Part shown: positions 1 to 64,000 of the stretch, piece by piece
Layout: each line of letters opens with the position of its first letter
Position numbering within the stretch: the stretch's first letter is position 1
NCBI RefSeq assembly: GCF_038006205.1
Contig: NZ_JBBOUU010000001.1
Span: forward strand, 3,102,001 to 3,166,000
Direction of reading: 5' to 3'
DNA from: Solibacillus sp. FSL R7-0668
Lineage (GTDB): Bacteria; Bacillota; Bacilli; Bacillales_A; Planococcaceae
Length of the DNA: 64,000 nt
Made by a program: the position numbers and the translations under genes
The notes under the pieces: generated by a model
Database searches by the model: none
The model's input: the letters and a program-made list of their open reading frames with translations, nothing else
Told to the model about the DNA's origin: nothing

Positions 1-99
1 ATCCGCTTTTAATATGTTTGACCGCTTTCTTTAAATAAGAAATAGATTAGTTACAATGTATGTTCGAAATGAAAAAACCTATTCATGCAGTCATTTTAG

Positions 100-1275
100 T
101 TAAGGCTGAACAATTTCTCCGTCAAAGGCTGCACGATAAATTTTTGCGATGTCCTCTTTTAATAATGGTAATGGACTGCGGGCTAAAATACGCTTTTGCT
201 CTATCGCATCGTTAGTTAAGCTCTCTAACGCATCCTCTGTAATATTAAACCCTTTTAATGTAGATGGAATATTGACGTCCTCCACTAAACGTTTAAGTTC
301 AGCCACACATTTATACGAAGCTTCCTCCTGCGATAAATTCGCTGAGCTGAAGCCCATTGCATCATATATATCCTTCATACGCTTTTCACAGCTATTTCGA
401 ATATAGCCCATCACATATGGAAGCAATACTGCATTCGAATCCCCATGCGCGATATGGAACTGTCCTCCAAGTGGATATGCCAATGCATGTACACCTGCTA
501 CCCCTGCATTGAAAAAGGCAAGACCCGCTAAATAACTTCCATAGCTCATATCTGTACGAGCTTGTTTGTTTGTGCCTTCAAATACTGCAGTGCGTAACGA
601 GCCACTAATTAAACGAATTGCCTGTAAAGCTAATGCATCCGAAACAGGGCTAGCATTTTTTGAAATATATGCCTCCACTGCGTGTGTCAATGCATCTACT
701 CCTGTTGCAGCCGTTACTTTTGGTGGTACAGAAATCGTTAACTCCGGATCAACAATCGCTACATCTGCTAGTAAATAGTCATGTGCAACGACATCTTTTG
801 TTGTTTCCAGTGACAGTACAGAAATATTCGTAATCTCTGAGCCTGTGCCTGATGTTGTTGTAATCAAGATCGTTGGTAAGCCTTTTTTAGAAACTTTTTT
901 TGAGCCTGTTAAGTTTAAATAATCCGCTACATTTCCTTCATGTGTTGCAAGTGTACCTGCAAGCTTAGCTAAATCTAGCGCACTCCCCCCCCCTAAGCCG
1001 ATTACTAAATCAAATGCATTTTCACGTGTATAAGAAACAAGCTTTTCTCCAACAGCTAATGGCGGCTCAGGTACTACCTCTGTATATACTTCAACTTCAA
1101 TTCCAGCTTCATTTAAAGGTGTTACAACTTTATTAGTCATACCAATATCTTTTAAAAAAGGATCAGTTACAACTAATACTTTTTTTGCTTCAAAGCGTTG
1201 TACTTCATCTAATAAATGCGCGAGTGAACCCCAGCCAGTGTAGCTAATGGGCGCGAATGTAATTTTTTCAGCCAT
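100..1275 (-). CDS. iron-containing alcohol dehydrogenase
   Basis: A 391-residue group III (iron-dependent) alcohol dehydrogenase, expected to interconvert an alcohol and an aldehyde with NAD(P). The nucleotide-binding GLGGGSALDLAK stretch (about residues 93-104), the GTGSE motif and the metal-binding GVDALTHAVEAY and later HIAHGDSNA histidine motifs are all present, so it looks intact and full length. An AGGAGG ribosome site sits 7 bases before the ATG. It is the last gene of a three-gene operon with an aldehyde dehydrogenase (12-base gap) and a permease, which suggests import and oxidation or reduction of an alcohol or aldehyde. The substrate cannot be told from sequence. Confidence 0.93.
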   Translation of the reverse strand: MAEKITFAPISYTGWGSLAHLLDEVQRFEAKKVLVVTDPFLKDIGMTNKVVTPLNEAGIEVEVYTEVVPEPPLAVGEKLVSYTRENAFDLVIGLGGGSALDLAKLAGTLATHEGNVADYLNLTGSKKVSKKGLPTILITTTSGTGSEITNISVLSLETTKDVVAHDYLLADVAIVDPELTISVPPKVTAATGVDALTHAVEAYISKNASPVSDALALQAIRLISGSLRTAVFEGTNKQARTDMSYGSYLAGLAFFNAGVAGVHALAYPLGGQFHIAHGDSNAVLLPYVMGYIRNSCEKRMKDIYDAMGFSSANLSQEEASYKCVAELKRLVEDVNIPSTLKGFNITEDALESLTNDAIEQKRILARSPLPLLKEDIAKIYRAAFDGEIVQP

Positions 1276-1287
1276 ATGAATTCCTCC

Positions 1288-2709
1288 TTACGCTTGATTC
1301 CAAACGATTAATTTTGATTCTGTCATTTCATGGATTGCATATTTAAGCCCTTCTTTACCCGTGCCACTTTCTTTAACGCCACCATAGGGCATTTGATCGA
1401 CACGATAAGTTGGTATATCGTTAATTATAACGCCTCCAACCTCAAGCTCTTTCGCAGCCTTGAATGCGGTTTGAATGTCTTTTGTAAAAATTCCCGCCTG
1501 TAGACCGTAGTTTGAATCGTTAATTGCCGCAATACCTTCCTCAATTGAAGAAATGATATTTACACTAACGATTGGTGCAAATACTTCTTGACAGTTAACT
1601 TTTTCAATCGCTGCCACTTTTTTTAAAATTGTAGGAGCGAAAATACCTTCGACAATTTTGCCACCTGTTAACAATTCGGCGCCATTTGCAACTGCCTCGT
1701 CTACCCAGCTTTGCGCGCGTAATTGCTCATCAGCATGAATCATTGCCGCAATATCAGTATCTGCCTTAAGTGGATTCCCCACTTTGAGCTGTTTGGTTGC
1801 CGCAATAAATTTTGTTATAAATTGTTCAGCTACTTCGTCTAAAACATAAATACGTTGAATCGAAATACATACTTGCCCTTGGTTCGAAAATGCGCCAACT
1901 ACACATTTCGCTACAATTTCATCAATATTTGTATCACGATCAATAATTAATCCAGCATTTGAACCAAGCTCTAATGCAACACGCTTTAAACCTGCTTTAT
2001 TACGGATGCCGATGCCTACTGCAGGACTACCCGTAAATGTAATCATTTTTACTTTATCGCTTGTCACAAGTGCGTCCCCTACAACTCGACCGCCACCAGT
2101 AACTAAATTAAACGCTCCCTTTGGCAAGTTCGTTTGTGCAATAAGCTCCGTTAAAAACAATCCTGAAAGTGGCGTTTGTGAAGCTGGCTTTAGAACAATT
2201 GTATTCCCTGCTGCAATTGCTGGTCCTACTTTATGAGCCACTAAATTTTGTGGGAAGTTAAATGGCGTAATTGCACCAATAACGCCTATTGGCTCTTGTA
2301 TTGTGTAACCAAAACGTCCCGCTCCACCTTTTGCTGCATCCATTGGAATCATTTCACCTGTTAAGCGCTTTGCTTCTTCTGCCGCAAATTTATACGTTTC
2401 AATTGTGCGATCGATTTCTGCTAATGCAAATTTAATTGGCTTCGCACCTTCAAGTGAAATAATTTCTGCCGCGCGTTGACGGTTTTCTTTAAATAACTGA
2501 GCAATATGTTCCAAAATTTCTGCACGCTGAAGTGCTGTTAAATTGGCCATTTCAACACGAGCAGCTTCTGCATAGTCAATCGCTTGCGTTACTTGCTCAG
2601 CTGTCGCTTGTGGAATTTGAGCGAGTAGCTCTTTTGTATGTGGAGAGTAAAGGTCAGCAAATTGCTGTCCTTCTACCCATTCACCATTCATGTATAATTG
2701 TTTTTGCAT
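1288..2709 (-). CDS. NAD(P)-dependent aldehyde dehydrogenase
   Basis: A 473-residue aldehyde dehydrogenase superfamily enzyme that would oxidise an aldehyde to the acid. The N-terminal cofactor region (GVIGAITPFNFPQNL, about residues 139-153), the LELGSN motif with the general-base glutamate and the GQVCISIQR segment with the catalytic cysteine are all visible. Length is normal for the family (about 470-500). Its ribosome site (AGGAGG) lies inside the 3' end of the permease gene, with only 5 bases between the genes, so the three genes are translated from one message. The pairing with an alcohol dehydrogenase suggests a two-step alcohol-to-acid route; the substrate is unknown. Confidence 0.93.
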   Translation of the reverse strand: MQKQLYMNGEWVEGQQFADLYSPHTKELLAQIPQATAEQVTQAIDYAEAARVEMANLTALQRAEILEHIAQLFKENRQRAAEIISLEGAKPIKFALAEIDRTIETYKFAAEEAKRLTGEMIPMDAAKGGAGRFGYTIQEPIGVIGAITPFNFPQNLVAHKVGPAIAAGNTIVLKPASQTPLSGLFLTELIAQTNLPKGAFNLVTGGGRVVGDALVTSDKVKMITFTGSPAVGIGIRNKAGLKRVALELGSNAGLIIDRDTNIDEIVAKCVVGAFSNQGQVCISIQRIYVLDEVAEQFITKFIAATKQLKVGNPLKADTDIAAMIHADEQLRAQSWVDEAVANGAELLTGGKIVEGIFAPTILKKVAAIEKVNCQEVFAPIVSVNIISSIEEGIAAINDSNYGLQAGIFTKDIQTAFKAAKELEVGGVIINDIPTYRVDQMPYGGVKESGTGKEGLKYAIHEMTESKLIVWNQA

Positions 2710-2714
2710 AAAAC

Positions 2715-4118
2715 TTATCCCTCCTGTTGTTCAATTTTTGAATATGGATTGTTACGTTGATCTTTTGTAAATGTACCGTCTACTTCACCGCGGAAGAAAT
2801 CGCGACCATAAATTAATAAGCATAGAATAATCCCTACTGCGAAGCCCCATGCTGCACCTTTAATACAAAGCACTGCTGCAATAATGCCCCCAATACCTAA
2901 ATCTGTTTGGCTACGTGCCTCTAAAATACCTACTTTTACACTTACATAACCTTGAATTAACATTGTTAGCGCTAATGCGACACCTAAAATCGGCTCTACT
3001 AAACCAACAATTGGTAATAATAATAGCCCAGTATTTGTACCCCAACGGAATGAGCCAACACCCCCGAAGAAGGAATCCATTGCTTTACGACCCTTTTTGT
3101 AACGTTCAATCATGACAACTTGCATTGCTGACCAAGTAGGACCACACATCGTTACATCCGGACCTAAAATACTCATGAATCCATTACGTAAACCAAAAAT
3201 TAAATGTGCACGGCTTGGTGAATATTCTACTTTTTCATCTGGACGCTTCGACGCGCCGTCTTCTACTAATACTTTATTTTGTAAGACATCTCCAAATAAT
3301 ACGATGTATGTTGCTAATACTGTTGGGAGCGCTGTCACAAACATCATAACTGGCGGGAAGCCTAGACCGAATACTGTGTACTCATTCCATAACGTCATAA
3401 AGTCTGGAGATGAGAAGCCCCATTCAATTTTTGGCCATGGTGCTTCACCAAAAATCGGTGCAACTACTACTGCAATAATAATTACTGGGAAGATACCTAG
3501 CTTGGCAACCGTTCCCCAAAACATATTTCGTTTTTGAAAATTAACGAAATGTTTCGAGAATAATAAATAAAACCCGATACCAATTGCGATAGAAATTGTC
3601 CATGGAAAGGAATCAAAACGCCCACCAACCTGGAACACACTAATAACAGCTGCAATACCTGCCCCCATAATAACTCCTGTTTTTAACGCTGATGGGATTA
3701 AGCTTACTACTTTTGCCGCTAGCCCTGTTGCACCTAATATCAAACTCAATATACCAAGCGTTAACTGAAAGGCGATGAGTGAATGTACACGCTCTGGTCC
3801 TTCTGGAAACTGCTCACAATATAAAATAATTAATGGAATGGCAGGTGTAATCCAACCTGGCACTGCTGGATCCCCAAGTAAATGGTGTAGCAAATAAAAT
3901 AATCCGTTTAATACAACAATCGCTAAAGCTACTTCAAATGGCATTCCTAGTAGTGCTGTTAATAATGGAATGGCAGATAAATCTACCGCACACATTAATA
4001 ATCCTTGCACATAATCTGGCCATTCAAATCGATAGTGAATAAATGGAATTCTAATTTTAAATGGCCCAGCTGGAATATATGGAGATTCCTCTCCGTACTT
4101 TCGTTTTTTCCACAACAT
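2715..4118 (-). CDS. nucleobase/xanthine-uracil-permease-like transporter (SLC23-like)
   Basis: A multi-spanning membrane protein of 467 residues with about 12 hydrophobic segments, resembling the xanthine/uracil permease (SLC23, NCS2) superfamily; the GWITPAIPLIIL stretch and the glycine-rich helices that follow fit that fold. An alternative start 18 bases upstream (GTG) exists, but a GGGGGAAAA ribosome site ideally spaced before the ATG at 4118 supports this start. It is the first gene of the operon with aldehyde and alcohol dehydrogenases, so it probably imports their substrate or a precursor. The transported compound is not evident, and a nucleobase is not required by the context. Confidence 0.8.
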   Translation of the reverse strand: MLWKKRKYGEESPYIPAGPFKIRIPFIHYRFEWPDYVQGLLMCAVDLSAIPLLTALLGMPFEVALAIVVLNGLFYLLHHLLGDPAVPGWITPAIPLIILYCEQFPEGPERVHSLIAFQLTLGILSLILGATGLAAKVVSLIPSALKTGVIMGAGIAAVISVFQVGGRFDSFPWTISIAIGIGFYLLFSKHFVNFQKRNMFWGTVAKLGIFPVIIIAVVVAPIFGEAPWPKIEWGFSSPDFMTLWNEYTVFGLGFPPVMMFVTALPTVLATYIVLFGDVLQNKVLVEDGASKRPDEKVEYSPSRAHLIFGLRNGFMSILGPDVTMCGPTWSAMQVVMIERYKKGRKAMDSFFGGVGSFRWGTNTGLLLLPIVGLVEPILGVALALTMLIQGYVSVKVGILEARSQTDLGIGGIIAAVLCIKGAAWGFAVGIILCLLIYGRDFFRGEVDGTFTKDQRNNPYSKIEQQEG

Positions 4119-4174
4119 ACTTTTTCCCCCAATCACCTTGTGAAATAATTTTGTTAGAAATACTATTCAACTAT

Positions 4175-4190
4175 ATGAATACGTAGTCAT
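4175..4190. promoter_or_regulatory. candidate LacI-family operator, copy 1
   Basis: ATGAATACGTAGTCAT is one base pair away from the perfect palindrome ATGAATACGTATTCAT. It lies about 57 bases upstream of the permease start, in the gap between the operon and the LacI-type gene, and is repeated at 4281. Assignment to that regulator is inferred from proximity. Confidence 0.6.
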
Positions 4191-4280
4191 TTAAAAATAA
4201 AGTTTAATCCCAAGATGGACAGCCCCTAACTTTGTTCATCTTTCAGGCTTCAAAAAACTAATTTCTTGTATATAAACGAA

Positions 4281-4296
4281 ATGGTTACGTATTCAT
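4281..4296. promoter_or_regulatory. candidate LacI-family operator, copy 2
   Basis: ATGGTTACGTATTCAT shares the TACGTA core and the right half of the palindrome at 4175. Start-to-start distance is 106 bases, about ten helical turns, which would suit looping by a tetrameric or dimeric LacI protein. It lies just past the 3' end of the regulator gene. Confidence 0.55.
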
Positions 4297-4338
4297 TTTA
4301 TAGAAAAATAAATAAAGCAACTTTTTATAAGTGCTTTA

Positions 4339-5325
4339 TTATTTCGTCGTACTTCTTGGAAAAACTTTAACAGATTCAGTAATACTATTGCAAGATTTTT
4401 TTTTATTTTCTATTAATTTAATTAATTCTTCAATAGCAAGTAAACCTAAATTACGCTCTGAAATGCTTCCTACTGTTGTTAATTGAATACTGCCATATTG
4501 GCTTAATTCAACATTATCAATACCAACAATACTTAATGTTTCTGGAACAGCAATGCCTAATTTTGTCGCATAATCTAAAATATTTAATGCAATCGAATCA
4601 GAGCCTGTACTAATTGCAGTTGGCTTATTTTCCAAAGCCATTAATTTCTCAAGCGCTTCAAAACAACACTTTTTTGAAGTATCTGTTTGAATAATATATT
4701 CCTGTGGAAGCTGAATCTCATAATCATTACACGCCTTTAAAAATCCCTCATACCGATATTTAAAGGTACTTACTTCTAGCGGTCCCCCTACCCATGCTAA
4801 CTGTGTATGTTTTTGATCAATTAAATGTTTCGCCGATAAATATCCCGCTTCAAAATTATCAATTTCAACAAATTGTTCATTTTTTTTATGCTTGCGGTTA
4901 TATGTTATGAATGGGATATTCATATCTTTTAAACGATCAAATATTGGATCATCATACAAAATACACGAAAGAATAATCCCATCTACTTTTGTAGCAATTG
5001 CTGTTGCATATGCCTCATTCAGATTTTTGTCATTTACGAATTGTACATTTACTTTATAGCCATGATCTGTTGCATAATTGACAATAGCTGTTGTAGTATC
5101 CACGAAAAATGGATTATGTAAAGGACCCGATAATAACGCAATTGTTTTCGTTCGTTGCTGAACAAGTGACCGCGCATTTGCATCTGGTATATAATTTAAC
5201 TCTTCAATTGCCTTTAATACTTTATCTAATGTAGGCTTTTTTACTCGCTCTGGCGTATTAAGCACACGCGATACGGTCGTCTGCGAAACCCCAGCATACT
5301 TTGCAACATCTTTTGATGAAACCAT
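4339..5325 (-). CDS. LacI-family transcriptional regulator
   Basis: A 328-residue LacI/GalR repressor. The N-terminal helix-turn-helix (VSSKDVAKYAGVSQTTVSRV) is followed by the hinge region and a periplasmic-binding-like effector domain ending near the C terminus. The ATG at 5325 follows an AGGGGTGA ribosome site and places the HTH at the extreme N terminus, as normal in the family; an upstream in-frame start adds ten residues without a good ribosome site. It precedes the permease/dehydrogenase operon on the same strand and probably controls it through the two palindromes at 4175 and 4281. The effector is unknown. Confidence 0.9.
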   Translation of the reverse strand: MVSSKDVAKYAGVSQTTVSRVLNTPERVKKPTLDKVLKAIEELNYIPDANARSLVQQRTKTIALLSGPLHNPFFVDTTTAIVNYATDHGYKVNVQFVNDKNLNEAYATAIATKVDGIILSCILYDDPIFDRLKDMNIPFITYNRKHKKNEQFVEIDNFEAGYLSAKHLIDQKHTQLAWVGGPLEVSTFKYRYEGFLKACNDYEIQLPQEYIIQTDTSKKCCFEALEKLMALENKPTAISTGSDSIALNILDYATKLGIAVPETLSIVGIDNVELSQYGSIQLTTVGSISERNLGLLAIEELIKLIENKKKSCNSITESVKVFPRSTTK

Positions 5326-5566
5326 TTTCTCACCCCTTTTTACTTCACTAATCATATTTTTTATAGTTAGATTACATTGACAAACTTATACTTCCTTACC
5401 TACTAAAAAATCTCATTCAAAAATCTATTGTTTCTTTATTATAATCGATTGCATTGTTTTGACGAAAGCAATAGTTTCATATACTACTTAAGAACACTGT
5501 TACCGTCGATAATCTCACTAGAAACTTTTACACAACAGAATAAATTTAAAAGCTTTTTTAAAAGTA
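5326..5566. other. intergenic region between regulator and kinase-like gene
   Basis: The AT-rich gap separates two divergent genes. A perfect TATAAT (minus strand, 5438-5443) with a weak TCGTCA at the -35 spacing could serve the LacI-type gene. No small gene or RNA was recognised here. Confidence 0.4.
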
Positions 5567-5580
5567 TAGGGAAAACCCTT
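5567..5580. promoter_or_regulatory. TAGGG-N4-CCCT palindrome (NreC-type site)
   Basis: TAGGGAAAACCCTT closely matches TAGGGN4CCCTA, the site reported for the staphylococcal response regulator NreC. It lies about 80 bases upstream of the kinase-like gene; a second copy sits before the GAF gene at 8815. The NarL-type regulator encoded at 8008 is the likely binder (inference). Confidence 0.6.
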
Positions 5581-5658
5581 ATTGATAGCCGTTAGAAAAT
5601 TGCGAGATAATGGTCATGTAAAACGAAAATAACATGACAGGTGTGAGTGTACATAGTG

Positions 5659-6399
5659 ATGAAACGTTTTGATGACATTCAACCACTAGCTCAAGATTAT
5701 CGATCCCAACTAAGCCCTAATGAATCTGAATTAACGATTAAAATCTTAGACGACTATGAAGAACTCCTCCAGTTATTCAAACAAAAGAATGAGATGATTA
5801 ATCAAATTTGGGATTTCCAAGAGAACGAAAAGCATCAATTGGCTCAAGAAACATTGGATCCTCTCGAACAAATTTTATACAGCTCCTTATTAGGAATCCG
5901 TACATTAAATCAGGAAGCCCAATCCGAATCTGCAAAGAAGTATTTAGCTTCACTAAAAGTAGAAATTGAAAAACAATTACTTCAGTTAAAAGAAGCTTCC
6001 ATTCGTGTCTATCCCATATGTATGCAGGATTTGGGACCTTACGGGGCTATTAAATCTTACTATGAACTACTCAAAGACAATCATAACCTAACGATCGACA
6101 TTGACTTTAAAGGAACACTTAAAAGACAGCCCCTTAATATAGAAAATAAAATTTATCGATTCATTCAGCATTTGATTCAATTGATTGATAACCTTCAAAC
6201 CGTTGTCTCATTAACGATCACGATTAATGAACAAGAAGAACAAATCGTAACCTCATTTGAAGGACAGGCTTTAGCACAACAGCTGAACCATTCATCCAAT
6301 TATCAACTGTTTAAAGAATTAATAGACAGCATCGAAAATGTAGAGATTGTAGAAAAAGATGACACTACAGTTAATCTGGTTCTTGAAACAATCAATTAG
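5659..6399 (+). CDS. degenerate HisKA_3/NarX-type kinase-like protein (pseudokinase)
   Basis: A cytosolic 246-residue protein without membrane segments. Its middle part lines up with the dimerisation region of NarL-type sensor kinases: the stretch QETLDPLEQILYSSLLG corresponds to RELHDSIGQSLFSILV of the kinase encoded at 6467, and SIRVYPICMQDLGPYGAIKSY to its SLRPSTLDDLGFIPAVRSY. The phospho-accepting histidine is replaced (Leu in this alignment), and no N or G boxes of an ATPase domain are visible in the C-terminal part, so it cannot be an ordinary kinase. The ATG at 5659 is chosen because AGGTGTGAG lies upstream at workable spacing; a GTG three bases earlier is possible. A TAGGGN4CCCT site precedes it. 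Confidence 0.65.
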   Translation: MKRFDDIQPLAQDYRSQLSPNESELTIKILDDYEELLQLFKQKNEMINQIWDFQENEKHQLAQETLDPLEQILYSSLLGIRTLNQEAQSESAKKYLASLKVEIEKQLLQLKEASIRVYPICMQDLGPYGAIKSYYELLKDNHNLTIDIDFKGTLKRQPLNIENKIYRFIQHLIQLIDNLQTVVSLTITINEQEEQIVTSFEGQALAQQLNHSSNYQLFKELIDSIENVEIVEKDDTTVNLVLETIN

Positions 6400-6416
6400 C
6401 CAACATGAACAAAAAA

Positions 6417-6460
6417 ACTCCTTTGTAGAAGACTGAGACCGATGTCTTCTACAAAAGAGT
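6417..6460. terminator. bidirectional terminator between convergent genes
   Basis: A long stem (ACTCCTTTGTAGAAGAC pairing with GTCTTCTACAAAAGAGT, loop of 10) lies between the ends of the kinase-like gene and the sensor kinase, with an A-run on the left that supplies a T-run for the minus strand. Confidence 0.85.
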
Positions 6461-6466
6461 ATTGTC

Positions 6467-7993
6467 TTACGCGAATCGTGCATTTTCAACTTTTTCATCC
6501 ACATTTCTCGGGACGAAAATTTCGAGCGTTGTTCCTTCATTTGCTTTAGAATAAAACTTCGCAGAACCACCTACCCCTTCTGCTCGCTCCTTAATACTGT
6601 ATAAACCAATCCCTTTTCGCTGTGCGTTTTTTAAATAATCTTCTACGCAAAATCCGATACCATTATCTTTAATTGTCAAATTCACTGAATCCTCATCCAT
6701 CTTGATCGATACAAAGACTTCGCTTGCATTCGCGTATTTCGCTGTATTATTCAGCGCTTCCTGGCAAATTCGGTAAAGCGCGGTTTCAGCTTCTGGCTTT
6801 AATCTCCCGATGCCCTTATTGATTTCAAAATGAACGGAAATATTGTGAATCTGTTTGTATGTTTCGAGATAGGACCTCACCGCTGGAATAAACCCTAAAT
6901 CATCCAATGTGCTTGGTCTTAATGAACGGGCAATTTCTTTTACTTCCTTCATCGCCTCTTGTGTCATCAGCTTTGTCGTTTGTAGGATTTCTTCATTTTT
7001 ATCTGCGGATTGCTCTTTCTTTACCGTATTTAGCGTAACTAAAATACTAAATAGCGATTGGCCGATACTATCATGGAGCTCCCTCGATACACGCTTTCTT
7101 TCCTCTTCATGTGCTTCAAACACTTGTCTGGATAAACTTTTTTCAGCCTCATATAACTTCAGCTCAGCTTCCATCTGCTGCTTTTCTGCATTTTCTTTAT
7201 CAGTTAATATTTGCTGAATTTCAGGGAAATAAATCGCCCGATAAATATAAATATAGCCAATAAATTTGAAACAGTGCCCCAATAGGTTTTCAATCGCATA
7301 CACATGCGTATACAGGGTAAAGAACAGCTCTCCCACCATCATGATAAATAAGGCAAATATCATGCGTAACAAATCGAGGGCTGGTTGCAACGATTTGATA
7401 TATCTTATCAATAAAGTCATAAATGTAATAAAAATCGTCGCACTTATTACATACTCCAACGATACTTTAAGCCCTGTAACCCCTTGTTCATTAAGTAAAA
7501 CTGGTAGTTTTTCAGGCACTAGAAGAATCGTCGTTGTACAAATACTAACAAATAGGATAGTTCCCCAAAGACCCGCACCACGTTTAATAAATAGCATTTG
7601 GTTTGGTCTAAAAACAAACAGAGCAGTACCAACACTTTCGATTAATCGTGCAACAATCCAAAACCATGTGGCACGAGTAGCAGAAAACTCATCGTCGAGA
7701 AAAGGCATTCCCTTATAAGTAAATGTATGGGCTAAATCAAAGCAACCTACCGCTAAAAACACTAACCCAATAAAATATTGTGATTTCAATCGATGGGTAG
7801 AATAAGTAATCCACGCCTGTACAAATAAAGAAAAAGAAACAAATATACTAAATAGCTCAAGCAATGTATGTAGTAATAAAAAATGAGTATCTACATCACC
7901 AGATATGTGTGCCATTTGAAAGCGGAACAGCAAAAGTAATGCAAAAATTGCGACAATGATAAATTTAATTTCCTGTTTCCTTAAAGCTGCCAT
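6467..7993 (-). CDS. membrane sensor histidine kinase, MASE3-like N terminus
   Basis: A 508-residue NarX/LiaS-type sensor kinase. Residues about 10-250 form seven or so hydrophobic helices with the CFDLAHTFTYKGMPF type of signature typical of the MASE3 membrane sensory domain. A coiled coil leads into HisKA_3 with the phospho-accepting histidine (SRELHDSIGQS, about residue 305), then the ATPase domain with ALNNTAKYA (N box) and DNGIGF (G1). It follows the response regulator gene by 14 bases in one operon and should phosphorylate it. The signal sensed is unknown. Confidence 0.9.
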   Translation of the reverse strand: MAALRKQEIKFIIVAIFALLLLFRFQMAHISGDVDTHFLLLHTLLELFSIFVSFSLFVQAWITYSTHRLKSQYFIGLVFLAVGCFDLAHTFTYKGMPFLDDEFSATRATWFWIVARLIESVGTALFVFRPNQMLFIKRGAGLWGTILFVSICTTTILLVPEKLPVLLNEQGVTGLKVSLEYVISATIFITFMTLLIRYIKSLQPALDLLRMIFALFIMMVGELFFTLYTHVYAIENLLGHCFKFIGYIYIYRAIYFPEIQQILTDKENAEKQQMEAELKLYEAEKSLSRQVFEAHEEERKRVSRELHDSIGQSLFSILVTLNTVKKEQSADKNEEILQTTKLMTQEAMKEVKEIARSLRPSTLDDLGFIPAVRSYLETYKQIHNISVHFEINKGIGRLKPEAETALYRICQEALNNTAKYANASEVFVSIKMDEDSVNLTIKDNGIGFCVEDYLKNAQRKGIGLYSIKERAEGVGGSAKFYSKANEGTTLEIFVPRNVDEKVENARFA

Positions 7994-8007
7994 TTGCCTG
8001 TGCTCCC

Positions 8008-8652
8008 TTAATCAAACTCTAAATAGCCATTTTTCACTGCAAATTCCACCAAATCTGGACGTGTTTTCAGCTGTAATTTATCCATAATTTTGGATCTATG
8101 GGATTCAATCGTTTTTACGGATAGAAACAGCTTTTCTCCTATTTCCCGATTGGTATAGCCTTTAGCCAAATAAGATAAGACCTCTTGTTCACGACCCGTT
8201 AGCTTTTGCAAATCGCTGTCATCGTCAACAGATTTCTTCATATATTCTTCTAATAATAGCTTTGTCGCATTCGGATATAAGTAAGCTTCTCCGCGGTATA
8301 CCGTCCGTATCGCTTCTAATAAATCATTTTCATGATAGCTTTTTAATAAGTAACTAGATGCTCCTGCCTGCAATGCGTGGAAGAGATATTCCTTCCCTTC
8401 ATGCATCGTTAAAACAATAATCTTCACCTGATTATTCGCTTCATTAATTTGCTTCGTTGCAACAAGACCGCTCTTTTTGGGCATATTTAAGTCCATAATA
8501 ATAACATCTGGGCTTTTTTCTAATGCTTTATGAACGGCTTCTTCTCCGTTCTCAGCCTCATCGATTACCTTCATATCTGTTTGACTATTAATCATATGTT
8601 TTATTCCCGAGCGTACAATGGCATGATCGTCGGCAAGTAATACTGAAATCAT
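8008..8652 (-). CDS. NarL/FixJ-family response regulator
   Basis: A 214-residue two-component regulator: receiver domain with DD at 8-9 and the phospho-acceptor Asp54 (IIMDLNMP), followed by a LuxR-type helix-turn-helix (LTGREQEVLSYLAKGYTNREI) near residues 150-170. An excellent GGGGAGGTG ribosome site precedes the ATG. It is the first gene of a two-gene operon with the sensor kinase. TAGGGN4CCCT palindromes upstream of the flanking GAF and kinase-like genes match the published NreC site, so this protein is probably NreC-like in DNA recognition, though the kinase differs from NreB. Confidence 0.93.
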   Translation of the reverse strand: MISVLLADDHAIVRSGIKHMINSQTDMKVIDEAENGEEAVHKALEKSPDVIIMDLNMPKKSGLVATKQINEANNQVKIIVLTMHEGKEYLFHALQAGASSYLLKSYHENDLLEAIRTVYRGEAYLYPNATKLLLEEYMKKSVDDDSDLQKLTGREQEVLSYLAKGYTNREIGEKLFLSVKTIESHRSKIMDKLQLKTRPDLVEFAVKNGYLEFD

Positions 8653-8814
8653 ACTTGCACCTCCCCAATTAGAATCTTTAAAAATACTATACCATATTCT
8701 TCACATATATTGGTTAAACACAGGGACTTTTGATTAATTTTACAGGTTAGGGTGAATAGCCCACCCAATCTAGGTAATGAACGAGTAAAGTATAGGGATT
8801 TTTATATTTACACT

Positions 8815-8828
8815 TAGGGCTTTCCCTT
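8815..8828. promoter_or_regulatory. TAGGG-N4-CCCT palindrome (NreC-type site)
   Basis: TAGGGCTTTCCCTT lies between the divergent response regulator and GAF genes, 83 bases before the GAF ATG. A TAGGG half-site precedes it at 8793 and another occurs near 8750, so this gap could hold several binding positions. Confidence 0.6.
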
Positions 8829-8910
8829 ATAGTGATTATTCACATTTATTGTAATAATAGTACATAAGAACACTTCGTCTAATTCATAACTTTTTTGAAA
8901 AGGGGTAAAA

Positions 8911-9462
8911 ATGATGATTACAGTTGAGAAATCCTTATTTGAAAATCAATCCGCGATTATCCATATGATTTCATCTGGTATGCCATTAACTAAAATCCTA
9001 ACATTCATTATAAATAGTATCGAAAATTCATGCGATTCTTGTAGCCTATATGGGTCCATCATGTTATACAATCCCACACTCAATCAATTAGGTGAAACAG
9101 TAAGCTCCTCTCTTCCTACAAACTTTATCAAATCTATGGAGCCCGTAGAAGTAAGTCCTTATGGTGGTTCTTGTGGCGCTGCTGCCTATTTAAAGCAACC
9201 CGTTATCGTATCAGATATCGAAACGAATCCGATTTTAGAAAAATATCGAAACACTGCCATTGTTCATGGTTTTCGCGCTTGTTTTTCAATCCCTCTTCTC
9301 TCTCCAAATAAAGAATTATTAGGTACAATCGCCTTGTATAGTAGAGAGCTAGGCAATCCAGATGAAAAAACATTATGTACTACCCATTTTTATAGCAAAC
9401 TCGCTTCAATGGCAATTGAAAGTTCTAATGGAAAGTTCAATATATTGAAGTCTTCTATTTAA
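8911..9462 (+). CDS. GAF-domain protein
   Basis: A 183-residue cytosolic protein that is essentially one GAF domain: the GGSCGAAAYLKQPVIVSDI motif and the following HGFRACFSIPLLS strand are classic for this fold. GAF domains bind small ligands such as nitrate, nucleotides or redox cofactors. Two adjacent ATGs are usable after AAGGGG. It is divergent from the response regulator operon and has an NreC-type palindrome upstream. By position it could play the role NreA (also a GAF protein, a nitrate receptor) has in the Nre system, but its sequence did not look like NreA to me, so the ligand remains open. Confidence 0.8.
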   Translation: MMITVEKSLFENQSAIIHMISSGMPLTKILTFIINSIENSCDSCSLYGSIMLYNPTLNQLGETVSSSLPTNFIKSMEPVEVSPYGGSCGAAAYLKQPVIVSDIETNPILEKYRNTAIVHGFRACFSIPLLSPNKELLGTIALYSRELGNPDEKTLCTTHFYSKLASMAIESSNGKFNILKSSI

Positions 9463-9481
9463 AAGAACTGCGAGAATTTAA

Positions 9482-9513
9482 AAAGCCTTGATTCATAATC
9501 GAATCGAGGCTTT
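9482..9513 (+). terminator. terminator after the GAF gene
   Basis: Stem AAAGCCTTGATTC pairs with GAATCGAGGCTTT (one G-T pair) around a six-base loop. The following T-run is weak. Confidence 0.65.
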
Positions 9514-9588
9514 AGTCATTTTAGGGTTCTATTTATTTTATTCTTACAAAAGAAATTACTTAGCTAAACATAAAATTGTTGGTATCAA

Positions 9589-10122
9589 TCATTTTAATTT
9601 AATCCCCAACCTCACCATATCCCGACATTGAATCCCATTTTCAAAAATCGGCTCATCATAATTGTCGATGAAATAATCATGATGAATTTCTTTCATACGG
9701 AATCCACACTTCTGATAAAGCGCTAACTGCTGAATACTAGAGTTACCCGTCCCAAGCTCCATTGACTGCATTCTCCGCATTTTAGCCACTTCAATTGCAC
9801 GCAAAACTAACGCCTTCCCCAGTCCTTTTCCTTGATGAGACTCAGCGACCGCCACGTTCATCAGCTCTGCTTTACCTGGAGCAATTTCCAGCAAAACAAA
9901 TACACCTATTAAATCCTCGTTTTCAACTGCTACATACACCTCACTTTTATGAATATACTTTTCGACACTTTGCTCTGATGGATCAGCTAAAAGCAGTAAG
10001 TCCATAGGAAGCTTTTCACCTTTCTTAAGCTGCCGAATCATCCATTCTATGTTCCTTGGCTTGGCATGTTCATTTGTTTCCTTTACGTTTTGTTTTAACT
10101 TATCAAATTGGCTTTCTTCCAT
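9589..10122 (-). CDS. GNAT-family N-acetyltransferase
   Basis: A 177-residue acetyl-CoA-dependent acetyltransferase of the GNAT fold: the strand MNVAVAESHQGKGLGKAL carries the acetyl-CoA pyrophosphate loop (QGKGLG), and LALYQKCGF is the conserved late motif. The start at 10122 is chosen because AGAGGTG sits 8 bases upstream; the longer in-frame extension runs through the remnant of a MarR-like gene in another frame and is unlikely to be translated. The substrate is unknown. It would have been the second gene of a regulator-acetyltransferase operon. Confidence 0.85.
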   Translation of the reverse strand: MEESQFDKLKQNVKETNEHAKPRNIEWMIRQLKKGEKLPMDLLLLADPSEQSVEKYIHKSEVYVAVENEDLIGVFVLLEIAPGKAELMNVAVAESHQGKGLGKALVLRAIEVAKMRRMQSMELGTGNSSIQQLALYQKCGFRMKEIHHDYFIDNYDEPIFENGIQCRDMVRLGIKLK

Positions 10123-10123
10123 C

Positions 10124-10306
10124 TTAAGCACCTCTACTTTTTTTAAATTTAATGGACCGATTTTTCGGGTTAATTGTGCGCTCGATATAGCCTTGATTTT
10201 CCAGCTTATTAAGCAATTGACTAACTGCACTTGTTGAAACCTGCAAATGCTGCGCGAGATTGGTTGATAAAGTAATGCCCGTTCGAATCAATTCGAGATT
10301 AAATAC
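10124..10306 (-). pseudogene. MarR-type winged-helix regulator, N-terminally truncated
   Basis: In one minus-strand frame, residues read GITLSTNLAQHLQVSTSAVS then QLLNKLENQGYIERTINPKN, which is the recognition helix and wing region of a MarR-family regulator, ending in a stop that overlaps the ribosome site of the acetyltransferase gene. An in-frame stop immediately upstream removes the N-terminal dimerisation helices, and no start codon is available. It looks like the decayed regulator of the acetyltransferase. Confidence 0.6.
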
Positions 10307-10638
10307 TTACTTCGTTATTAATAAAGGGTGGCGAAATAAATTGCGATTTAATTTTGGTAGCTGTCAGAGCTCATACATAAAGAAAGACTTAGACATAGTT
10401 GGAAAATTAGCTGCAAATAATTCCCCTTTTTCATCATACAGACCATTTTCAATCCCGCCCCTTATTTTTATATCATAAAGCCCTCGTATGCGTATCACCG
10501 GTAATCAAGTGGTTATTTATGGGTGCCTTCCAGAAGTTTCGTAACTTTTGAAGCCATTTATTTCATAGTTACTTCAATGGTTTTTAGAGAATAAATATTT
10601 TATTTTACCTCACAATAAAATACATTGTCAATAATAAT
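10307..10638. other. decayed coding sequence and AT-rich spacer
   Basis: The minus strand has an open stretch of about 46 codons without a start (10364 to about 10504) containing GGIENGLYDEKGELFAANFP, which I could not assign to a family. The rest of the gap up to the promoter at 10639 shows no further gene. Confidence 0.3.
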
Positions 10639-10667
10639 TTTACAAATTTTCAGAAAAATGTTACAAT
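10639..10667 (+). promoter_or_regulatory. sigma-A type promoter
   Basis: TTTACA and TACAAT are separated by exactly 17 bases. The next gene starts about 200 bases downstream, leaving a long leader in which I saw no recognisable riboswitch. Confidence 0.65.
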
Positions 10668-10873
10668 AGTCTTATAACTTTTTTTAAATCGTATTTCGAA
10701 TTCCGCTGTCCTTTTTGCAGATAGAATTTGGATACGTTTTTTTAATATCCTTTTTAAGCGCGGAAGAAAAAATAAAACAAATGTGCGAGCTTTGAAAGGA
10801 GTTAGTTGAATAAAATTATTTATTTTCTATCTAATAGTAAACGAATTTTTATTCCATAAGGAGGACTAGAATA

Positions 10874-11728
10874 ATGAACCTAATCAATAAGAAAGTTACA
10901 CACAAGCATTTTGGTACGGGTAGTATAGTTAAACAAAATGATTCTAGTATTGAAATACATTTCGCTTCGGAAAATAAAATGTTTGTTTTCCCTGATGTAT
11001 TTGGAAAGTACTTAAAACTACATGATAAAAGTGATGCTCTTTCACTCGAAAAAATAATAAAGAAAAAGGAAATGGAACGAAAGGAGGAAGAATCGAAGAA
11101 AGAAGAGGAAAAAAAGCTACAACGTAAAAAAATCGAACTTCGCTGGGAACACGAAAAACTTATGAAAAATCATAAACTTCATCCCGAATCACAAATGGTT
11201 TTCTGGTGTGACACAGAAGAAAAGAATAGTTCCTTTTCTGAGTGGGAAGTTTTTTCAGGCGTATTAAAAAGTGGGAATAACAAAGGAAAGCCAAATAAAC
11301 CGAGCCGCTTGCACCAAAATAGCGCTGTCCTATTAACAGCAATAGATTCCGGTATGCCTGAAAAAGACAGACGTATCTTAGGTGTCTATATGGTGAATGA
11401 AGATTTTATCGGTAAGCTTTGTATAGATGGAAATATTCCTGCTCATTCAAAATATAGAATTCAACTTACAGAACAGGAATCAGATCAGCTGCTTTTCTGG
11501 AAATATTATATAAATGAAAAATTCCCCGAAAAAATGACATGGAATACAGGTAAATACCGTTATTTTAAAAATTTATGGATGGCTCAAATTTTGCTTGATA
11601 TCGTTTCGTTGAAAAGTGACCCAAATGAACGTGAATTGGCACAACAATTTTTTAAACATTTTTGTAAAATGAATCAGATAACAGCTCAAGAGTTACCAAA
11701 GCCTAATGGCGCATTAATGCGAATTTAG
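10874..11728 (+). CDS. conserved protein of unknown function with lysine-rich coiled coil
   Basis: A 284-residue soluble protein. The N-terminal 50 residues (KKVTHKHFGTGSIVKQNDSS) resemble the small beta-barrel found at the C terminus of some UvrD-type helicases, which binds proteins or nucleic acid. Residues about 58-100 are a highly charged Lys/Glu coiled coil, followed by an aromatic-rich globular region (about 110-284) that I do not recognise. AAGGAGG lies just upstream of the ATG. It stands alone between its own promoter and terminator. No function can be assigned. Confidence 0.75.
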   Translation: MNLINKKVTHKHFGTGSIVKQNDSSIEIHFASENKMFVFPDVFGKYLKLHDKSDALSLEKIIKKKEMERKEEESKKEEEKKLQRKKIELRWEHEKLMKNHKLHPESQMVFWCDTEEKNSSFSEWEVFSGVLKSGNNKGKPNKPSRLHQNSAVLLTAIDSGMPEKDRRILGVYMVNEDFIGKLCIDGNIPAHSKYRIQLTEQESDQLLFWKYYINEKFPEKMTWNTGKYRYFKNLWMAQILLDIVSLKSDPNERELAQQFFKHFCKMNQITAQELPKPNGALMRI

Positions 11729-11853
11729 ACGTTAGCCCAAAGCTAATAACAATGACAGGAGACTGACATATTCTCTCATCTATCACTAATGCTGAACAGT
11801 ACCTTGCTCTGTTTGCTAATAAATATGTGATGTTAATATAATTATTTATCAAA

Positions 11854-11887
11854 AGCGAATTCTTATTATAGGATTCGCTCTTTTTGT
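11854..11887 (+). terminator. rho-independent terminator
   Basis: AGCGAATTC pairs with GGATTCGCT, loop TTATTATA, followed by CTTTTTG. It lies about 125 bases after the preceding gene; the intervening 11729-11853 stretch holds no visible gene. Confidence 0.8.
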
Positions 11888-12073
11888 ATTAATGAAGTAC
11901 ATAAGCACCCTGATTATACAGAATTTAAAAATGATGGTACTATGAATAATTGATTGGGAACAAGCCTTTTGCAGACTATTTAAAAAATCGATTGACGTTA
12001 TCTTATTCTCTAGCAATATTTTAAAATGTATGGACTAGAGATATAATTTTAGTTCTAAACGGTGGTGTAAAAA

Positions 12074-12913
12074 ATGAAAAAAGTTTCAATTGATATTTTG
12101 ATAATCATAATCGGGGCATTCTTCTTTGCACTTGGAGTCAACCTATTCGTTATTCCAAACAATTTAGGTGAAGGCGGTGTAACAGGTGTAACGATTATTC
12201 TTTATTATGTAATGGAATGGTCGCCTAGTATTGTCAGTCTTGTAATCAATGCCATCCTATTAGTGATTGGCTATCGATTCCTTAATAGGCAAACGATAAT
12301 TTATACAATTATCGCCGTTGTCTTCAATTCCTTTTTCCTGCATTTAACAGAGCCTTGGTCGATTCAATCAGATGAAATTATGATTAATGCTATTTTTGGT
12401 GGGGTTTTTATTGGTGTTGGGATTGGATTAATTATCCGTGTTGGCGGTACTACAGCTGGCACGACTATTTTAGCGAGAATAGCGAATAAATTCCTCGGCT
12501 GGAATATTAGCTACGCGCTACTATTTTTCGATTTAATCGTCGCCTTTTCGTCCTATTTCATTATTGGCGCAGAAGCACTGATGCTGACGATTATGATGCT
12601 TTACATTGGGACAAAGGTGATGGAATTCGTCATTGAAGGTGTGAACCCTCAAAAAGCGGTGACCATCATTTCAAAAAATCCTAATGCCATTGCGGATCAA
12701 GTAAGCTATAAAATGAATCGTGGCGTAACAGTCCTGGCTGGGCATGGCTATTATACGAAGGAACAAAAGGAAGTTTTATATATCGTTATTAGCCGACAAG
12801 AAGTCATTAAACTAAAAAATATCGTAAAAACGGTAGATCCGGATGCCTTTATTGCAGTCCATGATGTACGTGATGTATTTGGAAAAGGCTTTATCGAGCT
12901 ATCGAAGTCCTAA
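12074..12913 (+). CDS. YitT-family membrane protein
   Basis: A 279-residue integral membrane protein with five or so hydrophobic helices (residues about 5-190) and a C-terminal cytosolic DUF2179 domain (about residues 215-270, GVTVLAGHGYYTKEQKEVLY). This arrangement, the PNNLGEGGVTGV motif and the VGGTTAGTTI motif are typical of the YitT/YvjA family, common in Bacillales and of unclear function. Length is normal. It is monocistronic, with a strong terminator 24 bases after the stop. A TTGACG near 11992 may be part of its promoter, but the -10 box is unclear. Confidence 0.9.
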   Translation: MKKVSIDILIIIIGAFFFALGVNLFVIPNNLGEGGVTGVTIILYYVMEWSPSIVSLVINAILLVIGYRFLNRQTIIYTIIAVVFNSFFLHLTEPWSIQSDEIMINAIFGGVFIGVGIGLIIRVGGTTAGTTILARIANKFLGWNISYALLFFDLIVAFSSYFIIGAEALMLTIMMLYIGTKVMEFVIEGVNPQKAVTIISKNPNAIADQVSYKMNRGVTVLAGHGYYTKEQKEVLYIVISRQEVIKLKNIVKTVDPDAFIAVHDVRDVFGKGFIELSKS

Positions 12914-12936
12914 AGCTGTATATATGAACGAATGAA

Positions 12937-12969
12937 GCCGCGCAACGGAATTGATTGCGCGGCTTTTTT
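12937..12969 (+). terminator. rho-independent terminator of the yitT-like gene
   Basis: A perfect nine-base stem (GCCGCGCAA / TTGCGCGGC) is followed by a T-run. Confidence 0.93.
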
Positions 12970-13030
12970 ATCGGAATGTGCTGCTGTCATTCATTAATTA
13001 GATGAATATTGAAGCAAACCACTTAAAAAA

Positions 13031-13073
13031 TAAGTACCTATTTTTCACTGCTACATATGATTTATATAAAAGG
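13031..13073. repeat. 43-bp repeat upstream of yunC copy 1
   Basis: The 43 bases from TAAGTACCTA to ATATAAAAGG are identical to 22865-22907. Here the repeat runs directly into the yunC ribosome site; at the second locus an IS110-type element lies between the repeat and the second yunC. Confidence 0.9.
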
Positions 13074-13084
13074 GGGAGAAGGTT

Positions 13085-13387
13085 ATCGTATTTACGGAAA
13101 CAATTGATCTTCAAGGCAATTTATTTACAGCTGTTACCGTTCAGTTACCTAAAACAACATTGCTCACAATTTCGAATGAACGTGGCTACATTATGTGTGG
13201 TGCACTGGATGTGGGCTTGTTAAATGAAAAATTAGCCGATCGCAAAATCATTGCTGGTCGCGCGGTTGGGGTACGAACAATCGACGACTTATTAAAAGCG
13301 CCATTAGAATCCATCACATACGAAGCAAAAGCGTGTGGCATCGAAGAAGGGATGACTGGCGAAGAAGCGTTATTAAAATTGATTTAA
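13085..13387 (+). CDS. yunC: YunC-family (DUF1805) protein, copy 1
   Basis: A small protein of about 100 residues of the YunC/DUF1805 family, recognised from GYIMCGALDVGLLNEKL, GRAVGVRTIDDLL and EGMTGEEALLKL. Function in the family is unknown. The reading frame is open back to a GGGGGAGAAGG ribosome site but contains no ATG, GTG or TTG at the expected N terminus; the best-placed codon is ATC at 13085, giving the normal family length. The first standard start is a TTG at 13160, which would remove about 25 conserved residues. The coding sequence is identical to the second copy at 24706. Confidence 0.8.
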   Translation: MVFTETIDLQGNLFTAVTVQLPKTTLLTISNERGYIMCGALDVGLLNEKLADRKIIAGRAVGVRTIDDLLKAPLESITYEAKACGIEEGMTGEEALLKLI

Positions 13388-13524
13388 AAGCCAAATATGT
13401 ATGTAATTGATTCACCACCGAATTCTGGGGTTGTTATTCATAATTGTTTATAAATAGGCGGTATGAATAACCACTTTACGTGGAAATATGCTCGGTTTCA
13501 AGTAATTTAGAATAATGATATAAA

Positions 13525-13575
13525 AAAGTACTAAGCGCAAAACAACATAAGCTTGTTGTTGCATTTAGTACTTTT
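13525..13575. terminator. bidirectional terminator
   Basis: A long imperfect stem (AAAGTACTAAGCGCAAAACAA with TTGTTGCATTTAGTACTTT) separates yunC from the convergent RhuM-type gene pair. Confidence 0.75.
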
Positions 13576-13600
13576 CGTTTATTTAGTAGTGCTTACTACA

Positions 13601-13720
13601 CTATATATTTAATAATTTAGATTGATATCGAATTTCTGAAGGATGACACCTATTTTCTATCGCCGCTTCTATTATTTGCATTTGTTGGCGCTCATCGTCT
13701 GATACTCTTTTATTTTTCAT
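13601..13720 (-). CDS. small hypothetical protein coupled to the RhuM-type gene
   Basis: A 39-residue reading frame beginning MKNKRVSDDERQQMQIIEAA. Its ATG lies within the last codons of the RhuM-type gene (11-base overlap), so it could be translated by coupling. It has no recognisable domain; the sequence looks helical and charged. It may be a real small partner or a chance frame. Confidence 0.4.
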   Translation of the reverse strand: MKNKRVSDDERQQMQIIEAAIENRCHPSEIRYQSKLLNI

Positions 13721-14705
13721 AATCCTTGCTCTCTATAAACCTATCAAAATCATCCTTCTTTGGCTCGACTAATCGCTGTTGATGAAAGATTCCATATTGC
13801 TCAGTAGCAATTTGTTCCGCCAATTTTGCGCTAATTTTTCCTGCGTTCGATAAAACATCGTGCTCATTGAATTCTAAAAATGCATCCAGCTTTTGTGCCC
13901 AATCTTTCATATGCATCGGTTTTTTCTTTTTCGCCTGCAACTCTGCATAATCCAAATACATCGTTACAATACGATTTAAGTCACTTAGCTCATCTTGTGT
14001 TAAATAGTTTTTCGCAACTGTCACATCATTTTTGCGCACTTTATCGCCTTTCCAGTTTGTTAATCCCATATTCGGCTTCGTTGCGTCCGCGCGCTCTACA
14101 ATTAATTCAGAAGCTGTATGTCCGTGAATGGCAAAGTGAAGCTTATTTTGCACCGTTGCAAAGAACTCTCTTGCAATCGTTGAATTAGGATCATAATCAA
14201 TCGATGTTGCATAAATGTCCGTGATTTTTTGGTTGAAGCGTCTTTCTGATGCTCGAATATCGCGAATCCGTTCAAGTAATTCATCGAAGTAGTCTGCACC
14301 AAGATTACGCATGTCTTTTAGGCGGTCATCATCCATCGTGAATCCTTTGACCATATATTCATTTAAACGCTCTGTCGCCCATTGTCGGAATTGCGTACCG
14401 CGATGTGAACGGACACGATACCCGACTGCTATTATCATTTCAAGATTATAGAAAGTTACTTCCCGCTCTACTTCTCGACTACCTTCAACCTGAACTATTC
14501 GGTTTTTCCGAATAGTTGCTTCTTCAGTAAGTTCACCTTCAGCATAAACATTTTTTATATGCTCATTAATTGTTGAAACACCTTTTTGAAACAGCTCTGC
14601 CATCAATTTTTGCGTCATCCAAACGGTTTCATCTTCTAAGCGCACTTGAATTTTCGTGTCGCCGTTTTCGGTTTGATACATTAAAAAATCTGATTCATTT
14701 TGCAT
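13710..14705 (-). CDS. RhuM-family protein
   Basis: A 331-residue protein of the RhuM family (Virulence_RhuM). The N-terminal part has the winged-helix-like VRLEDETVWMTQKLMAELF and GVSTINEHIKN motifs seen also in KilA-N/Bro-type proteins; the middle contains YRVRSHRGTQFRQWAT, highly typical of RhuM. The family is named after a Salmonella pathogenicity island gene and is frequent near phage and restriction genes; its role is not established. GAGGGGTGAG precedes the ATG. It stands alone at the edge of the defence region. Confidence 0.85.
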   Translation of the reverse strand: MQNESDFLMYQTENGDTKIQVRLEDETVWMTQKLMAELFQKGVSTINEHIKNVYAEGELTEEATIRKNRIVQVEGSREVEREVTFYNLEMIIAVGYRVRSHRGTQFRQWATERLNEYMVKGFTMDDDRLKDMRNLGADYFDELLERIRDIRASERRFNQKITDIYATSIDYDPNSTIAREFFATVQNKLHFAIHGHTASELIVERADATKPNMGLTNWKGDKVRKNDVTVAKNYLTQDELSDLNRIVTMYLDYAELQAKKKKPMHMKDWAQKLDAFLEFNEHDVLSNAGKISAKLAEQIATEQYGIFHQQRLVEPKKDDFDRFIESKDYEK

Positions 14706-15044
14706 TATCTCACCCCTCGTATATTAGTACTATCACTATGATTGTAGTAATATATAGGTTTTTGAGCAACTTTTGTAATATCTATTATAAGTAGATGAGC
14801 AATACAAGAATTTATTAAACCGGCATGACAGCACAAAATGCCATAAAGATGGAAAGTTCACAACGTTACGGCGTTTTTATTCACCGAAAGTAGGAGCAGC
14901 ATGTCAGAGAACCATTTGCTATTTTCAATTTTTAAAGAGCTTAGGCTGATACTTAGTCTCACTGTTGAGCTCTTAATTTACCCCGCTTTTTCGATGGTAT
15001 AGGCGAGGCTTTCCTATTTAAATTTTTATATCTAGTCGCCGTAC
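14706..15044. other. intergenic region
   Basis: This stretch contains the presumed promoter of the RhuM-type gene (a TATAAT near 14781 on the minus strand, with no clear -35) and the untranslated end of the JetC-like gene. No gene or stable structure was recognised. Confidence 0.3.
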
Positions 15045-18000
15045 TCACTCATCAAACAAAGACAATTGTTTTTTCTCGCCCACATATTGTAGGGCATCTG
15101 GTTGCTTGTCCGCAAAAAAAGCTTTGTTGAGTTGCTGTTCCTTTTGAATTACCTGATGTGAGGCATTGCGCACAGAGCGTAATCGGCAGCTATACACGAC
15201 TGGGAAATAATCAGCGATGAATTTCCCCTCTGCATGGGCGGTCAGGGCAATCATTTGGAAACCAAGTTGCTCCGCAATATAAAAGACTGGGCTTAGCACA
15301 TGGTCACTCGATGCTTTACCGAATGGGTTATCGAGTATGAGGACACGATCTTTTTTTGTATTGCTTGGACCACCTGATTTTTCTGAAATAAATTTTAAAA
15401 TACCTAAATACAGCGCCATATTTTTACTCCAGCTTTCGCCACCTGACCACTGATTAGACTGTTCCCAGCTATAGAAATTTGTAGAAATGTGGCGTTCACT
15501 TTCTACCTTTCTACATTTCACCTGCATTTTTTTATTGCCGAGTACTTGTCGTAAAAGTGGTACAGTTTGTAAGTACTTTTCTAAAAACTTACGAATCGCT
15601 GCGACATCTTCATTGCCGTACTCATCGCGATATTTATCTTGATCCAATGTTGTAAGAATCCAGTTAATATAATCACGAATGGCCTCTTTCGCCTCGTGCT
15701 CCTCCCATTCAGGGATTGAAAATTGGAAAATATATTTCGTTTCGTCCTCTGTGCGAATACGTGTTTTTTTCGGGATTTCTAGTAAATTGTGACGTACACG
15801 CACAAGCTGTTGAACGGCATACTGAATGATTTGCTGCTGATCCTTATCGTATTCTTGAATGGCCGTATCTGCCAAATGAATGGCATGTTGAATCGTTTGA
15901 CGAATGAGCTGCTGATGCTCTGTTATTTCTTTATACGTATAACGGTTTTCAATGCCGTCTATCGTTACCTTGCTTAACTTTTGGTCCTGTAAGCTTGCAC
16001 AAAATTGGCGGAACTGCTGCTTTTCCTTTTCAATCATTTGCTGCTGACTTTGTTTTTCCTTTATGCGCTCCGTCAAGCTCGCAAATAGATGTTTTAGCTC
16101 CTTTTCAAATTCATATAAAAATGCTGTTTGCTGTTCTTTTGACAATGGGTACAGTTCCTTGACTTGATTGAGCTGATGAGCAAAATATGCCTCACGTGAT
16201 TTGTCGTCGGCATCTGTTAATTTCATTGCTTGTTTATGCAAGCGCTCATGTTCACTTTTCAAAAAGGTTTGCTGCTCTTCTAATTGTATTTGCTCTAGTT
16301 GCAGTGTTTTTTGTAATTGCGCTAAAGGCTGTGTGCGTACTGGAAGGTCACCATCGTATTGCTCAAGTAATACGATGATTTTTCCTTTTAGCTGCTGTAG
16401 CTCAGTGTCCTGCTGTTGCGCCTCTTTTTTTGGCTTTTGTTGCTCATCGAGTAGATGCTTCAGCTCTTTTTGCAACGATTTAATGCGCTCCTCAGGCTGA
16501 ATTGGTAGTGCCATTTTGGAATTTAAGTTTGGATATTCTTCAAGCCTTTGTTTAAGCATATGCGCGTATTGTGCTTGTAATTTTTCTTGCTCTGCGATGT
16601 GATCGTTTAATTGCTGAATAGTCACTGATACTTGATTAATTGCATTGGTAATATGCTTTACCTGTAGATTTAGCTCATGCTCCGATAATGTTGTTGGCCG
16701 CGCGTGTAACGAAGTTTTTTCCAGATAAATATCGTGATTTAAAATGTCGCGGTTTATCGTGTAGGTTACATCACGTTCTTCATTCACGACATCCAACCAC
16801 CGCTGTTGTAGGTCTTTTGTTTGCTGATCAAGCTGCGTGATGTTTTGTTGTAGATGCGTAACCTCCGCTTTGTCCATTTCATATTGCTCTTGTAGTGGTT
16901 GCAACTGCTTTTCTGTGCGCATATACTCTTGTGCCTTAGGAATACGATCGAGTTGTAAGTGTTGTAATTCTTCTTTCTCCTGCTGGTGGATGTTTGTTAC
17001 TTGCTGCAATAATTGTTGGCATTCTTCTATTTTTTGCACTAGCTGCTTTAAGTCGTAAACCGTTTTGTTATAAGATTCCGTCGCTTGAAAATGCTGCTCT
17101 GTTAAATCATTGACATACGTATATGGATACTTTTTTAAAAATGAAGTAAGAATTTCAGACACGCGATGAACCATATTAAGCTTTTCTTCTACTTTTTTAC
17201 GCTCTTGTTCTAGTTGGTCTGCTTCTTGCATCGCATTACGCTTCCATTGTAAAAACATTTCCTGATCTACATGGTCACGCCAAAATAACGGTGCAATCCA
17301 TGATTCATCAAACGCCTCTCCTTGCACTAATCTCCTTGCTTCCTCTCGTGCTAGCACAATAATGGGGGTCGTCAGTTTATCGGCGATGACATGTACTTTA
17401 TCAATTAATGCCTGCTTTTCATGGGCCGTTGTAATGAGTGTAATTGCCCAAAATGGATAGGAGGTCTGATGCATTATTTCTTCTTCGAGTGTTTGCATAT
17501 ACTCCACACCTGTTTGGATATAGGTAAACTGTGACCATTGCGGCATTTGCTCTGCTACATAAGCATCCGCAAAAAACTGATTTTGAGCACCATAATCGTC
17601 TAAATAGCGATTTGCCTTACGTTCTAGCACAAGTTTATCTGCACGCTCCGCCTCTAATTGCGTCCGTTTTTCTTGCAGCTGATTTGTATAACTCGTTGCA
17701 CGGTCATAAATCGATGCACTCGTACTCATTTGATGGAGCACTGTTCGCAAGGCTTCTTTCGCTTCCGTCTCACTTTGCTGTTGCTGCTTGATTTTCTCAT
17801 CTAATCTACCTATTTGAATTTCCAGCTGTCCTTTGTTATCAGTGAGTAATTGTTGCGTTTGAAGCTGGTCATTTACTTGCTGTTGCAATTGCTTTAAGTG
17901 ATCCTCATGCTTACGAATGGAACGCTCTAGTTGTAAGACACGCGCTTTCCACTCTTTTAGTAAATCGTCTACTCGTTCATTTTCATTTGCTACTAATTCT

Positions 18001-19445
18001 CTTTTTAATCGGGCTAGTTGCTTCGATTTATCTTCAATAAGAGCTTCATTTTTTGCCATGCGACTGCTCGTATCCTCTTTCTTTTGGCGAACAGCATCTA
18101 GTTGTTGTTCTATCTCCTGCTTTTGTTCCTTTAATTGCTTGGCCTCGAATTGCTTTTGTTGCTGCTGTTTTTCTAACTGCTCTTTTTTTCCTTCTAATAG
18201 AAACAGCCATTGCCCTTTTAACAGCTCTAGCTCATTTTGATAGTCATTGACATCTTCTTTTTCGTTTTCCTGTTGGAGCATTTGTTGATTATATGCAATC
18301 GTTTCCTTTGTTTGCTCGAGCTTTTGAGCATCCAATGCATATTCTAAAGAGATTTTCTCATGCCGAACAGATTGTCGTTTTTCCTCTATGCTCTGGAGTA
18401 GCTGTTGTGTATTGGCTAACGCTTGTTGAAGTTGTTGTTGTTTATCCTGCTGTTCGTAGATTTCTATTGCTTTGTCCTGCCTTAATAGCTGTTGCTGTAT
18501 GTCCTTTAAGCTATTAAGTCGGTCCTCAATACTCGCAACCTCTTGCTCTGTCTCTTCTTTTTGCTGGCGTAAATAGGACATATACGATGCTGTACGCTGT
18601 TGCTCTTCCTCATAGCTCGTTAACGCATCTTGATAAATACGATAGCGATCGACATAGCGGTCCATCTGCTCCTGCATCGCACGGTATTCAATTTTCTTTT
18701 CATTAAACTCTTTATATTTTTTTAAATTGCTACGTTGCTTTTCAAATTGATCGGTCATACTAAGTGGATTAAAGTGCTTATCTGCATTTTCAACAGAAGG
18801 AATCAACAAGCGATCAAATAACTCCTGTGTTCCTCTACACTCCTCAAATACCTTTTCAATACCACCCTCCGCGCTATTCATGACAATCATATTTTCCCAT
18901 TCCTCACGAATGATGAAATAATTGCTTTCTAAATAATCGGTAAATGCTTTAATCGACTGTAGAAAAAGCTTAGCACGCATCGGAGTTTGCTGCACAACAC
19001 TTTGATAATACAGGTGAATGTCATCTTTACTCGCCGGATATTGCATACCTGCTTCCTGCTTTGTAAACGGTATAGCATCGATGCTATGTTTATCACGCTC
19101 ACTGTACGCATACACATAACGCAGTGACTCAATTTTATTGTTTTTTGTATAAAGCGTCACAGCCGTCACGACATATTGACGTGGTCGCTCGTTTAATAGC
19201 CACTCAATGGCAATATGAGCAGGGCCCTCCTCTAAATAGAGCGTGTCTTTAATATTTCGATTAGATACAGAGGCATGTGGAATAATGGCCTGCATTGCCG
19301 CCTGTATAAACACGGTCTTGCCACCGCCATTTTCTAATAAAACCGCGCCATTTTGTGCATCAAATTGAAAGGTTTCATCATGTTAACGTTTTAAGCCTTG
19401 CTCATAAATAATATTAGCGAAGCGAATTTTACTAATTGTCGGCAT
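15045..19445 (-). pseudogene. Wadjet-like SMC motor JetC, interrupted by a stop at codon 21
   Basis: The gene would encode a 1,466-residue SMC/MukB-like ATPase starting at the ATG at 19445, overlapping the end of the JetB-like gene by 14 bases. The frame reads MPTISKIRFANIIYEQGLKR, then TAA (19385-19383), then continues unbroken through the Walker A motif LLENGGGKT, a glutamine-rich coiled coil of about 1,000 residues, the ABC signature SGGESWSKNMALYL and Walker B RVLILDNPFGKAS. Only one base needs changing (TAA to TAC or TAT) to restore it. Restarting at the GTG at 19313 would drop the P-loop. Everything else is intact, so the lesion is recent, a sequencing error, or read through. Confidence 0.85.
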
Positions 19446-20169
19446 CGTCTTCCTCCTTCATGCCATATAAAAAGGCGATAATTCCACGATTGTATTCCGA
19501 ATCCATAAAGTAATTTCCGATAATGACCTGTGCTTTCTCTGTGAGCTCATACTCACCCATACCGGTTTCAACTAAAATATCCTCATCCTTTAAAAAGCGA
19601 CACGTCGTATGTAAAAAACTTACGCGACTCACTGTATTGGCACTTTGTCGTTTCGCCGTTTCCTTGACATCATCTAGCCCGTCCCATTTTTCTAGCAACA
19701 TATGCCAGCGATAAGAATATTGCTTCTCCTTTTCCTTCAATGTCCCTTCGTTATATTCACGAAGTATAGCCATCCGACGATCAATCGCCTGCATCCATTC
19801 TTCTAACGTAATAAATGGACGTGTCGGATTTTTCGAATGAAACGCATTATAAAACTCACCAATAACACAAATCGTGGCGAAATACATCAAATATAAATCA
19901 TCATTGCGTCCCTTTGATTTAAAATACTCACGCTTTAACGCTTCATTCGTCACATGAAAGGGTGAAAGCTTTGTCTCAGGAACAAGTAGCACTTCATTGC
20001 CCACTTCAATACAAACGGCATGTACCTTCTTGCAAAACATTTCAACAAGTGCCCGAAAGTCCGTATCAATTTTAAATAAACGCACAACATCGCCACTGAC
20101 ACGTCCATCCATTGCAAGCTGACTATACATATCAAATGCATGCATAATTTTTTCCTGCTGGTATAGCAT
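19432..20169 (-). CDS. JetB-like Wadjet subunit (kite-type)
   Basis: A 245-residue protein positioned between the JetA-like and JetC-like genes, as the MukE-like (kite) subunit is in Wadjet operons. It is predicted mostly helical, with winged-helix character at the C terminus (DILVETGMGEYELTEKAQVI). In Wadjet the subunit binds the kleisin JetA and helps the SMC motor load onto and extrude plasmid DNA. The ATG follows the JetA-like stop directly and its end overlaps the JetC-like start, so translation is coupled. The assignment rests on size, order and neighbours more than on motifs. Confidence 0.75.
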   Translation of the reverse strand: MLYQQEKIMHAFDMYSQLAMDGRVSGDVVRLFKIDTDFRALVEMFCKKVHAVCIEVGNEVLLVPETKLSPFHVTNEALKREYFKSKGRNDDLYLMYFATICVIGEFYNAFHSKNPTRPFITLEEWMQAIDRRMAILREYNEGTLKEKEKQYSYRWHMLLEKWDGLDDVKETAKRQSANTVSRVSFLHTTCRFLKDEDILVETGMGEYELTEKAQVIIGNYFMDSEYNRGIIAFLYGMKEEDDADN

Positions 20170-21663
20170 TTACATTACCTCCCGCCAGTTAAACTGCAAA
20201 TTTTGAATCGTAAAACGTGATGTTGCACTTAAAATCTCTGGAAGCTCTTCTATCACTAATTGACGCTCACCTAGCAATTGAGACGCCTCTGCTAATAAAT
20301 GCATCGATTGCTCATCGTTTGTTTGTGCATCCTTTTGGAGTGGTGCACGCTGATGACAAAGCATTAAAAAATCATAAAAGTATCGCTCATCTACTGACAA
20401 GGTTTCATGCTGTTTTAGATGGTCTAGCCACTCTGACAACATCCAGCTTTCACGGCCTTCAGCAAATGTGAGCATCTGTTTCATGTAGGCACCGTACAAT
20501 GCGCGAACTTGCTTTGCATATTGTTCACGCTTCTCTTCTGACACAATTTCCTCATAACGTGCCAGCTCTGCACGTTGCTCTTCCTCCGACCATGACTGTG
20601 CGCCAAATATACTGAGTAGTGACCACGTTTTCACATGACCAATTTTTAAAAAGGGAGCTAAAATACCTTTCATTGATTCAAGTGGCAATGGCGTACTTAC
20701 AATTTCTGATACAATTTCTTTATCGAAATTAAAATTGTCGATGCCAATGCTATACAATGATTGCTCAGCTGCCTCTAATGCTTCTTGCTTAAGCTTTAAG
20801 CTATGAGTCAATAAGGCTCGATGCTGCTCATGGACTGACATTAATGCTTCATCAATTTGCATAAGCATTCGAAATGCACGGATGTCCTCCTCATTTGTTG
20901 TCGACTCCGATGCCTTCTTCGTTTCCATAATGAATTGATGTAGCTCCTCAAACTCTGTATTCTCCCGCTGCAATCTTAAATTCCGGTCCTGTAAAACTTC
21001 CATAAAACGCTTTTGTGTTTCCATATTAATAATATTGCGTTTAATCTCATACGAAAGCTTTTCCATTCGCTCATGCAACTGCTCTACATCCATACGCATT
21101 TCATTGATTTGACGTAATGCGCCTTGCAGCTCTCCTTTTTCAAGAAGCTTACGCAGCATTAGCTGATGAATAGATAACTGAAACTCCTGGAAATATTCCT
21201 TCGTCGCAAATATAAGCTCCAGCCCATCATCATCTAGCTGATAATATTGCCGATTTTCTTTAGCATCAAAAAAGTCTGTTTTTAAAAAGGAAAACGAAAT
21301 TTCTTCTGTTAGGTTTGTCTCCCAATTCAAAAAAGAGTAGGTTTTGTAATACCCTTTCGCCGGTCGAAATGTGTTCTTTACTAAAAAAACTAGCTCAGAC
21401 ACTCGCTCATCCGATACGTTATAACGCGTTTGAATGAGTGGGCGTAAATAATTTGCTGCCTCATCTATACCAATCTTCGTTTCACGCATTAGTTTCATTT
21501 CAAAAAAATATAATAGCGTTAAGAGTCCAAGCATCCGCATATCGATTTCTTGCTCATCCTCATCTATTTGACGCTTCGCCGACAGCTCATGTAATGGCTC
21601 AAATAAAAAAATGCGCCGCATACGTTCCTTCACATCTGCCGTAATATTAAAATTCCACTCCAT
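20170..21663 (-). CDS. JetA-like Wadjet subunit (kleisin-type)
   Basis: A 497-residue protein with an N-terminal winged-helix-like part, a long helical middle (residues about 185-250 read as coiled coil, QLHERMEKLSYEIKRNIINM) and a helical C-terminal third. This fits the MukF/kleisin-type JetA subunit that bridges the SMC heads. It overlaps the JetD-like gene by 17 bases and abuts the JetB-like gene. Wadjet systems recognise and cut circular plasmid DNA after loop extrusion. The gene is intact, but without a full JetC the complex should not work. Confidence 0.8.
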   Translation of the reverse strand: MEWNFNITADVKERMRRIFLFEPLHELSAKRQIDEDEQEIDMRMLGLLTLLYFFEMKLMRETKIGIDEAANYLRPLIQTRYNVSDERVSELVFLVKNTFRPAKGYYKTYSFLNWETNLTEEISFSFLKTDFFDAKENRQYYQLDDDGLELIFATKEYFQEFQLSIHQLMLRKLLEKGELQGALRQINEMRMDVEQLHERMEKLSYEIKRNIINMETQKRFMEVLQDRNLRLQRENTEFEELHQFIMETKKASESTTNEEDIRAFRMLMQIDEALMSVHEQHRALLTHSLKLKQEALEAAEQSLYSIGIDNFNFDKEIVSEIVSTPLPLESMKGILAPFLKIGHVKTWSLLSIFGAQSWSEEEQRAELARYEEIVSEEKREQYAKQVRALYGAYMKQMLTFAEGRESWMLSEWLDHLKQHETLSVDERYFYDFLMLCHQRAPLQKDAQTNDEQSMHLLAEASQLLGERQLVIEELPEILSATSRFTIQNLQFNWREVM

Positions 21664-22681
21664 CCAAATCCTCCATTATATCCGCACTCATTTCGCACCA
21701 TATTTGCTGAAGCGTCCTTGTCACTAACACTTCCTGTGAGATATAAAACCGCTTATCTAGTAGCTGCTGACACTTTTGCTTAGTGTCATGATTTAATTGT
21801 CCCATAAATACTTGGATCGCCTCTTCATCGATTAGCTGCTGCTTAGGAATCGGCTTACCTTCGTGTGTAAGAGCTGCCTTATAAAACGGCAAAGCCAGCT
21901 CAATCGGTTGTTGCTTGTGCAATAAATACCAAATAGAAATCCCAGCAAAGTCAATATCGCCAAAATAGTAATACGTATGCTGTACATTTGGCAGTGGCAG
22001 CTGTTTATCAAATAAGCTAAAGCTACCGACAATTTCAAAACCTGCTCCATACAGTAATGTTGTAAAGCAAGTAGCTGAAAGAGCAGGTAATAGTGCCTCA
22101 TATGTTGTTTTATTTTCGACGATTAAATGAAATTGCGATGAGCGACCAATATTTTGCGGATTTATAGCAAAACGTAACGGCTCCTTTGCATCAACAATTT
22201 GCATACTCGTCCATAATCCTAGCCGCTCTAATACACATCTACCGCCCTTATATTGTATCCATTTTTCATCTCCAACAAGCTGCTGACTCCGCTCAGGTGC
22301 TGGAGCTGGTACTGCTGGCAAGCCATATGTAGTAATATAGTGATTAATTTTTTCAATGTATCGTAAATCCTGCTCCAGCTGTTGCTGCGTTAAACGATAG
22401 TATACATCTAATGAAATGCTCATATGAAGTGTTAACTGTAGACGCTCGATTATTTCACGCAGGGATTTTTTTGCGGAGTGCTTTAAAATTTTATATTTGT
22501 AGTAAAGTCTCGGTGTTTGAGTGGTTTGTCCAGCGCTTTTCACAGGTTGCAGTAAATTTTGGTCTACAAGTTGCAGCACTAGCATCGCGAAATTCTCATA
22601 CGTTTCTGGTCTTCCAACAATTTGTTCTAATTGTGAGAGGGTAATAAATGACTTTTTAAATTGAATAAGCTGATCTTCCAA
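21647..22681 (-). CDS. JetD-like Wadjet nuclease subunit (Toprim)
   Basis: A 344-residue protein with a C-terminal topoisomerase VI-A/Toprim-type domain: the glutamate motif LIVENKTTYEAL (Glu189) and the acidic GDIDFAG motif (Asp242, Asp244) are present, as in JetD (DUF2220), the subunit that cleaves plasmid DNA. The N-terminal part is winged-helix-like. The start codon is TTG at 22681, five bases after a perfect AGGAGGTG. It is the first gene of the operon, with a promoter at 22705-22734. This D-A-B-C order differs from the textbook type I order A-B-C-D, suggesting another Wadjet type. Confidence 0.83.
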   Translation of the reverse strand: MEDQLIQFKKSFITLSQLEQIVGRPETYENFAMLVLQLVDQNLLQPVKSAGQTTQTPRLYYKYKILKHSAKKSLREIIERLQLTLHMSISLDVYYRLTQQQLEQDLRYIEKINHYITTYGLPAVPAPAPERSQQLVGDEKWIQYKGGRCVLERLGLWTSMQIVDAKEPLRFAINPQNIGRSSQFHLIVENKTTYEALLPALSATCFTTLLYGAGFEIVGSFSLFDKQLPLPNVQHTYYYFGDIDFAGISIWYLLHKQQPIELALPFYKAALTHEGKPIPKQQLIDEEAIQVFMGQLNHDTKQKCQQLLDKRFYISQEVLVTRTLQQIWCEMSADIMEDLDGVEF

Positions 22682-22704
22682 CCGTGCACCTCCTAATTAT
22701 TTTT

Positions 22705-22734
22705 AGTATAGCAAATCAAGGGGAGTTTAACCAA
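22705..22734 (-). promoter_or_regulatory. promoter of the Wadjet-like operon
   Basis: On the minus strand TTGGTT and TATACT are 18 bases apart, about 24 bases before the TTG start and followed by AGGAGGTG. Confidence 0.75.
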
Positions 22735-22864
22735 AAGGGGGACGTTATATGGTAGGAAACAAAACCTACATGAAAATTGAAAATATAAACGTTTAAAAAT
22801 CGAGTAGTGTTATGCAGCTCCCCCCTCATGAATTTAAAGAAAACCGAAGCACAGCACATAAAAT

Positions 22865-22907
22865 TAAGTACCTATTTTTCACTGCTACATATGATTTATA
22901 TAAAAGG
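22865..22907. repeat. 43-bp repeat (second copy) beside the IS110-type element
   Basis: Identical to 13031-13073, the leader of yunC copy 1. It is separated from the second yunC by the insertion element, suggesting that the element landed within a duplicated leader-yunC unit. Confidence 0.9.
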
Positions 22908-23018
22908 AGCATTCCTGTTAGAAGGATTTTCAGGGGCTTGAAATAAAAAAAGTCCTCTTGTATGATGCTTGAGTGTCAACGCTCATTGACCCAATCACCA
23001 CACAGGAGGAACCCGTAT

Positions 23019-24296
23019 ATGAATAGTAATACGAACCAAAAAATTAATCAAGTTTCTGAAAATACTTTAGTAATCGGTATCGACATCGCCAAGCACAAAC
23101 ACTTCGCTTGTGCGGTAGATGATCGTGGCCGTGTGCTCCAAAAATCGTTTCCAATCCTGCAATCTCGTATTGGATTTGAAGGGTTTTACGAGCGTTTGCT
23201 TGCCTTAAAAGCAGCGCATGAAAAACAAGAAATCCTCGTTGGATTTGAGCCAACAGGTCACTACTGGATGAACTTAGCAGCGTTTTTAACGCATTACGGA
23301 ATTCCGTTTGTGATGGTCAATCCAATGCACGTCAACCGCTCGAAAGAACTGGACGACAACCTGCAGACGAAAAATGACCAAAAAGATGCGCTTGTCATCG
23401 CACGTTTAATGCGAGATGGACGCTTTAGCTATCCACGGCTGTTAGAAGGCGTGGAAGCCGAACTACGAAACGGCGCGACATTGCGCTCTAAAATTCAAGA
23501 AGATTTAAACGCGCTTCAAAATCGCCTCATTCGTTGGTTAGATCGCTTCTTTCCCGAGTTTCCACAAGTCTTTAAGGACTTTGGGAAAATGGCGTATGCG
23601 GCGCTCGAAATGACGCCATTACCCTCGGATATTCAAGGGAAATCACCCGAAGAGCTTCTCTTCTTATATCGCCAAGTAGAGGGAATGAAAAGCCCTCAAC
23701 TACCAAAGGCAAAGCAATTAGTTGAAGTAGCCCAAAACTCAATTGGACTAACAGAAGGTTTAGTGATGGCCAAATATGAAATCGCCACACTGCTTTCCCA
23801 AATCAAATTGATGCAGGCTCAACTCGATGAATTAACGGTTCAGCTCACAGAGCTAGCCAAACAAATGACCGATTATGATTATTTAGTATCGGTACCAGGA
23901 ATCGGAGACGTAACCGTTGTCGAGTTACTTTCAGAAGTTGGTTCTTTCACGCAATACGAGCATCCACGCCAATTAATTAAGCTAGCGGGACTTACATTGC
24001 GCGAAAACTCTTCTGGTAAGCAAAAAGGACAAAAGCGGATTTCCAAACGAGGCAGACGGAAGCTACGAGCCCTTCTGTTCCGCGTGATGATGCCTTTGAT
24101 TCGCCATAATCCAGCATTTAAAGCGTTACACGAACATTACACCACACGCGCCGTCAATCCACTGCGTAAAAAACAATCCATTGTCGTCCTGTGTGGTAAA
24201 TTACTCAAGATTTTACACGCCTTGTGCAACAAGAAAATGATGTTTAACGAACAACAAATGATGAAGGATTTCACCCAGCTTCAAACGGCTGCATAA
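23019..24296 (+). CDS. IS110/IS1111-family DEDD transposase
   Basis: A 425-residue recombinase. The N-terminal RuvC-like domain shows the acidic residues in VIGIDIAKHKHF, LVGFEPTGHYW and KNDQKDALVIARL; the C-terminal Tnp20 domain has VPGIGDVTVVELLSEVG and the serine-containing LRENSSGKQKGQKRISKRG. Both are needed for bridge-RNA-guided recombination in this family. The ATG at 23019 is chosen because AGGAGG lies nine bases upstream. The gene appears complete. The long noncoding stretch after the stop suggests the IS1111 arrangement, where the guide RNA lies downstream. Confidence 0.93.
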   Translation: MNSNTNQKINQVSENTLVIGIDIAKHKHFACAVDDRGRVLQKSFPILQSRIGFEGFYERLLALKAAHEKQEILVGFEPTGHYWMNLAAFLTHYGIPFVMVNPMHVNRSKELDDNLQTKNDQKDALVIARLMRDGRFSYPRLLEGVEAELRNGATLRSKIQEDLNALQNRLIRWLDRFFPEFPQVFKDFGKMAYAALEMTPLPSDIQGKSPEELLFLYRQVEGMKSPQLPKAKQLVEVAQNSIGLTEGLVMAKYEIATLLSQIKLMQAQLDELTVQLTELAKQMTDYDYLVSVPGIGDVTVVELLSEVGSFTQYEHPRQLIKLAGLTLRENSSGKQKGQKRISKRGRRKLRALLFRVMMPLIRHNPAFKALHEHYTTRAVNPLRKKQSIVVLCGKLLKILHALCNKKMMFNEQQMMKDFTQLQTAA

Positions 24297-24600
24297 GCGG
24301 CACCATCAGCAGTGAAAGTCAAAAGGATGACACGGAGAAGCCGGCATTATTTATTCCATCCGACCGTGATGAATTGAAACGAGTCCCTATAGGAGCATCG
24401 CCAGCCTCTGCCTTATGAATAGACCGAACGAAGGAATGTACGCGCAAACAGACGCCTAGAGACATGGGAGGGTCCGTCATCATAAGCAACGCAGAGATCC
24501 AAAAGTGCATCAATATACAGCACGGGATCAGGAGGATCATTACCAATTAATGGTTCATCCTTTAGCGGAGCGTTCGAACGGATTGTAAGAAAAATCAATA
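24297..24600 (+). ncRNA. putative guide (bridge/seek) RNA region of the IS110-type element
   Basis: About 300 bases with markedly higher GC than the surrounding spacer and no credible reading frame follow the transposase. Elements of the IS110/IS1111 family encode a structured RNA in the noncoding end that directs target choice. The exact RNA ends and its target-binding loops were not resolved by eye. Confidence 0.45.
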
Positions 24601-24705
24601 ATTACAAAATAAAGATAGGTGTACGTGTCGAAAAATATTTTTTTAGACACTCAAAAATGGCGTGAGACATTGATACAACAACATTTATAGAGGGAGGAGA
24701 AGGTT

Positions 24706-25008
24706 ATCGTATTTACGGAAACAATTGATCTTCAAGGCAATTTATTTACAGCTGTTACCGTTCAGTTACCTAAAACAACATTGCTCACAATTTCGAATGA
24801 ACGTGGCTACATTATGTGTGGTGCACTGGATGTGGGCTTGTTAAATGAAAAATTAGCCGATCGCAAAATCATTGCTGGTCGCGCGGTTGGGGTACGAACA
24901 ATCGACGACTTATTAAAAGCGCCATTAGAATCCATCACATACGAAGCAAAAGCGTGTGGCATCGAAGAAGGGATGACTGGCGAAGAAGCGTTATTAAAAT
25001 TGATTTAA
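24706..25008 (+). CDS. yunC: YunC-family (DUF1805) protein, copy 2
   Basis: The segment 24696-25008 is identical to 13075-13387 and encodes the same protein of about 100 residues. It also lacks a standard start codon at its N terminus; ATC at 24706 follows GGGAGGAGAAGG. The upstream sequence differs from copy 1 because an IS110-type element lies between the gene and the shared 43-bp leader, so expression of this copy is doubtful. After the stop, similarity resumes over AAAAGCCAAATA and GTATGTAATT, showing that a longer segment was duplicated. Confidence 0.75.
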   Translation: MVFTETIDLQGNLFTAVTVQLPKTTLLTISNERGYIMCGALDVGLLNEKLADRKIIAGRAVGVRTIDDLLKAPLESITYEAKACGIEEGMTGEEALLKLI

Positions 25009-25111
25009 ATTGGTTTAAAAGCCAAATACGTATGTAATTTTAGGGGAAATGAGATCCAGCAAATTTTCCTGTGCAAAAAAATGACTGGCATCTAGATTCA
25101 ATACTTTTTGC

Positions 25112-25147
25112 AAAAAAACCGCTCTTTCAATTTCTCGAAAAAGCGGT
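25112..25147 (-). terminator. terminator of the 25196 gene
   Basis: ACCGCTTTTTC and GAAAGAGCGGT (minus strand) form a stem followed by seven T residues, 48 bases after the stop. Confidence 0.85.
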
Positions 25148-25195
25148 CTATCTATTTTTCATTGCCTATCCCTAGGTTCAATCACAATTGCCTCT

Positions 25196-25507
25196 TTAAA
25201 TCGCTTTATTATAATAAGAAGCTTTGTTCCCTTTACTTCTCTTTACGGCTAGCAGCTCTTCTAATTTCTGAATATATTCATGATCTGTTGATATTCTTGT
25301 AAGGCTCGTTAATAAATATGGTCTCAATCCGGAATTAATTTTTTGGCATCGCGCAAGATTAATTAAATACTTGGCCATCTTAAAAGACTTCAAGTGCGTA
25401 TGCCCTTTTTTAAAATCCTTCTTCGTATTGACGACCATATATTCTTGCTTTCGCCCTTTATAAAAAGGAATAATAATAAACTCATCTTTTTTGAAAATTT
25501 GATTCAT
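25196..25507 (-). CDS. hypothetical protein
   Basis: A 103-residue, basic, soluble protein beginning MNQIFKKDEFIIIPFYKGRK. No family is recognised. The start at 25507 follows GGATGAGG; an upstream ATG at 25537 adds ten residues but has a poorly spaced ribosome site. A good terminator follows, which supports a real transcript. It lies alone between the second yunC and an unrelated gene on the other strand. Confidence 0.6.
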   Translation of the reverse strand: MNQIFKKDEFIIIPFYKGRKQEYMVVNTKKDFKKGHTHLKSFKMAKYLINLARCQKINSGLRPYLLTSLTRISTDHEYIQKLEELLAVKRSKGNKASYYNKAI

Positions 25508-25537
25508 ATTATCCTCATCCTTTTCGAATATACTCAT

Positions 25538-25946
25538 AAACCGCCTTTCACTTACGGAGAAATACCAATCACGCCGCTTTCCTACAATCCCCTCTCGCCT
25601 CAGTTGTTTAATTGGCCTTACTTCTCCTTACCCTATTTATCGATTACTATATTCCAAATTTGATGAAAAAAGCACCTTTTTTAAACACTATTAACAATTC
25701 AAGCACGTTTTTACACCGCTTTAATACAGAATATGAAAACTTAAAGACAAGGGCAGGACAATTGCTGTGATTTCTTCAAAAAAAGAAAGGTGTCTGCCAT
25801 AATGACATCGAAAAATTCGCCTTTTGTCCGAGTCGGTGGAATTAGTGAAATTCGGCATATCTAAATTTATAAAAAAGACTAAGAAGGTCCTTTTTAGGTT
25901 AGAATACTCATAATTTATAAGTCGGTGTACAAAGGGTGATTATTTA
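25538..25946. other. intergenic region
   Basis: No gene, repeat or structured RNA was recognised in this AT-rich stretch apart from the leader of the next gene. Confidence 0.3.
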
Positions 25947-26411
25947 ATGAGTGTTATAGTACTAGAAAACAAAAGGATCATTCTAAATGGAATTATTAGG
26001 TATGAGTTAAATTCTGATGAGATGTACTATAGAAATGATATGGAAGAGGAAAGATTTCTTTTCATATTTCTTATTAATCAGGATGACCTTTGGAGCGAAC
26101 ATTGTTTCAACTATTTATATATTGAGATGGCTGATGGCACTTTGTATAAATATTATTCTGATAAAAAGTTATATGATGTAATGGAGAAAATGGCTAACTA
26201 TTTTGAAGAAAAAGGCATTGCTAGTGAGGTAGAAAATTGTTCTTATGATGATCAATATGTTAGTGAAGCTTTAGAAGCAATACTTGAAGTAGATGAGCAT
26301 TTAGAACAAGCGGTTGAAAGCTATGTCAAAATTAGAGATACGTTTCTATTCGTTAATGAAGATATTTCAGCTATAGCGAATCGAATTGATCATGCTTTTG
26401 GAATTATATAA
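25947..26411 (+). CDS. hypothetical acidic protein
   Basis: A 154-residue, strongly acidic, soluble protein with no recognised domain. An AGGGTGA ribosome site precedes the ATG. Single, short and acidic proteins like this are frequent among immunity proteins and phage anti-defence proteins, but nothing in the neighbourhood (no toxin gene) supports a specific role. Confidence 0.6.
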   Translation: MSVIVLENKRIILNGIIRYELNSDEMYYRNDMEEERFLFIFLINQDDLWSEHCFNYLYIEMADGTLYKYYSDKKLYDVMEKMANYFEEKGIASEVENCSYDDQYVSEALEAILEVDEHLEQAVESYVKIRDTFLFVNEDISAIANRIDHAFGII

Positions 26412-26653
26412 GCAGGAAAAAATCAGCTTTTTTGACGTTAATATGAGAGGTTTTTGTACGTTTTGTCTATGAAATTACAGTTGCTATTCTTTAACCAATG
26501 AGGCAATCAGACTCTGTGTCATGGCGTATATGAAGAAGTATAATGAGGGATAAAATTAGAAATGAATTTATCGCCTCATGCAAATTTGCGGTTTGGGGCG
26601 GTGATTCGACGTCATTTATTTCTACTGTCTCCTTAACAGGGAACAGTTCATAA

Positions 26654-26836
26654 TCATTTGCTTCCACCATCCTGTGCAGTTGATTTACCAAAATAATAAC
26701 CAAATACCATCGTTAAAATGGATAGTGTATACTCCACCGGAATTCTTTCTAAAATCGCTAAATAAGCAAATACGAGAGCAAATATCAATGTAATGATTTT
26801 CCGCACTTCTATAAGTGCTATTAGTTTGTTTTTCAT
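26654..26836 (-). CDS. small membrane protein, prophage-like
   Basis: A 60-residue protein with two hydrophobic stretches (ITLIFALVFAYLAILERIPV and ILTMVFGYYFGKSTA) and a short charged N terminus. The second motif is common in small membrane proteins near phage lysis genes. It follows another small reading frame by 5 bases and has AAGGAG at good spacing. It may be the remnant of a prophage module; 26412-26653 downstream holds only a weak open frame. Confidence 0.55.
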   Translation of the reverse strand: MKNKLIALIEVRKIITLIFALVFAYLAILERIPVEYTLSILTMVFGYYFGKSTAQDGGSK

Positions 26837-26840
26837 TTCA

Positions 26841-26978
26841 CTACGCTCCTTCCAATTGATCTAGACATTTATGTGCCGAGCTAACAGACCCTTCAAGCTT
26901 TGCCTGCTCATTCCGATAATACGGCGGTTTCTTTCTGGTCGACTTTAAAGATTGCTCGTGATGATTCGACACTGTCAT
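26841..26978 (-). CDS. small hypothetical protein
   Basis: A 45-residue basic protein (MTVSNHHEQSLKSTRKKPPY at the N terminus) whose stop lies 5 bases before the small membrane protein start. The ribosome site is weak. The arrangement resembles two short adjacent phage genes; no function is assigned. Confidence 0.35.
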   Translation of the reverse strand: MTVSNHHEQSLKSTRKKPPYYRNEQAKLEGSVSSAHKCLDQLEGA

Positions 26979-27728
26979 TAATCGGATATAACTTTCCTAT
27001 GGTTATTGATGTTTAGGATGTTAATTAAAAAGCTGTAATTTCATAAGAAAAAAGCTGTTTATTAAGCGTGGTTATGGCATTCAATTTATGCCATGAATGG
27101 CAATGAAGCATATTCAGATTCTCGTAAATTTATTCATAAATCTCGTCGCTTGACATGGAGCCTCTATCGATATGATTTCGGCTAACAAAGCCAAGCAGAG
27201 AGCTTAGCTGGCAAAATAGCCTATCATACACGAACCCTCCACGTAAAGCGTAGTTATACAGAATATTATTCATACCCTACATTGCCATTTGTAGCATTCG
27301 TTAATTGCCATAACCAAAGCGTAAAATAGACAGTAACACTTTGAAATATCGAACAATCATTTATTATTCAACACATGAAAATGCCGTCGTTACAGGCTTA
27401 AATTAATTTTAAAAGCATTTGTAAAAAAATTGTCCTACATATATTTTAATATATTCGTGATTTGGTAAATTTGGTATACAACTTATTTATAAATAAGCGC
27501 TATCTGATGCTGAAAAAGGCGTTTGTCACTTATTTAAATTTAAGTCGTATATGGATTTAGGTAAATAGCAAAAAATAGATTTGAAAATGTGTGATTTTTT
27601 ATATCTTTGCAAAACCAGTCAAGCATTAGAAAGAAATAAGCAATGATTAAAAAGCAGCCTAATTTTTATTTTAATTTTGGCCTGGAAATAATTCAGAAAC
27701 TAAAGTCGTTTTACTTTTCGAAATTAAA
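26979..27728. other. decayed AT-rich spacer
   Basis: No convincing gene. A 47-codon minus-strand frame (27130-27273, ending RGSMSSDEIYE) has an ATG but no usable ribosome site. GGTTATGGCA occurs in inverted orientation near 27070 and 27310. The rest looks like degraded mobile DNA up to the island boundary. Confidence 0.3.
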
Positions 27729-27770
27729 AAAGTGTCAAAATCCTTTAGATCTAAGGATTTTGACACTTTA
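27729..27770 (-). terminator. terminator of the methyltransferase gene
   Basis: A 20-bp nearly perfect palindrome (AAAGTGTCAAAATCC ... GGATTTTGACACTTT) centred on AGATCT is followed on the minus strand by TTTTTTAATTT. Confidence 0.88.
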
Positions 27771-27787
27771 CGAAACTTATTTTTTCA

Positions 27788-27802
27788 TATGGAGACGGCG
27801 GG
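27788..27802. repeat. left attachment-site repeat (attL candidate)
   Basis: 15-bp direct repeat TATGGAGACGGCGGG, same orientation as 45821-45835. Confidence 0.65.
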
Positions 27803-27908
27803 GCTTTTGGGAGCACCGCCGAGGATTGCCGTAATAGCAGTGTTTATAAGGTTTTTTAGTGCCTTTGTAAAAGTATTAACTACGGGTTTAACTACGACAG
27901 GTGACTTT

Positions 27909-29105
27909 TTAACAAAATGATTCAAATTCAAAGTCGAGAAAATCTGTTTTACTAATTACTCTGGCACATACACCATGTGCATTAGCTTGGAACCATAAAC
28001 TAGCTCGAGTAGAAATTAATTCATTTAGTACTTTTAAATTTAGAGAATTTTCTTCTTGTATCCTTAAAAGATAAACACAGTCACTTACTGGTATAAATCC
28101 ATCTTCTATAAATGCCACTTTTCCTATACATCTTTTCCCAACCCTAGCAACTAAGATATCTCCAGGTTCAGCTAAGCGTACCTCTTTTGGAAAATCAGAA
28201 GATTTATATGGAAATGTATAGTAAACTTTATTTTCTTCAAAGGTACTTGTATGAAAGTATGGTACTTGTAAGTTATCTAGATACTTTTTAGACTTATTTC
28301 CCCTTTTTAAAAGAATATCCATATCTTTCAGTTTCAGAAGAGATCGACCATTTGTTTTTTTTATATTCTGTTTCCAAAAATGATAATCATAATCCATTCT
28401 CTGTATTAATTCATTCTTATTCACAGATATTTCATTAATTATTACTCCATCTAAATTAGACTTTGCTAAAATAACTTTTTTGAACGTTTCTTTACCTTTT
28501 TCTATAATCAAAATATGAGTTCTTGCCTCGGTCTTTTGGAAAACTTTATCAGGTAATTGAATAACTTTTTTCAATTTATGATATTTTAATAAATCTGCTC
28601 TAAATAATTGGAAAGTATGATTGGTTAATAAACTATCTGGTAATATTATGGCTAGTTCACTACCATCTTTAAGATAAATTAAATTTTTGACTAAAAACAT
28701 AAGGTCTGTTGGAATATTTTTCAAATCTTTTACACTCTCAAAACCAGCTCTATCCAAAAGATCATAATCATGATTATTAGGTTTATATTTTAGGTACGGG
28801 GGATTACAAATAGCGAGGTCAAAGTTATCTTCAAAATGTGATAAAATTTTATTTAAATTATTATCTAAAACGTTTCCATTTTCCACTTTAACAAAATTCA
28901 AACTTTTTCTTATATGCTCTACAATTTCAAAATCAATATCAATAGCAGAGTATTCGGCTGCCCCCCATCTTTTAAATGCAGCTAAACTCAATGAGCCATT
29001 TCCTATACCTAATTCGAGAACTTTCTTAGGCTTTTCTACTTCTATTTGAGATATTAATAGATGAGATATTTTATCCTGTGTATAATATCTACCTAACTCT
29101 TCCAT
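27909..29105 (-). CDS. N6-adenine DNA methyltransferase with C-terminal target-recognition-like domain
   Basis: A 398-residue gamma-type adenine methyltransferase: S-adenosylmethionine motif VLELGIGNGSLS (about residues 30-41), catalytic motif NPPYLKYK and motif VI-like LAIILPDSLL, followed from about residue 260 by a region resembling HsdS target-recognition domains (FPKEVRLAEPGDILVARVGK). It would methylate adenine in a specific site to protect from a partner nuclease. The gene overlaps by 17 bases a truncated upstream gene, probably its restriction partner, cut by an IS4 element. It may now act as an orphan methylase. Confidence 0.85.
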   Translation of the reverse strand: MEELGRYYTQDKISHLLISQIEVEKPKKVLELGIGNGSLSLAAFKRWGAAEYSAIDIDFEIVEHIRKSLNFVKVENGNVLDNNLNKILSHFEDNFDLAICNPPYLKYKPNNHDYDLLDRAGFESVKDLKNIPTDLMFLVKNLIYLKDGSELAIILPDSLLTNHTFQLFRADLLKYHKLKKVIQLPDKVFQKTEARTHILIIEKGKETFKKVILAKSNLDGVIINEISVNKNELIQRMDYDYHFWKQNIKKTNGRSLLKLKDMDILLKRGNKSKKYLDNLQVPYFHTSTFEENKVYYTFPYKSSDFPKEVRLAEPGDILVARVGKRCIGKVAFIEDGFIPVSDCVYLLRIQEENSLNLKVLNELISTRASLWFQANAHGVCARVISKTDFLDFEFESFC

Positions 29106-29367
29106 TCATAATATGCCCCCTTCCATATCCATTTATCATAGCATCTCTAAAATTATAGTAAATATCTTTTTCCACTGCATTGGTAGAAGAATCTTTAAAA
29201 ATACCATAATACTTTAAAAAAATTTTTTTATCGCTTCTATAATCTAGTTTCCAATATTCTGAACGTTCTTTAAAAGTTCGTTCTAAAATAATTGAAAATA
29301 ATTGATTATTTATTACTTTAACTAAATTTTCACATACTTGTACAATCTCATTTAAATGATCAAAATC
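29089..29367 (-). pseudogene. C-terminal remnant of the gene preceding the methyltransferase
   Basis: An open frame of 92 codons without a start encodes EIVQVCENLVKVINNQLFSI and continues through YWKLDYRSDKKIFLKYYGIF to a stop overlapping the methyltransferase start. No family is recognised. Its coupling to the methyltransferase suggests a restriction endonuclease whose N-terminal part was removed when the IS4 element arrived at about 29370. Confidence 0.55.
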
Positions 29368-30923
29368 TCATTAACATTGCATTAAATTAAAACACTATTC
29401 ATCAAGAGTCCTTCTAACTAAAAAAATTCCAAAACAAGGTATTCCGTTGCACAAAAAAACTCCTTATAATTAGGTTTGGTAGTTCTGTCCAAATCCCAAT
29501 TAAAAGGAGCCAACCATGAACAAGGATACCACAAAATCCACATTAAATGAATTGTTAAAAGTACTAAATGAGAAAACATTTTTAAAAATTGTGAACGTCT
29601 CCAATCTTGATTATTACGTGAAAAAGCTGTCAGCCTATAAGTTTTTACAACTGTTCATCATTGCACAGCTGAATGAAAAAGATTCGCTCAAAAAATTGGC
29701 GAAACATCTGAAGGAAACTGAAGAGCTTCAAACCTTTGTTCAAATGGGTACCATTAGTTCGTCGCAGCTTTCACGCAGACAGTCCTGCTTGACGCCGGGC
29801 ATATTTGAAAAGGTCTTTCGCCATCTCGTCGTTGCCGCCCAGGTAAAATTGAAGAGAAGGCAACCGTTTGTTCGGGATATCGATCAACTACTTGTTATCG
29901 ATTCTTCTACCATGTCCATGAGTCTGAGCCAATATCCCTGGGCTACGTTTCGAAAAACCAAGGCAGGTGTTCGTCTGCATTTACGCGTCGTTGTCACAAA
30001 AGATGTGACGCTCCCAGATCAGGCGGTTCTTTTGCCGGCGAAACATGCAGACCGTACGCAAATGGATACGCTGGTGGCGTTCGATTCCGATGCCATTCAT
30101 CTGTTTGACCGAGGCTATACGGACTATAAACAGTATGACAAATTGTGTGAGAAAGAGGTTCGCTTTATCACGCGATTGAGGAAAAATGCAAAGATTGAAG
30201 TGCTGAATGAGCAAGCCCCAGACGTTGAAAATAACATCTTTTCGGATCAAGAAGTCTTTTTGGGGGATGAGCAGAACCGCACGAAAATGTCGAATTCGCT
30301 GCGTTTAATCCGAACAGTCGATCGCGAGAAAAATGAAATCATTATTCTCACAAGCTGTTTCGATTTGTCGGCGAAAGAAATTGGAGACCTCTATCGCTAC
30401 CGCTGGAAAATTGAAACGTTTTTTAAATGGATGAAACAGCACCTAAGAATCAAAAAGTTCTTCGGAAAAAGTCAGAACGCCGTCTACACACAAATCTGGA
30501 TTGCTCTGATTACGTATTGCCTGCAAGTATTGCTAAAGCTGGAACTGAACCATGATGGACCACTTTTAGAGATGAAAGAAACGCTTCAGAATCTTCTTTT
30601 CAAGCCTTTTGAAACTTTTGTTAAAGCACTTTTCAGACCGCCGACAAGGCAATCCAAAGGACGAAAAAAGCATGATTGGGACAGTGAGTTTCAGCTCATC
30701 GTCAAACAGTTTGACGAAAGAGAGGTGGAACATTTAGACAATTTAACGTACGACCCGATTTTCTAGGTTATATCATATGTAAATAATTTACAATTTGTGG
30801 ATGAGGACTACCGCTTATGCCCACGTTGACTTTTTTTCAAATACGGAGAAATCGTTCGTTCTGAATTTTCAGATATATGAGTCAGGTAGGTATTATGCCC
30901 CTTTTGACAAATGTTAAAAATTT
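29368..30923 (+). mobile_element. IS4-family insertion sequence (outer limits)
   Basis: Limits are the ends of the flanking gene remnants; I could not identify the terminal inverted repeats by eye. It contains one intact transposase gene with its own ribosome site. Confidence 0.65.
29516..30766 (+). CDS. IS4-family DDE transposase
   Basis: A 416-residue transposase of the IS4 family. The catalytic acidic residues lie in LLVIDSSTMSMS, HLFDRGYTDY and the YREK-like YRWKIETFFKWMKQH motif. AAAGGAG precedes the ATG. GC content is clearly higher than that of the surrounding genes, marking a recent arrival. It appears full length and probably active; its insertion truncated the gene next to the adenine methyltransferase. 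Confidence 0.92.
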   Translation: MNKDTTKSTLNELLKVLNEKTFLKIVNVSNLDYYVKKLSAYKFLQLFIIAQLNEKDSLKKLAKHLKETEELQTFVQMGTISSSQLSRRQSCLTPGIFEKVFRHLVVAAQVKLKRRQPFVRDIDQLLVIDSSTMSMSLSQYPWATFRKTKAGVRLHLRVVVTKDVTLPDQAVLLPAKHADRTQMDTLVAFDSDAIHLFDRGYTDYKQYDKLCEKEVRFITRLRKNAKIEVLNEQAPDVENNIFSDQEVFLGDEQNRTKMSNSLRLIRTVDREKNEIIILTSCFDLSAKEIGDLYRYRWKIETFFKWMKQHLRIKKFFGKSQNAVYTQIWIALITYCLQVLLKLELNHDGPLLEMKETLQNLLFKPFETFVKALFRPPTRQSKGRKKHDWDSEFQLIVKQFDEREVEHLDNLTYDPIF

Positions 30924-31529
30924 TTATGCAACGCTAATGTCAAAATCTATAACTATTGGCTTCTCAATATACTTTTTATATGTATTTAAACCAAAATGCA
31001 TAGCATTATCTGAACCCAACATTCCAAACCTATGTACAATACAATGCCTTAATTGACATACATCTGAAAATTCTTTAAACACTGTGTCTGTATTCTTTAA
31101 TGTTACACCTAATAAACTCTTCAAAGTCTCTCTAATATTCTTCCCATTTGTAAATGAGTATCCTTCAAGTAAGGCCTCAGGTAACATTAGCAAGTTTTGA
31201 TTCGATATAACTGCTCCATATTTTAAAGTTACACCTTCACATTTAGTTTTAGAAATCTCATCATTTATAATTATAGACCTTATTAATTTCCTAATAAAAC
31301 TTTCTACGGCAGAGACACTTCCTAAAACTATCATATTCGTTAAATCTTTAGGTATATTCTCAATACTGCTTTCATAAGGTCTAATTAACCTAAACAGAGC
31401 TTGCCTTTTTTCTATAAAATCATCAATAGCTGATTGTTTAGGTTCTTCATATGTTTCATCAAATAATCCTTCTGTACTAAAATTACTAACAGGTGTATGG
31501 CTACTTATAACATAATTGAACTTTGACAT
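30924..31529 (-). CDS. HEPN-type putative RNase, partner of the upstream ATPase
   Basis: A 201-residue, mostly helical protein. The segment CQLRHCIVHRFG contains Arg161-x4-His166, the Rx4-6H signature of HEPN domains, many of which are RNases that act in abortive infection or toxin systems. Its ATG shares an A with the stop of the preceding ATPase gene (TAATG), so the two are translationally coupled and should be made in similar amounts. The likely arrangement is a sensor ATPase controlling an RNA-cleaving effector. The residues outside the motif do not match a family that I know. Confidence 0.65.
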   Translation of the reverse strand: MSKFNYVISSHTPVSNFSTEGLFDETYEEPKQSAIDDFIEKRQALFRLIRPYESSIENIPKDLTNMIVLGSVSAVESFIRKLIRSIIINDEISKTKCEGVTLKYGAVISNQNLLMLPEALLEGYSFTNGKNIRETLKSLLGVTLKNTDTVFKEFSDVCQLRHCIVHRFGMLGSDNAMHFGLNTYKKYIEKPIVIDFDISVA

Positions 31530-33208
31530 TATGCTAAAAACTCCTCTATTAATATATTTACTGTATTAATAATTTTCCCTGCTTTCTTTACTCCAAATCC
31601 ATTAGGTTTCGTTAATTCTTCTGATATATTGGCACTTGCTAAAAAATCTTTTACTGTTCTTAAATCTGTTTCTTCCAAAATTTTATTCTTTTGCCATTCA
31701 GTTAAAGGTAACTGATCAATAGTTAATCGCATACATTCCTCAAAAGTAGATTTAGATACTAGCTCACTTCCACAGTTGTGGCAAAACTTTTGATTTTCAC
31801 TTAATCTATGAGCCCCACATTTAAAACACGAAGGTAGATCTAACTTTAATCTTTGTAAAGCTTCTGCACTTAGAATACTTTGAATACCCGTTTTTCTATG
31901 GGGGTGTTTCTTATCTGGACGTTCTAAAAAACTAATTATTTCACTTATTTTAAAACCCCTACTTGTAGAAAAAGCTTTCTTTTGTAAGAGTAAAAGAAGA
32001 TGAGGTATATATCTTTCATATTCTCGCTTTGGACCATGCTTAACTGGAGGTAGTTGATATAGCATACCTGCCTCAATTAAAAACTGAAACATACGCTGTG
32101 TTGATTTATCAGTGACGTCCCCTATTCCAAATATAACCTGTTTTGTTTCCTCATCTAACACTAATTTTTTATTTAAATCCGCTAACTCACTTACTATTGC
32201 TTCAAGAATTTCCATCCCTACCTCCAATATGCTACTATATTGAGGTAACTTTTGTTTAATAGAAATATATTCATCTTTTAACAATTTACTTCTCTCATCA
32301 ATAATTTGATTAAATTTACTTTGTGTGGAACCTTTTTTTAGTTCATAATCTCTTAATATTGTTACAAAAGCTCTAGGATTGCCAAAAGAAGCATATTTTA
32401 TCAAAGCTTTTATATTAGAATCTAAAGTTGTATTTTTAAATCGTTTTTCAAAGAATTCTTCAATAAAACTATTGTAGTCTTCTCCAAAAGGATTAAACCA
32501 CAAACTAATAGAATCGACATCTTGTTTCAGATGAAATCTAGGTCCATATTCTGTAGTTCCTGGGTATACAGATGCTTTAGGAGAAATACTAATTGTTTTC
32601 AAACTTCTAAACACATCAAAAAATTCAATCATATATTCCTTTGTTAAAGTTAATGCTGCATCATCTAAAAGTAAAATAGCTCGTTTCCTTTTAGCAGCCT
32701 TCATGGAAGTGTTTATAAAATTTGTTGTACTAAATATTGTGATATTATTTAAGATTTTTTCATGCCAAGGTTCTACTACATTTTTTTCTGATTGTGCAAC
32801 AAATTTCAACAACTCTTCTTCAGTTATCTCCTCAAAAAAAGTTACCTTTTTGTTGCTTAGTTTCTTATTACTTTCTGAACAACCTAAAATAATTTTACTC
32901 AACATCCATGTGTGAAAAATCTTAATTGCAGCTGGATTGCTCGAAATTAAGGGCTCTAAGTGATAATACTTACTAAATGATACATAGATAGAAAATGGCT
33001 TTTTAGAATCTTCTAAGCAATTTTTTTGGGCTATCTTCATTTGGTGTGTTTTACCAGTACCTCTTGGTCCTATAAGAACCTTAGCTCCTTTTTCGATTAA
33101 CTTCTTCTGAACCTCTTCTAAAATTTCACTTTGTACATTCCATTGTGAAAGTAAAGTTTCTTCTATATAATCTGCTCGTTCTTCATATTCATTTTTATCT
33201 TTTACCAT
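31529..33208 (-). CDS. AAA/ORC-CDC6-like ATPase with zinc ribbon and C-terminal helical domain
   Basis: A protein of about 559 residues. Walker A is GPRGTGKTH (near residue 47) and Walker B ILLLDDAA (near 178), in a layout like ORC/CDC6- or STAND-type ATPases. Residues about 461-480 form a zinc ribbon (CFKCG ... CHNCG), and the last 70 residues look like a helix-hairpin-helix-type fold (NGFGVKKAGKIINTV). ATG at 33208 or 33211 follows AAAGGGGTG. It is followed with a one-base overlap by the HEPN gene and preceded by an 80-residue-class gene, forming a three-gene unit. It is not a family with a known defence name to me. Confidence 0.75.
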   Translation of the reverse strand: MVKDKNEYEERADYIEETLLSQWNVQSEILEEVQKKLIEKGAKVLIGPRGTGKTHQMKIAQKNCLEDSKKPFSIYVSFSKYYHLEPLISSNPAAIKIFHTWMLSKIILGCSESNKKLSNKKVTFFEEITEEELLKFVAQSEKNVVEPWHEKILNNITIFSTTNFINTSMKAAKRKRAILLLDDAALTLTKEYMIEFFDVFRSLKTISISPKASVYPGTTEYGPRFHLKQDVDSISLWFNPFGEDYNSFIEEFFEKRFKNTTLDSNIKALIKYASFGNPRAFVTILRDYELKKGSTQSKFNQIIDERSKLLKDEYISIKQKLPQYSSILEVGMEILEAIVSELADLNKKLVLDEETKQVIFGIGDVTDKSTQRMFQFLIEAGMLYQLPPVKHGPKREYERYIPHLLLLLQKKAFSTSRGFKISEIISFLERPDKKHPHRKTGIQSILSAEALQRLKLDLPSCFKCGAHRLSENQKFCHNCGSELVSKSTFEECMRLTIDQLPLTEWQKNKILEETDLRTVKDFLASANISEELTKPNGFGVKKAGKIINTVNILIEEFLA

Positions 33209-33257
33209 CATACACACCCCTTTATATAGCTTTCAGCAAGTAATTTAGTATATTCGC

Positions 33258-33485
33258 TTAAACCGTATACTCCAACGACTTCTTCAACTCATCCAAATCA
33301 ATTCTCATTAATTCTTTTATATGTTCATCTGAAACAAGTGTAAGGTCGTATGCTTCCATTTCTAAGAGCAGCGTATATGCCACACCATGAAAATGGGTAG
33401 GTTGCCACTTTAACATATCAGGATATTTTTCTTGTACAACAGCTTCCGCTAATTTGATAACTCGATTATATTCTTCTTGTTCCAT
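33258..33485 (-). CDS. small hypothetical protein heading the ATPase-HEPN unit
   Basis: A 75-residue acidic protein (MEQEEYNRVIKLAEAVVQEK...). GGAGGT six bases before the ATG at 33485 fixes the start. It contains no recognised domain; the KWQPTHFHGVAYTLLLEMEA segment is moderately hydrophobic. It ends 50 bases before the ATPase start and lies just downstream of the GGGACAA repeat array, so it could be part of, or a regulator of, that unit. Confidence 0.6.
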   Translation of the reverse strand: MEQEEYNRVIKLAEAVVQEKYPDMLKWQPTHFHGVAYTLLLEMEAYDLTLVSDEHIKELMRIDLDELKKSLEYTV

Positions 33486-33611
33486 AAGTTTACCTCCCAC
33501 GAACTATAAAATGGTCTTTATAGTAAAAACAAAGATAACCTGTACAGGGAATTCCTGACACATGCTATCTTTGTTATAACATATCCTATTCACTATATTA
33601 AGGACCATTTT

Positions 33612-33880
33612 AAATTGTCCCTATTTTGTCGCAAAATTTGTTCCAATAATAAAACAAAGCTCCACCTCATAGAATTTGAAATGATTGATTGTCCCAAGTT
33701 TTGTCCCTATCCCTAACTAAAACTCGCTATTAGATGATTTCTAATACATTTAATGTCCCCAATTTGTCCCAAGTTTTGTCCCCAATTCAAAACAAATCTT
33801 TATTTTAAAGGACTTTTTTAATTTGCATTGTCCCAAAATTTGTCCCTATTTAAGATTGTACTGTGTATTTTGTCCCCGAG
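33612..33880. repeat. array of phased TTGTCCC (GGGACAA) repeats
   Basis: At least nine copies of TGTCCC lie in clusters at about 33616, 33689-33707, 33754-33780, 33829-33846 and 33871. Within clusters, copies are 11-13 bases apart (e.g. TTGTCCCAAGTTTTGTCCC), one helical turn, and clusters recur every 65-75 bases. The array fills the spacer upstream of the 80-residue/ATPase/HEPN unit. It looks like an operator or iteron array. Confidence 0.7.
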
Positions 33881-34230
33881 CCTTTTCCGATTGCAACGAC
33901 GCCATCAGCTGCCATTTCTTGCATTAACCTGTGCACTTGTTTTCGGTCCATTCCTGTCATTTGACGAATTTCTTTATTAGCCAATGGGCGATTCTTCAAT
34001 ACAGTTAAAAGCCTTATTTTAATCGCTTCTTTATCAAGGCTTTGCTGACGCTCGTATTTCATATTTTCTTCTAATATGTCATAAGTATAGCGAGTTAATG
34101 TATAGTAGCGTCCTTTACCTCGCCCTCTTGGCTCAATTAAATTAAATTCATTATGCATCTTCACCAATAGTTCCCTAGCTTGCTCCGCACTTCTTTGCAT
34201 AACAGTAGCAGCTACAGTTTTGTCAACTTC
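33850..34230 (-). pseudogene. C-terminal winged-helix fragment of an AlbA-type ATP-binding regulator
   Basis: The frame reads EVDKTVAATVMQRSAEQARE from just after a stop codon and ends with a winged helix (KNRPLANKEIRQMTGMDRKQ ... VVAIGKGSGTKYTV). This matches the C-terminal part of AlbA_2/RecG-like ATP-binding transcription factors, usually 450-600 residues. There is no ribosome site before the only internal ATG (34200), so it is probably a fragment; a short free-standing DNA-binding protein is the alternative. Confidence 0.55.
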
Positions 34231-34249
34231 TTAATGACAATGAAGGGGG

Positions 34250-35995
34250 TCATTTTAATTGATCTAACTCTAAAAATTCAAGCAAATGTGGTGTGAACAG
34301 TCCTTTATCATCAAAATCATCCTTATTAACCTCATTCCAAATGCCAATACTATTCTTATCATTACTTGTGTAACCAATTACAGCCTCTAATTTAGGCATA
34401 TTAAAATGAATATTATTTTTCCCACCAGCAGCCTGAATTAAATTATAGTTATTAGTAATCATAGATCTTTTAGTCTTAAGGTCGTATGGCTTACCTGTTG
34501 TTAAACTGTTTATTGTAATTAGCTCCAGTTCTTCTTTATAAAAGATACTTTCTTGAAGTTCCTTGACACTCGAAAAATTGATTTTTTCTAATAACCCCTC
34601 TGGTAAATCAAAATCATTTATCAAGAAATAATCAACCCCTAAATGCTTACACAACTCTGCTAAAATTATCGCTGTTGCTTTACCATGATGTGGTATGATA
34701 GCGATGTTTTTATAATTCAAATATGTTTCGGCATATTTTTCATCACCAGTTAGATTAAGGACTCTTTTTTTAATCAGTTGCCTATATACCATCAAATCAT
34801 TCGGCCCTTCAACTAAAAGTACCTTTTTACTGAAAATTATCTTATTTAAATTTGGTTCGATACTTTTTATGTAATTGTTATAATCGGCAATTTCCTCTAA
34901 TGTAAAAACTTCTTTAATATCTTCATCAAAATCACCGTTATAATCATTAAAAGCTACCACTGATTGTTTTAAATCCTCGTCAAACTCTAAACGTACCAAA
35001 CCTCTTGTATCAAAAATATCAATCATTTTATGGGAATGAGTAGTGTAAATGACTTGATGTCCTTTTTCTGTTAGTTCACATAAAACTTTTTTATAAAAAT
35101 ATTCTTGATGGTTTTCGTGTAAAAAGCTCTCTGGTTCTTCAAATATAAATACACATCTATCATCGGTATTTGTTTCGGCAATTGTTTGAATGATCGACAT
35201 AACAAACATTGAGATATAACCGTCCCCAAAATGTTCTATCGGAATTAAATTTTCTCTATCCCCATTAATTCCTACTTTAAATATCATTTCTAGGAAAAGG
35301 TCATCGTACTCTGGTAATCCGAATTCTATTAAACATGAATTATCCCTTAAATTCTTTTCATAATTCGTCTTTATATTATCTATGAAATCGTTTAAAAATG
35401 ATTCACTAATCATTTCATCAGATAAGGATCTCATTTTTCCGTTAAATAATGTTCTTTTATTTATAATGTCTGGATCGGAAGTTATTGAACTTTTAATAAA
35501 CTTTGCTAAAAAAGACGTTAAATTTCCCCAGCTACTTTTCTTTATAGAAAGTTCCTTTTTTATTTCATGAAAATTAACATAAAATATTTTATAATATTTT
35601 GCTGCACCCGATATTTTTTTATTATCACTATTCATTTTTGCGTTTAATATTTCCGTTTCGTCAACTTCTAATTCTAAAAATAATTCCCCATCCAATTTAA
35701 CTTCATTGCCACTTGAAGTTTTTTCAGCACTACCCTCAAGCGTCGAATTTATAGAAATTTTTTTCAACAAATCACGGTTATGAAAATCATCAATACAAAA
35801 TGTTTCTTTTCCAACATATTTAGCAGTTAGGCCAATTAAAATGGCATTTAATAAATTTGTTTTACCTGCATTATTATAACCAACTATTGCTACAGGTCTT
35901 TTGTAGTTCTCATTCGGAAAAGTAATTGTTTGTGCTTTGTTTCCAAATGATCGATAATTTGCTATATAAATCTCATTAATTCTAATTTTACTCAT
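34250..35995 (-). CDS. OLD-family ATP-dependent nuclease
   Basis: A 581-residue protein with an ABC-type ATPase domain (Walker A GYNNAGKTN near residue 40, Walker B CVFIFEEPESFLHE, H-loop TTHSHKMID) followed by a Toprim nuclease domain (VLLVEGPNDLMVY, then NDFDLPEG). This is the architecture of OLD (overcoming lysogenization defect) nucleases, active in phage defence alone or with partners such as GajB. The ATG at 35995 follows AGAGGAAGTGG; a longer start would add 11 residues. No GajB-type helicase follows, so it is a single-gene (class 1) OLD. Confidence 0.87.
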   Translation of the reverse strand: MSKIRINEIYIANYRSFGNKAQTITFPNENYKRPVAIVGYNNAGKTNLLNAILIGLTAKYVGKETFCIDDFHNRDLLKKISINSTLEGSAEKTSSGNEVKLDGELFLELEVDETEILNAKMNSDNKKISGAAKYYKIFYVNFHEIKKELSIKKSSWGNLTSFLAKFIKSSITSDPDIINKRTLFNGKMRSLSDEMISESFLNDFIDNIKTNYEKNLRDNSCLIEFGLPEYDDLFLEMIFKVGINGDRENLIPIEHFGDGYISMFVMSIIQTIAETNTDDRCVFIFEEPESFLHENHQEYFYKKVLCELTEKGHQVIYTTHSHKMIDIFDTRGLVRLEFDEDLKQSVVAFNDYNGDFDEDIKEVFTLEEIADYNNYIKSIEPNLNKIIFSKKVLLVEGPNDLMVYRQLIKKRVLNLTGDEKYAETYLNYKNIAIIPHHGKATAIILAELCKHLGVDYFLINDFDLPEGLLEKINFSSVKELQESIFYKEELELITINSLTTGKPYDLKTKRSMITNNYNLIQAAGGKNNIHFNMPKLEAVIGYTSNDKNSIGIWNEVNKDDFDDKGLFTPHLLEFLELDQLK

Positions 35996-36042
35996 GCAAG
36001 CCACTTCCTCTTCGTGAATTACACACATAATTAATACACAAA

Positions 36043-36093
36043 AGCACCTCAGTATAATCTTATTAAGTATGTTTAAAAGATCACTAAGGTGCT
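36043..36093. terminator. hairpin between the type III restriction gene and the OLD gene
   Basis: AGCACCTCAGT pairs with ACTAAGGTGCT around a long loop. T-runs are short, so termination strength is uncertain. Confidence 0.5.
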
Positions 36094-36106
36094 ATAGTTT
36101 GTTAAA

Positions 36107-38809
36107 TCACTTGTACTGACGGTAATATTTATTCTTCAACCCATCAACCGTCATATTTTCATTTAAGTTCGTATGAGGAATAAGCAAGTATCCCCACTCT
36201 TTTCCGTCATGCTCTAATTCATGCTTAGATGCGTGTTCACACCATGCTGTAACAGCTTTTGCCTTCTCTAGAACAATCTCGTCCTGCATATCCGATTCAG
36301 CTTTAATTTCACAAATAAATTTCACTTCATCTGTTTCTACTACGAAGTCTGGGTGATACGTTTCACCACGCCCGTAGTAAATTTTCAATTGCCCTGACAT
36401 TGGTTTAAACCATTTCAGCACCTTAGGATCGTTTTCACAGATTACAGCAAATTTACGTTCACTATCTGAGTCGAATTTTTGAACTCGGTACAGGCTCTTT
36501 GAAAAGCCGCTGAATACCATACTTCTAATTTTACTTTTATCTTCAACAGGGTTTCTGAAGTTACGTTCACCATCTTCAACAACCATTGTGTAATGCACAT
36601 TACCTAGTTGTTCATATCCCTTACTAATCTTCACATCATACTCGTTTTCTGAAGTTTGATAGTAATATTCCTGCATTTGTTCGTGAATATGGCTTGCTAA
36701 TTGTTTTGAATTATAAGCAAGAACATTTTCAACAGCCTCATCATCTGCCAAATACGATTGGAGATGTTTGATTAATTGACCAACTAAATTGTAAAGTAAT
36801 TCTGCATGATCATCGTAGGAGATGTCCGAATAATTCATTAGTTGCTCAATAATATAGTCTGCTAAGTTCTCTTGTTTATAAATCATTCCACTCGTATTTA
36901 ACGTGGAACGTTCACTCGTTCTTAAGTTTTGAATGACTATTTTACCTTCAGTGGACTGAAGATGTATATTTTTTACGTCTAATTCGAATTCTTTATATCC
37001 CCATGTTACATCGCCTACTGGTTGAATAATAACCCTTGGAATGTCAATACTATGCTGAACATGGTTATTAACAGAGGTTGCAACTACGTGTGCTACAAAT
37101 TTTTCTGTTTCTTCTGGGAATAAATCTAATTCTTGTGTATTGAGATCTTCCTTCACTTCTTTTACAATTGCTGCCTGTACTTCAGGCTTTTGAAGGTCTT
37201 TAGAACTCGGAAGGTATTCAAATTTTTTCATTGCCTTCTGAGTCGCTTGAACGATGTCGTTAACGCGATTAGTCGTGAACGTTTCTTTCGCTTCAGGTTT
37301 ATTCTCGATTATTTTATCAACTTCAGCTTGTACTTCCTGTTGAATCGTTTCTTCTATTTTTGTCGTAATTGTAACTGCTTCTTTTTTCTCTACGGCAACA
37401 TCTTTACCAATAATAACACCTTTTCGAATAACCGAATTCGGATTGTTTGCCTCATCAATTATATCTTGGAATCGATCATGTGCTACAATTGTCAACCTAT
37501 CTACCGCTTCATTTCCTGTTCTTTTTCCATAAGGTAAACGTAATCCACGTCCAATTGATTGTTCTACAAGCGTCTTCGAGTTAGCTGCACGTAATGGAAT
37601 AATTGTATATAAATTTGTTACATCCCAGCCCTCTTTTAGCATATTTACATGAATAACAATTTCAGTTGTAGAGTTTGGATCTTCAAGTGCCATTAATTCT
37701 GCAATTGTTTCATCCTTCTCCTCTCCACGCTGATTAGAGTGTACTGTTATAACCTTCCCTTCATATTGACCATCATAAAATTCGTCTGATTCAATATATT
37801 TTAGTAGCTCTTCTGCATGATTTGTGTCTTGAGCAACTACAAGAATAAAAGGTTTTACTAATGGCTGGCCCGTTTTACGACTATATAAATCAAGCTCAGT
37901 TTTTGTTTCTTCGTGGATACGAACACCATCTGCTAATTTTAATCTTTCTAGCATATGTTCTTGCCCTTTAAAATCATCTGCATTGAAGTTTTCTCTTGTA
38001 GCAACTGTTGGCTCTTTTACATAACCATCTTCCATCGCTTTATGTAATGGATAGCTATAGATTACATTTTCAAAAGGAATTGTCTTTGTGCCTGATTCGA
38101 CTTGTGGTGTAGCAGTTAACTCCAATCCGATTACTGGCTTTAATTCATTTAAAACATTTACACCAGCTGTCGCTCTATAACGATGCGATTCATCCATTAA
38201 TAGAACTAAATCAGGTAATGAAGATAAATATTCAAAATAACTTTCGCCAATATATTCACTTAATCGTTTAATACGAGGAGCTTTCCCACCACGCACTTCT
38301 GAATTAATTTTAGAAATGTTGAAAATATTTATGTGAATCTCGTCTTCTTTAAATAAGCTACTTTTCACATACATTTTTCCTGAATCGTAGTTATCACCTG
38401 TAATGATACGTGGCTCATTCGCTGCGATTTCTGCGACACCTTTAAATACATACTTAGGTGTACCAGGCGTAAAGTCTTGAATCAGCTTGTTGTAAATAGT
38501 TAAGTTTGGCGCAAGTACAAAGAAGTTCTTCATTCCTTTTTGTATGTACAAATATGAAATAAACGCACCCATTAAGCGGGTTTTCCCCACCCCTGTGGCT
38601 AATGCAAAACACAGGGACGGGAAGTCACGCTCAAAGTCTGAAACTGTTGGATAACTTGCTTGAATTTTTTCAAGTTCAAGCTTTAATGACGCCTCATCAT
38701 GCTTTTTCAAATCAAGCATTTCGATAATATCGGCTAATATTTCTAATGAATCTTTCTGCGGCGTTCTTAAACTCAGCCGTGCAGAAATATTTTTTACTTG
38801 TTTATTCAT
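36107..38809 (-). CDS. type III restriction enzyme, Res subunit
   Basis: A 900-residue Res subunit: an SF2 helicase with FALATGVGKTRLMGAFISY (Walker A, near residue 75), the DESH box in LVLLMDESHRYR and IGRGLRLPYG (motif VI), ending with a PD-(D/E)xK nuclease (YHPDFVVET and FICEIKAES). Together with Mod it translocates along or slides on DNA and cuts about 25 bases from an unmethylated site. The ATG at 38809 follows GAGGAGG and overlaps the Mod stop by 8 bases. All motifs are present, so the system is probably active. Confidence 0.95.
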   Translation of the reverse strand: MNKQVKNISARLSLRTPQKDSLEILADIIEMLDLKKHDEASLKLELEKIQASYPTVSDFERDFPSLCFALATGVGKTRLMGAFISYLYIQKGMKNFFVLAPNLTIYNKLIQDFTPGTPKYVFKGVAEIAANEPRIITGDNYDSGKMYVKSSLFKEDEIHINIFNISKINSEVRGGKAPRIKRLSEYIGESYFEYLSSLPDLVLLMDESHRYRATAGVNVLNELKPVIGLELTATPQVESGTKTIPFENVIYSYPLHKAMEDGYVKEPTVATRENFNADDFKGQEHMLERLKLADGVRIHEETKTELDLYSRKTGQPLVKPFILVVAQDTNHAEELLKYIESDEFYDGQYEGKVITVHSNQRGEEKDETIAELMALEDPNSTTEIVIHVNMLKEGWDVTNLYTIIPLRAANSKTLVEQSIGRGLRLPYGKRTGNEAVDRLTIVAHDRFQDIIDEANNPNSVIRKGVIIGKDVAVEKKEAVTITTKIEETIQQEVQAEVDKIIENKPEAKETFTTNRVNDIVQATQKAMKKFEYLPSSKDLQKPEVQAAIVKEVKEDLNTQELDLFPEETEKFVAHVVATSVNNHVQHSIDIPRVIIQPVGDVTWGYKEFELDVKNIHLQSTEGKIVIQNLRTSERSTLNTSGMIYKQENLADYIIEQLMNYSDISYDDHAELLYNLVGQLIKHLQSYLADDEAVENVLAYNSKQLASHIHEQMQEYYYQTSENEYDVKISKGYEQLGNVHYTMVVEDGERNFRNPVEDKSKIRSMVFSGFSKSLYRVQKFDSDSERKFAVICENDPKVLKWFKPMSGQLKIYYGRGETYHPDFVVETDEVKFICEIKAESDMQDEIVLEKAKAVTAWCEHASKHELEHDGKEWGYLLIPHTNLNENMTVDGLKNKYYRQYK

Positions 38810-40424
38810 TGGAATCCTCCTCAACAAATAACGACAGTTGCTCTTTATTTTCGGTATTCATAAAACCATCAACCTTTAAACTATAATCATCTCTACCGTA
38901 TTCACAGTTTTTCAGAATCGTTGTCGGAATTTTAACAAACGTTATATTTGGATAATCATTAGGATTAGCAGTATAAGCCTTACAGCAAATTAATAACGTT
39001 TCATCTTCCTTCATTTGCTCTTGAATATTATCAGCTACCTCACGGGTAATAAATTGCGTTGTTGTGTAAATATAGTCATTTTCAGTAGAATAGCCTTGCT
39101 TCCAATAAATTTGCTCATCAGGCGCATACGTAAAGCCTTTATGCTTACACATCGCTTCTGCCAACATTGCTGGATTATAATTTTCACTAATAATCCAATT
39201 ACCAAACTTATCTTTTTCTAATAGGCTTGGTGCTAAGCGATAATATTTAAAGCCTCCACCACCTTGCCAATTTACTGACTTACTAATACCACCTTGATCT
39301 GTACCATCCACAACTTGTTGTATGCGTGGGATAATATGAGTATGACAATGTTCCCCTAATTCTATCATTATCCACTTACGTCCCATCTTATGAGCAACAG
39401 CCCCTGTTGTACCTGAACCTGCAAATGAATCAAGTATAATGTCATTTTTATTAGTAGCCAAGGTAATGATCTTTTGCAAAAGTCTTTCAGGTTTTGGAGT
39501 AGTAAAGACATCTTTGGGATTCAGTGCCTTTACTTCTTTTTTAGCTTCTTGGTTATCTCCCACTTCTGAACGAAGCCAAATTGTTTTCGAAACAACCCCA
39601 CCCTGCACCTCTGTTAAAAACCTTTTCACTGAAGGAACGTTACCACCAGTTTTACCAAACCAAATTCTATTATCTTCTAATAGTTCCTGAAATTTTTCTT
39701 CAGAAACAACCCAACTTCTACTTTCAGGTGGTACAACAATTCTTCCAGATGGTGTCGTTATAGGATAAATATCTTTAGGATTTGCAGTTTTAACTGATAA
39801 ATCACTTGGTTTCCAAGATCCTCTTGGGTCGTTGTCTGGGTTTTTGTATCGCTTATCCATTTCTTCAGTTCTTGGCAATAAATTTGGTCTCCATATATTC
39901 TTATCTTTTGCATAGACAAGAATATGATCATGGCTATCAGATAACCATTTAGCATCATTTTGCGGTGAGTATTTCTTTTCCCAAATAACATTGCTAACAA
40001 AGTTCTTACGTCCAAACACCTCATCACATAATACCTTTAAATAATGTGATTCATCATCATCTATAGATATCCATATAGAACCGTCTTCAGTTAATAAATT
40101 ATGAATAATTTCTAACCTCGGCTTCATTAAACTCAACCAAATTGAATGTTCAATACCATCGTCATAATGAGGAAAAGCATTCCCAGTATTATAAGGAGGA
40201 TCAATATAAATACATTTAATCTTCCCAGCAAATTCATCTTCTAATGCTTTTAATGCCAATAAGTTATCCCCAAAAATCAATCGATTATCGAAAATATCAT
40301 TATCTGTCACTTTTGCTTCAGCACGATAAGATAGTTCAGGGTCTGCAATTAAAATACGTGGCTCTAACTTCGGGGGATTATCCTTACCAATCCAAGTTAG
40401 CTCCAATTTCGTTTTATTACTCAT
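38802..40424 (-). CDS. type III restriction-modification, Mod methyltransferase
   Basis: A 540-residue beta-class adenine methyltransferase. Motif IV is YIDPPYNTGN (near residue 90) and motif I LDSFAGSGTTGAVA (near 330); the central and C-terminal parts form the target-recognition region. It sets the specificity of the Res/Mod complex and protects the host. The ATG at 40424 follows GAGGTGAACGG. It lies upstream of res with an 8-base overlap, and downstream of a decayed SNF2 helicase gene. I saw no simple-sequence repeat in it that would mark phase variation. Confidence 0.95.
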   Translation of the reverse strand: MSNKTKLELTWIGKDNPPKLEPRILIADPELSYRAEAKVTDNDIFDNRLIFGDNLLALKALEDEFAGKIKCIYIDPPYNTGNAFPHYDDGIEHSIWLSLMKPRLEIIHNLLTEDGSIWISIDDDESHYLKVLCDEVFGRKNFVSNVIWEKKYSPQNDAKWLSDSHDHILVYAKDKNIWRPNLLPRTEEMDKRYKNPDNDPRGSWKPSDLSVKTANPKDIYPITTPSGRIVVPPESRSWVVSEEKFQELLEDNRIWFGKTGGNVPSVKRFLTEVQGGVVSKTIWLRSEVGDNQEAKKEVKALNPKDVFTTPKPERLLQKIITLATNKNDIILDSFAGSGTTGAVAHKMGRKWIMIELGEHCHTHIIPRIQQVVDGTDQGGISKSVNWQGGGGFKYYRLAPSLLEKDKFGNWIISENYNPAMLAEAMCKHKGFTYAPDEQIYWKQGYSTENDYIYTTTQFITREVADNIQEQMKEDETLLICCKAYTANPNDYPNITFVKIPTTILKNCEYGRDDYSLKVDGFMNTENKEQLSLFVEEDSNE

Positions 40425-40443
40425 TCCGTTCACCTCGTAGTAG

Positions 40444-41422
40444 TTAGATAACACTCCATTTTATTATAAACAACTTCTGCTCGCTAATCTTCTGTTCTAA
40501 TCGACTTTCCATATCAATAAACAATCGCTGTTTTTGTCGGTCGATTTCATCTTGTTCATCATATAGATTTCGACGCATTTTGTTACGTTTACGCTCTTTT
40601 TCTTGAATGAGATTATTCATTTCGAGTTCTTCACGAACCATTCTCGATTCAAGTTCCTGTAGCAATAGTATTCGCTTTGTATAAGGTACATATTCTATTA
40701 CTTATCTTCGCAGTGTTCTATGACACACAGGAGCAATACGCTCTTTTAAATCTTCTAAGTTAGATTTTGAAATTTCTCTTGAACCGCTACCAAATTGTTT
40801 TCTAAAAATTATTTCATCGCCAAATAAATAAGGGTCTATAAAACTCATCAAGCGATACAGTTCCATCAATGAATTTTGAAGCGGTGTTGCAGTTAATAGT
40901 AGCTTCGGAAAGCCAGCCGTTGCTTCTCTTATAACTCGACATACTTTATTTGATTTTTTGTATACATTTCGTAATCGATGTGCCTCATCAATCACGATTA
41001 AATCCCAAGGAATCCGTTGAATTTCCTGTGCCTTGTTTCGGGCATATGTATGTGAAATAATCACTACTTGATCTTTTTGGAAAAAGGGATTTAACGAGCC
41101 TTCTTTAACGAATTGATTGTAGTTTTTGCTTTCGTAATGGAGGTGACACAATAATAAGAATTTGTCGTTTATGCTCCGCCCATAACTGGCTTAAAGCTAA
41201 CCCTGCCTCAATTGTTTTTCCTAAGCCTACCTCATCTGCTAATAAAGCTCCCCTTTCTAATGGTGCTCTAAATGCAAATAAAGCTGCTTCAACTTGATAG
41301 GGATTTAGATCCACTGTTGCCCTAATTAAAGATTGGCTTAAACGCACTACTAAATCAGATGCATTTTGCTTCGTTAACTCATGTGCATAATATTGGCTTT
41401 GGTAAGCTGTAGTAATTGTCAA
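40444..41422 (-). pseudogene. SNF2-family DEAD/DEAH helicase, frameshifted and internally deleted
   Basis: Three pieces in different frames: an N-terminal part (41422-41105) with LADEVGLGKTIEAGLALSQL; a second part (41151-40702) with WDLIVIDEAHRLRNVYKK (DEAH) and LLLTATPLQNSLMELYRL; and a C-terminal part (40665-40444) that is charged and helical. A frameshift near 41120 and loss of the whole RecA2 domain after CHRTLRR show that it is dead. SNF2 helicases of this type often accompany type III-like systems. Confidence 0.85.
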
Positions 41423-41597
41423 TTGTATCCCCTCCGTACTTGCTTATATACAGTTTAAATCACTAGGTAATAAATAGGAATATATTAACTAAATTTATTA
41501 TATTTAATAAGTAAAAAACCTCACTTTTTTACCTCTAATTACCAACAAAACACAAAAAACACGCAACATCAAATGACATTACGTGTTCACTACCATA
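41423..41597. other. short spacer
   Basis: AT-rich gap between the dead helicase gene and the zinc protein genes; no feature recognised. Confidence 0.3.
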
Positions 41598-41969
41598 CTA
41601 TTTACTAGCCTTTCTCAACTGCATTCGTTTGTTTTCAATTTTCTCCCGCTCCTTTAATAACCATTCCATTGATTCATTATAAAATACATCCGAGCAATCT
41701 TTAGAGCAAAAGCGTTTAGGCATTAGACTTTCCTCACTCCAAACCATTGAAACAGCATAGTATGATTCATCCTTATCACTATGGACTCTTTTATTACAGT
41801 GATAGCAATTAAATCCCCACCCGCGCTTTAAATCTTTTGGGAAGTATCTTTGATAATAACCTTTTTTCAACTGCTCCATTTGATATCCCGTTTCCCATAT
41901 ACAATTCATTAAATGCATATCCTCGTTATAGCCTGTAAGTTTCATTAACAGATTTTGATTGTCTGTCAT
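41598..41969 (-). CDS. small zinc-binding protein, paralog 1
   Basis: A 123-residue protein with CYHC near residue 55 and CSKDC near 88, a spacing that suggests one treble-clef-type zinc site, flanked by helices. It is clearly similar to the neighbouring 42040 product: both have GYYxRYFxKDxKRxWGFxCxHC and RFCSKDC. It follows the tyrosine recombinase remnants in the same direction, so it probably belongs to the mobile-element module, perhaps as a DNA-binding accessory factor. Not recognised as a named family. Confidence 0.65.
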   Translation of the reverse strand: MTDNQNLLMKLTGYNEDMHLMNCIWETGYQMEQLKKGYYQRYFPKDLKRGWGFNCYHCNKRVHSDKDESYYAVSMVWSEESLMPKRFCSKDCSDVFYNESMEWLLKEREKIENKRMQLRKASK

Positions 41970-42039
41970 AAAAGCCCGCTCCCTAACCCACGCTATTTGG
42001 TATACCTACTTTTTTTCCACTTTGTCCTCTATTGAAGTC

Positions 42040-42390
42040 TTATCCCCTCAACACCTTTTCTCTCGTAGCTAATACACGCTCACGCTTTTGAAGCAACATT
42101 TGCATTTCTTCATTAAAATAAATATACGAGCAATCCTTTGAACAGAAGCGACGATTTGTTGCATTAGGTTCTTTCCATATAATTGATACGATATAATACG
42201 CTTCATCCCTATCGCTTCTTACTTTGTCGCCGCAATGGAAGCATTTAAACCCCCATGCTCTTTTTTTATCTTTACGAAAGTATCTTTTATAATAGCCGTT
42301 TTCTAATAATTTAATGTTCAATCCGACCTCTATTAATTCCATCATTAAATAATCATCTTCTGTTACTTCTAATTGCCTAGCTAAAACCAT
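42040..42390 (-). CDS. small zinc-binding protein, paralog 2
   Basis: A 116-residue paralog of the 41598 product, with CFHC and CSKDC motifs and the KGYYKRYF-like GYYKRYFRKDKKRAWGFKC segment. An AGGAGGG ribosome site lies inside the end of the recombinase remnant, whose last ten bases overlap this start, so the gene was expressed with the recombinase. Two tandem paralogs suggest duplication within the element. Function is unknown; DNA binding by the zinc site is a guess. Confidence 0.65.
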   Translation of the reverse strand: MVLARQLEVTEDDYLMMELIEVGLNIKLLENGYYKRYFRKDKKRAWGFKCFHCGDKVRSDRDEAYYIVSIIWKEPNATNRRFCSKDCSYIYFNEEMQMLLQKRERVLATREKVLRG

Positions 42391-42970
42391 GATAATCCCT
42401 CCCTCCTAATAGCGTGTGCATTGATATTCTCTAAGCCAAATCGCTTTGAATACTTGCTTAGTTGCTTTGAGATGGCACTGTTAGATGATTTACTTGAGTT
42501 CATCGGTAAACCGTTTTGTGTGATGAATACATTACTATTATCTGTTCCGTAGTATTCACGAATACCTGTGTTTAGTTTGATTAACATTTGGAGCATGTCT
42601 GCTAGTTCTTGCGTGATAGGCAACTTGAGGAACTTATGATTTTTCAATGTAGAGCCATCAAGATTCAAGCATGGGTTTGTAAAGTCGATGTGACGCTCCC
42701 TAAGCTCTCCTAACGTGCGAATACGAATACCTGTCTTGTACATCACCATGACCGCACAAGCGTCTCTAAAGCCAATGAATGTTGTCTTATCTATCAATTG
42801 AAGCAAGCGGTCTATATCTGTTTCCTTTGCTCCTTTCTTAACTTCCTTATCAATCTTAATATGGATATTGCTCCAGAAGCGGTCTTTAATCCAACCATTG
42901 TTATGAAACTTGCTTAGTATGGATTTGGCAATCAAAAAATGACGTTTTTGGTATTTAATTTTGTATGTAT
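42381..42970 (-). pseudogene. tyrosine recombinase, catalytic-domain fragment
   Basis: An open frame from the IS21 end encodes KRHFLIAKSILSKFHNNGWI and then the catalytic part with the first arginine (MYKTGIRIRTLGELR) and the HxxR motif (INAHAIRREGLSWF). It stops there, before the LGH and the catalytic tyrosine of the family, so it lacks strand-cleaving activity. The N-terminal side is cut by the IS21 element. It is a dead integrase of the island or of a Tn554-like element. Confidence 0.75.
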
Positions 42971-42991
42971 TGCCAACAGCCCCGTTTTTCG

Positions 42992-43708
42992 TTAATTTCT
43001 TACTGTCGATGCACGGTAACGATGACTTTCACCTGTAAAAATCACGAGATGTGAATGATGAATAAGTCGATCAATTACTGCCTCTGTCAAAATCTGATTG
43101 CCAAATACATGATTCCACTGGCCAAACTGTAAATTGGTCGTGATGATAATACTCTTTTGCTCGTAACACATGGAAATTACTTGAAAAAGAAGCTCTGCTC
43201 CTTCTTTACCGAGTGGGAGATAGCCCATCTCATCTAAAATTAGTAAATCTAACTTCTCAATCTGATTCATCAGCTTCGTCAATTGTCCCTTCTGATTGGC
43301 ATCAATCAATTGATTGACTAAGCCAGCTACCGTATAAAAGCGTACTTTATAGCCAAAACTAGTTATGGCATTTAAGGCAATCAAACGGCTCAAATAGGTT
43401 TTTCCTACTCCGACCCCACCATATAAAATCAGATTCTCCCTTTCGGCAATGAACTGACCGCTTAGTATTTCTTCTGATGTAATTGTCTTTGGCAATTGCA
43501 CATGCTGCCAAACGTAAGGCTCATTGCCACACTTCGGTAGATTCGCCTGTTTTAATAAGAGGTTAATTCTTGATGTTTCACGTTGCTCGATTTCCTCTTC
43601 AAAAATATGTTCTAAAAACGTCACCTGTTCAGGGGTGAAATTCATGTGATTCGCACGTAAATGACTTAATTTTAGTCGTTTGGCGTATTCCTGTAATCGT
43701 TCACTCAT
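42992..43708 (-). CDS. istB: IS21-family helper ATPase IstB
   Basis: A 238-residue AAA+ ATPase of the IstB/DnaC-like family: Walker A GGVGVGKTYLSR (near residue 97) and Walker B LLILDEMGYLPL. It selects target DNA and stimulates the IstA transposase. The ATG overlaps the istA stop by four bases. Length and motifs are normal. Confidence 0.95.
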   Translation of the reverse strand: MSERLQEYAKRLKLSHLRANHMNFTPEQVTFLEHIFEEEIEQRETSRINLLLKQANLPKCGNEPYVWQHVQLPKTITSEEILSGQFIAERENLILYGGVGVGKTYLSRLIALNAITSFGYKVRFYTVAGLVNQLIDANQKGQLTKLMNQIEKLDLLILDEMGYLPLGKEGAELLFQVISMCYEQKSIIITTNLQFGQWNHVFGNQILTEAVIDRLIHHSHLVIFTGESHRYRASTVRN

Positions 43709-45210
43709 GAGGAACTCACCTCCTCAAAAAGCGTGTCATACCGGGAAATACTACGCTCAATATTCGGAAGTGCTGGTAACTCTGCTGCTGGTGTAATCGG
43801 CTGATGCATTGCGCCATCGAAGATAAGCGAATTAAAAGCTTGATGAATGTGCTCCGCTTTTGGATGTCCGGTTTTACTGGCAATCTTTAATGCCTGCGTC
43901 AGCTGTTCAAACGTCGCTGATTTCATTAAATCTGCTAAAAGGGCGAAGCCTTCTTTTTGTTCTTCCTCCGTACAAGCCTTTAAATAGACTTGCCAATCTA
44001 CGGGTAGATGATCGTATACACCTGAATATTTAATGGCACGGGGCCGTTGTGATAAAAGCTTCAAATAAGGCTGCCAAACCATAGATTTGGCATTACTGCC
44101 ATATAAGCGAGGGTGTGTAACAATCACCTGCTGGTGTTCATCTAAAATTTGCACCTCATTATAAGTGATTTGTACCATTACCTTCTTTTGGGCGAAACGT
44201 GGCGAGGTAGAGTATACCTTTGTCTCTAAGTGGATTAATCCACTTTTATCTGCTTTCGCTTCCATCAATCGAGCGCAAAGGAATGATTTCTCGGGTAACA
44301 CAAGATGGGCCGTACATGTTTCTTTATGTAAAGTGTTTAAGGCAATTTCCTTTTCATAGTGAAGTCGATTACGATTGTCTTCGGCTAATGCCCATAAGGT
44401 TTCATTAAAATCCTCTAAATCTACAATCGTCTGTGCCGGCAATAAAAAGTTATTCCTCACATATTTTACCATATTCTCAACGTGACCCTTTTCGTTTCCT
44501 TGGGCTGGATTACAGAATTCATATTCAAAGCCATAGTGCAACACAAACCGTTCAAACATATCCGTTAATTCGCGTTCACCTTTTGCGAAAACCTTTTTCA
44601 CAGCGGGCTTCAAATTATCAAAGCGAATCGTTTTCGGTACGCTACCCATATGCTGAAATATACGTTGTAAGCCTTCTAGTAAGCACTCAGTATTTTCCGA
44701 AGGAAATACTTGAAAATAAAAGGTATTTGCGTGTGGAAATGACATCACCAAGAAGGGTAATTCAATGATTTCATTTAAGTATTTGAATGGTGCCTTCCCA
44801 AAATCAACTTGTGCTGTTCCAGGTATCGTTTCCAAAGGTAATGTTGCGCCTTCAGCTTCTGCTGTAAGCTCTCTTTTCCTTTTTGAAACATATTCGCGAA
44901 CGGTACGCGCCTTTCCTTCAAAGTTATGCTCCTGTACTAGCTGATTAAACATACGCTGCGCTGTTCGTTGATACTTCTTTTTCATTTTTAAATCTTCGCG
45001 AATCCATTCATCTAAGATTGGCTTCACTCGATCCATAACCGGTGCTTTTCTCGTTTGCTTCTGTTTTTGAGGAAATTCCTCTTGGTTGGCATATTTCTTT
45101 ACCGTACGTGGATCGTGCTGCACCTGTCGTGCCACTTCCGCATAAGTTTTGCCTTTTTGGTTTACTTCATGTCTGATATAATGGATTTCTACCACTTCTA
45201 ACATCTCCAA
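43705..45210 (-). CDS. istA: IS21-family transposase IstA
   Basis: A 501-residue transposase with an N-terminal helix-turn-helix (GKTYAEVARQVQHDPRTVKK), a DDE integrase core (TAQVDFGKAP ... IRFDNLKPA ... EKGHVENMVKYVRNN) and a C-terminal beta-barrel region. It is intact, so with IstB the element is probably mobile. Confidence 0.95.
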   Translation of the reverse strand: MEMLEVVEIHYIRHEVNQKGKTYAEVARQVQHDPRTVKKYANQEEFPQKQKQTRKAPVMDRVKPILDEWIREDLKMKKKYQRTAQRMFNQLVQEHNFEGKARTVREYVSKRKRELTAEAEGATLPLETIPGTAQVDFGKAPFKYLNEIIELPFLVMSFPHANTFYFQVFPSENTECLLEGLQRIFQHMGSVPKTIRFDNLKPAVKKVFAKGERELTDMFERFVLHYGFEYEFCNPAQGNEKGHVENMVKYVRNNFLLPAQTIVDLEDFNETLWALAEDNRNRLHYEKEIALNTLHKETCTAHLVLPEKSFLCARLMEAKADKSGLIHLETKVYSTSPRFAQKKVMVQITYNEVQILDEHQQVIVTHPRLYGSNAKSMVWQPYLKLLSQRPRAIKYSGVYDHLPVDWQVYLKACTEEEQKEGFALLADLMKSATFEQLTQALKIASKTGHPKAEHIHQAFNSLIFDGAMHQPITPAAELPALPNIERSISRYDTLFEEVSSS

Positions 45211-45314
45211 TCCCTCCTGTTAAACGTTGTTGGTCCAACGAGGAGTTTACTTTTATTGGGGATTGTTGGCAAGTGGTTTTTTCATACATAAATTAACCGC
45301 CATAACTTACATTC

Positions 45315-45659
45315 TTATAATGCCATAACCATTAGTACGGCTTTTGTGGACTTGAGACGAATTAACTTCGTGCGTTGACTTACATCAAGTGAACCTAAGT
45401 AGTTGTAAATACTATCAATGTTAATTTGCTCTACATACTCAATGCCGTTCATTTGTACAAACTGCTTAAAGATGTACTCATAACTTTCGATTGTGCGTGG
45501 TCTGTTCCCTGCTACCTTCATTTGATTAAACACCGTTTCAAGTGCTTCTGCTATTGGTTTACCTGTTGGCTTCTGTTGTTGTGATTCCTCTGCTTGAATC
45601 ATCTCTACCGCTTCTCTAGAGACAGAAAAGATGCCATGCTTACGTTTTCTATTAGACAT
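45315..45659 (-). pseudogene. tyrosine recombinase, N-terminal fragment
   Basis: A 114-residue frame with an AGGAGG ribosome site. Its C-terminal two thirds form the SAM-like core-binding domain of phage integrases (NRPRTIESYEYIFKQFVQMN, SIYNYLGSLDVSQRTKLIRL). It ends at KAVLMVMAL just before the IS21 element. Its last 20 residues correspond to the first residues of the catalytic fragment at 42970, so the two pieces may derive from two different recombinases rather than one split gene. Confidence 0.7.
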
Positions 45660-45735
45660 AGAAAAACCTCCTAAATTGAGTTTAGAAGGTCTTTGAGCGT
45701 GTTCAAATATAGTACATTTCCTTAGGGATAAGAAA

Positions 45736-45776
45736 AGGGATATTCAACAAGAGTTCAACTCCCGTTCAATATCCCT
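45736..45776. repeat. 13-bp inverted repeat between integrase start and attachment site
   Basis: AGGGATATTCAAC and GTTCAATATCCCT (one mismatch) flank a 15-base spacer. Its position, 45 bases from the candidate att repeat, suits a recombinase or excisionase arm site. Confidence 0.5.
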
Positions 45777-45820
45777 AGCTCTTAAAACGTTGATATACCA
45801 CCGTTTATAGGCTGGTAAAT

Positions 45821-45835
45821 TATGGAGACGGCGGG
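45821..45835. repeat. right attachment-site repeat (attR candidate)
   Basis: 15-bp copy of TATGGAGACGGCGGG in the same orientation as 27788-27802. The remaining gap to 46184 shows no gene. Confidence 0.65.
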
Positions 45836-46184
45836 TATTTAAACTGATTGCTTATAAACCTAGTCACATCAACGTTTTCAAGCACTTCTGATTATTATTA
45901 GCCAGATTATAGCCAGACGTGCCAACACCGTATAATAAACCACCATACAGGGAAACTAGCTTCTTCATGGCAAAATATACACATTTAACAAAAATCGCTA
46001 AACCTATAAACATCATGCATTACTACACTAGTCCGAATGAAATGTTAGTTAGATAACATACATGTACTTAACTGCGTATTCTAAAGCAAGTGTAGTAGCA
46101 CCCGCTAGACTCCTCCTACAGCTGATCTTTCTCCACAATATGGTTTATGGTGTCAACATAATCTCCTAAGAGTTAATCAGCCTT

Positions 46185-49100
46185 CTATTTCATTTTATTA
46201 TTTATTATTATTTCCTCTTCTGTAATTGTAATGTTTAGGGACACAATTTTCCTTTCAGCTAAAAAATTCATTAGTTCTAAATTATTTTCCTCATTAGAGA
46301 AATGGATACGATTTCCTTTCCTTAATCCGATGGAATTATATGGAGGTTTAAGTTTAGAAAATAATTCAAAAATCTGAGTCCTAGATAAGTTTGCTTTCTC
46401 AATATAGAATTTAGCCATTTTTGAAATATCTTCTTGTTCTACAAAACTGCTCACTATTTTCTCACTATTATGAAACTCTAAAATTCTTTCATATCTTTGT
46501 TTTTTAAGTAACCAATTTCTAAAATCTATACTCGATTCAAATTTATTATAGTTAAATAAATTAATAATTAGATTATCATCAAAATTTTCCTTCGTAAATA
46601 AATCGAAATCTTCCTGCGAGAAAATACGATCATAAAGTTGGGATTCTTGATTTAATGCATATCGTGTTGCATACTCTTTCGAGAAATTAAACAATTCATC
46701 ATATATTTCTTTATCCCAATATTTAGCTTCTTCTATTTGAATTTTTATATCATCACTTGATAAACCACTCTTTAATAAGGCAATAAAATAAGCTGTATTT
46801 GCTTTTTCCGAGTTCCATTTAAAATTTAATAATGTTGAAAGAGGTATATTCCCATTTATTTCTCTTAAAATATATTCTTCTGATACTTCAGAACTAACTC
46901 GATCAAAATAATTAACCATGTCATCATCCATAAATTCAAATTCCTTAATCAATAAATTAACTAACTTTTCTGTCCATGGTAATATCCCTTCTGAATTCAA
47001 ATCTACAAGGTCTCCTTGCAATTCCTGTATTTCACCTTTATTGTACAATTCAATTGCATTATATAAATATAATAATGAGATTTGTTTTTCTGATAAAGAA
47101 TAAATAAACTTATAAACTTCTATAGACCAATAAACAGCATCAATACTTATTAATGCTTCTAACTTATCAATAATAACAGTTGAGGTATTAATAATCACTG
47201 TAGGTTCAATCATAATGTAGGAAGAATTTCCCGCTAAATTTTGAAGGATAGTCCTATCAATATTTTCACTAATAATCAATTCATTCATTAACTTTTGATA
47301 ATTATCACCTTCTAGTTTGTTAATATTTTCCTTATCATTTAATAATTCTGTAATATTTAAAGGATTATTAAGGATTTTATTTAAGTTTATAAAGCTATCG
47401 TTATAATCTTCATGGTTTAATATAAAATCTAAATTATTTACGTTAGATTTAAATTTGTTTTTACTTATAATTTCCTTTACTGAATTCAACCTTGAAATAT
47501 CATTTAATTTTCCGGAGTATTTTTCAACCAATATAAATTTAGCTCCATCTGATAACTCTTCATTATTTAAAAAATTGATAAGTACTGTCTCGTCCTCTAT
47601 ATAACTATCTAAATTATTGATAACATTGTAAATAAAACTTTCTATATTCTCTTCAATATAATTACCAAAAAGCTCATTGTCGATTGCATTTTTTATATTT
47701 ATATCTTGAAGTAAATGTTGCATGTTTATTTTATTTATTTCAAATAAACTATTTTTAATTAAATATGATAAGTTTCCTAAATCTAATGTAGATATATTTT
47801 TAAATTTCACATTTAAATTACCAGAAAATTTTTGAATGTTTTCTTCTGAACAATTCTCATATAAACTTGGTAAATGCTGCTCTTCAGTATATTCCTTTAA
47901 ACTTTCCCACCCCCCCAATTCAAATTCATTAGGTTTAACATAATTCCAACTACTGATTATAAAATACAGGTATTTTTGCTTTTGAACACTATCTAATTCA
48001 TCTATTGTATGAATCCAAAAATGTATATCAATTTTCATTGATAAATGAAATAAATCACCTATTATTTTATATTCTTGATTTTTATATGAGTTTTCTATAA
48101 AACCATAATAATTTTTAATCCCCTCATCATTATTATTGAACATATGGGATATTATTTTTTTCAGCTTGTACCAATATTTTTCTGAATTCTTTATCATATA
48201 ATTAAATAGGTTGTAATTGAATATTGCATTAGATGATACTTCTTCTAATTTAATTCTATCTATTATTTTCGGAATATTAGTTAAAGTAAAATCTACTTCT
48301 AAAATTGTCCCGTTTCTAACTGCTTTTAAAAACTTCATATCATTATTTGTTAAACTTCCAGCATAAAAATAAGATAAGTAATCTTCGTATGATTCGTCTA
48401 TCCATCCATGACGTATTAGAAAATAAATTAATTCACTACCACTCTTTAAGTTTTCTAACAACTCACATTCTATTTCTCCGCTTTTTATTAATTTAGATAA
48501 TGATTCTCTTTTAATTCTTTGTATTTTTTTATGCAATTCCTCTTTATCATTTTTTAAATTTTCAGTTTCTGATTTATAATATATCCACTCATATCTCTCC
48601 AAATAGTTACCATCAGATACACTAGAAAAAAAAGCTTTTCCTTGCTGTATTATAGGTTGATAATTTGATCGATAAAGATGAACGGTAAAATCATTTTCTA
48701 ATCCTATACAACTTTCAAATAGACCTGTAAATCGAATATCAGAATTATAACTATTATTTGCCTCTATAGATTGAATAAATTCTCCTGATGAATTATGAAT
48801 ACTTATTTTATTTATATACCTTAATTCTTCTTTTTTCTTAAAATTGAATAATAGTGCTATATCCATTGGATTATACATATCTGATTGAATACCCATATTT
48901 ATTTTATGTTGGATTTCTTGAATATCATTTTCAATTTGATTTATTATTTTATCCCTTATATTTAATATTTCGAACAACTTACCCTCATTATTCAATAGTT
49001 TAGAATAATCGCCAGGATGAATATTCTTATATACTATAAAAGCAAATAATCTATTAAAAGTAATACTATTATTATTTAATGCTTCCTTATAAATTTTATA

Positions 49101-50171
49101 TTCATTGCAGATATTAATTAATATCCTCATATCATTTATAAATAGTGCTATATCTTCAATGAAATCTTTAGTAAGTCCATTTGGTTTTTCTTCACAAATA
49201 AATTCATTAGATAATATATTTAATAATAAACTTTCAGCATTAGAACTATGTGCAACTTTAATAGTTGGAATTATAAAATCAAAAAATTTAGTTCTATTAT
49301 AAATATCATGGTTACTATCGTTATTAGTAAATAAATCATCCTTTAAAGCATAAATAAAAATAATATTTTGATTTTCTAATTGTTTTGTACCGTTTAAGAT
49401 TATATTTAATCCTTTTAATCGTTCATAAATCCCTATATTTTCAAATCTATCTAAATCTTCAAATACAACATACTGAAATTTAGATTGTTGAAAGAAGTAA
49501 ATTATTTCATCTAAATATCTATTAAACACAGTATTATTATCTTTTGTAACAACTTCAATTGAAGTATTTCCAAAACCAAATTTGCTGAGCCCCAATTTTT
49601 GGAATATCAATACACATATATATATTAATAATGTAAACAATATAAAAAGACTGAAGCTCAATAATGAAACTAAAATCGTTTTATTTATATCTTCAGAGAT
49701 AAATAACTCCCATCCTTTATTAAATCCATCTTTAAATAAAATAAGATAGCCTATAATACACATAAAAAAAATAAATGAAATGAGAGAAAAAGCTTTATAT
49801 TTATTAATCTCATTGATTCGAGTGAACTGTGAAAAAGGGATTTTATCAGGTTCAATCTTGTAAAATAATTGCTGCAATATTTGTTGTTCTAAAACGTTTT
49901 CAATGGGTATATTGTTTACTTCATCTGTAGCATTTTTTATTGACTCTTTATCAAATGTAGCTATTGAGATTTTAACAGTATTCTTCTCCATATTTTCATG
50001 TTTAATAAAAGTATCAATTATACTACTTTTACCCGCACCATAAGCCCCAGTAATTGCTATGTTCTTTATTTCTGGATTATTTATCGCCCATTTAATAGCA
50101 TCTATATATGGTTGTTTTTTTTCATCTAATTCAGGATCTGGTATAAGACTTCTAAATTCCAAAGCGTCCAT
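46185..50171 (-). CDS. YobI-like KAP-family P-loop NTPase
   Basis: A 1,328-residue protein. The N-terminal ATPase domain has Walker A TGAYGAGKSS (residues 41-50), two transmembrane helices inserted at about 130-152 and 168-193, and Walker B YVVFEDLDRF near 245, which is the KAP/YobI layout. The remaining 1,000 residues are helical, Asn/Ile-rich and repetitive in look, without recognised motifs, and could be a sensor platform. KAP NTPases include the phage-exclusion protein PifA. GTGGTGA precedes the ATG. It is very AT-rich, is a single gene and lies between the island and BREX, which makes an antiphage role likely but unproven. Confidence 0.8.
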   Translation of the reverse strand: MDALEFRSLIPDPELDEKKQPYIDAIKWAINNPEIKNIAITGAYGAGKSSIIDTFIKHENMEKNTVKISIATFDKESIKNATDEVNNIPIENVLEQQILQQLFYKIEPDKIPFSQFTRINEINKYKAFSLISFIFFMCIIGYLILFKDGFNKGWELFISEDINKTILVSLLSFSLFILFTLLIYICVLIFQKLGLSKFGFGNTSIEVVTKDNNTVFNRYLDEIIYFFQQSKFQYVVFEDLDRFENIGIYERLKGLNIILNGTKQLENQNIIFIYALKDDLFTNNDSNHDIYNRTKFFDFIIPTIKVAHSSNAESLLLNILSNEFICEEKPNGLTKDFIEDIALFINDMRILINICNEYKIYKEALNNNSITFNRLFAFIVYKNIHPGDYSKLLNNEGKLFEILNIRDKIINQIENDIQEIQHKINMGIQSDMYNPMDIALLFNFKKKEELRYINKISIHNSSGEFIQSIEANNSYNSDIRFTGLFESCIGLENDFTVHLYRSNYQPIIQQGKAFFSSVSDGNYLERYEWIYYKSETENLKNDKEELHKKIQRIKRESLSKLIKSGEIECELLENLKSGSELIYFLIRHGWIDESYEDYLSYFYAGSLTNNDMKFLKAVRNGTILEVDFTLTNIPKIIDRIKLEEVSSNAIFNYNLFNYMIKNSEKYWYKLKKIISHMFNNNDEGIKNYYGFIENSYKNQEYKIIGDLFHLSMKIDIHFWIHTIDELDSVQKQKYLYFIISSWNYVKPNEFELGGWESLKEYTEEQHLPSLYENCSEENIQKFSGNLNVKFKNISTLDLGNLSYLIKNSLFEINKINMQHLLQDINIKNAIDNELFGNYIEENIESFIYNVINNLDSYIEDETVLINFLNNEELSDGAKFILVEKYSGKLNDISRLNSVKEIISKNKFKSNVNNLDFILNHEDYNDSFINLNKILNNPLNITELLNDKENINKLEGDNYQKLMNELIISENIDRTILQNLAGNSSYIMIEPTVIINTSTVIIDKLEALISIDAVYWSIEVYKFIYSLSEKQISLLYLYNAIELYNKGEIQELQGDLVDLNSEGILPWTEKLVNLLIKEFEFMDDDMVNYFDRVSSEVSEEYILREINGNIPLSTLLNFKWNSEKANTAYFIALLKSGLSSDDIKIQIEEAKYWDKEIYDELFNFSKEYATRYALNQESQLYDRIFSQEDFDLFTKENFDDNLIINLFNYNKFESSIDFRNWLLKKQRYERILEFHNSEKIVSSFVEQEDISKMAKFYIEKANLSRTQIFELFSKLKPPYNSIGLRKGNRIHFSNEENNLELMNFLAERKIVSLNITITEEEIIINNKMK

Positions 50172-50445
50172 TAAAATTCACCACTTTAATTATTATATTA
50201 ATTTTCACTACAGTTATAATAAATAATACTAAAAACTTCTTGTAGTATAATTTTTCCCTAAAGAAATCCTTATTAATGGTTGGCTGGTAATAAACCTTTC
50301 CCAATAAAGGACTATGGCATAAATTAGTTTACACGAGCAACATTTGAACAAGGGTTTTCTCTGATTTCTTTCTTAATATAGCCAATAGATGTTTTTGTAA
50401 CATTTCGATATTACCACCTTTTTTATACTACATTGGGTATTCACC

Positions 50446-50926
50446 CTAATTTTTATCTTCTATATTTTTGAATAATGTAGGTACATCATCAGACGCATCT
50501 ATTTTATTCAAAACAGTAACTATATAATTATTAGTTCGAGAAATATCTGTAAGATTTTAAGTTCACTTTCTGATAATACTGTACCTACAGCATTAAAAAA
50601 GGTAATATAATATCTGCATTTTTAATGTAATCAAGTGTTATGTTGGAATTTTCTTTTTGAACATCATCTAAAACAGATGTATCAAAAAACAGCATTTTCT
50701 TTATATGTTATTTTTCCACTAATCAAGTTTCTTCAGGTTTAGCTCCTACCATAGCTAATTCTTCATTCATAAGTTTATTAATAGTGGAAGATTTTCCGCT
50801 ATTGATATATCCTACTAAAGCCAATAAAATTTTTTGAGATAACAGAAAATTTATTTAATGCTGAATCCTTTTCAAAAGCTTCTTCAAATACTTTATTAAA
50901 TACTCCTAATTAATTTTTTTCGTCAT
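50446..50926 (-). pseudogene. dynamin-like/ribosome-binding-type GTPase, degraded
   Basis: Fragments in several frames show LLALVGYINSGKSSTINKLM (G1), NEELAMVGAKPEET, a G3-like MLFFDTSVLDDVQKE and a later VLNKIDASDDVP-like G4, in the right order for an MMR_HSR1/dynamin-type GTPase. At least three stops or frameshifts separate them. It was a membrane-remodelling or ribosome-linked GTPase, now dead. Confidence 0.6.
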
Positions 50927-51382
50927 AACCTCACATCGGTTATATGACAATTTAATCATAACATATTTTACATATATAACTAAAATACCTAGTTGTATAA
51001 TTATAAATTTAAAGAACCATAAAATTTATATACATATTTTAAAAGAAATTTCTGTACGGTTTTTCCGTACTACAGAACCACATTCTTTTTTATGAAATTT
51101 TGATACTTCAAATCTACAATTCAGTTGTTATGCACGATTTCTTTATAAAGCAAAAAAACAATTCCGTAACTTTGCACACTTTATTAAATCTCTAAACCTA
51201 AATACAAGCCCATATATTATGCGATTTATACTCCGCTATAATTAAATCTTTCCTATACTGAATTTTCTGCAAAAACCACATAAATAAGGAGTTCAAAACG
51301 GAATATTCCCATAACTCCCTGCTTACAGTAAACAAATAAATAAAAATGGTGTCTTTATGACAATTCGAAAGGACTTGTGAAT
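50927..51382. other. AT-rich intergenic region
   Basis: No convincing gene or structure seen apart from the leader of the small gene at 51383. Confidence 0.3.
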
Positions 51383-51541
51383 ATGAACGAAGTAGCTGAA
51401 AAATTAGAATTGGAATCACTTTTGCTTGAGCACGAGGTTTTTTATAACGGTGAGGTGTTAAGTGTAGACATGAAAAAAATCATTCTTTCAACGGCACTCG
51501 ATCTGTTGAACATTTCAAAGGACCAAGCTATTAGCAAATAA
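51383..51541 (+). CDS. small hypothetical protein
   Basis: A 52-residue acidic helical protein (starting MNEVAEKLELESLLLEHEVF) with AAAGGA at fair spacing before the ATG and a terminator immediately after the stop, which supports expression. No family is recognised. It is convergent with the replication-type gene and may come from the same plasmid- or phage-derived unit. Confidence 0.5.
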   Translation: MNEVAEKLELESLLLEHEVFYNGEVLSVDMKKIILSTALDLLNISKDQAISK

Positions 51542-51543
51542 AA

Positions 51544-51577
51544 ATACCATTGCTTAGTACATACTAGGCAATGGTAT
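51544..51577. terminator. bidirectional terminator
   Basis: ATACCATTGC pairs with GCAATGGTAT around TTAGTACATACTAG, between two convergent genes. Confidence 0.8.
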
Positions 51578-51607
51578 CTTGCTTTTCACTGAAGAAATTT
51601 CTCCTAA

Positions 51608-52531
51608 TTACAAGGCAGCCTGCTTCACTAAGCTTTCTAAATAATCTAGCTTGTACTTTGGTGGAATCGCAATCGGATTTATTCCATGCTCATTGAACAG
51701 CTTCAGATATTTTCGATAGGTGCTTTCTGAATAATGCTTAGTAGGTGTATCTAAATTTCCTTTAGAAACATATTTTGTGAATTTTTTCATTTCTGATTTT
51801 TCTCTAATTGATAAATCCATTGCAGCAATCATTGCTTCTAACCGAGGATAAGAATAAAAATCACCAGTAGGGCAAATGTTCAAAATGTACTTGCTCATAT
51901 AGTTGACGTATTTTTCTTTTTTAAAATAATCCTTTAAAAACCGCGGCTCTCCTTTTTTATATTTTTTATACTTCAAATGGTCTTTTTTAACACACACCTC
52001 AAACCTCATCATCCCTCTCTCCCACACTTCAACATGTTCATTTTTATCTCTCCGCTCTTGTTCCTTATCATAGAAGATAGTATGAATGCTTTTACATTGA
52101 TGATATTGTGAAGTAAAATAAATCTTTTTTTCCAAGTGAGCCTTTTTCATTTTTAACTTCCTGAATAATTCAAAATAAATGTTCCTAATATTTTCATCGG
52201 AAACCTCAATATCAAATCGATAATCAACTCTACTAAGATTATGTTGCTCGAATAGCTGCTCATCCCCATAAACGATGCTCAATGCTCCTTTAATATAACG
52301 CTCAACTTGCTCATAATCGCTTTCCTCTACATTCCCTTTATTTAAAATCAAAGGAACATCTATTACCATCTTACAAGATGCATTAAAGTTATTTGAGTAT
52401 TCCACACTACTAATCCCTTTGATCATATGCCTGTGTAAAATTTGGTTTATCGGTTCCTTGCCATAGTGATCCTTTCTAAAATTTATATGTTCATAATCTA
52501 GTTGTATTGAAAATTCTGCTGTATGAATCAT
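51608..52531 (-). CDS. phage/plasmid replication initiator-like protein (gene II/X type)
   Basis: A 307-residue protein resembling the gene II/X (Phage_CRI) replication proteins: NLSRVDYRFDIEVSDENIRN in the N-terminal half, a basic middle with MMRFEVCVKKDHLKYKKYKK, and a C-terminal helical region that looks like the DNA-binding part. Such proteins start rolling-circle replication of filamentous phages and some plasmids. GGAG lies before the ATG. In a chromosomal context it marks an integrated small plasmid or phage, or a satellite. The catalytic tyrosine could not be assigned with confidence. Confidence 0.55.
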   Translation of the reverse strand: MIHTAEFSIQLDYEHINFRKDHYGKEPINQILHRHMIKGISSVEYSNNFNASCKMVIDVPLILNKGNVEESDYEQVERYIKGALSIVYGDEQLFEQHNLSRVDYRFDIEVSDENIRNIYFELFRKLKMKKAHLEKKIYFTSQYHQCKSIHTIFYDKEQERRDKNEHVEVWERGMMRFEVCVKKDHLKYKKYKKGEPRFLKDYFKKEKYVNYMSKYILNICPTGDFYSYPRLEAMIAAMDLSIREKSEMKKFTKYVSKGNLDTPTKHYSESTYRKYLKLFNEHGINPIAIPPKYKLDYLESLVKQAAL

Positions 52532-52997
52532 ATTTTCTCTCCTCTTTTGAAGCAGATGATTTTCTATTTAACGCAGTTATATCAACGGATTACCGTTTCT
52601 TTCTTACGCCAAATTCCCCGCTTATTTACGTCTCTTAACTGCTCATATTTCAAGTGACTTTTCATTCTACAAATTTCCGAGAGAAACTATTCAAAAAACA
52701 TTTTTCACACTATGCTTGTCAACTAAAAAATGCTATAAATGATAATGTGAATATGCATAAAAATACGAGTTTTTAAGCTTTACATGAGGGACGATACGAC
52801 GAAATAATTAGCCAGATAAGCTTTATAATAGTATTTACCAATTTAAATTAATGACTAGTCACATGAATAATATTGCAAAACAATGAGTATGCATCATTGC
52901 CAATTAAGATTTAAACAGAATGCCAAATTCATTTACACCTAAACTATCTTCAATGTTACTTAGCTAACAATTTAAAAGAGGGAGTGAAGGAAATAAT
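52532..52997. other. intergenic region between replication-type gene and BREX operon
   Basis: AT-rich, no gene recognised; nothing obviously resembling an origin hairpin was found by eye. Confidence 0.3.
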
Positions 52998-53030
52998 CAA
53001 AAAAATCCTACACCATTTACGATGTAGGAT
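52998..53030 (-). terminator. terminator of the BREX operon
   Basis: ATCCTACA / TGTAGGAT stem with a 10-base loop and a TTTTTTT run on the minus strand. Between it and brxL a 26-codon remnant frame (about 53133-53216) ends without a start. Confidence 0.9.
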
Positions 53031-53210
53031 AGGAATTTAATATTGGTTGAGACTATGATTTTATGACCGTTATTCTCATTTACTGTCTTGTTACATCCAA
53101 TAATCGTCTACAACCTAATCATTGAATGACTTAATTATACGTTCTTCTGCGTCAGGAGGTTTTCAATTTCATCGATTGCTATTTGCACTTTATCGATTAA
53201 TTGCCAATAA

Positions 53211-55262
53211 TCAACTAACCCCTAATGCCTTATAAACCGCATCTATGGGATCTAAATAGAAGATTGGTTGAACTTTTACAATTAAATCTGCCGGCACAGT
53301 AAAGAAGTCTCCTGCTGATGGAGCGGGTAGCAGAATTTTCTTTGCACCTGCATCCACACAAACTTGAAGGATATTAGCTAACTCCTCTACTTTCGAAATC
53401 GTCCCGCCTACTGTCATATTTCCAACAATGACGAGACCATCTTGTACAGGTTTCTCTAACGCTCCTGAACAAAGACCAATTAATTCTGCAATTGCAACCT
53501 GAGCAGTTAATCCAATGCCCTGTAAGTCTGTAAGATGCATTAAATAATCCTTCGTCTTGGTACTAATCGAGCTGCTGACACTCTTACTGTTAGCAGTAAA
53601 ATAACGAAATGCGGTATCTAGGCTTTCTTTTACCTCTCGATTAGAGCCTATACCCGCCTTATCAAACTTGCCTGTGCCACTGACAACTTGGTTTTCTAAT
53701 TTATAGACGCCTATCATGCCTGTCAGTGCTTGACCTACAACATAGACATGCCCTGATCGTAACATCCCTTCTGGAATAAGCTTTCCACCGCCCTGCTCAG
53801 GAACGGCAACATGCTCTTCTTGCATCGTTTCTTTATCTAAATAAGAAAACATGACATCATAGAATTCCATACCGCCAATTTTCTTCAGCTGTTCTTTTAC
53901 TCTTCGACGTCCCTCTAAAGCATACTTCAGGACTTCTTCTATATCCTCACGTGTATATTCACCATGTGGATATAGTAACTTCACTAAGCCTGACACCGTT
54001 TTACGTACGGCAATTGTGTCTCGTTGATTTAAGTTATTACCTAATTTAAAATAACGGTCGATTGAATCTGCAAAGGACCGCTTTCGCATTTCACGGAAAA
54101 ATTCAGCAACATAATCCACGATAAAGCCATAGCGATCCGTAAAGAACTCTGGACGCATTTTAGGAATTTCCCAGCCTGGCATATAATAATGCATTCGGTC
54201 GAAGAAAGCGGTGTCGTTCGCCATTTCAGGTGGGAATGGGGCAAATAAATGAGATGTTTTCAAAAGTACATCGACACTTTGATTAATATTGCCGACGAAT
54301 ACCATCGATGCGGATGCATTTTTTTCTTCTTTGCCACGTGCAAATGACCCTGAAGCCATATAATCCTTCATTATTTGAATGCCATCTTTATCTTTAAAGC
54401 GGATGCCTGCCACTTCATCAAATGCGACACAATCCCACATACCAACCAAACCTACTTTGCGTGTAGACATATTATAAAAAAGGTTGGCAACGGTTGACTG
54501 ACCGCCAGATACTAATATTGAGTTCGGTGATATTTCTTTATATACATGTGATTTACCTGTACCACGTGGTCCTAATTCACACATATTATAGTTGTTTTCC
54601 ACCAAAGGCACTAAGCGTAATAATAAATGCCATTTCACGCGGTCTTCAAGCTGTGTTGGCTCCATGCCTGTTGAACGAATTAACACATCAATCCACTCAT
54701 CTTTTGTGAACTGTTTACGCCCCTCAAAAACCTCTGTAATGTCCATATTCGGCATTTGAATTGGCTTTAAATTGCTCACACTAAACGGATTTGTGTTACG
54801 GACTTCCTCATCAAAGAAGTAATCAATTTTCACCATACACCAAATACCGCCAACTAAAAGCTTGTCAAACTCTTTCACATAGCTCGGTGGTACAGGAACA
54901 CCCTTTAGCCCTAAGTTTGAAAACTCTGCTTCATACGTATCAATTTTAGGGTTTAACGCAACTGTTACTTTATCGATAATAGAATATTGACCGAGCTCTC
55001 GAATTCTTGATTTAATTTTTTCTGCTTCATCTGGACGCACAAAATTTTCGGCCAAGATTTTCTTCACTCGCTCTACGCCCTCACGAATACTTGCCTCATC
55101 GTCCGTAGCAGCATACATGCCTAATAGATACTCCAATACATAAACAGGTACGTTTGCCCCTTCTTTAATCAGCTTTGTTAAATCTTTACGCACCACTCGC
55201 CCGGCAAAATGCTCATTTAATTTTTTATCTAAATTTAGTGTCGAAACCTCGTCCATGCTCAC
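53211..55262 (-). CDS. brxL: BREX type 1 protein BrxL (Lon-like)
   Basis: A 683-residue AAA+/Lon-type protein: Walker A GPRGTGKSHVYK (near residue 229), Walker B VAFDEVAGIRF, and a C-terminal Lon-like domain with the catalytic Ser-Lys region (IVGNMTVGGTISKVEELANI, DAGAKKILLPAP). In this segment the usual serine position reads as part of VGNMTVGG, so protease activity is doubtful, as noted for BrxL generally, which acts as a DNA-binding motor. It is the last gene of the BREX operon, 9 bases after pglZ. Confidence 0.93.
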   Translation of the reverse strand: MSMDEVSTLNLDKKLNEHFAGRVVRKDLTKLIKEGANVPVYVLEYLLGMYAATDDEASIREGVERVKKILAENFVRPDEAEKIKSRIRELGQYSIIDKVTVALNPKIDTYEAEFSNLGLKGVPVPPSYVKEFDKLLVGGIWCMVKIDYFFDEEVRNTNPFSVSNLKPIQMPNMDITEVFEGRKQFTKDEWIDVLIRSTGMEPTQLEDRVKWHLLLRLVPLVENNYNMCELGPRGTGKSHVYKEISPNSILVSGGQSTVANLFYNMSTRKVGLVGMWDCVAFDEVAGIRFKDKDGIQIMKDYMASGSFARGKEEKNASASMVFVGNINQSVDVLLKTSHLFAPFPPEMANDTAFFDRMHYYMPGWEIPKMRPEFFTDRYGFIVDYVAEFFREMRKRSFADSIDRYFKLGNNLNQRDTIAVRKTVSGLVKLLYPHGEYTREDIEEVLKYALEGRRRVKEQLKKIGGMEFYDVMFSYLDKETMQEEHVAVPEQGGGKLIPEGMLRSGHVYVVGQALTGMIGVYKLENQVVSGTGKFDKAGIGSNREVKESLDTAFRYFTANSKSVSSSISTKTKDYLMHLTDLQGIGLTAQVAIAELIGLCSGALEKPVQDGLVIVGNMTVGGTISKVEELANILQVCVDAGAKKILLPAPSAGDFFTVPADLIVKVQPIFYLDPIDAVYKALGVS

Positions 55263-55271
55263 ACCTCTTTA

Positions 55272-57839
55272 CTAAAAGTCAAAATCACTGACAATGCCTA
55301 AGTTAATTGAAAACGGTATTTTATCGATTACAACATCCGTTTCCATATCTTTTATATTTAAATAATAGTTTTTTGCACGATCATACGTAATGCTTTTTAA
55401 TACAAATTGCAGTTTAAATGTACGCTCTTCAGGTTTATCAAATGTTCGATCCCCAATTATTGTTTCTTCATTGGATAATACGCTTCCTTCATCATCCGTC
55501 ATATAAATTAAAACGGTACGTGGAATTTGCTTATCTTCTACCTTTTCAGTTTGGAAAAACTCTAAGTTAAAAATGCTGTTTGTAATTTTCCGTGTCGTAT
55601 TTGTTAGCTTAATATCCACTTTCTGAATCGCTTGTACACCTTTTTGACCAGCACGTTTATTTTTAAATGTTAGCAAAGGAACAACCACTTCCTGTAAGCT
55701 CGCTCCACCGTGTACAAAGTTTACACCTGCACCTTGTAGGCGATTGCGAATTGTACCATTTGGTAAATAAACCGTTAATGCTTCTTCATTTTGAATAATT
55801 GCAGATAAATCCACGGCAATTTGCCCCTCTAGTTCACGCTGCTCCTTCGATAAAATATGGCGGCGTTTCACTTCGATTACATCCATCTTCTCCTTTGCCA
55901 ATTTATCACTATCTGGGAGCTCTTCACGTTGATATAAGAAACCGTGATCGGCTGTAATATAAACATTCGAACCACTTAAATCATCACGTATCACCTTTAT
56001 TAAAGCAGATAATTGATCTAACGCTTTTTCAACGGCATTGAACGTATAGATTTCAGTAGATGCTTTATCACCCATCGCATCAATCGTGTCATGATAGAAG
56101 TAAATGAGCTTCTTCCCTTTAAAGGTTTCTCTGCGTCCTGCCTTATTCATATCTAACACATCCTGAAAATGCACGGCAATACTATCTTCCACATAAGATT
56201 CAAGTATTTTTTTACGATTTTCTAAACCAGATGAATCCGTATCATCAATCATTACTCGACCATTTGCATCAAAATCAAGCTTACGATGAGGTAACAGAGC
56301 CGCCATCCCTAATTTTGTTACAGAAGGCACTACACCTAATAACGTGCCTACCTCACAATCACCTATTGTTTCGGCATTTAATCGTTCTGTTAGTTCTACG
56401 CCAACCTCATAACGCATTGCATCTGAAATAATAACGAACACTCGCTCACCTTTACGGATATGCGGTGCAATAACTGACGAATAAAAGCTTTGTTGACTTC
56501 TAACGCCTGGCAATGACCAATCTTCTGCCATCTCAGCTTTCACAGCCTGTGACCAGTTCGTACTTAGTTCTGCCACAAACCAATTCGTATATAGATTTTC
56601 TACTAATGATTTCAATTTTTTAAGCAATTCATTATTGCTGTCCTCATCAAAAGCAACATAAAATTTACGGTAATACATATCCATAGCGTAATACTCTTTT
56701 ACATACGCCTCATGTATAGCAATTGGTTCACCCTGCATAAGCCCCTGTTTATGCTCCTTGTAAAACTCATGCATCTTTACGGTATAATACAACGCCTCAT
56801 AAACAAATGTGAATTGCTCATAATAATGCTTCGCTCTACGCAGCTTAATTAGCTTTGTATAATTTTCAAAGTCCTCTAAATTCTCTAACAAGCTATTCGC
56901 AATATTAATAATGATTGCCTTATCAAAATAAGGGAAAATATCCGCCTGTCTGAATTCCTCAACAGGAATCGATTGAATGATACTTGCTAATTTCACTTCT
57001 TGCTCAATTAATGCTGCGTACTCATCAAATAGAGCGTAATCCGTTTTATGGTGTCGCCAATGGTCGATGAATACTAATGAATTCGTACGATTACGAACCG
57101 CTATAAAGTCCTTTAATCCACCTAAATATTCCTCTTTCATTGCATGACTAAGTGCTGTAACCGTCAAATGAATAAATAATGTTTTCAAGGTCTTTAATTC
57201 ACGCTCATAGCCATAAAGCTGCTCTACATGCTTCCAAAAAGCCGCTAAATCAAAGAACTTCTCCATCTGTGCGATGTATTTATTTTCAGTATCTTCTAGA
57301 GTATCCATTAGCACCGTTTTTAAGACCGATTCAAAATCTGGTGTCTTAATGCCACAAAGAACGCTCATAATCGCAAGCTCAATCGATTCTTCTGTATAGT
57401 TCGTCAAACCAAAAGCCTGAAACCTCTTAAAGCGTTCTTTATTGTTGAAGAACTTTTCATATTTCTTAATAATCATTCGCAACGATGGATCAATATGTAG
57501 GTCACTAATAATTAATGAAATACGATCCGCAAAAAACGTTTTCGAATAGAGTACAATATCGTACAACCAATTTTCTTCCGAATTCAATTCCAAATTCGTG
57601 TAAATCAAATAATGCGATTGCGTGTCCTCTTCTTCTAATAAATGCTTCATATAAAATTGATTGTTATTCGTTAATTTCTGTATGTGTACACCATCTATTG
57701 TCATTTGATCAATTTCATCAATAAATTCTTGATCCTTATCTACCCAGAATATAATTTTACGCTGCTCGCCACTATTTAACGGCTCATTAAACGCATCCTG
57801 TAATGCAGATTCTATTTGTTCGATATTCAAATGAATCAC
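55272..57839 (-). CDS. pglZ: BREX type 1 protein PglZ (alkaline-phosphatase-like)
   Basis: An 855-residue protein with the PglZ/alkaline phosphatase-superfamily core: VFVIISDAMRYEVGVEL (metal-binding Asp, near residue 460), LIYFYHDTIDAMGDK and NVYITADHGFLYQ. PglZ is needed for BREX methylation and defence, with phosphodiesterase-type activity shown for homologs. It begins about 60 bases after the PIN gene, separated by a terminator-like hairpin, and ends 9 bases before brxL. Length and motifs are normal. Confidence 0.94.
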   Translation of the reverse strand: MIHLNIEQIESALQDAFNEPLNSGEQRKIIFWVDKDQEFIDEIDQMTIDGVHIQKLTNNNQFYMKHLLEEEDTQSHYLIYTNLELNSEENWLYDIVLYSKTFFADRISLIISDLHIDPSLRMIIKKYEKFFNNKERFKRFQAFGLTNYTEESIELAIMSVLCGIKTPDFESVLKTVLMDTLEDTENKYIAQMEKFFDLAAFWKHVEQLYGYERELKTLKTLFIHLTVTALSHAMKEEYLGGLKDFIAVRNRTNSLVFIDHWRHHKTDYALFDEYAALIEQEVKLASIIQSIPVEEFRQADIFPYFDKAIIINIANSLLENLEDFENYTKLIKLRRAKHYYEQFTFVYEALYYTVKMHEFYKEHKQGLMQGEPIAIHEAYVKEYYAMDMYYRKFYVAFDEDSNNELLKKLKSLVENLYTNWFVAELSTNWSQAVKAEMAEDWSLPGVRSQQSFYSSVIAPHIRKGERVFVIISDAMRYEVGVELTERLNAETIGDCEVGTLLGVVPSVTKLGMAALLPHRKLDFDANGRVMIDDTDSSGLENRKKILESYVEDSIAVHFQDVLDMNKAGRRETFKGKKLIYFYHDTIDAMGDKASTEIYTFNAVEKALDQLSALIKVIRDDLSGSNVYITADHGFLYQREELPDSDKLAKEKMDVIEVKRRHILSKEQRELEGQIAVDLSAIIQNEEALTVYLPNGTIRNRLQGAGVNFVHGGASLQEVVVPLLTFKNKRAGQKGVQAIQKVDIKLTNTTRKITNSIFNLEFFQTEKVEDKQIPRTVLIYMTDDEGSVLSNEETIIGDRTFDKPEERTFKLQFVLKSITYDRAKNYYLNIKDMETDVVIDKIPFSINLGIVSDFDF

Positions 57840-57865
57840 CTCAATTCCTATTATAGCTGAAAATG

Positions 57866-57895
57866 AAAAAAGCCCCGATGTAATAAGGGACTTTT
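57866..57895 (-). terminator. hairpin with T-run after the PIN gene
   Basis: On the minus strand AAAAGTCCC and GGGGCTTTTTT pair around a 10-base loop and end in T residues. It lies inside the BREX operon, so it could attenuate transcription or mark the end of the inserted ATPase-PIN cassette. Confidence 0.6.
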
Positions 57896-57901
57896 GCCAT
57901 T

Positions 57902-58408
57902 TTATTTTCTTCTTCTTGGAATCAGTGTTGGCTTGGGTGGAGTATAGGACCTTAAAAGCTGATCTCCTGTTAAAATCTCCACTGTTTTACCCATTGCTGC
58001 ATAATAATTGGCTACATTTTTTATCGTTGAATCCCCAATTGCTAAACCTTGTGCCGCTAAAGTAGGCCATTCATCTGCTAAAGTTTTTAAGCCTTCCACA
58101 TCCCATAAAGTCGATTGATCGGTAAACGCTGCCCAAGGTGTTTTGTTTTCAGCTGTTAACCGTAATATTTCAGCAAATGCTTGAGCCGTTTCAAAACGAT
58201 TACGATTTGCTTGTGCAATATGGTTGCCTGTTTCAATAATTGTTGCTAGCGGTAAAACAAAGGTTGCCTTTTGCTGCATTTCATCCTGTATCTCTTTTTC
58301 TACTCGCTCATTATTCCACTGGTTTCCTACAGGTCCACATGTCTCTTTCCCAGGTACTTTGAGCCAGCAGCACAAAATGGACGTATCCATGACAACAACT
58401 TTACTCAT
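57902..58408 (-). CDS. PIN-domain putative nuclease, partner of the AAA ATPase
   Basis: A 168-residue protein with the acidic residues of a PIN-like RNase: Asp8 (VVVMDTSIL), Glu59 (IIETGNHIA), Asp126 (LAIGDSTIKN) and Asp149 (ILTGDQLL). PIN domains usually cut RNA. Its start overlaps the stop of the ATPase gene by 8 bases, so the two are translationally coupled. The pair sits between pglX and pglZ, where most type 1 BREX operons have nothing. It is likely a switchable RNase effector added to BREX; the pair could also be an addiction module. Confidence 0.75.
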   Translation of the reverse strand: MSKVVVMDTSILCCWLKVPGKETCGPVGNQWNNERVEKEIQDEMQQKATFVLPLATIIETGNHIAQANRNRFETAQAFAEILRLTAENKTPWAAFTDQSTLWDVEGLKTLADEWPTLAAQGLAIGDSTIKNVANYYAAMGKTVEILTGDQLLRSYTPPKPTLIPRRRK

Positions 58409-59654
58409 TTGAGGATTCCTCCTCAGCTAAAGCTTCTTCAATCATCCCTTCACTTGATAATTTGCCAACCTTACCATATGCCATTAGCTTAGGCAATGAT
58501 TGAATATCTTCTAGTAAAGATAATTTACTTTCGCCTGTCTTATTGTCACGATGAGCTACAACGATAAACGGAATCATTTCAGGCTCTAGCTCGTCTAAAA
58601 GTGCCGGGTTATGTGTTGTTACAAGCACATCAATTGCTCGGTCAGTCGAGATATTTCGAATCATATTTAAGAGAAGCTTAGACCTTGACGGATGCAGTCC
58701 ATTGTCTACCTCTTCAATAATAATTTGTGTACCCGATGGACGCGTTAATAACGCTGTTAAAATCCCTAATAATCTAAGCGTTCCGTCAGACATGCCACGT
58801 GCATCCATCGTTATTTCTTTATCAATGCCCCAATCTTCCTTACAGTACAGCATAGCGTCTTGGCTGAATTCTCCAACTGCCCTTGTATACACTTCTGTAA
58901 TATCTCGCTCTGGCAATTTCTTCACATATTTCGATAAAATTTGTTCTACCTGTGCTTTTTCATCTTTGGGCAATGCAGCTAATACCCCAGCAATATTTGA
59001 GGCATCATTATTTAACGTTTTAGAAAACGCGGTGTAATTTCGCATTAAACTTGGAATAGGATCTAATATAAATATCCCTTGCAAGGCCTCACATACCGCA
59101 TTAACACCTTTTGAAACATCCTTCTGTATGGAAAGATTATAAAGCTGACTTAAAATAGAATGAGATCTTTTACATTCTCGCTTTGTTCCAGCCTTGCCGT
59201 TATATAACCTTGCAATAATACTAGGGCTATCTTCTGTTGTTTCATCTGTATATATTAATTGTGTTTGATAAGGGTTCACCTTTGTATTCGCACGCTCTTT
59301 AATTCTTGTTAGTGTCTCCGATTTCAGTTGTACATAAGGTTTTGTTGAAACCGTAATACTATATAAATAATCTGTTTTTTCATCCTCACCTTGAACTAAT
59401 GCTCGCAATGTAAACTCATTATTTGCAGTTAATGCCGCCCACTCTGCACCGCCTCGAATCGCTTTCAAGGTTGGATCGCCTGTTAAAGACGATTGCAAAT
59501 CTTTTCCCAATGAAATCCTACTCAAAAATTCTAAGCCATCCAAGGCATTGGACTTCCCACTGGCATTTGTCCCAATTAATACTGTTAGAGGATCAATATA
59601 TAAAATGCTTTCCTCAAAGCTTTTCCATCTTGAAAAATGAATTTCTTTTAACAT
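58401..59654 (-). CDS. AAA_21-type ATPase paired with a PIN nuclease
   Basis: A 417-residue SMC/OLD-like ATPase: Walker A LIGTNASGKSNALDG (residues 27-41), signature-like DARGMSDGTLRLLGI, Walker B IIIEEVDNGLHPSR and H-loop VTTHNPALLDEL. There is no Toprim or other nuclease domain, so activity must lie in a partner, the overlapping PIN gene. An AAGGAGTG ribosome site precedes the ATG. Its architecture recalls the ATPase of Septu, Gabija-like or retron-associated pairs, in which an ATPase senses phage and releases a nuclease. It lies 77 bases after pglX, a gap large enough for its own promoter. Confidence 0.85.
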   Translation of the reverse strand: MLKEIHFSRWKSFEESILYIDPLTVLIGTNASGKSNALDGLEFLSRISLGKDLQSSLTGDPTLKAIRGGAEWAALTANNEFTLRALVQGEDEKTDYLYSITVSTKPYVQLKSETLTRIKERANTKVNPYQTQLIYTDETTEDSPSIIARLYNGKAGTKRECKRSHSILSQLYNLSIQKDVSKGVNAVCEALQGIFILDPIPSLMRNYTAFSKTLNNDASNIAGVLAALPKDEKAQVEQILSKYVKKLPERDITEVYTRAVGEFSQDAMLYCKEDWGIDKEITMDARGMSDGTLRLLGILTALLTRPSGTQIIIEEVDNGLHPSRSKLLLNMIRNISTDRAIDVLVTTHNPALLDELEPEMIPFIVVAHRDNKTGESKLSLLEDIQSLPKLMAYGKVGKLSSEGMIEEALAEEESSNE

Positions 59655-59731
59655 GTCACTTCACTCCTTCGTACCAGCAGTAAAAAATTACAGAAGGATA
59701 TACCAAACCAGTATACCCTTTTGTTGCAATT

Positions 59732-62700
59732 TTATTTAATCGGTGCCACTAACCCTTTAAACAGCTCATAATTATGCTTCACACCATCATCTAAATCAAT
59801 TTCAATTTGCTGATCTGCCATATGATGCAATAGCTCATCATACTTTTTCAGTTCATCAATTTTTTTTTCTAACAATTTTAATTCTTTCTTTGCTGCCGCA
59901 ATTTCTTTAACTGTTGAATCGCCATTAATAACATTCAATAGGTCAGTTCTTTCAGCATCCATTCGATTTTGCACTTCATGTACATAATCTGTACGAATAC
60001 GAGATAAGGTTGTTTTGTCATAGCGGTGCATGTAAATTAAACAGTTGAATGCCTTTTCCTTGCCTGATGTAAATAACCAATAAATTGGGCGTTTTTTATA
60101 AATTTGCACATGGTCTTTATAAAAATCGGTTATAAAGTAACGTCGTAATGTTTCACGAGCTGTTTCATTCTTCTTTCGACCTAATGCATCTGCAATAAAA
60201 TCTAGATTCTGTTCTAATGTTTCTGCCGCAAACGTTACACGAATAAAATCAACGAACTTTTTCACAATATCATCTTCGAAATACGTCCCTGATAAAATTG
60301 GTAAGATATTATCTTTATCTAATGGGAATGTTTTATAGTGAGATACGTCAATTTCACCACCAGCGTAACAAATCCCTTCTCCATCTAAGGAATATCTGCC
60401 AAGTGTACAACCAATTGCATATGAAATTAAACTTTTTATTTCCTTTTCCAAATCTGATTTTCTTATAGTAATATCTTTTTCATTTACATCTGATGTAAGT
60501 TCATTTTCTAAACAATAGAGTTTAATAAATATTTCATTTAACTGTTCTTCATTATTTTTTACTTGATTAAATCTATCTTCGCTTAATTTCTCCATATTTT
60601 CGAAAGCAAATTTTACTAGATTAATTGAATTATTATTTTTAACTAAAGGGTGCCTTGTAAAATTCCAAGAAGTTTCAAATTGATCCCATTCTTCTTTCGA
60701 TTTATAAATACAATCTAATACCAACGATTCTATTCTTTCTTTTTGTTCCTTATTCTTAATTTCTTTATAAGGTATGTCAGAAATATTACCTGTCTGAAAA
60801 TGCATTGTCGGATTTAAAATTCTTAAAAAGTTAAAAGACAATTTTGAGCATAACAACCCTAACATAATGTACAAATCTTGTTTATCTGGAAAAACTGATG
60901 ACCCAGAAATATCGAATAAAAAACCCTTTTCTGTATATCTAACTCCAAAATTGCTAGAACTTATATCAGACCAAGTTATTCCTTCCTTAAAATAATATTC
61001 TTTATTGTTAAGTCTTCCTGCTGGAGTTGATACTTTATTAAGGTATTCACCCCATTCTTTTAATTCCTGACCATCATTTTCCCAATTAACAACATAATCA
61101 TTATTTCCATACCATTTTCTAAAAGCTCCACCTTTATTATAAGGGAACCATTTTAATTTACTCTCCTGAGCTTGCTCTCTACTTTCAAAGCTAAATCCTA
61201 TATTATTAATTTTCACCTCATGCCAAAAACGAAGAAATCTGTCATTATCCGAAGTAAACATCCCAACTTTAGGTTTCGCAACTTCAAAAAGTGGTTTAGT
61301 ATTTTCGAAGATTTCTCTTACATTATTACTGACCCAATAGGCTATTGGTATTCCACTAATCCGATTAAATTCTTCACTATTACTTGTATATCTATAATTA
61401 ACATTCGGGTTTTCTATTGCAGCTAATGTCTTCAATGGTTGATTTTTAGCCCCAGGAAATTCAGTTAATTGAATGTATTCACCTGACGTTTTTGTAAAGG
61501 AATTTCTTAAAGTAAAACTACAAATAGGAACAGTTGCTTCCTCAAATGCTGAATATTCAAGTTGTATTAATGAACTTATATTTTTTTCGTTAATTACTAT
61601 ATTTCTCAGCTTTTCATAAGTAGATATAAACATCCATACAAAAGGGGTCATAAAACCAATGTGTCCATTACTTTTTACCATACCAAAACTATATTCAAGA
61701 AATGCCGCAAATACATCACTTTTCGTTCTAAAATAATACTTCTTCAAATATGTCCCAAGAACATTATTAATGAATTTCCTACCTATATACGGGGGATTCG
61801 TCACCAAAATATCAAATTGATTGTACATAATTTTATATTGTTTTAATAAGTCTGGAAGTAATTTCATTACTTTTATTTTTATTGCATCTTCAAAAAGATT
61901 ATCAGTTAAATTAAATTTAATCTCTTCTAATCTTTTCTCTAAAAATCCTTGGTTAGCTTGACTTAGTTTAATTAAAGATCCTACTGTCTTAGCATCATTA
62001 AATTGATTAATGAATTCTTTTACATCATTAAATTCACTACCAATACTTTCTCCTGCAATATATGCAATATCTTCATCAGTTAAAATATTGGATTCTTGAA
62101 TAGAAGCTAAGTTCATTACTATACCTTCTCGTTCAATATTTCTAAGAAATCGCTTATTATACTGAAGTGCTTTCATTACAATCGAGAAACTCGCCAATTG
62201 ATATGCTCGATTATCAATATCCAATCCGTATAAATTCTTTTCAATAATTAATCTCGGTATTTCACGTTCCATATATCCACATTTAATATAAATCTCATAA
62301 AGTACATCAAACATATACGTAAGGATATGCCCACTTCCCATTGCTGGATCAAAGCATTTAATATCCTCTATGTTTAACTCTCTATTAATATACGGTGCAA
62401 TTTTTTCTTCAAAATCTGATTCTGGATTTGGATTCTCTAAGTAGAACTCCCACTTGCCTATTAGCTCACGATGTTCGGGATGCGACTCTACCCAATAACG
62501 TCCTAATGCATTTTGCACCATGTAACGAACAATCCACTCAGGCGTAAATAGTTGTGTCGCATATGGAATTTCTTCTTTTTTATATTTCTTCTTCGCTTTA
62601 ATTACACGCTCATTTTCATCTGAAATATAGTACTGATATAGCCATCCAACTATTTCAACATTCGTCCAATCCTCTTCTGAAATACTTTCTACATCGGTCA

Positions 62701-63274
62701 TTTTACGTACAAATGTATCTGTACCAAGTAGGCCCTTAGGGAACAAAATTTCCAGATAACCCTCTACATTCTCAAACATAAATGGCATATAACGATTTAA
62801 ATCATTACAATGAAGTTTAATCAGATATTCAAACAATTCATCTGTGTTATTTCCAATTTTCAAGTTATAGACAAGCTCTTTATCAATCGGTAAATCTAAA
62901 TTCAAAGCTTCTTTAAACATATCTGGCTCTGTACTATCTAGATTCACTGAAGAAAGAACACGTACCTTTGTTGGTAAGTAATCATTCACTTCCATATAAC
63001 GCAGTGCGATGAAGCGGTTAAACCATGTATAAGCCGCTTCCTTTATTACCTCGTCATAACCAATTTCATTAATACGTGCGATTAACTTATTGCGTTGCTT
63101 ACGCTCAATTTCTGAAAGCTGTTTGCCATCAATAAAGATGGCATCCGAGCTTTCTAATGTTGCTTGCTGTATTGCTTCAGGTGTAATGCCCAGCTTCAAT
63201 GCTTGTAGCTGAATTTTTTCATGCAGCTCGCGGCGTGCTTCTGTTGCAAAGCTCTTTAAAACCGATTTATTCAT
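59732..63274 (-). CDS. pglX: BREX type 1 adenine methyltransferase PglX
   Basis: A 1,180-residue N6-adenine methyltransferase with the motif CFDPAMGSGHILTYMFD (near residue 308) and catalytic NPPYIGRKF (near 492), flanked by long helical regions and a large C-terminal domain for site recognition. PglX methylates the BREX site so that self is spared. It follows brxC by 13 bases. Length is as expected (about 1,200) and no frameshift is seen, unlike the phase-variable pglX genes of some hosts. Confidence 0.95.
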   Translation of the reverse strand: MNKSVLKSFATEARRELHEKIQLQALKLGITPEAIQQATLESSDAIFIDGKQLSEIERKQRNKLIARINEIGYDEVIKEAAYTWFNRFIALRYMEVNDYLPTKVRVLSSVNLDSTEPDMFKEALNLDLPIDKELVYNLKIGNNTDELFEYLIKLHCNDLNRYMPFMFENVEGYLEILFPKGLLGTDTFVRKMTDVESISEEDWTNVEIVGWLYQYYISDENERVIKAKKKYKKEEIPYATQLFTPEWIVRYMVQNALGRYWVESHPEHRELIGKWEFYLENPNPESDFEEKIAPYINRELNIEDIKCFDPAMGSGHILTYMFDVLYEIYIKCGYMEREIPRLIIEKNLYGLDIDNRAYQLASFSIVMKALQYNKRFLRNIEREGIVMNLASIQESNILTDEDIAYIAGESIGSEFNDVKEFINQFNDAKTVGSLIKLSQANQGFLEKRLEEIKFNLTDNLFEDAIKIKVMKLLPDLLKQYKIMYNQFDILVTNPPYIGRKFINNVLGTYLKKYYFRTKSDVFAAFLEYSFGMVKSNGHIGFMTPFVWMFISTYEKLRNIVINEKNISSLIQLEYSAFEEATVPICSFTLRNSFTKTSGEYIQLTEFPGAKNQPLKTLAAIENPNVNYRYTSNSEEFNRISGIPIAYWVSNNVREIFENTKPLFEVAKPKVGMFTSDNDRFLRFWHEVKINNIGFSFESREQAQESKLKWFPYNKGGAFRKWYGNNDYVVNWENDGQELKEWGEYLNKVSTPAGRLNNKEYYFKEGITWSDISSSNFGVRYTEKGFLFDISGSSVFPDKQDLYIMLGLLCSKLSFNFLRILNPTMHFQTGNISDIPYKEIKNKEQKERIESLVLDCIYKSKEEWDQFETSWNFTRHPLVKNNNSINLVKFAFENMEKLSEDRFNQVKNNEEQLNEIFIKLYCLENELTSDVNEKDITIRKSDLEKEIKSLISYAIGCTLGRYSLDGEGICYAGGEIDVSHYKTFPLDKDNILPILSGTYFEDDIVKKFVDFIRVTFAAETLEQNLDFIADALGRKKNETARETLRRYFITDFYKDHVQIYKKRPIYWLFTSGKEKAFNCLIYMHRYDKTTLSRIRTDYVHEVQNRMDAERTDLLNVINGDSTVKEIAAAKKELKLLEKKIDELKKYDELLHHMADQQIEIDLDDGVKHNYELFKGLVAPIK

Positions 63275-63287
63275 TGCTCAACATCCT

Positions 63288-64000
63288 TTACTCAATAAAC
63301 TCAATTTGTTTATTTGATTTGATAATTTGCTTTAATTTTGCAGACAGAGTTGAAATATATTGATCGACATCCTGCTCCGTTGCCAATGTTTTCATAGGTA
63401 CTAATGTCGTCACCTTTACTGATTCCTTTTGAACAACTACTTCCTCTACTGATGGGACATTCGATTCGCCACCGATTATACGCTGCTGCTCTGCTTTACG
63501 CTTTGCTTCCTGTGCAATGTCTTGACTAATTATGCGGCTCATTCTGTCCTTTAAGCTCGCACTTTGAGAAATAGTTGCATCCACCTTATAAATGTCTGTA
63601 AATGCTGTAACATCAGCTAATAACTTAGTAAAATTAAATTCAACATTTTGCTTTGTTTCAGCAGATACACCATATTGTCGAGATAATAATGATACCTCAT
63701 CGTAATCTAGTTGCACCTTTTCTTGTGCAAAAGCAATTTTGTCTGTTAAGACTTTATTAAATAAAACATCAAGAGCATTCGTTAGCTCTGGGATTTCTTT
63801 AATTTCCTTATATGGAATCGAATCATTTAGTATCGCCTGTAGTTGCTGCATTGGCTGTTCAATCTCTTCACCAAATAGGTACGATTTATTTTCCTCGTAT
63901 TTTTTAAATGCCGCTAAGCCTTTATCGAATAACTCTTTTTGATTCGTTTCAAAGAAGCTTTTCACATAAGCAATATCCTCTTCCCAATCTAACAGGTTAT
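63288..64000 (-). CDS. brxC: BREX type 1 protein BrxC, C-terminal part (runs off the window)
   Basis: The visible 237 residues form the helical C-terminal end of the large BrxC ATPase, identified by its place directly upstream of pglX and by the charged helical content (NLLDWEEDIAYVKSFFETNQ, AFAQEKVQLDYDEVSLLSRQ). The frame is open to the window edge, so a start near 63965 (GTG) is only an internal codon. The ATPase domain, brxA and brxB must lie beyond 64000. Confidence 0.88.
   Translation of the reverse strand, partial: NLLDWEEDIAYVKSFFETNQKELFDKGLAAFKKYEENKSYLFGEEIEQPMQQLQAILNDSIPYKEIKEIPELTNALDVLFNKVLTDKIAFAQEKVQLDYDEVSLLSRQYGVSAETKQNVEFNFTKLLADVTAFTDIYKVDATISQSASLKDRMSRIISQDIAQEAKRKAEQQRIIGGESNVPSVEEVVVQKESVKVTTLVPMKTLATEQDVDQYISTLSAKLKQIIKSNKQIEFIE

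What the first reader, a model, noticed from the sequence alone, without database searches (positions are those of the whole stretch)
30924..33485. Translationally coupled zinc-ribbon AAA ATPase and HEPN protein: candidate uncharacterised defence module
A 559-residue ATPase (GPRGTGKTH; ILLLDD; CFKCG...CHNCG zinc ribbon; C-terminal helix-hairpin-helix-like end) overlaps a 201-residue HEPN protein (RHCIVH, Rx4H) through a TAATG junction, preceded by a 75-residue protein. ATPase-plus-HEPN pairs are a common abortive-infection design (established for several families), but this combination with a zinc ribbon and a small leading gene is not one that I can name. It lies among OLD, type III R-M and BREX genes.
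Basis: partly seen in the sequence, partly recalled or inferred. Interest (0 to 1): 0.75.

Follow-up and report, generated by a model that had tools for sequence, protein, structure and literature searches.

The report
Methylase, NLR-like ATPase and HEPN RNase
This is one copy of a conserved three-gene bacterial module (a DNA methylase, a DNA-binding switch ATPase and a predicted RNA-cutting HEPN protein) that looks like a restriction-modification system whose weapon is cell shutdown rather than DNA cutting; in this genome a jumping gene has split the HEPN gene.

Summary
(1) The 201-aa HEPN is a stump: a 1,571-bp IS4-family element (29369-30939), flanked by a perfect 9-bp repeat and present in five identical copies in this genome, split the gene; the C-terminal part lies beyond it. 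(2) Behind the IS is a third member, an N6-adenine methylase (27909-29105). (3) The small leading gene does not belong. In relatives a HEPN gene follows the ATPase in 54 of 54 loci and the methylase is beside it in 35 of 54. The tree has a clade with methylase (35 of 37 rows) and one without (0 of 16). E. coli HS carries an intact set beside BREX. HEPN RHxxxH is invariant in 46 of 46 and the model looks like HEPN; the ATPase models as an Orc/Cdc6-STAND switch with zinc ribbon and HhH end. Best reading: methylation marks self, the ATPase senses unmarked DNA and triggers the HEPN RNase (inferred, untested). No family library or paper that I searched names this trio. New variant of a known kind; interest 0.62.

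The parts
31529..33217 (-). ATPase, 562 aa: Orc/Cdc6-STAND-type P-loop ATPase (Walker A GPRGTGKT, Walker B ILLLDD), zinc ribbon CFKCG...CHNCG (residues 464-482), HhH-like C-terminus
30924..31529 (-). HEPN gene, N-terminal piece: 196 native codons with RHCIVH, then IS sequence to the stop
29369..30939 (+). IS4-family insertion sequence, 1,571 bp (transposase 29516-30766), inside the HEPN gene
29360..29368 (.). 9-bp target-site repeat, left copy
30940..30948 (.). 9-bp target-site repeat, right copy
29143..29370 (-). HEPN gene, C-terminal piece, beyond the IS
27909..29105 (-). N6-adenine DNA methylase, 398 aa, NPPY; third member of the module

Best explanation
A three-gene module that works like a restriction-modification system with a suicide RNase in place of a DNA-cutting enzyme. 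The N6-adenine methylase marks the host genome at a sequence motif. The ATPase, an Orc/Cdc6-STAND switch with a zinc ribbon and an HhH-like end, binds DNA and, on meeting DNA without the mark (incoming phage or plasmid), exchanges nucleotide and assembles. The assembled ATPase activates the translationally coupled HEPN protein, which cuts RNA and stops the cell. Shown here: homologies, folds by prediction, invariant motifs, linkage of the three genes, and the IS split of the HEPN gene, so that this copy is presumably dead as an effector while the ATPase and methylase frames are open. Inferred: DNA binding, reading of methylation, assembly, RNase activity, abortive outcome.
For: HEPN follows the ATPase in 54 of 54 loci, the methylase is adjacent in 35 of 54. 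Methylase presence is one feature of one clade: 35 of 37 rows against 0 of 16; 2 label changes against a shuffled mean of 17.0, 0 of 500 shuffles as low. Identities of the three proteins correlate over 30 dereplicated loci (0.50, 0.23, 0.38; 0 of 299 permutations as high). HEPN R, H, H invariant in 46 of 46 and methylase NPP in 30 of 30. HEPN model pLDDT 93.9, best structural matches Roquin N-terminus and HepT. ATPase fold close to archaeal STAND-like ATPases, CED-4, NLRs, TnsC, Cdc6/Orc1. No other family recurs beside the module in more than 4 of 49 loci, so no DNase or helicase belongs to it. Methylase C-terminal half varies more than the catalytic half (median 30% against 38%). Defence and mobile contexts: window, E. 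coli HS beside an integrase and BREX, BREX locus of L034. In E. coli HCP8S3_I1 the ATPase is split by IS1 while the HEPN ORF stays intact, as expected if the ATPase activates rather than restrains the HEPN.
Confidence: 0.5

Rival explanations
1. The ATPase-HEPN pair is an infection sensor of its own (NLR/Avs-like) that recognises a phage protein or nucleic-acid structure; the clade I methylase is an added part that prevents self-triggering or only modifies DNA.
For: Clade II (16 rows) has the pair without the methylase and its genomes hold only weak hits to the methylase profile elsewhere. The ATPase fold is close to CED-4 and plant NLRs.
Against: In clade I the methylase is kept in 35 of 37 rows in three gene arrangements. 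In L034 and L044 the clade II pair lies between BREX pglX and pglZ, where another methylase could serve.
Confidence: 0.27
2. A toxin-antitoxin pair: the ATPase restrains the HEPN toxin, as proposed for ParA/Soj-HEPN and MNT-HEPN pairs (PMC3710099, passages); the methylase is a neighbour.
For: Tight coupling of two genes; HEPN gene interrupted by mobile elements in the window, L034 and E. coli MSB1_1D.
Against: E. coli HCP8S3_I1 has its ATPase split by IS1 and the HEPN ORF open. Gene order is ATPase then HEPN in 54 of 54. Zinc ribbon and HhH point to DNA.
Confidence: 0.13
3. The HEPN protein is not an RNase here; it is a structural partner and the complex blocks foreign DNA directly, BREX-like.
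For: Orc/Cdc6-type ATPases work in BREX (BrxC, BrxD; PMC12839542, passages). HEPN structure scores are low.
Against: R, H and H of the motif are invariant in 46 of 46 proteins that share 22-48% identity with the first row, as expected of a catalytic Rx4H.
Confidence: 0.1

Closest known systems
PrrC with EcoprrI (type I R-M plus anticodon nuclease) and RloC
   Same: HEPN RNase tied to an ATPase and to DNA modification; suicide logic (PMC3710099, passages)
   Different: There an ABC ATPase is fused to the HEPN and a full hsdMSR system cuts DNA; here the ATPase is Orc/STAND-like and separate, the methylase is a single gene, and no DNase or helicase recurs beside it
DUF499-centred BREX-related (BR, Hma) systems
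   Same: N6 methylase, STAND/Orc-Cdc6 ATPase and often a HEPN domain (PMC12839542, passages)
   Different: There the HEPN is fused to the ATPase N-terminus and a helicase(-nuclease) is a core part; neither is seen here
MNT-HEPN (HepT/MntA) toxin-antitoxin
   Different: Partner is a nucleotidyltransferase there; here an Orc/STAND ATPase, with methylase in clade I
Ssp phosphorothioate systems (SspC)
   Same: SspC is described as a Cdc6/Orc-clade ATPase beside DNA modification (PMC10853773, passages); a distant homologue, L009, lies next to SspD
   Different: Modification is phosphorothioate there, N6-methyladenine here; no SspD-like gene was seen by name in the window proteins scanned

Membership tests
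HEPN superfamily, RNase type | Rx4-6H motif | tested here: met
   R-x4-H (RHxxxH) in 46 of 46
HEPN superfamily, RNase type | Helical HEPN fold holding the motif | tested here: inconclusive
HEPN superfamily, RNase type | RNA cleavage | not testable with these tools
   no assay
Pfam PF18735 RiboL-PSP-HEPN | Score at or above the gathering cut-off | tested here: not met
   22.6 bits against 28.4; 3 of 46 members match at E 0.01
Orc/Cdc6-STAND ATPase | Walker A and B, GxP region, Orc/STAND fold | tested here: met
N6-adenine DNA methylase, gamma type | NPP[YF] motif and match to known N6A methylases | tested here: met
   NPP in 30 of 30; PF02384 E 1.1e-17; profile matches HsdM, BseCI, TaqI structures
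PrrC/RloC | ABC ATPase fused to the HEPN | tested here: not met
   separate genes; Orc/STAND fold
DUF499 BR/Hma systems | Helicase as core component | tested here: not met
   no protein family recurs in more than 4 of 49 loci beyond the three genes
MADS | Proteins at the level of the MADS models | tested here: not met
   methylase 24.7 bits against 720 for MAD2; ATPase only E 0.0017 to mad8
MNT-HEPN toxin-antitoxin | Nucleotidyltransferase partner | tested here: not met
   partner is the ATPase in 54 of 54
Anti-phage defence system in general | Protection against phage or plasmid | not testable with these tools
   context only

The most novel reading that the evidence does not exclude
A minimal restriction-modification-like system without a DNase: an NLR-like Orc/STAND ATPase reads the absence of N6-methyladenine on DNA and converts it into RNA cleavage by a separate HEPN protein, so that unmarked DNA arrests or kills the host cell instead of being cut. 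Its methylase-free sister clade would be an NLR-like two-gene sensor that in BREX loci may borrow the BREX mark.
Probability: 0.38. Interest if true: 0.82.

Novelty: new variant of a known kind. Interest (0 to 1): 0.62.

Why it matters
It would be a self/non-self immune system in which a DNA methyl mark controls an RNA-cutting suicide effector through an NLR-like switch, in three genes. A 2022 paper says that HEPN-R-M complexes are predicted to be widespread but had been characterised only in E. coli PrrC (PMC9296519, passage). An intact copy lies in E. coli HS beside the studied BREX cluster, so it can be tested in laboratory strains, and it gives a role to a methylase family that PADLOC files only as generic type II (PDLC03285).

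Tried and rejected
Small leading gene as a member: rejected. HEPN as an intact 201-aa protein: rejected. A phage gene set: no match to the ATPase or the HEPN among 50,697 phage records, although 16 IMG/VR contigs carry the ATPase; integrative elements or prophages are likelier carriers. Solved structures by sequence: no useful relative for the ATPase (weak P-loop, ORC4 and McrB hits), none for the HEPN. DS-41 as a relative: weak, N-terminal P-loop part only. Salmonella Gifsy-1 three-gene region: ParA-like, not related (PMC9879122, passages). Distant Orc ATPases L079-L086 have a different upstream partner, three of eight with an Rx6H motif; set aside as a third group, its HEPN nature unproven (weak DUF5677 match for one). 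E. coli counts of broken genes: too confounded by clonality and possible sequencing errors to lean on.

Rows dropped before the 54 of 54 count: L001 (same as the window), L002, L003, L009 (distant), L008 and L040 (fragmented; pieces of ATPase and HEPN are still adjacent), L043 and L045 (contig ends). The 54 include near-identical copies, and L032 (contig end) counts as without methylase. further left out near-copies L034, L035, L048, L050, L052, L053, L056 and distant or partial loci. The profiles used were built from alignments that held these proteins.

Absence in print rests on ten searches of open-licence PMC papers. Of eight papers I saw passages only; subscription papers, most preprints and all supplements were not seen, so a table in a published screen could hold this trio.

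Full report
What is there. On the minus strand the window holds an ATPase gene (31529-33217, 562 aa from GTG) that overlaps a HEPN ORF (30924-31529, 201 aa) by one base as TAATG. Next to it lies an IS4-family transposase on the plus strand (29516-30766; 244.6 bits against a cut-off of 115) and beyond that an N6-adenine methylase on the minus strand (27909-29105, 398 aa).

The HEPN gene is split. The IS runs from 29369 to 30939 (1,571 bp), with a perfect 9-bp direct repeat at both sides and imperfect inverted ends (16 of the first 25 bases agree). The genome has five identical copies of exactly these 1,571 bp, this one included, and six more at 83%, so the ends are right and the insertion looks recent. 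A profile of intact relatives, built without the window copy, finds the missing C-terminal part on the far side (E 5e-20); a genome search gives only the two pieces, at 30939-31529 and 29143-29370 in window coordinates. Intact aligned relatives are 257-372 aa as longest ORFs (median 286, 34 of 45 between 270 and 300), and the window copy is the only row that lacks three near-invariant residues (N213, R223, W230 in L010 numbering). In the model of an intact relative helix 195-226 and what follows would be lost, while the matches to HepT run to residues 214-216, so the stump probably lacks part of the HEPN core. The pieces were not joined; intact copies exist elsewhere.

Relatives. tblastn of the ATPase in plasmids gave long matches in Cupriavidus necator, Rhizobium phaseoli, R. 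leguminosarum and Limimaricola variabilis (31-38% identity); three have an N6 methylase directly upstream and all four a downstream protein that aligns with the HEPN. In 54 of 54 loci with an ATPase ORF of at least 300 aa a HEPN relative is next downstream on the same strand; 53 gaps lie between -211 and +61 nt (longest-ORF starts make some negative), and in the 54th, L034, a 411-aa ORF that looks like an IS110-type transposase (my reading, not scanned) sits inside the HEPN gene, whereas L044 with an identical ATPase has an intact one. The methylase is beside the ATPase in 35 of 54: 28 upstream, 4 downstream (window, L010, L013, L014) and 3 divergent; 19 have none. L077, from another family of the window's class, has an intact ATPase, HEPN (282 aa) and methylase in the window's order. 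Beyond these three genes no protein family recurs in more than 4 of 49 loci (336 flanking proteins); the one that reaches four includes the recombinase annotated beside the E. coli HS set.

Tree. On a tree of 56 ATPases clade I (37 rows) has the methylase in all but L011 and L012, clade II (16 rows) never; the label needs 2 changes, shuffles need 17.0 on average and 0 of 500 are as low. Clade II has SH-aLRT 93, clade I 99; near-copies inflate the counts. The 11 genomes behind 12 methylase-free loci hold at best weak hits to the methylase profile (6 of 11 at E 1e-20, best 6e-26, in ORFs of 505-565 aa). Over 30 dereplicated loci that hold all three genes pairwise identities correlate (ATPase-HEPN 0.50, ATPase-methylase 0.23, HEPN-methylase 0.38; 0 of 299 permutations as high), and the methylase C-terminal part is less conserved than the catalytic part (medians 30% and 38%), as expected if target sites differ.

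E. coli. An intact set lies in E. coli HS at 335287-339242, after an integrase gene and, past an IS1 and a broken ORF, before BREX-1; in MSB1_1D the same integrase lies by a tRNA-Thr gene. Of 5,426 E. coli genomes 145 match the methylase, 147 the ATPase and 147 the HEPN, all at 99% or more; 148 match the whole query. NCBI names them HsdM-family methyltransferase, ORC-CDC6 family ATPase or zinc-ribbon protein, and hypothetical protein. Of the 60 of 147 HEPN rows shown five have a changed length or are partial or IS-split, of the 60 of 145 methylase rows shown I see none; small indels may be sequencing errors. In HCP8S3_I1 the ATPase is split by IS1 while the HEPN ORF is annotated as whole; in MSB1_1D both are split. 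[quoted passage not shown]

Frequency. At E 1e-10 the ATPase profile hit 5 of 398 Bacillota genomes, the window's among them and two of the five distant, and 8 of 398 Pseudomonadota genomes, the centre genome among them and six of the eight distant. The module is thus uncommon but spread over at least Pseudomonadota, Bacteroidota, Myxococcota and Bacillota.

Deeper kin. L009, a distant homologue without a HEPN neighbour, lies near an SspD gene (E 6.6e-115), and SspC is described as a Cdc6/Orc-clade ATPase (PMC10853773, passages). Eight other distant ATPases have a coupled upstream partner of 235-301 aa, three with an Rx6H motif. This branch of ATPases seems to be used repeatedly beside DNA modification and HEPN-like partners; that is a lead, not a result.

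Mechanism and odds. Methylation as self mark, DNA-reading switch ATPase, HEPN RNase as effector: 0.5. Direct sensor: 0.27. Toxin-antitoxin: 0.13. Non-catalytic HEPN: 0.1. Homology, linkage, predicted folds and the IS damage are shown; every functional step is inferred.

Novelty. No Pfam, NCBIfam, PADLOC or PHROGs model that I searched names the pair; the ATPase passes only the broad PF24389, and the methylase belongs to PADLOC's generic MTase_II model PDLC03285 (E 8.2e-237 for E. coli HS, 1.3e-76 for the window). Ten literature searches found no description of the trio. The closest ideas in print are PrrC with EcoprrI and the DUF499 BREX-related systems (passages), both with a DNA-cutting arm. 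I call this a new variant of a known kind.

Noticed in passing
window 15045-63274: A dense defence island: JetC of Wadjet (15045-19313, E 0), OLD-like (34250-36028), type III R-M (36107-40454), a DrmD-like ORF (42992-43708, E 4.8e-36), Tmn (46185-50171, E 8.2e-72) and BREX BrxL, PglZ and PglX (53211-63274).
   Followed up: partly
L079-L086: Distant Orc-type ATPases with a coupled upstream partner of 235-301 aa; three of eight partners have an Rx6H motif. Possibly a separate ATPase plus HEPN-like pair.
   Followed up: partly
L009 2835-6014: A distant ATPase homologue lies near an SspD gene (E 6.6e-115) on a Planktothrix plasmid, linking this ATPase branch with phosphorothioate systems.
   Followed up: partly
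L034 and L044: In Lachnospiraceae the clade II pair sits between BREX pglX and pglZ (PglX E 0, PglZ E 5.3e-297 in L034); the HEPN gene of L034 is split by a transposase-like ORF, that of L044 is not.
   Followed up: partly
L013 2167-5861, L014 2023-5830, L016 8788-12701: A three-gene set next to the module in 3 of 49 loci: PRTase-like (E 6.8e-21), a 620-668-aa protein with no PADLOC match, and a CARF-type protein (E 6.9e-74; the E-values are for L014).
   Followed up: partly
E. coli HS NC_009800 335287-339242 (L089): An intact methylase-ATPase-HEPN set beside the BREX cluster that has been cloned and studied from this strain; no paper in my searches mentions the three genes.
   Followed up: yes
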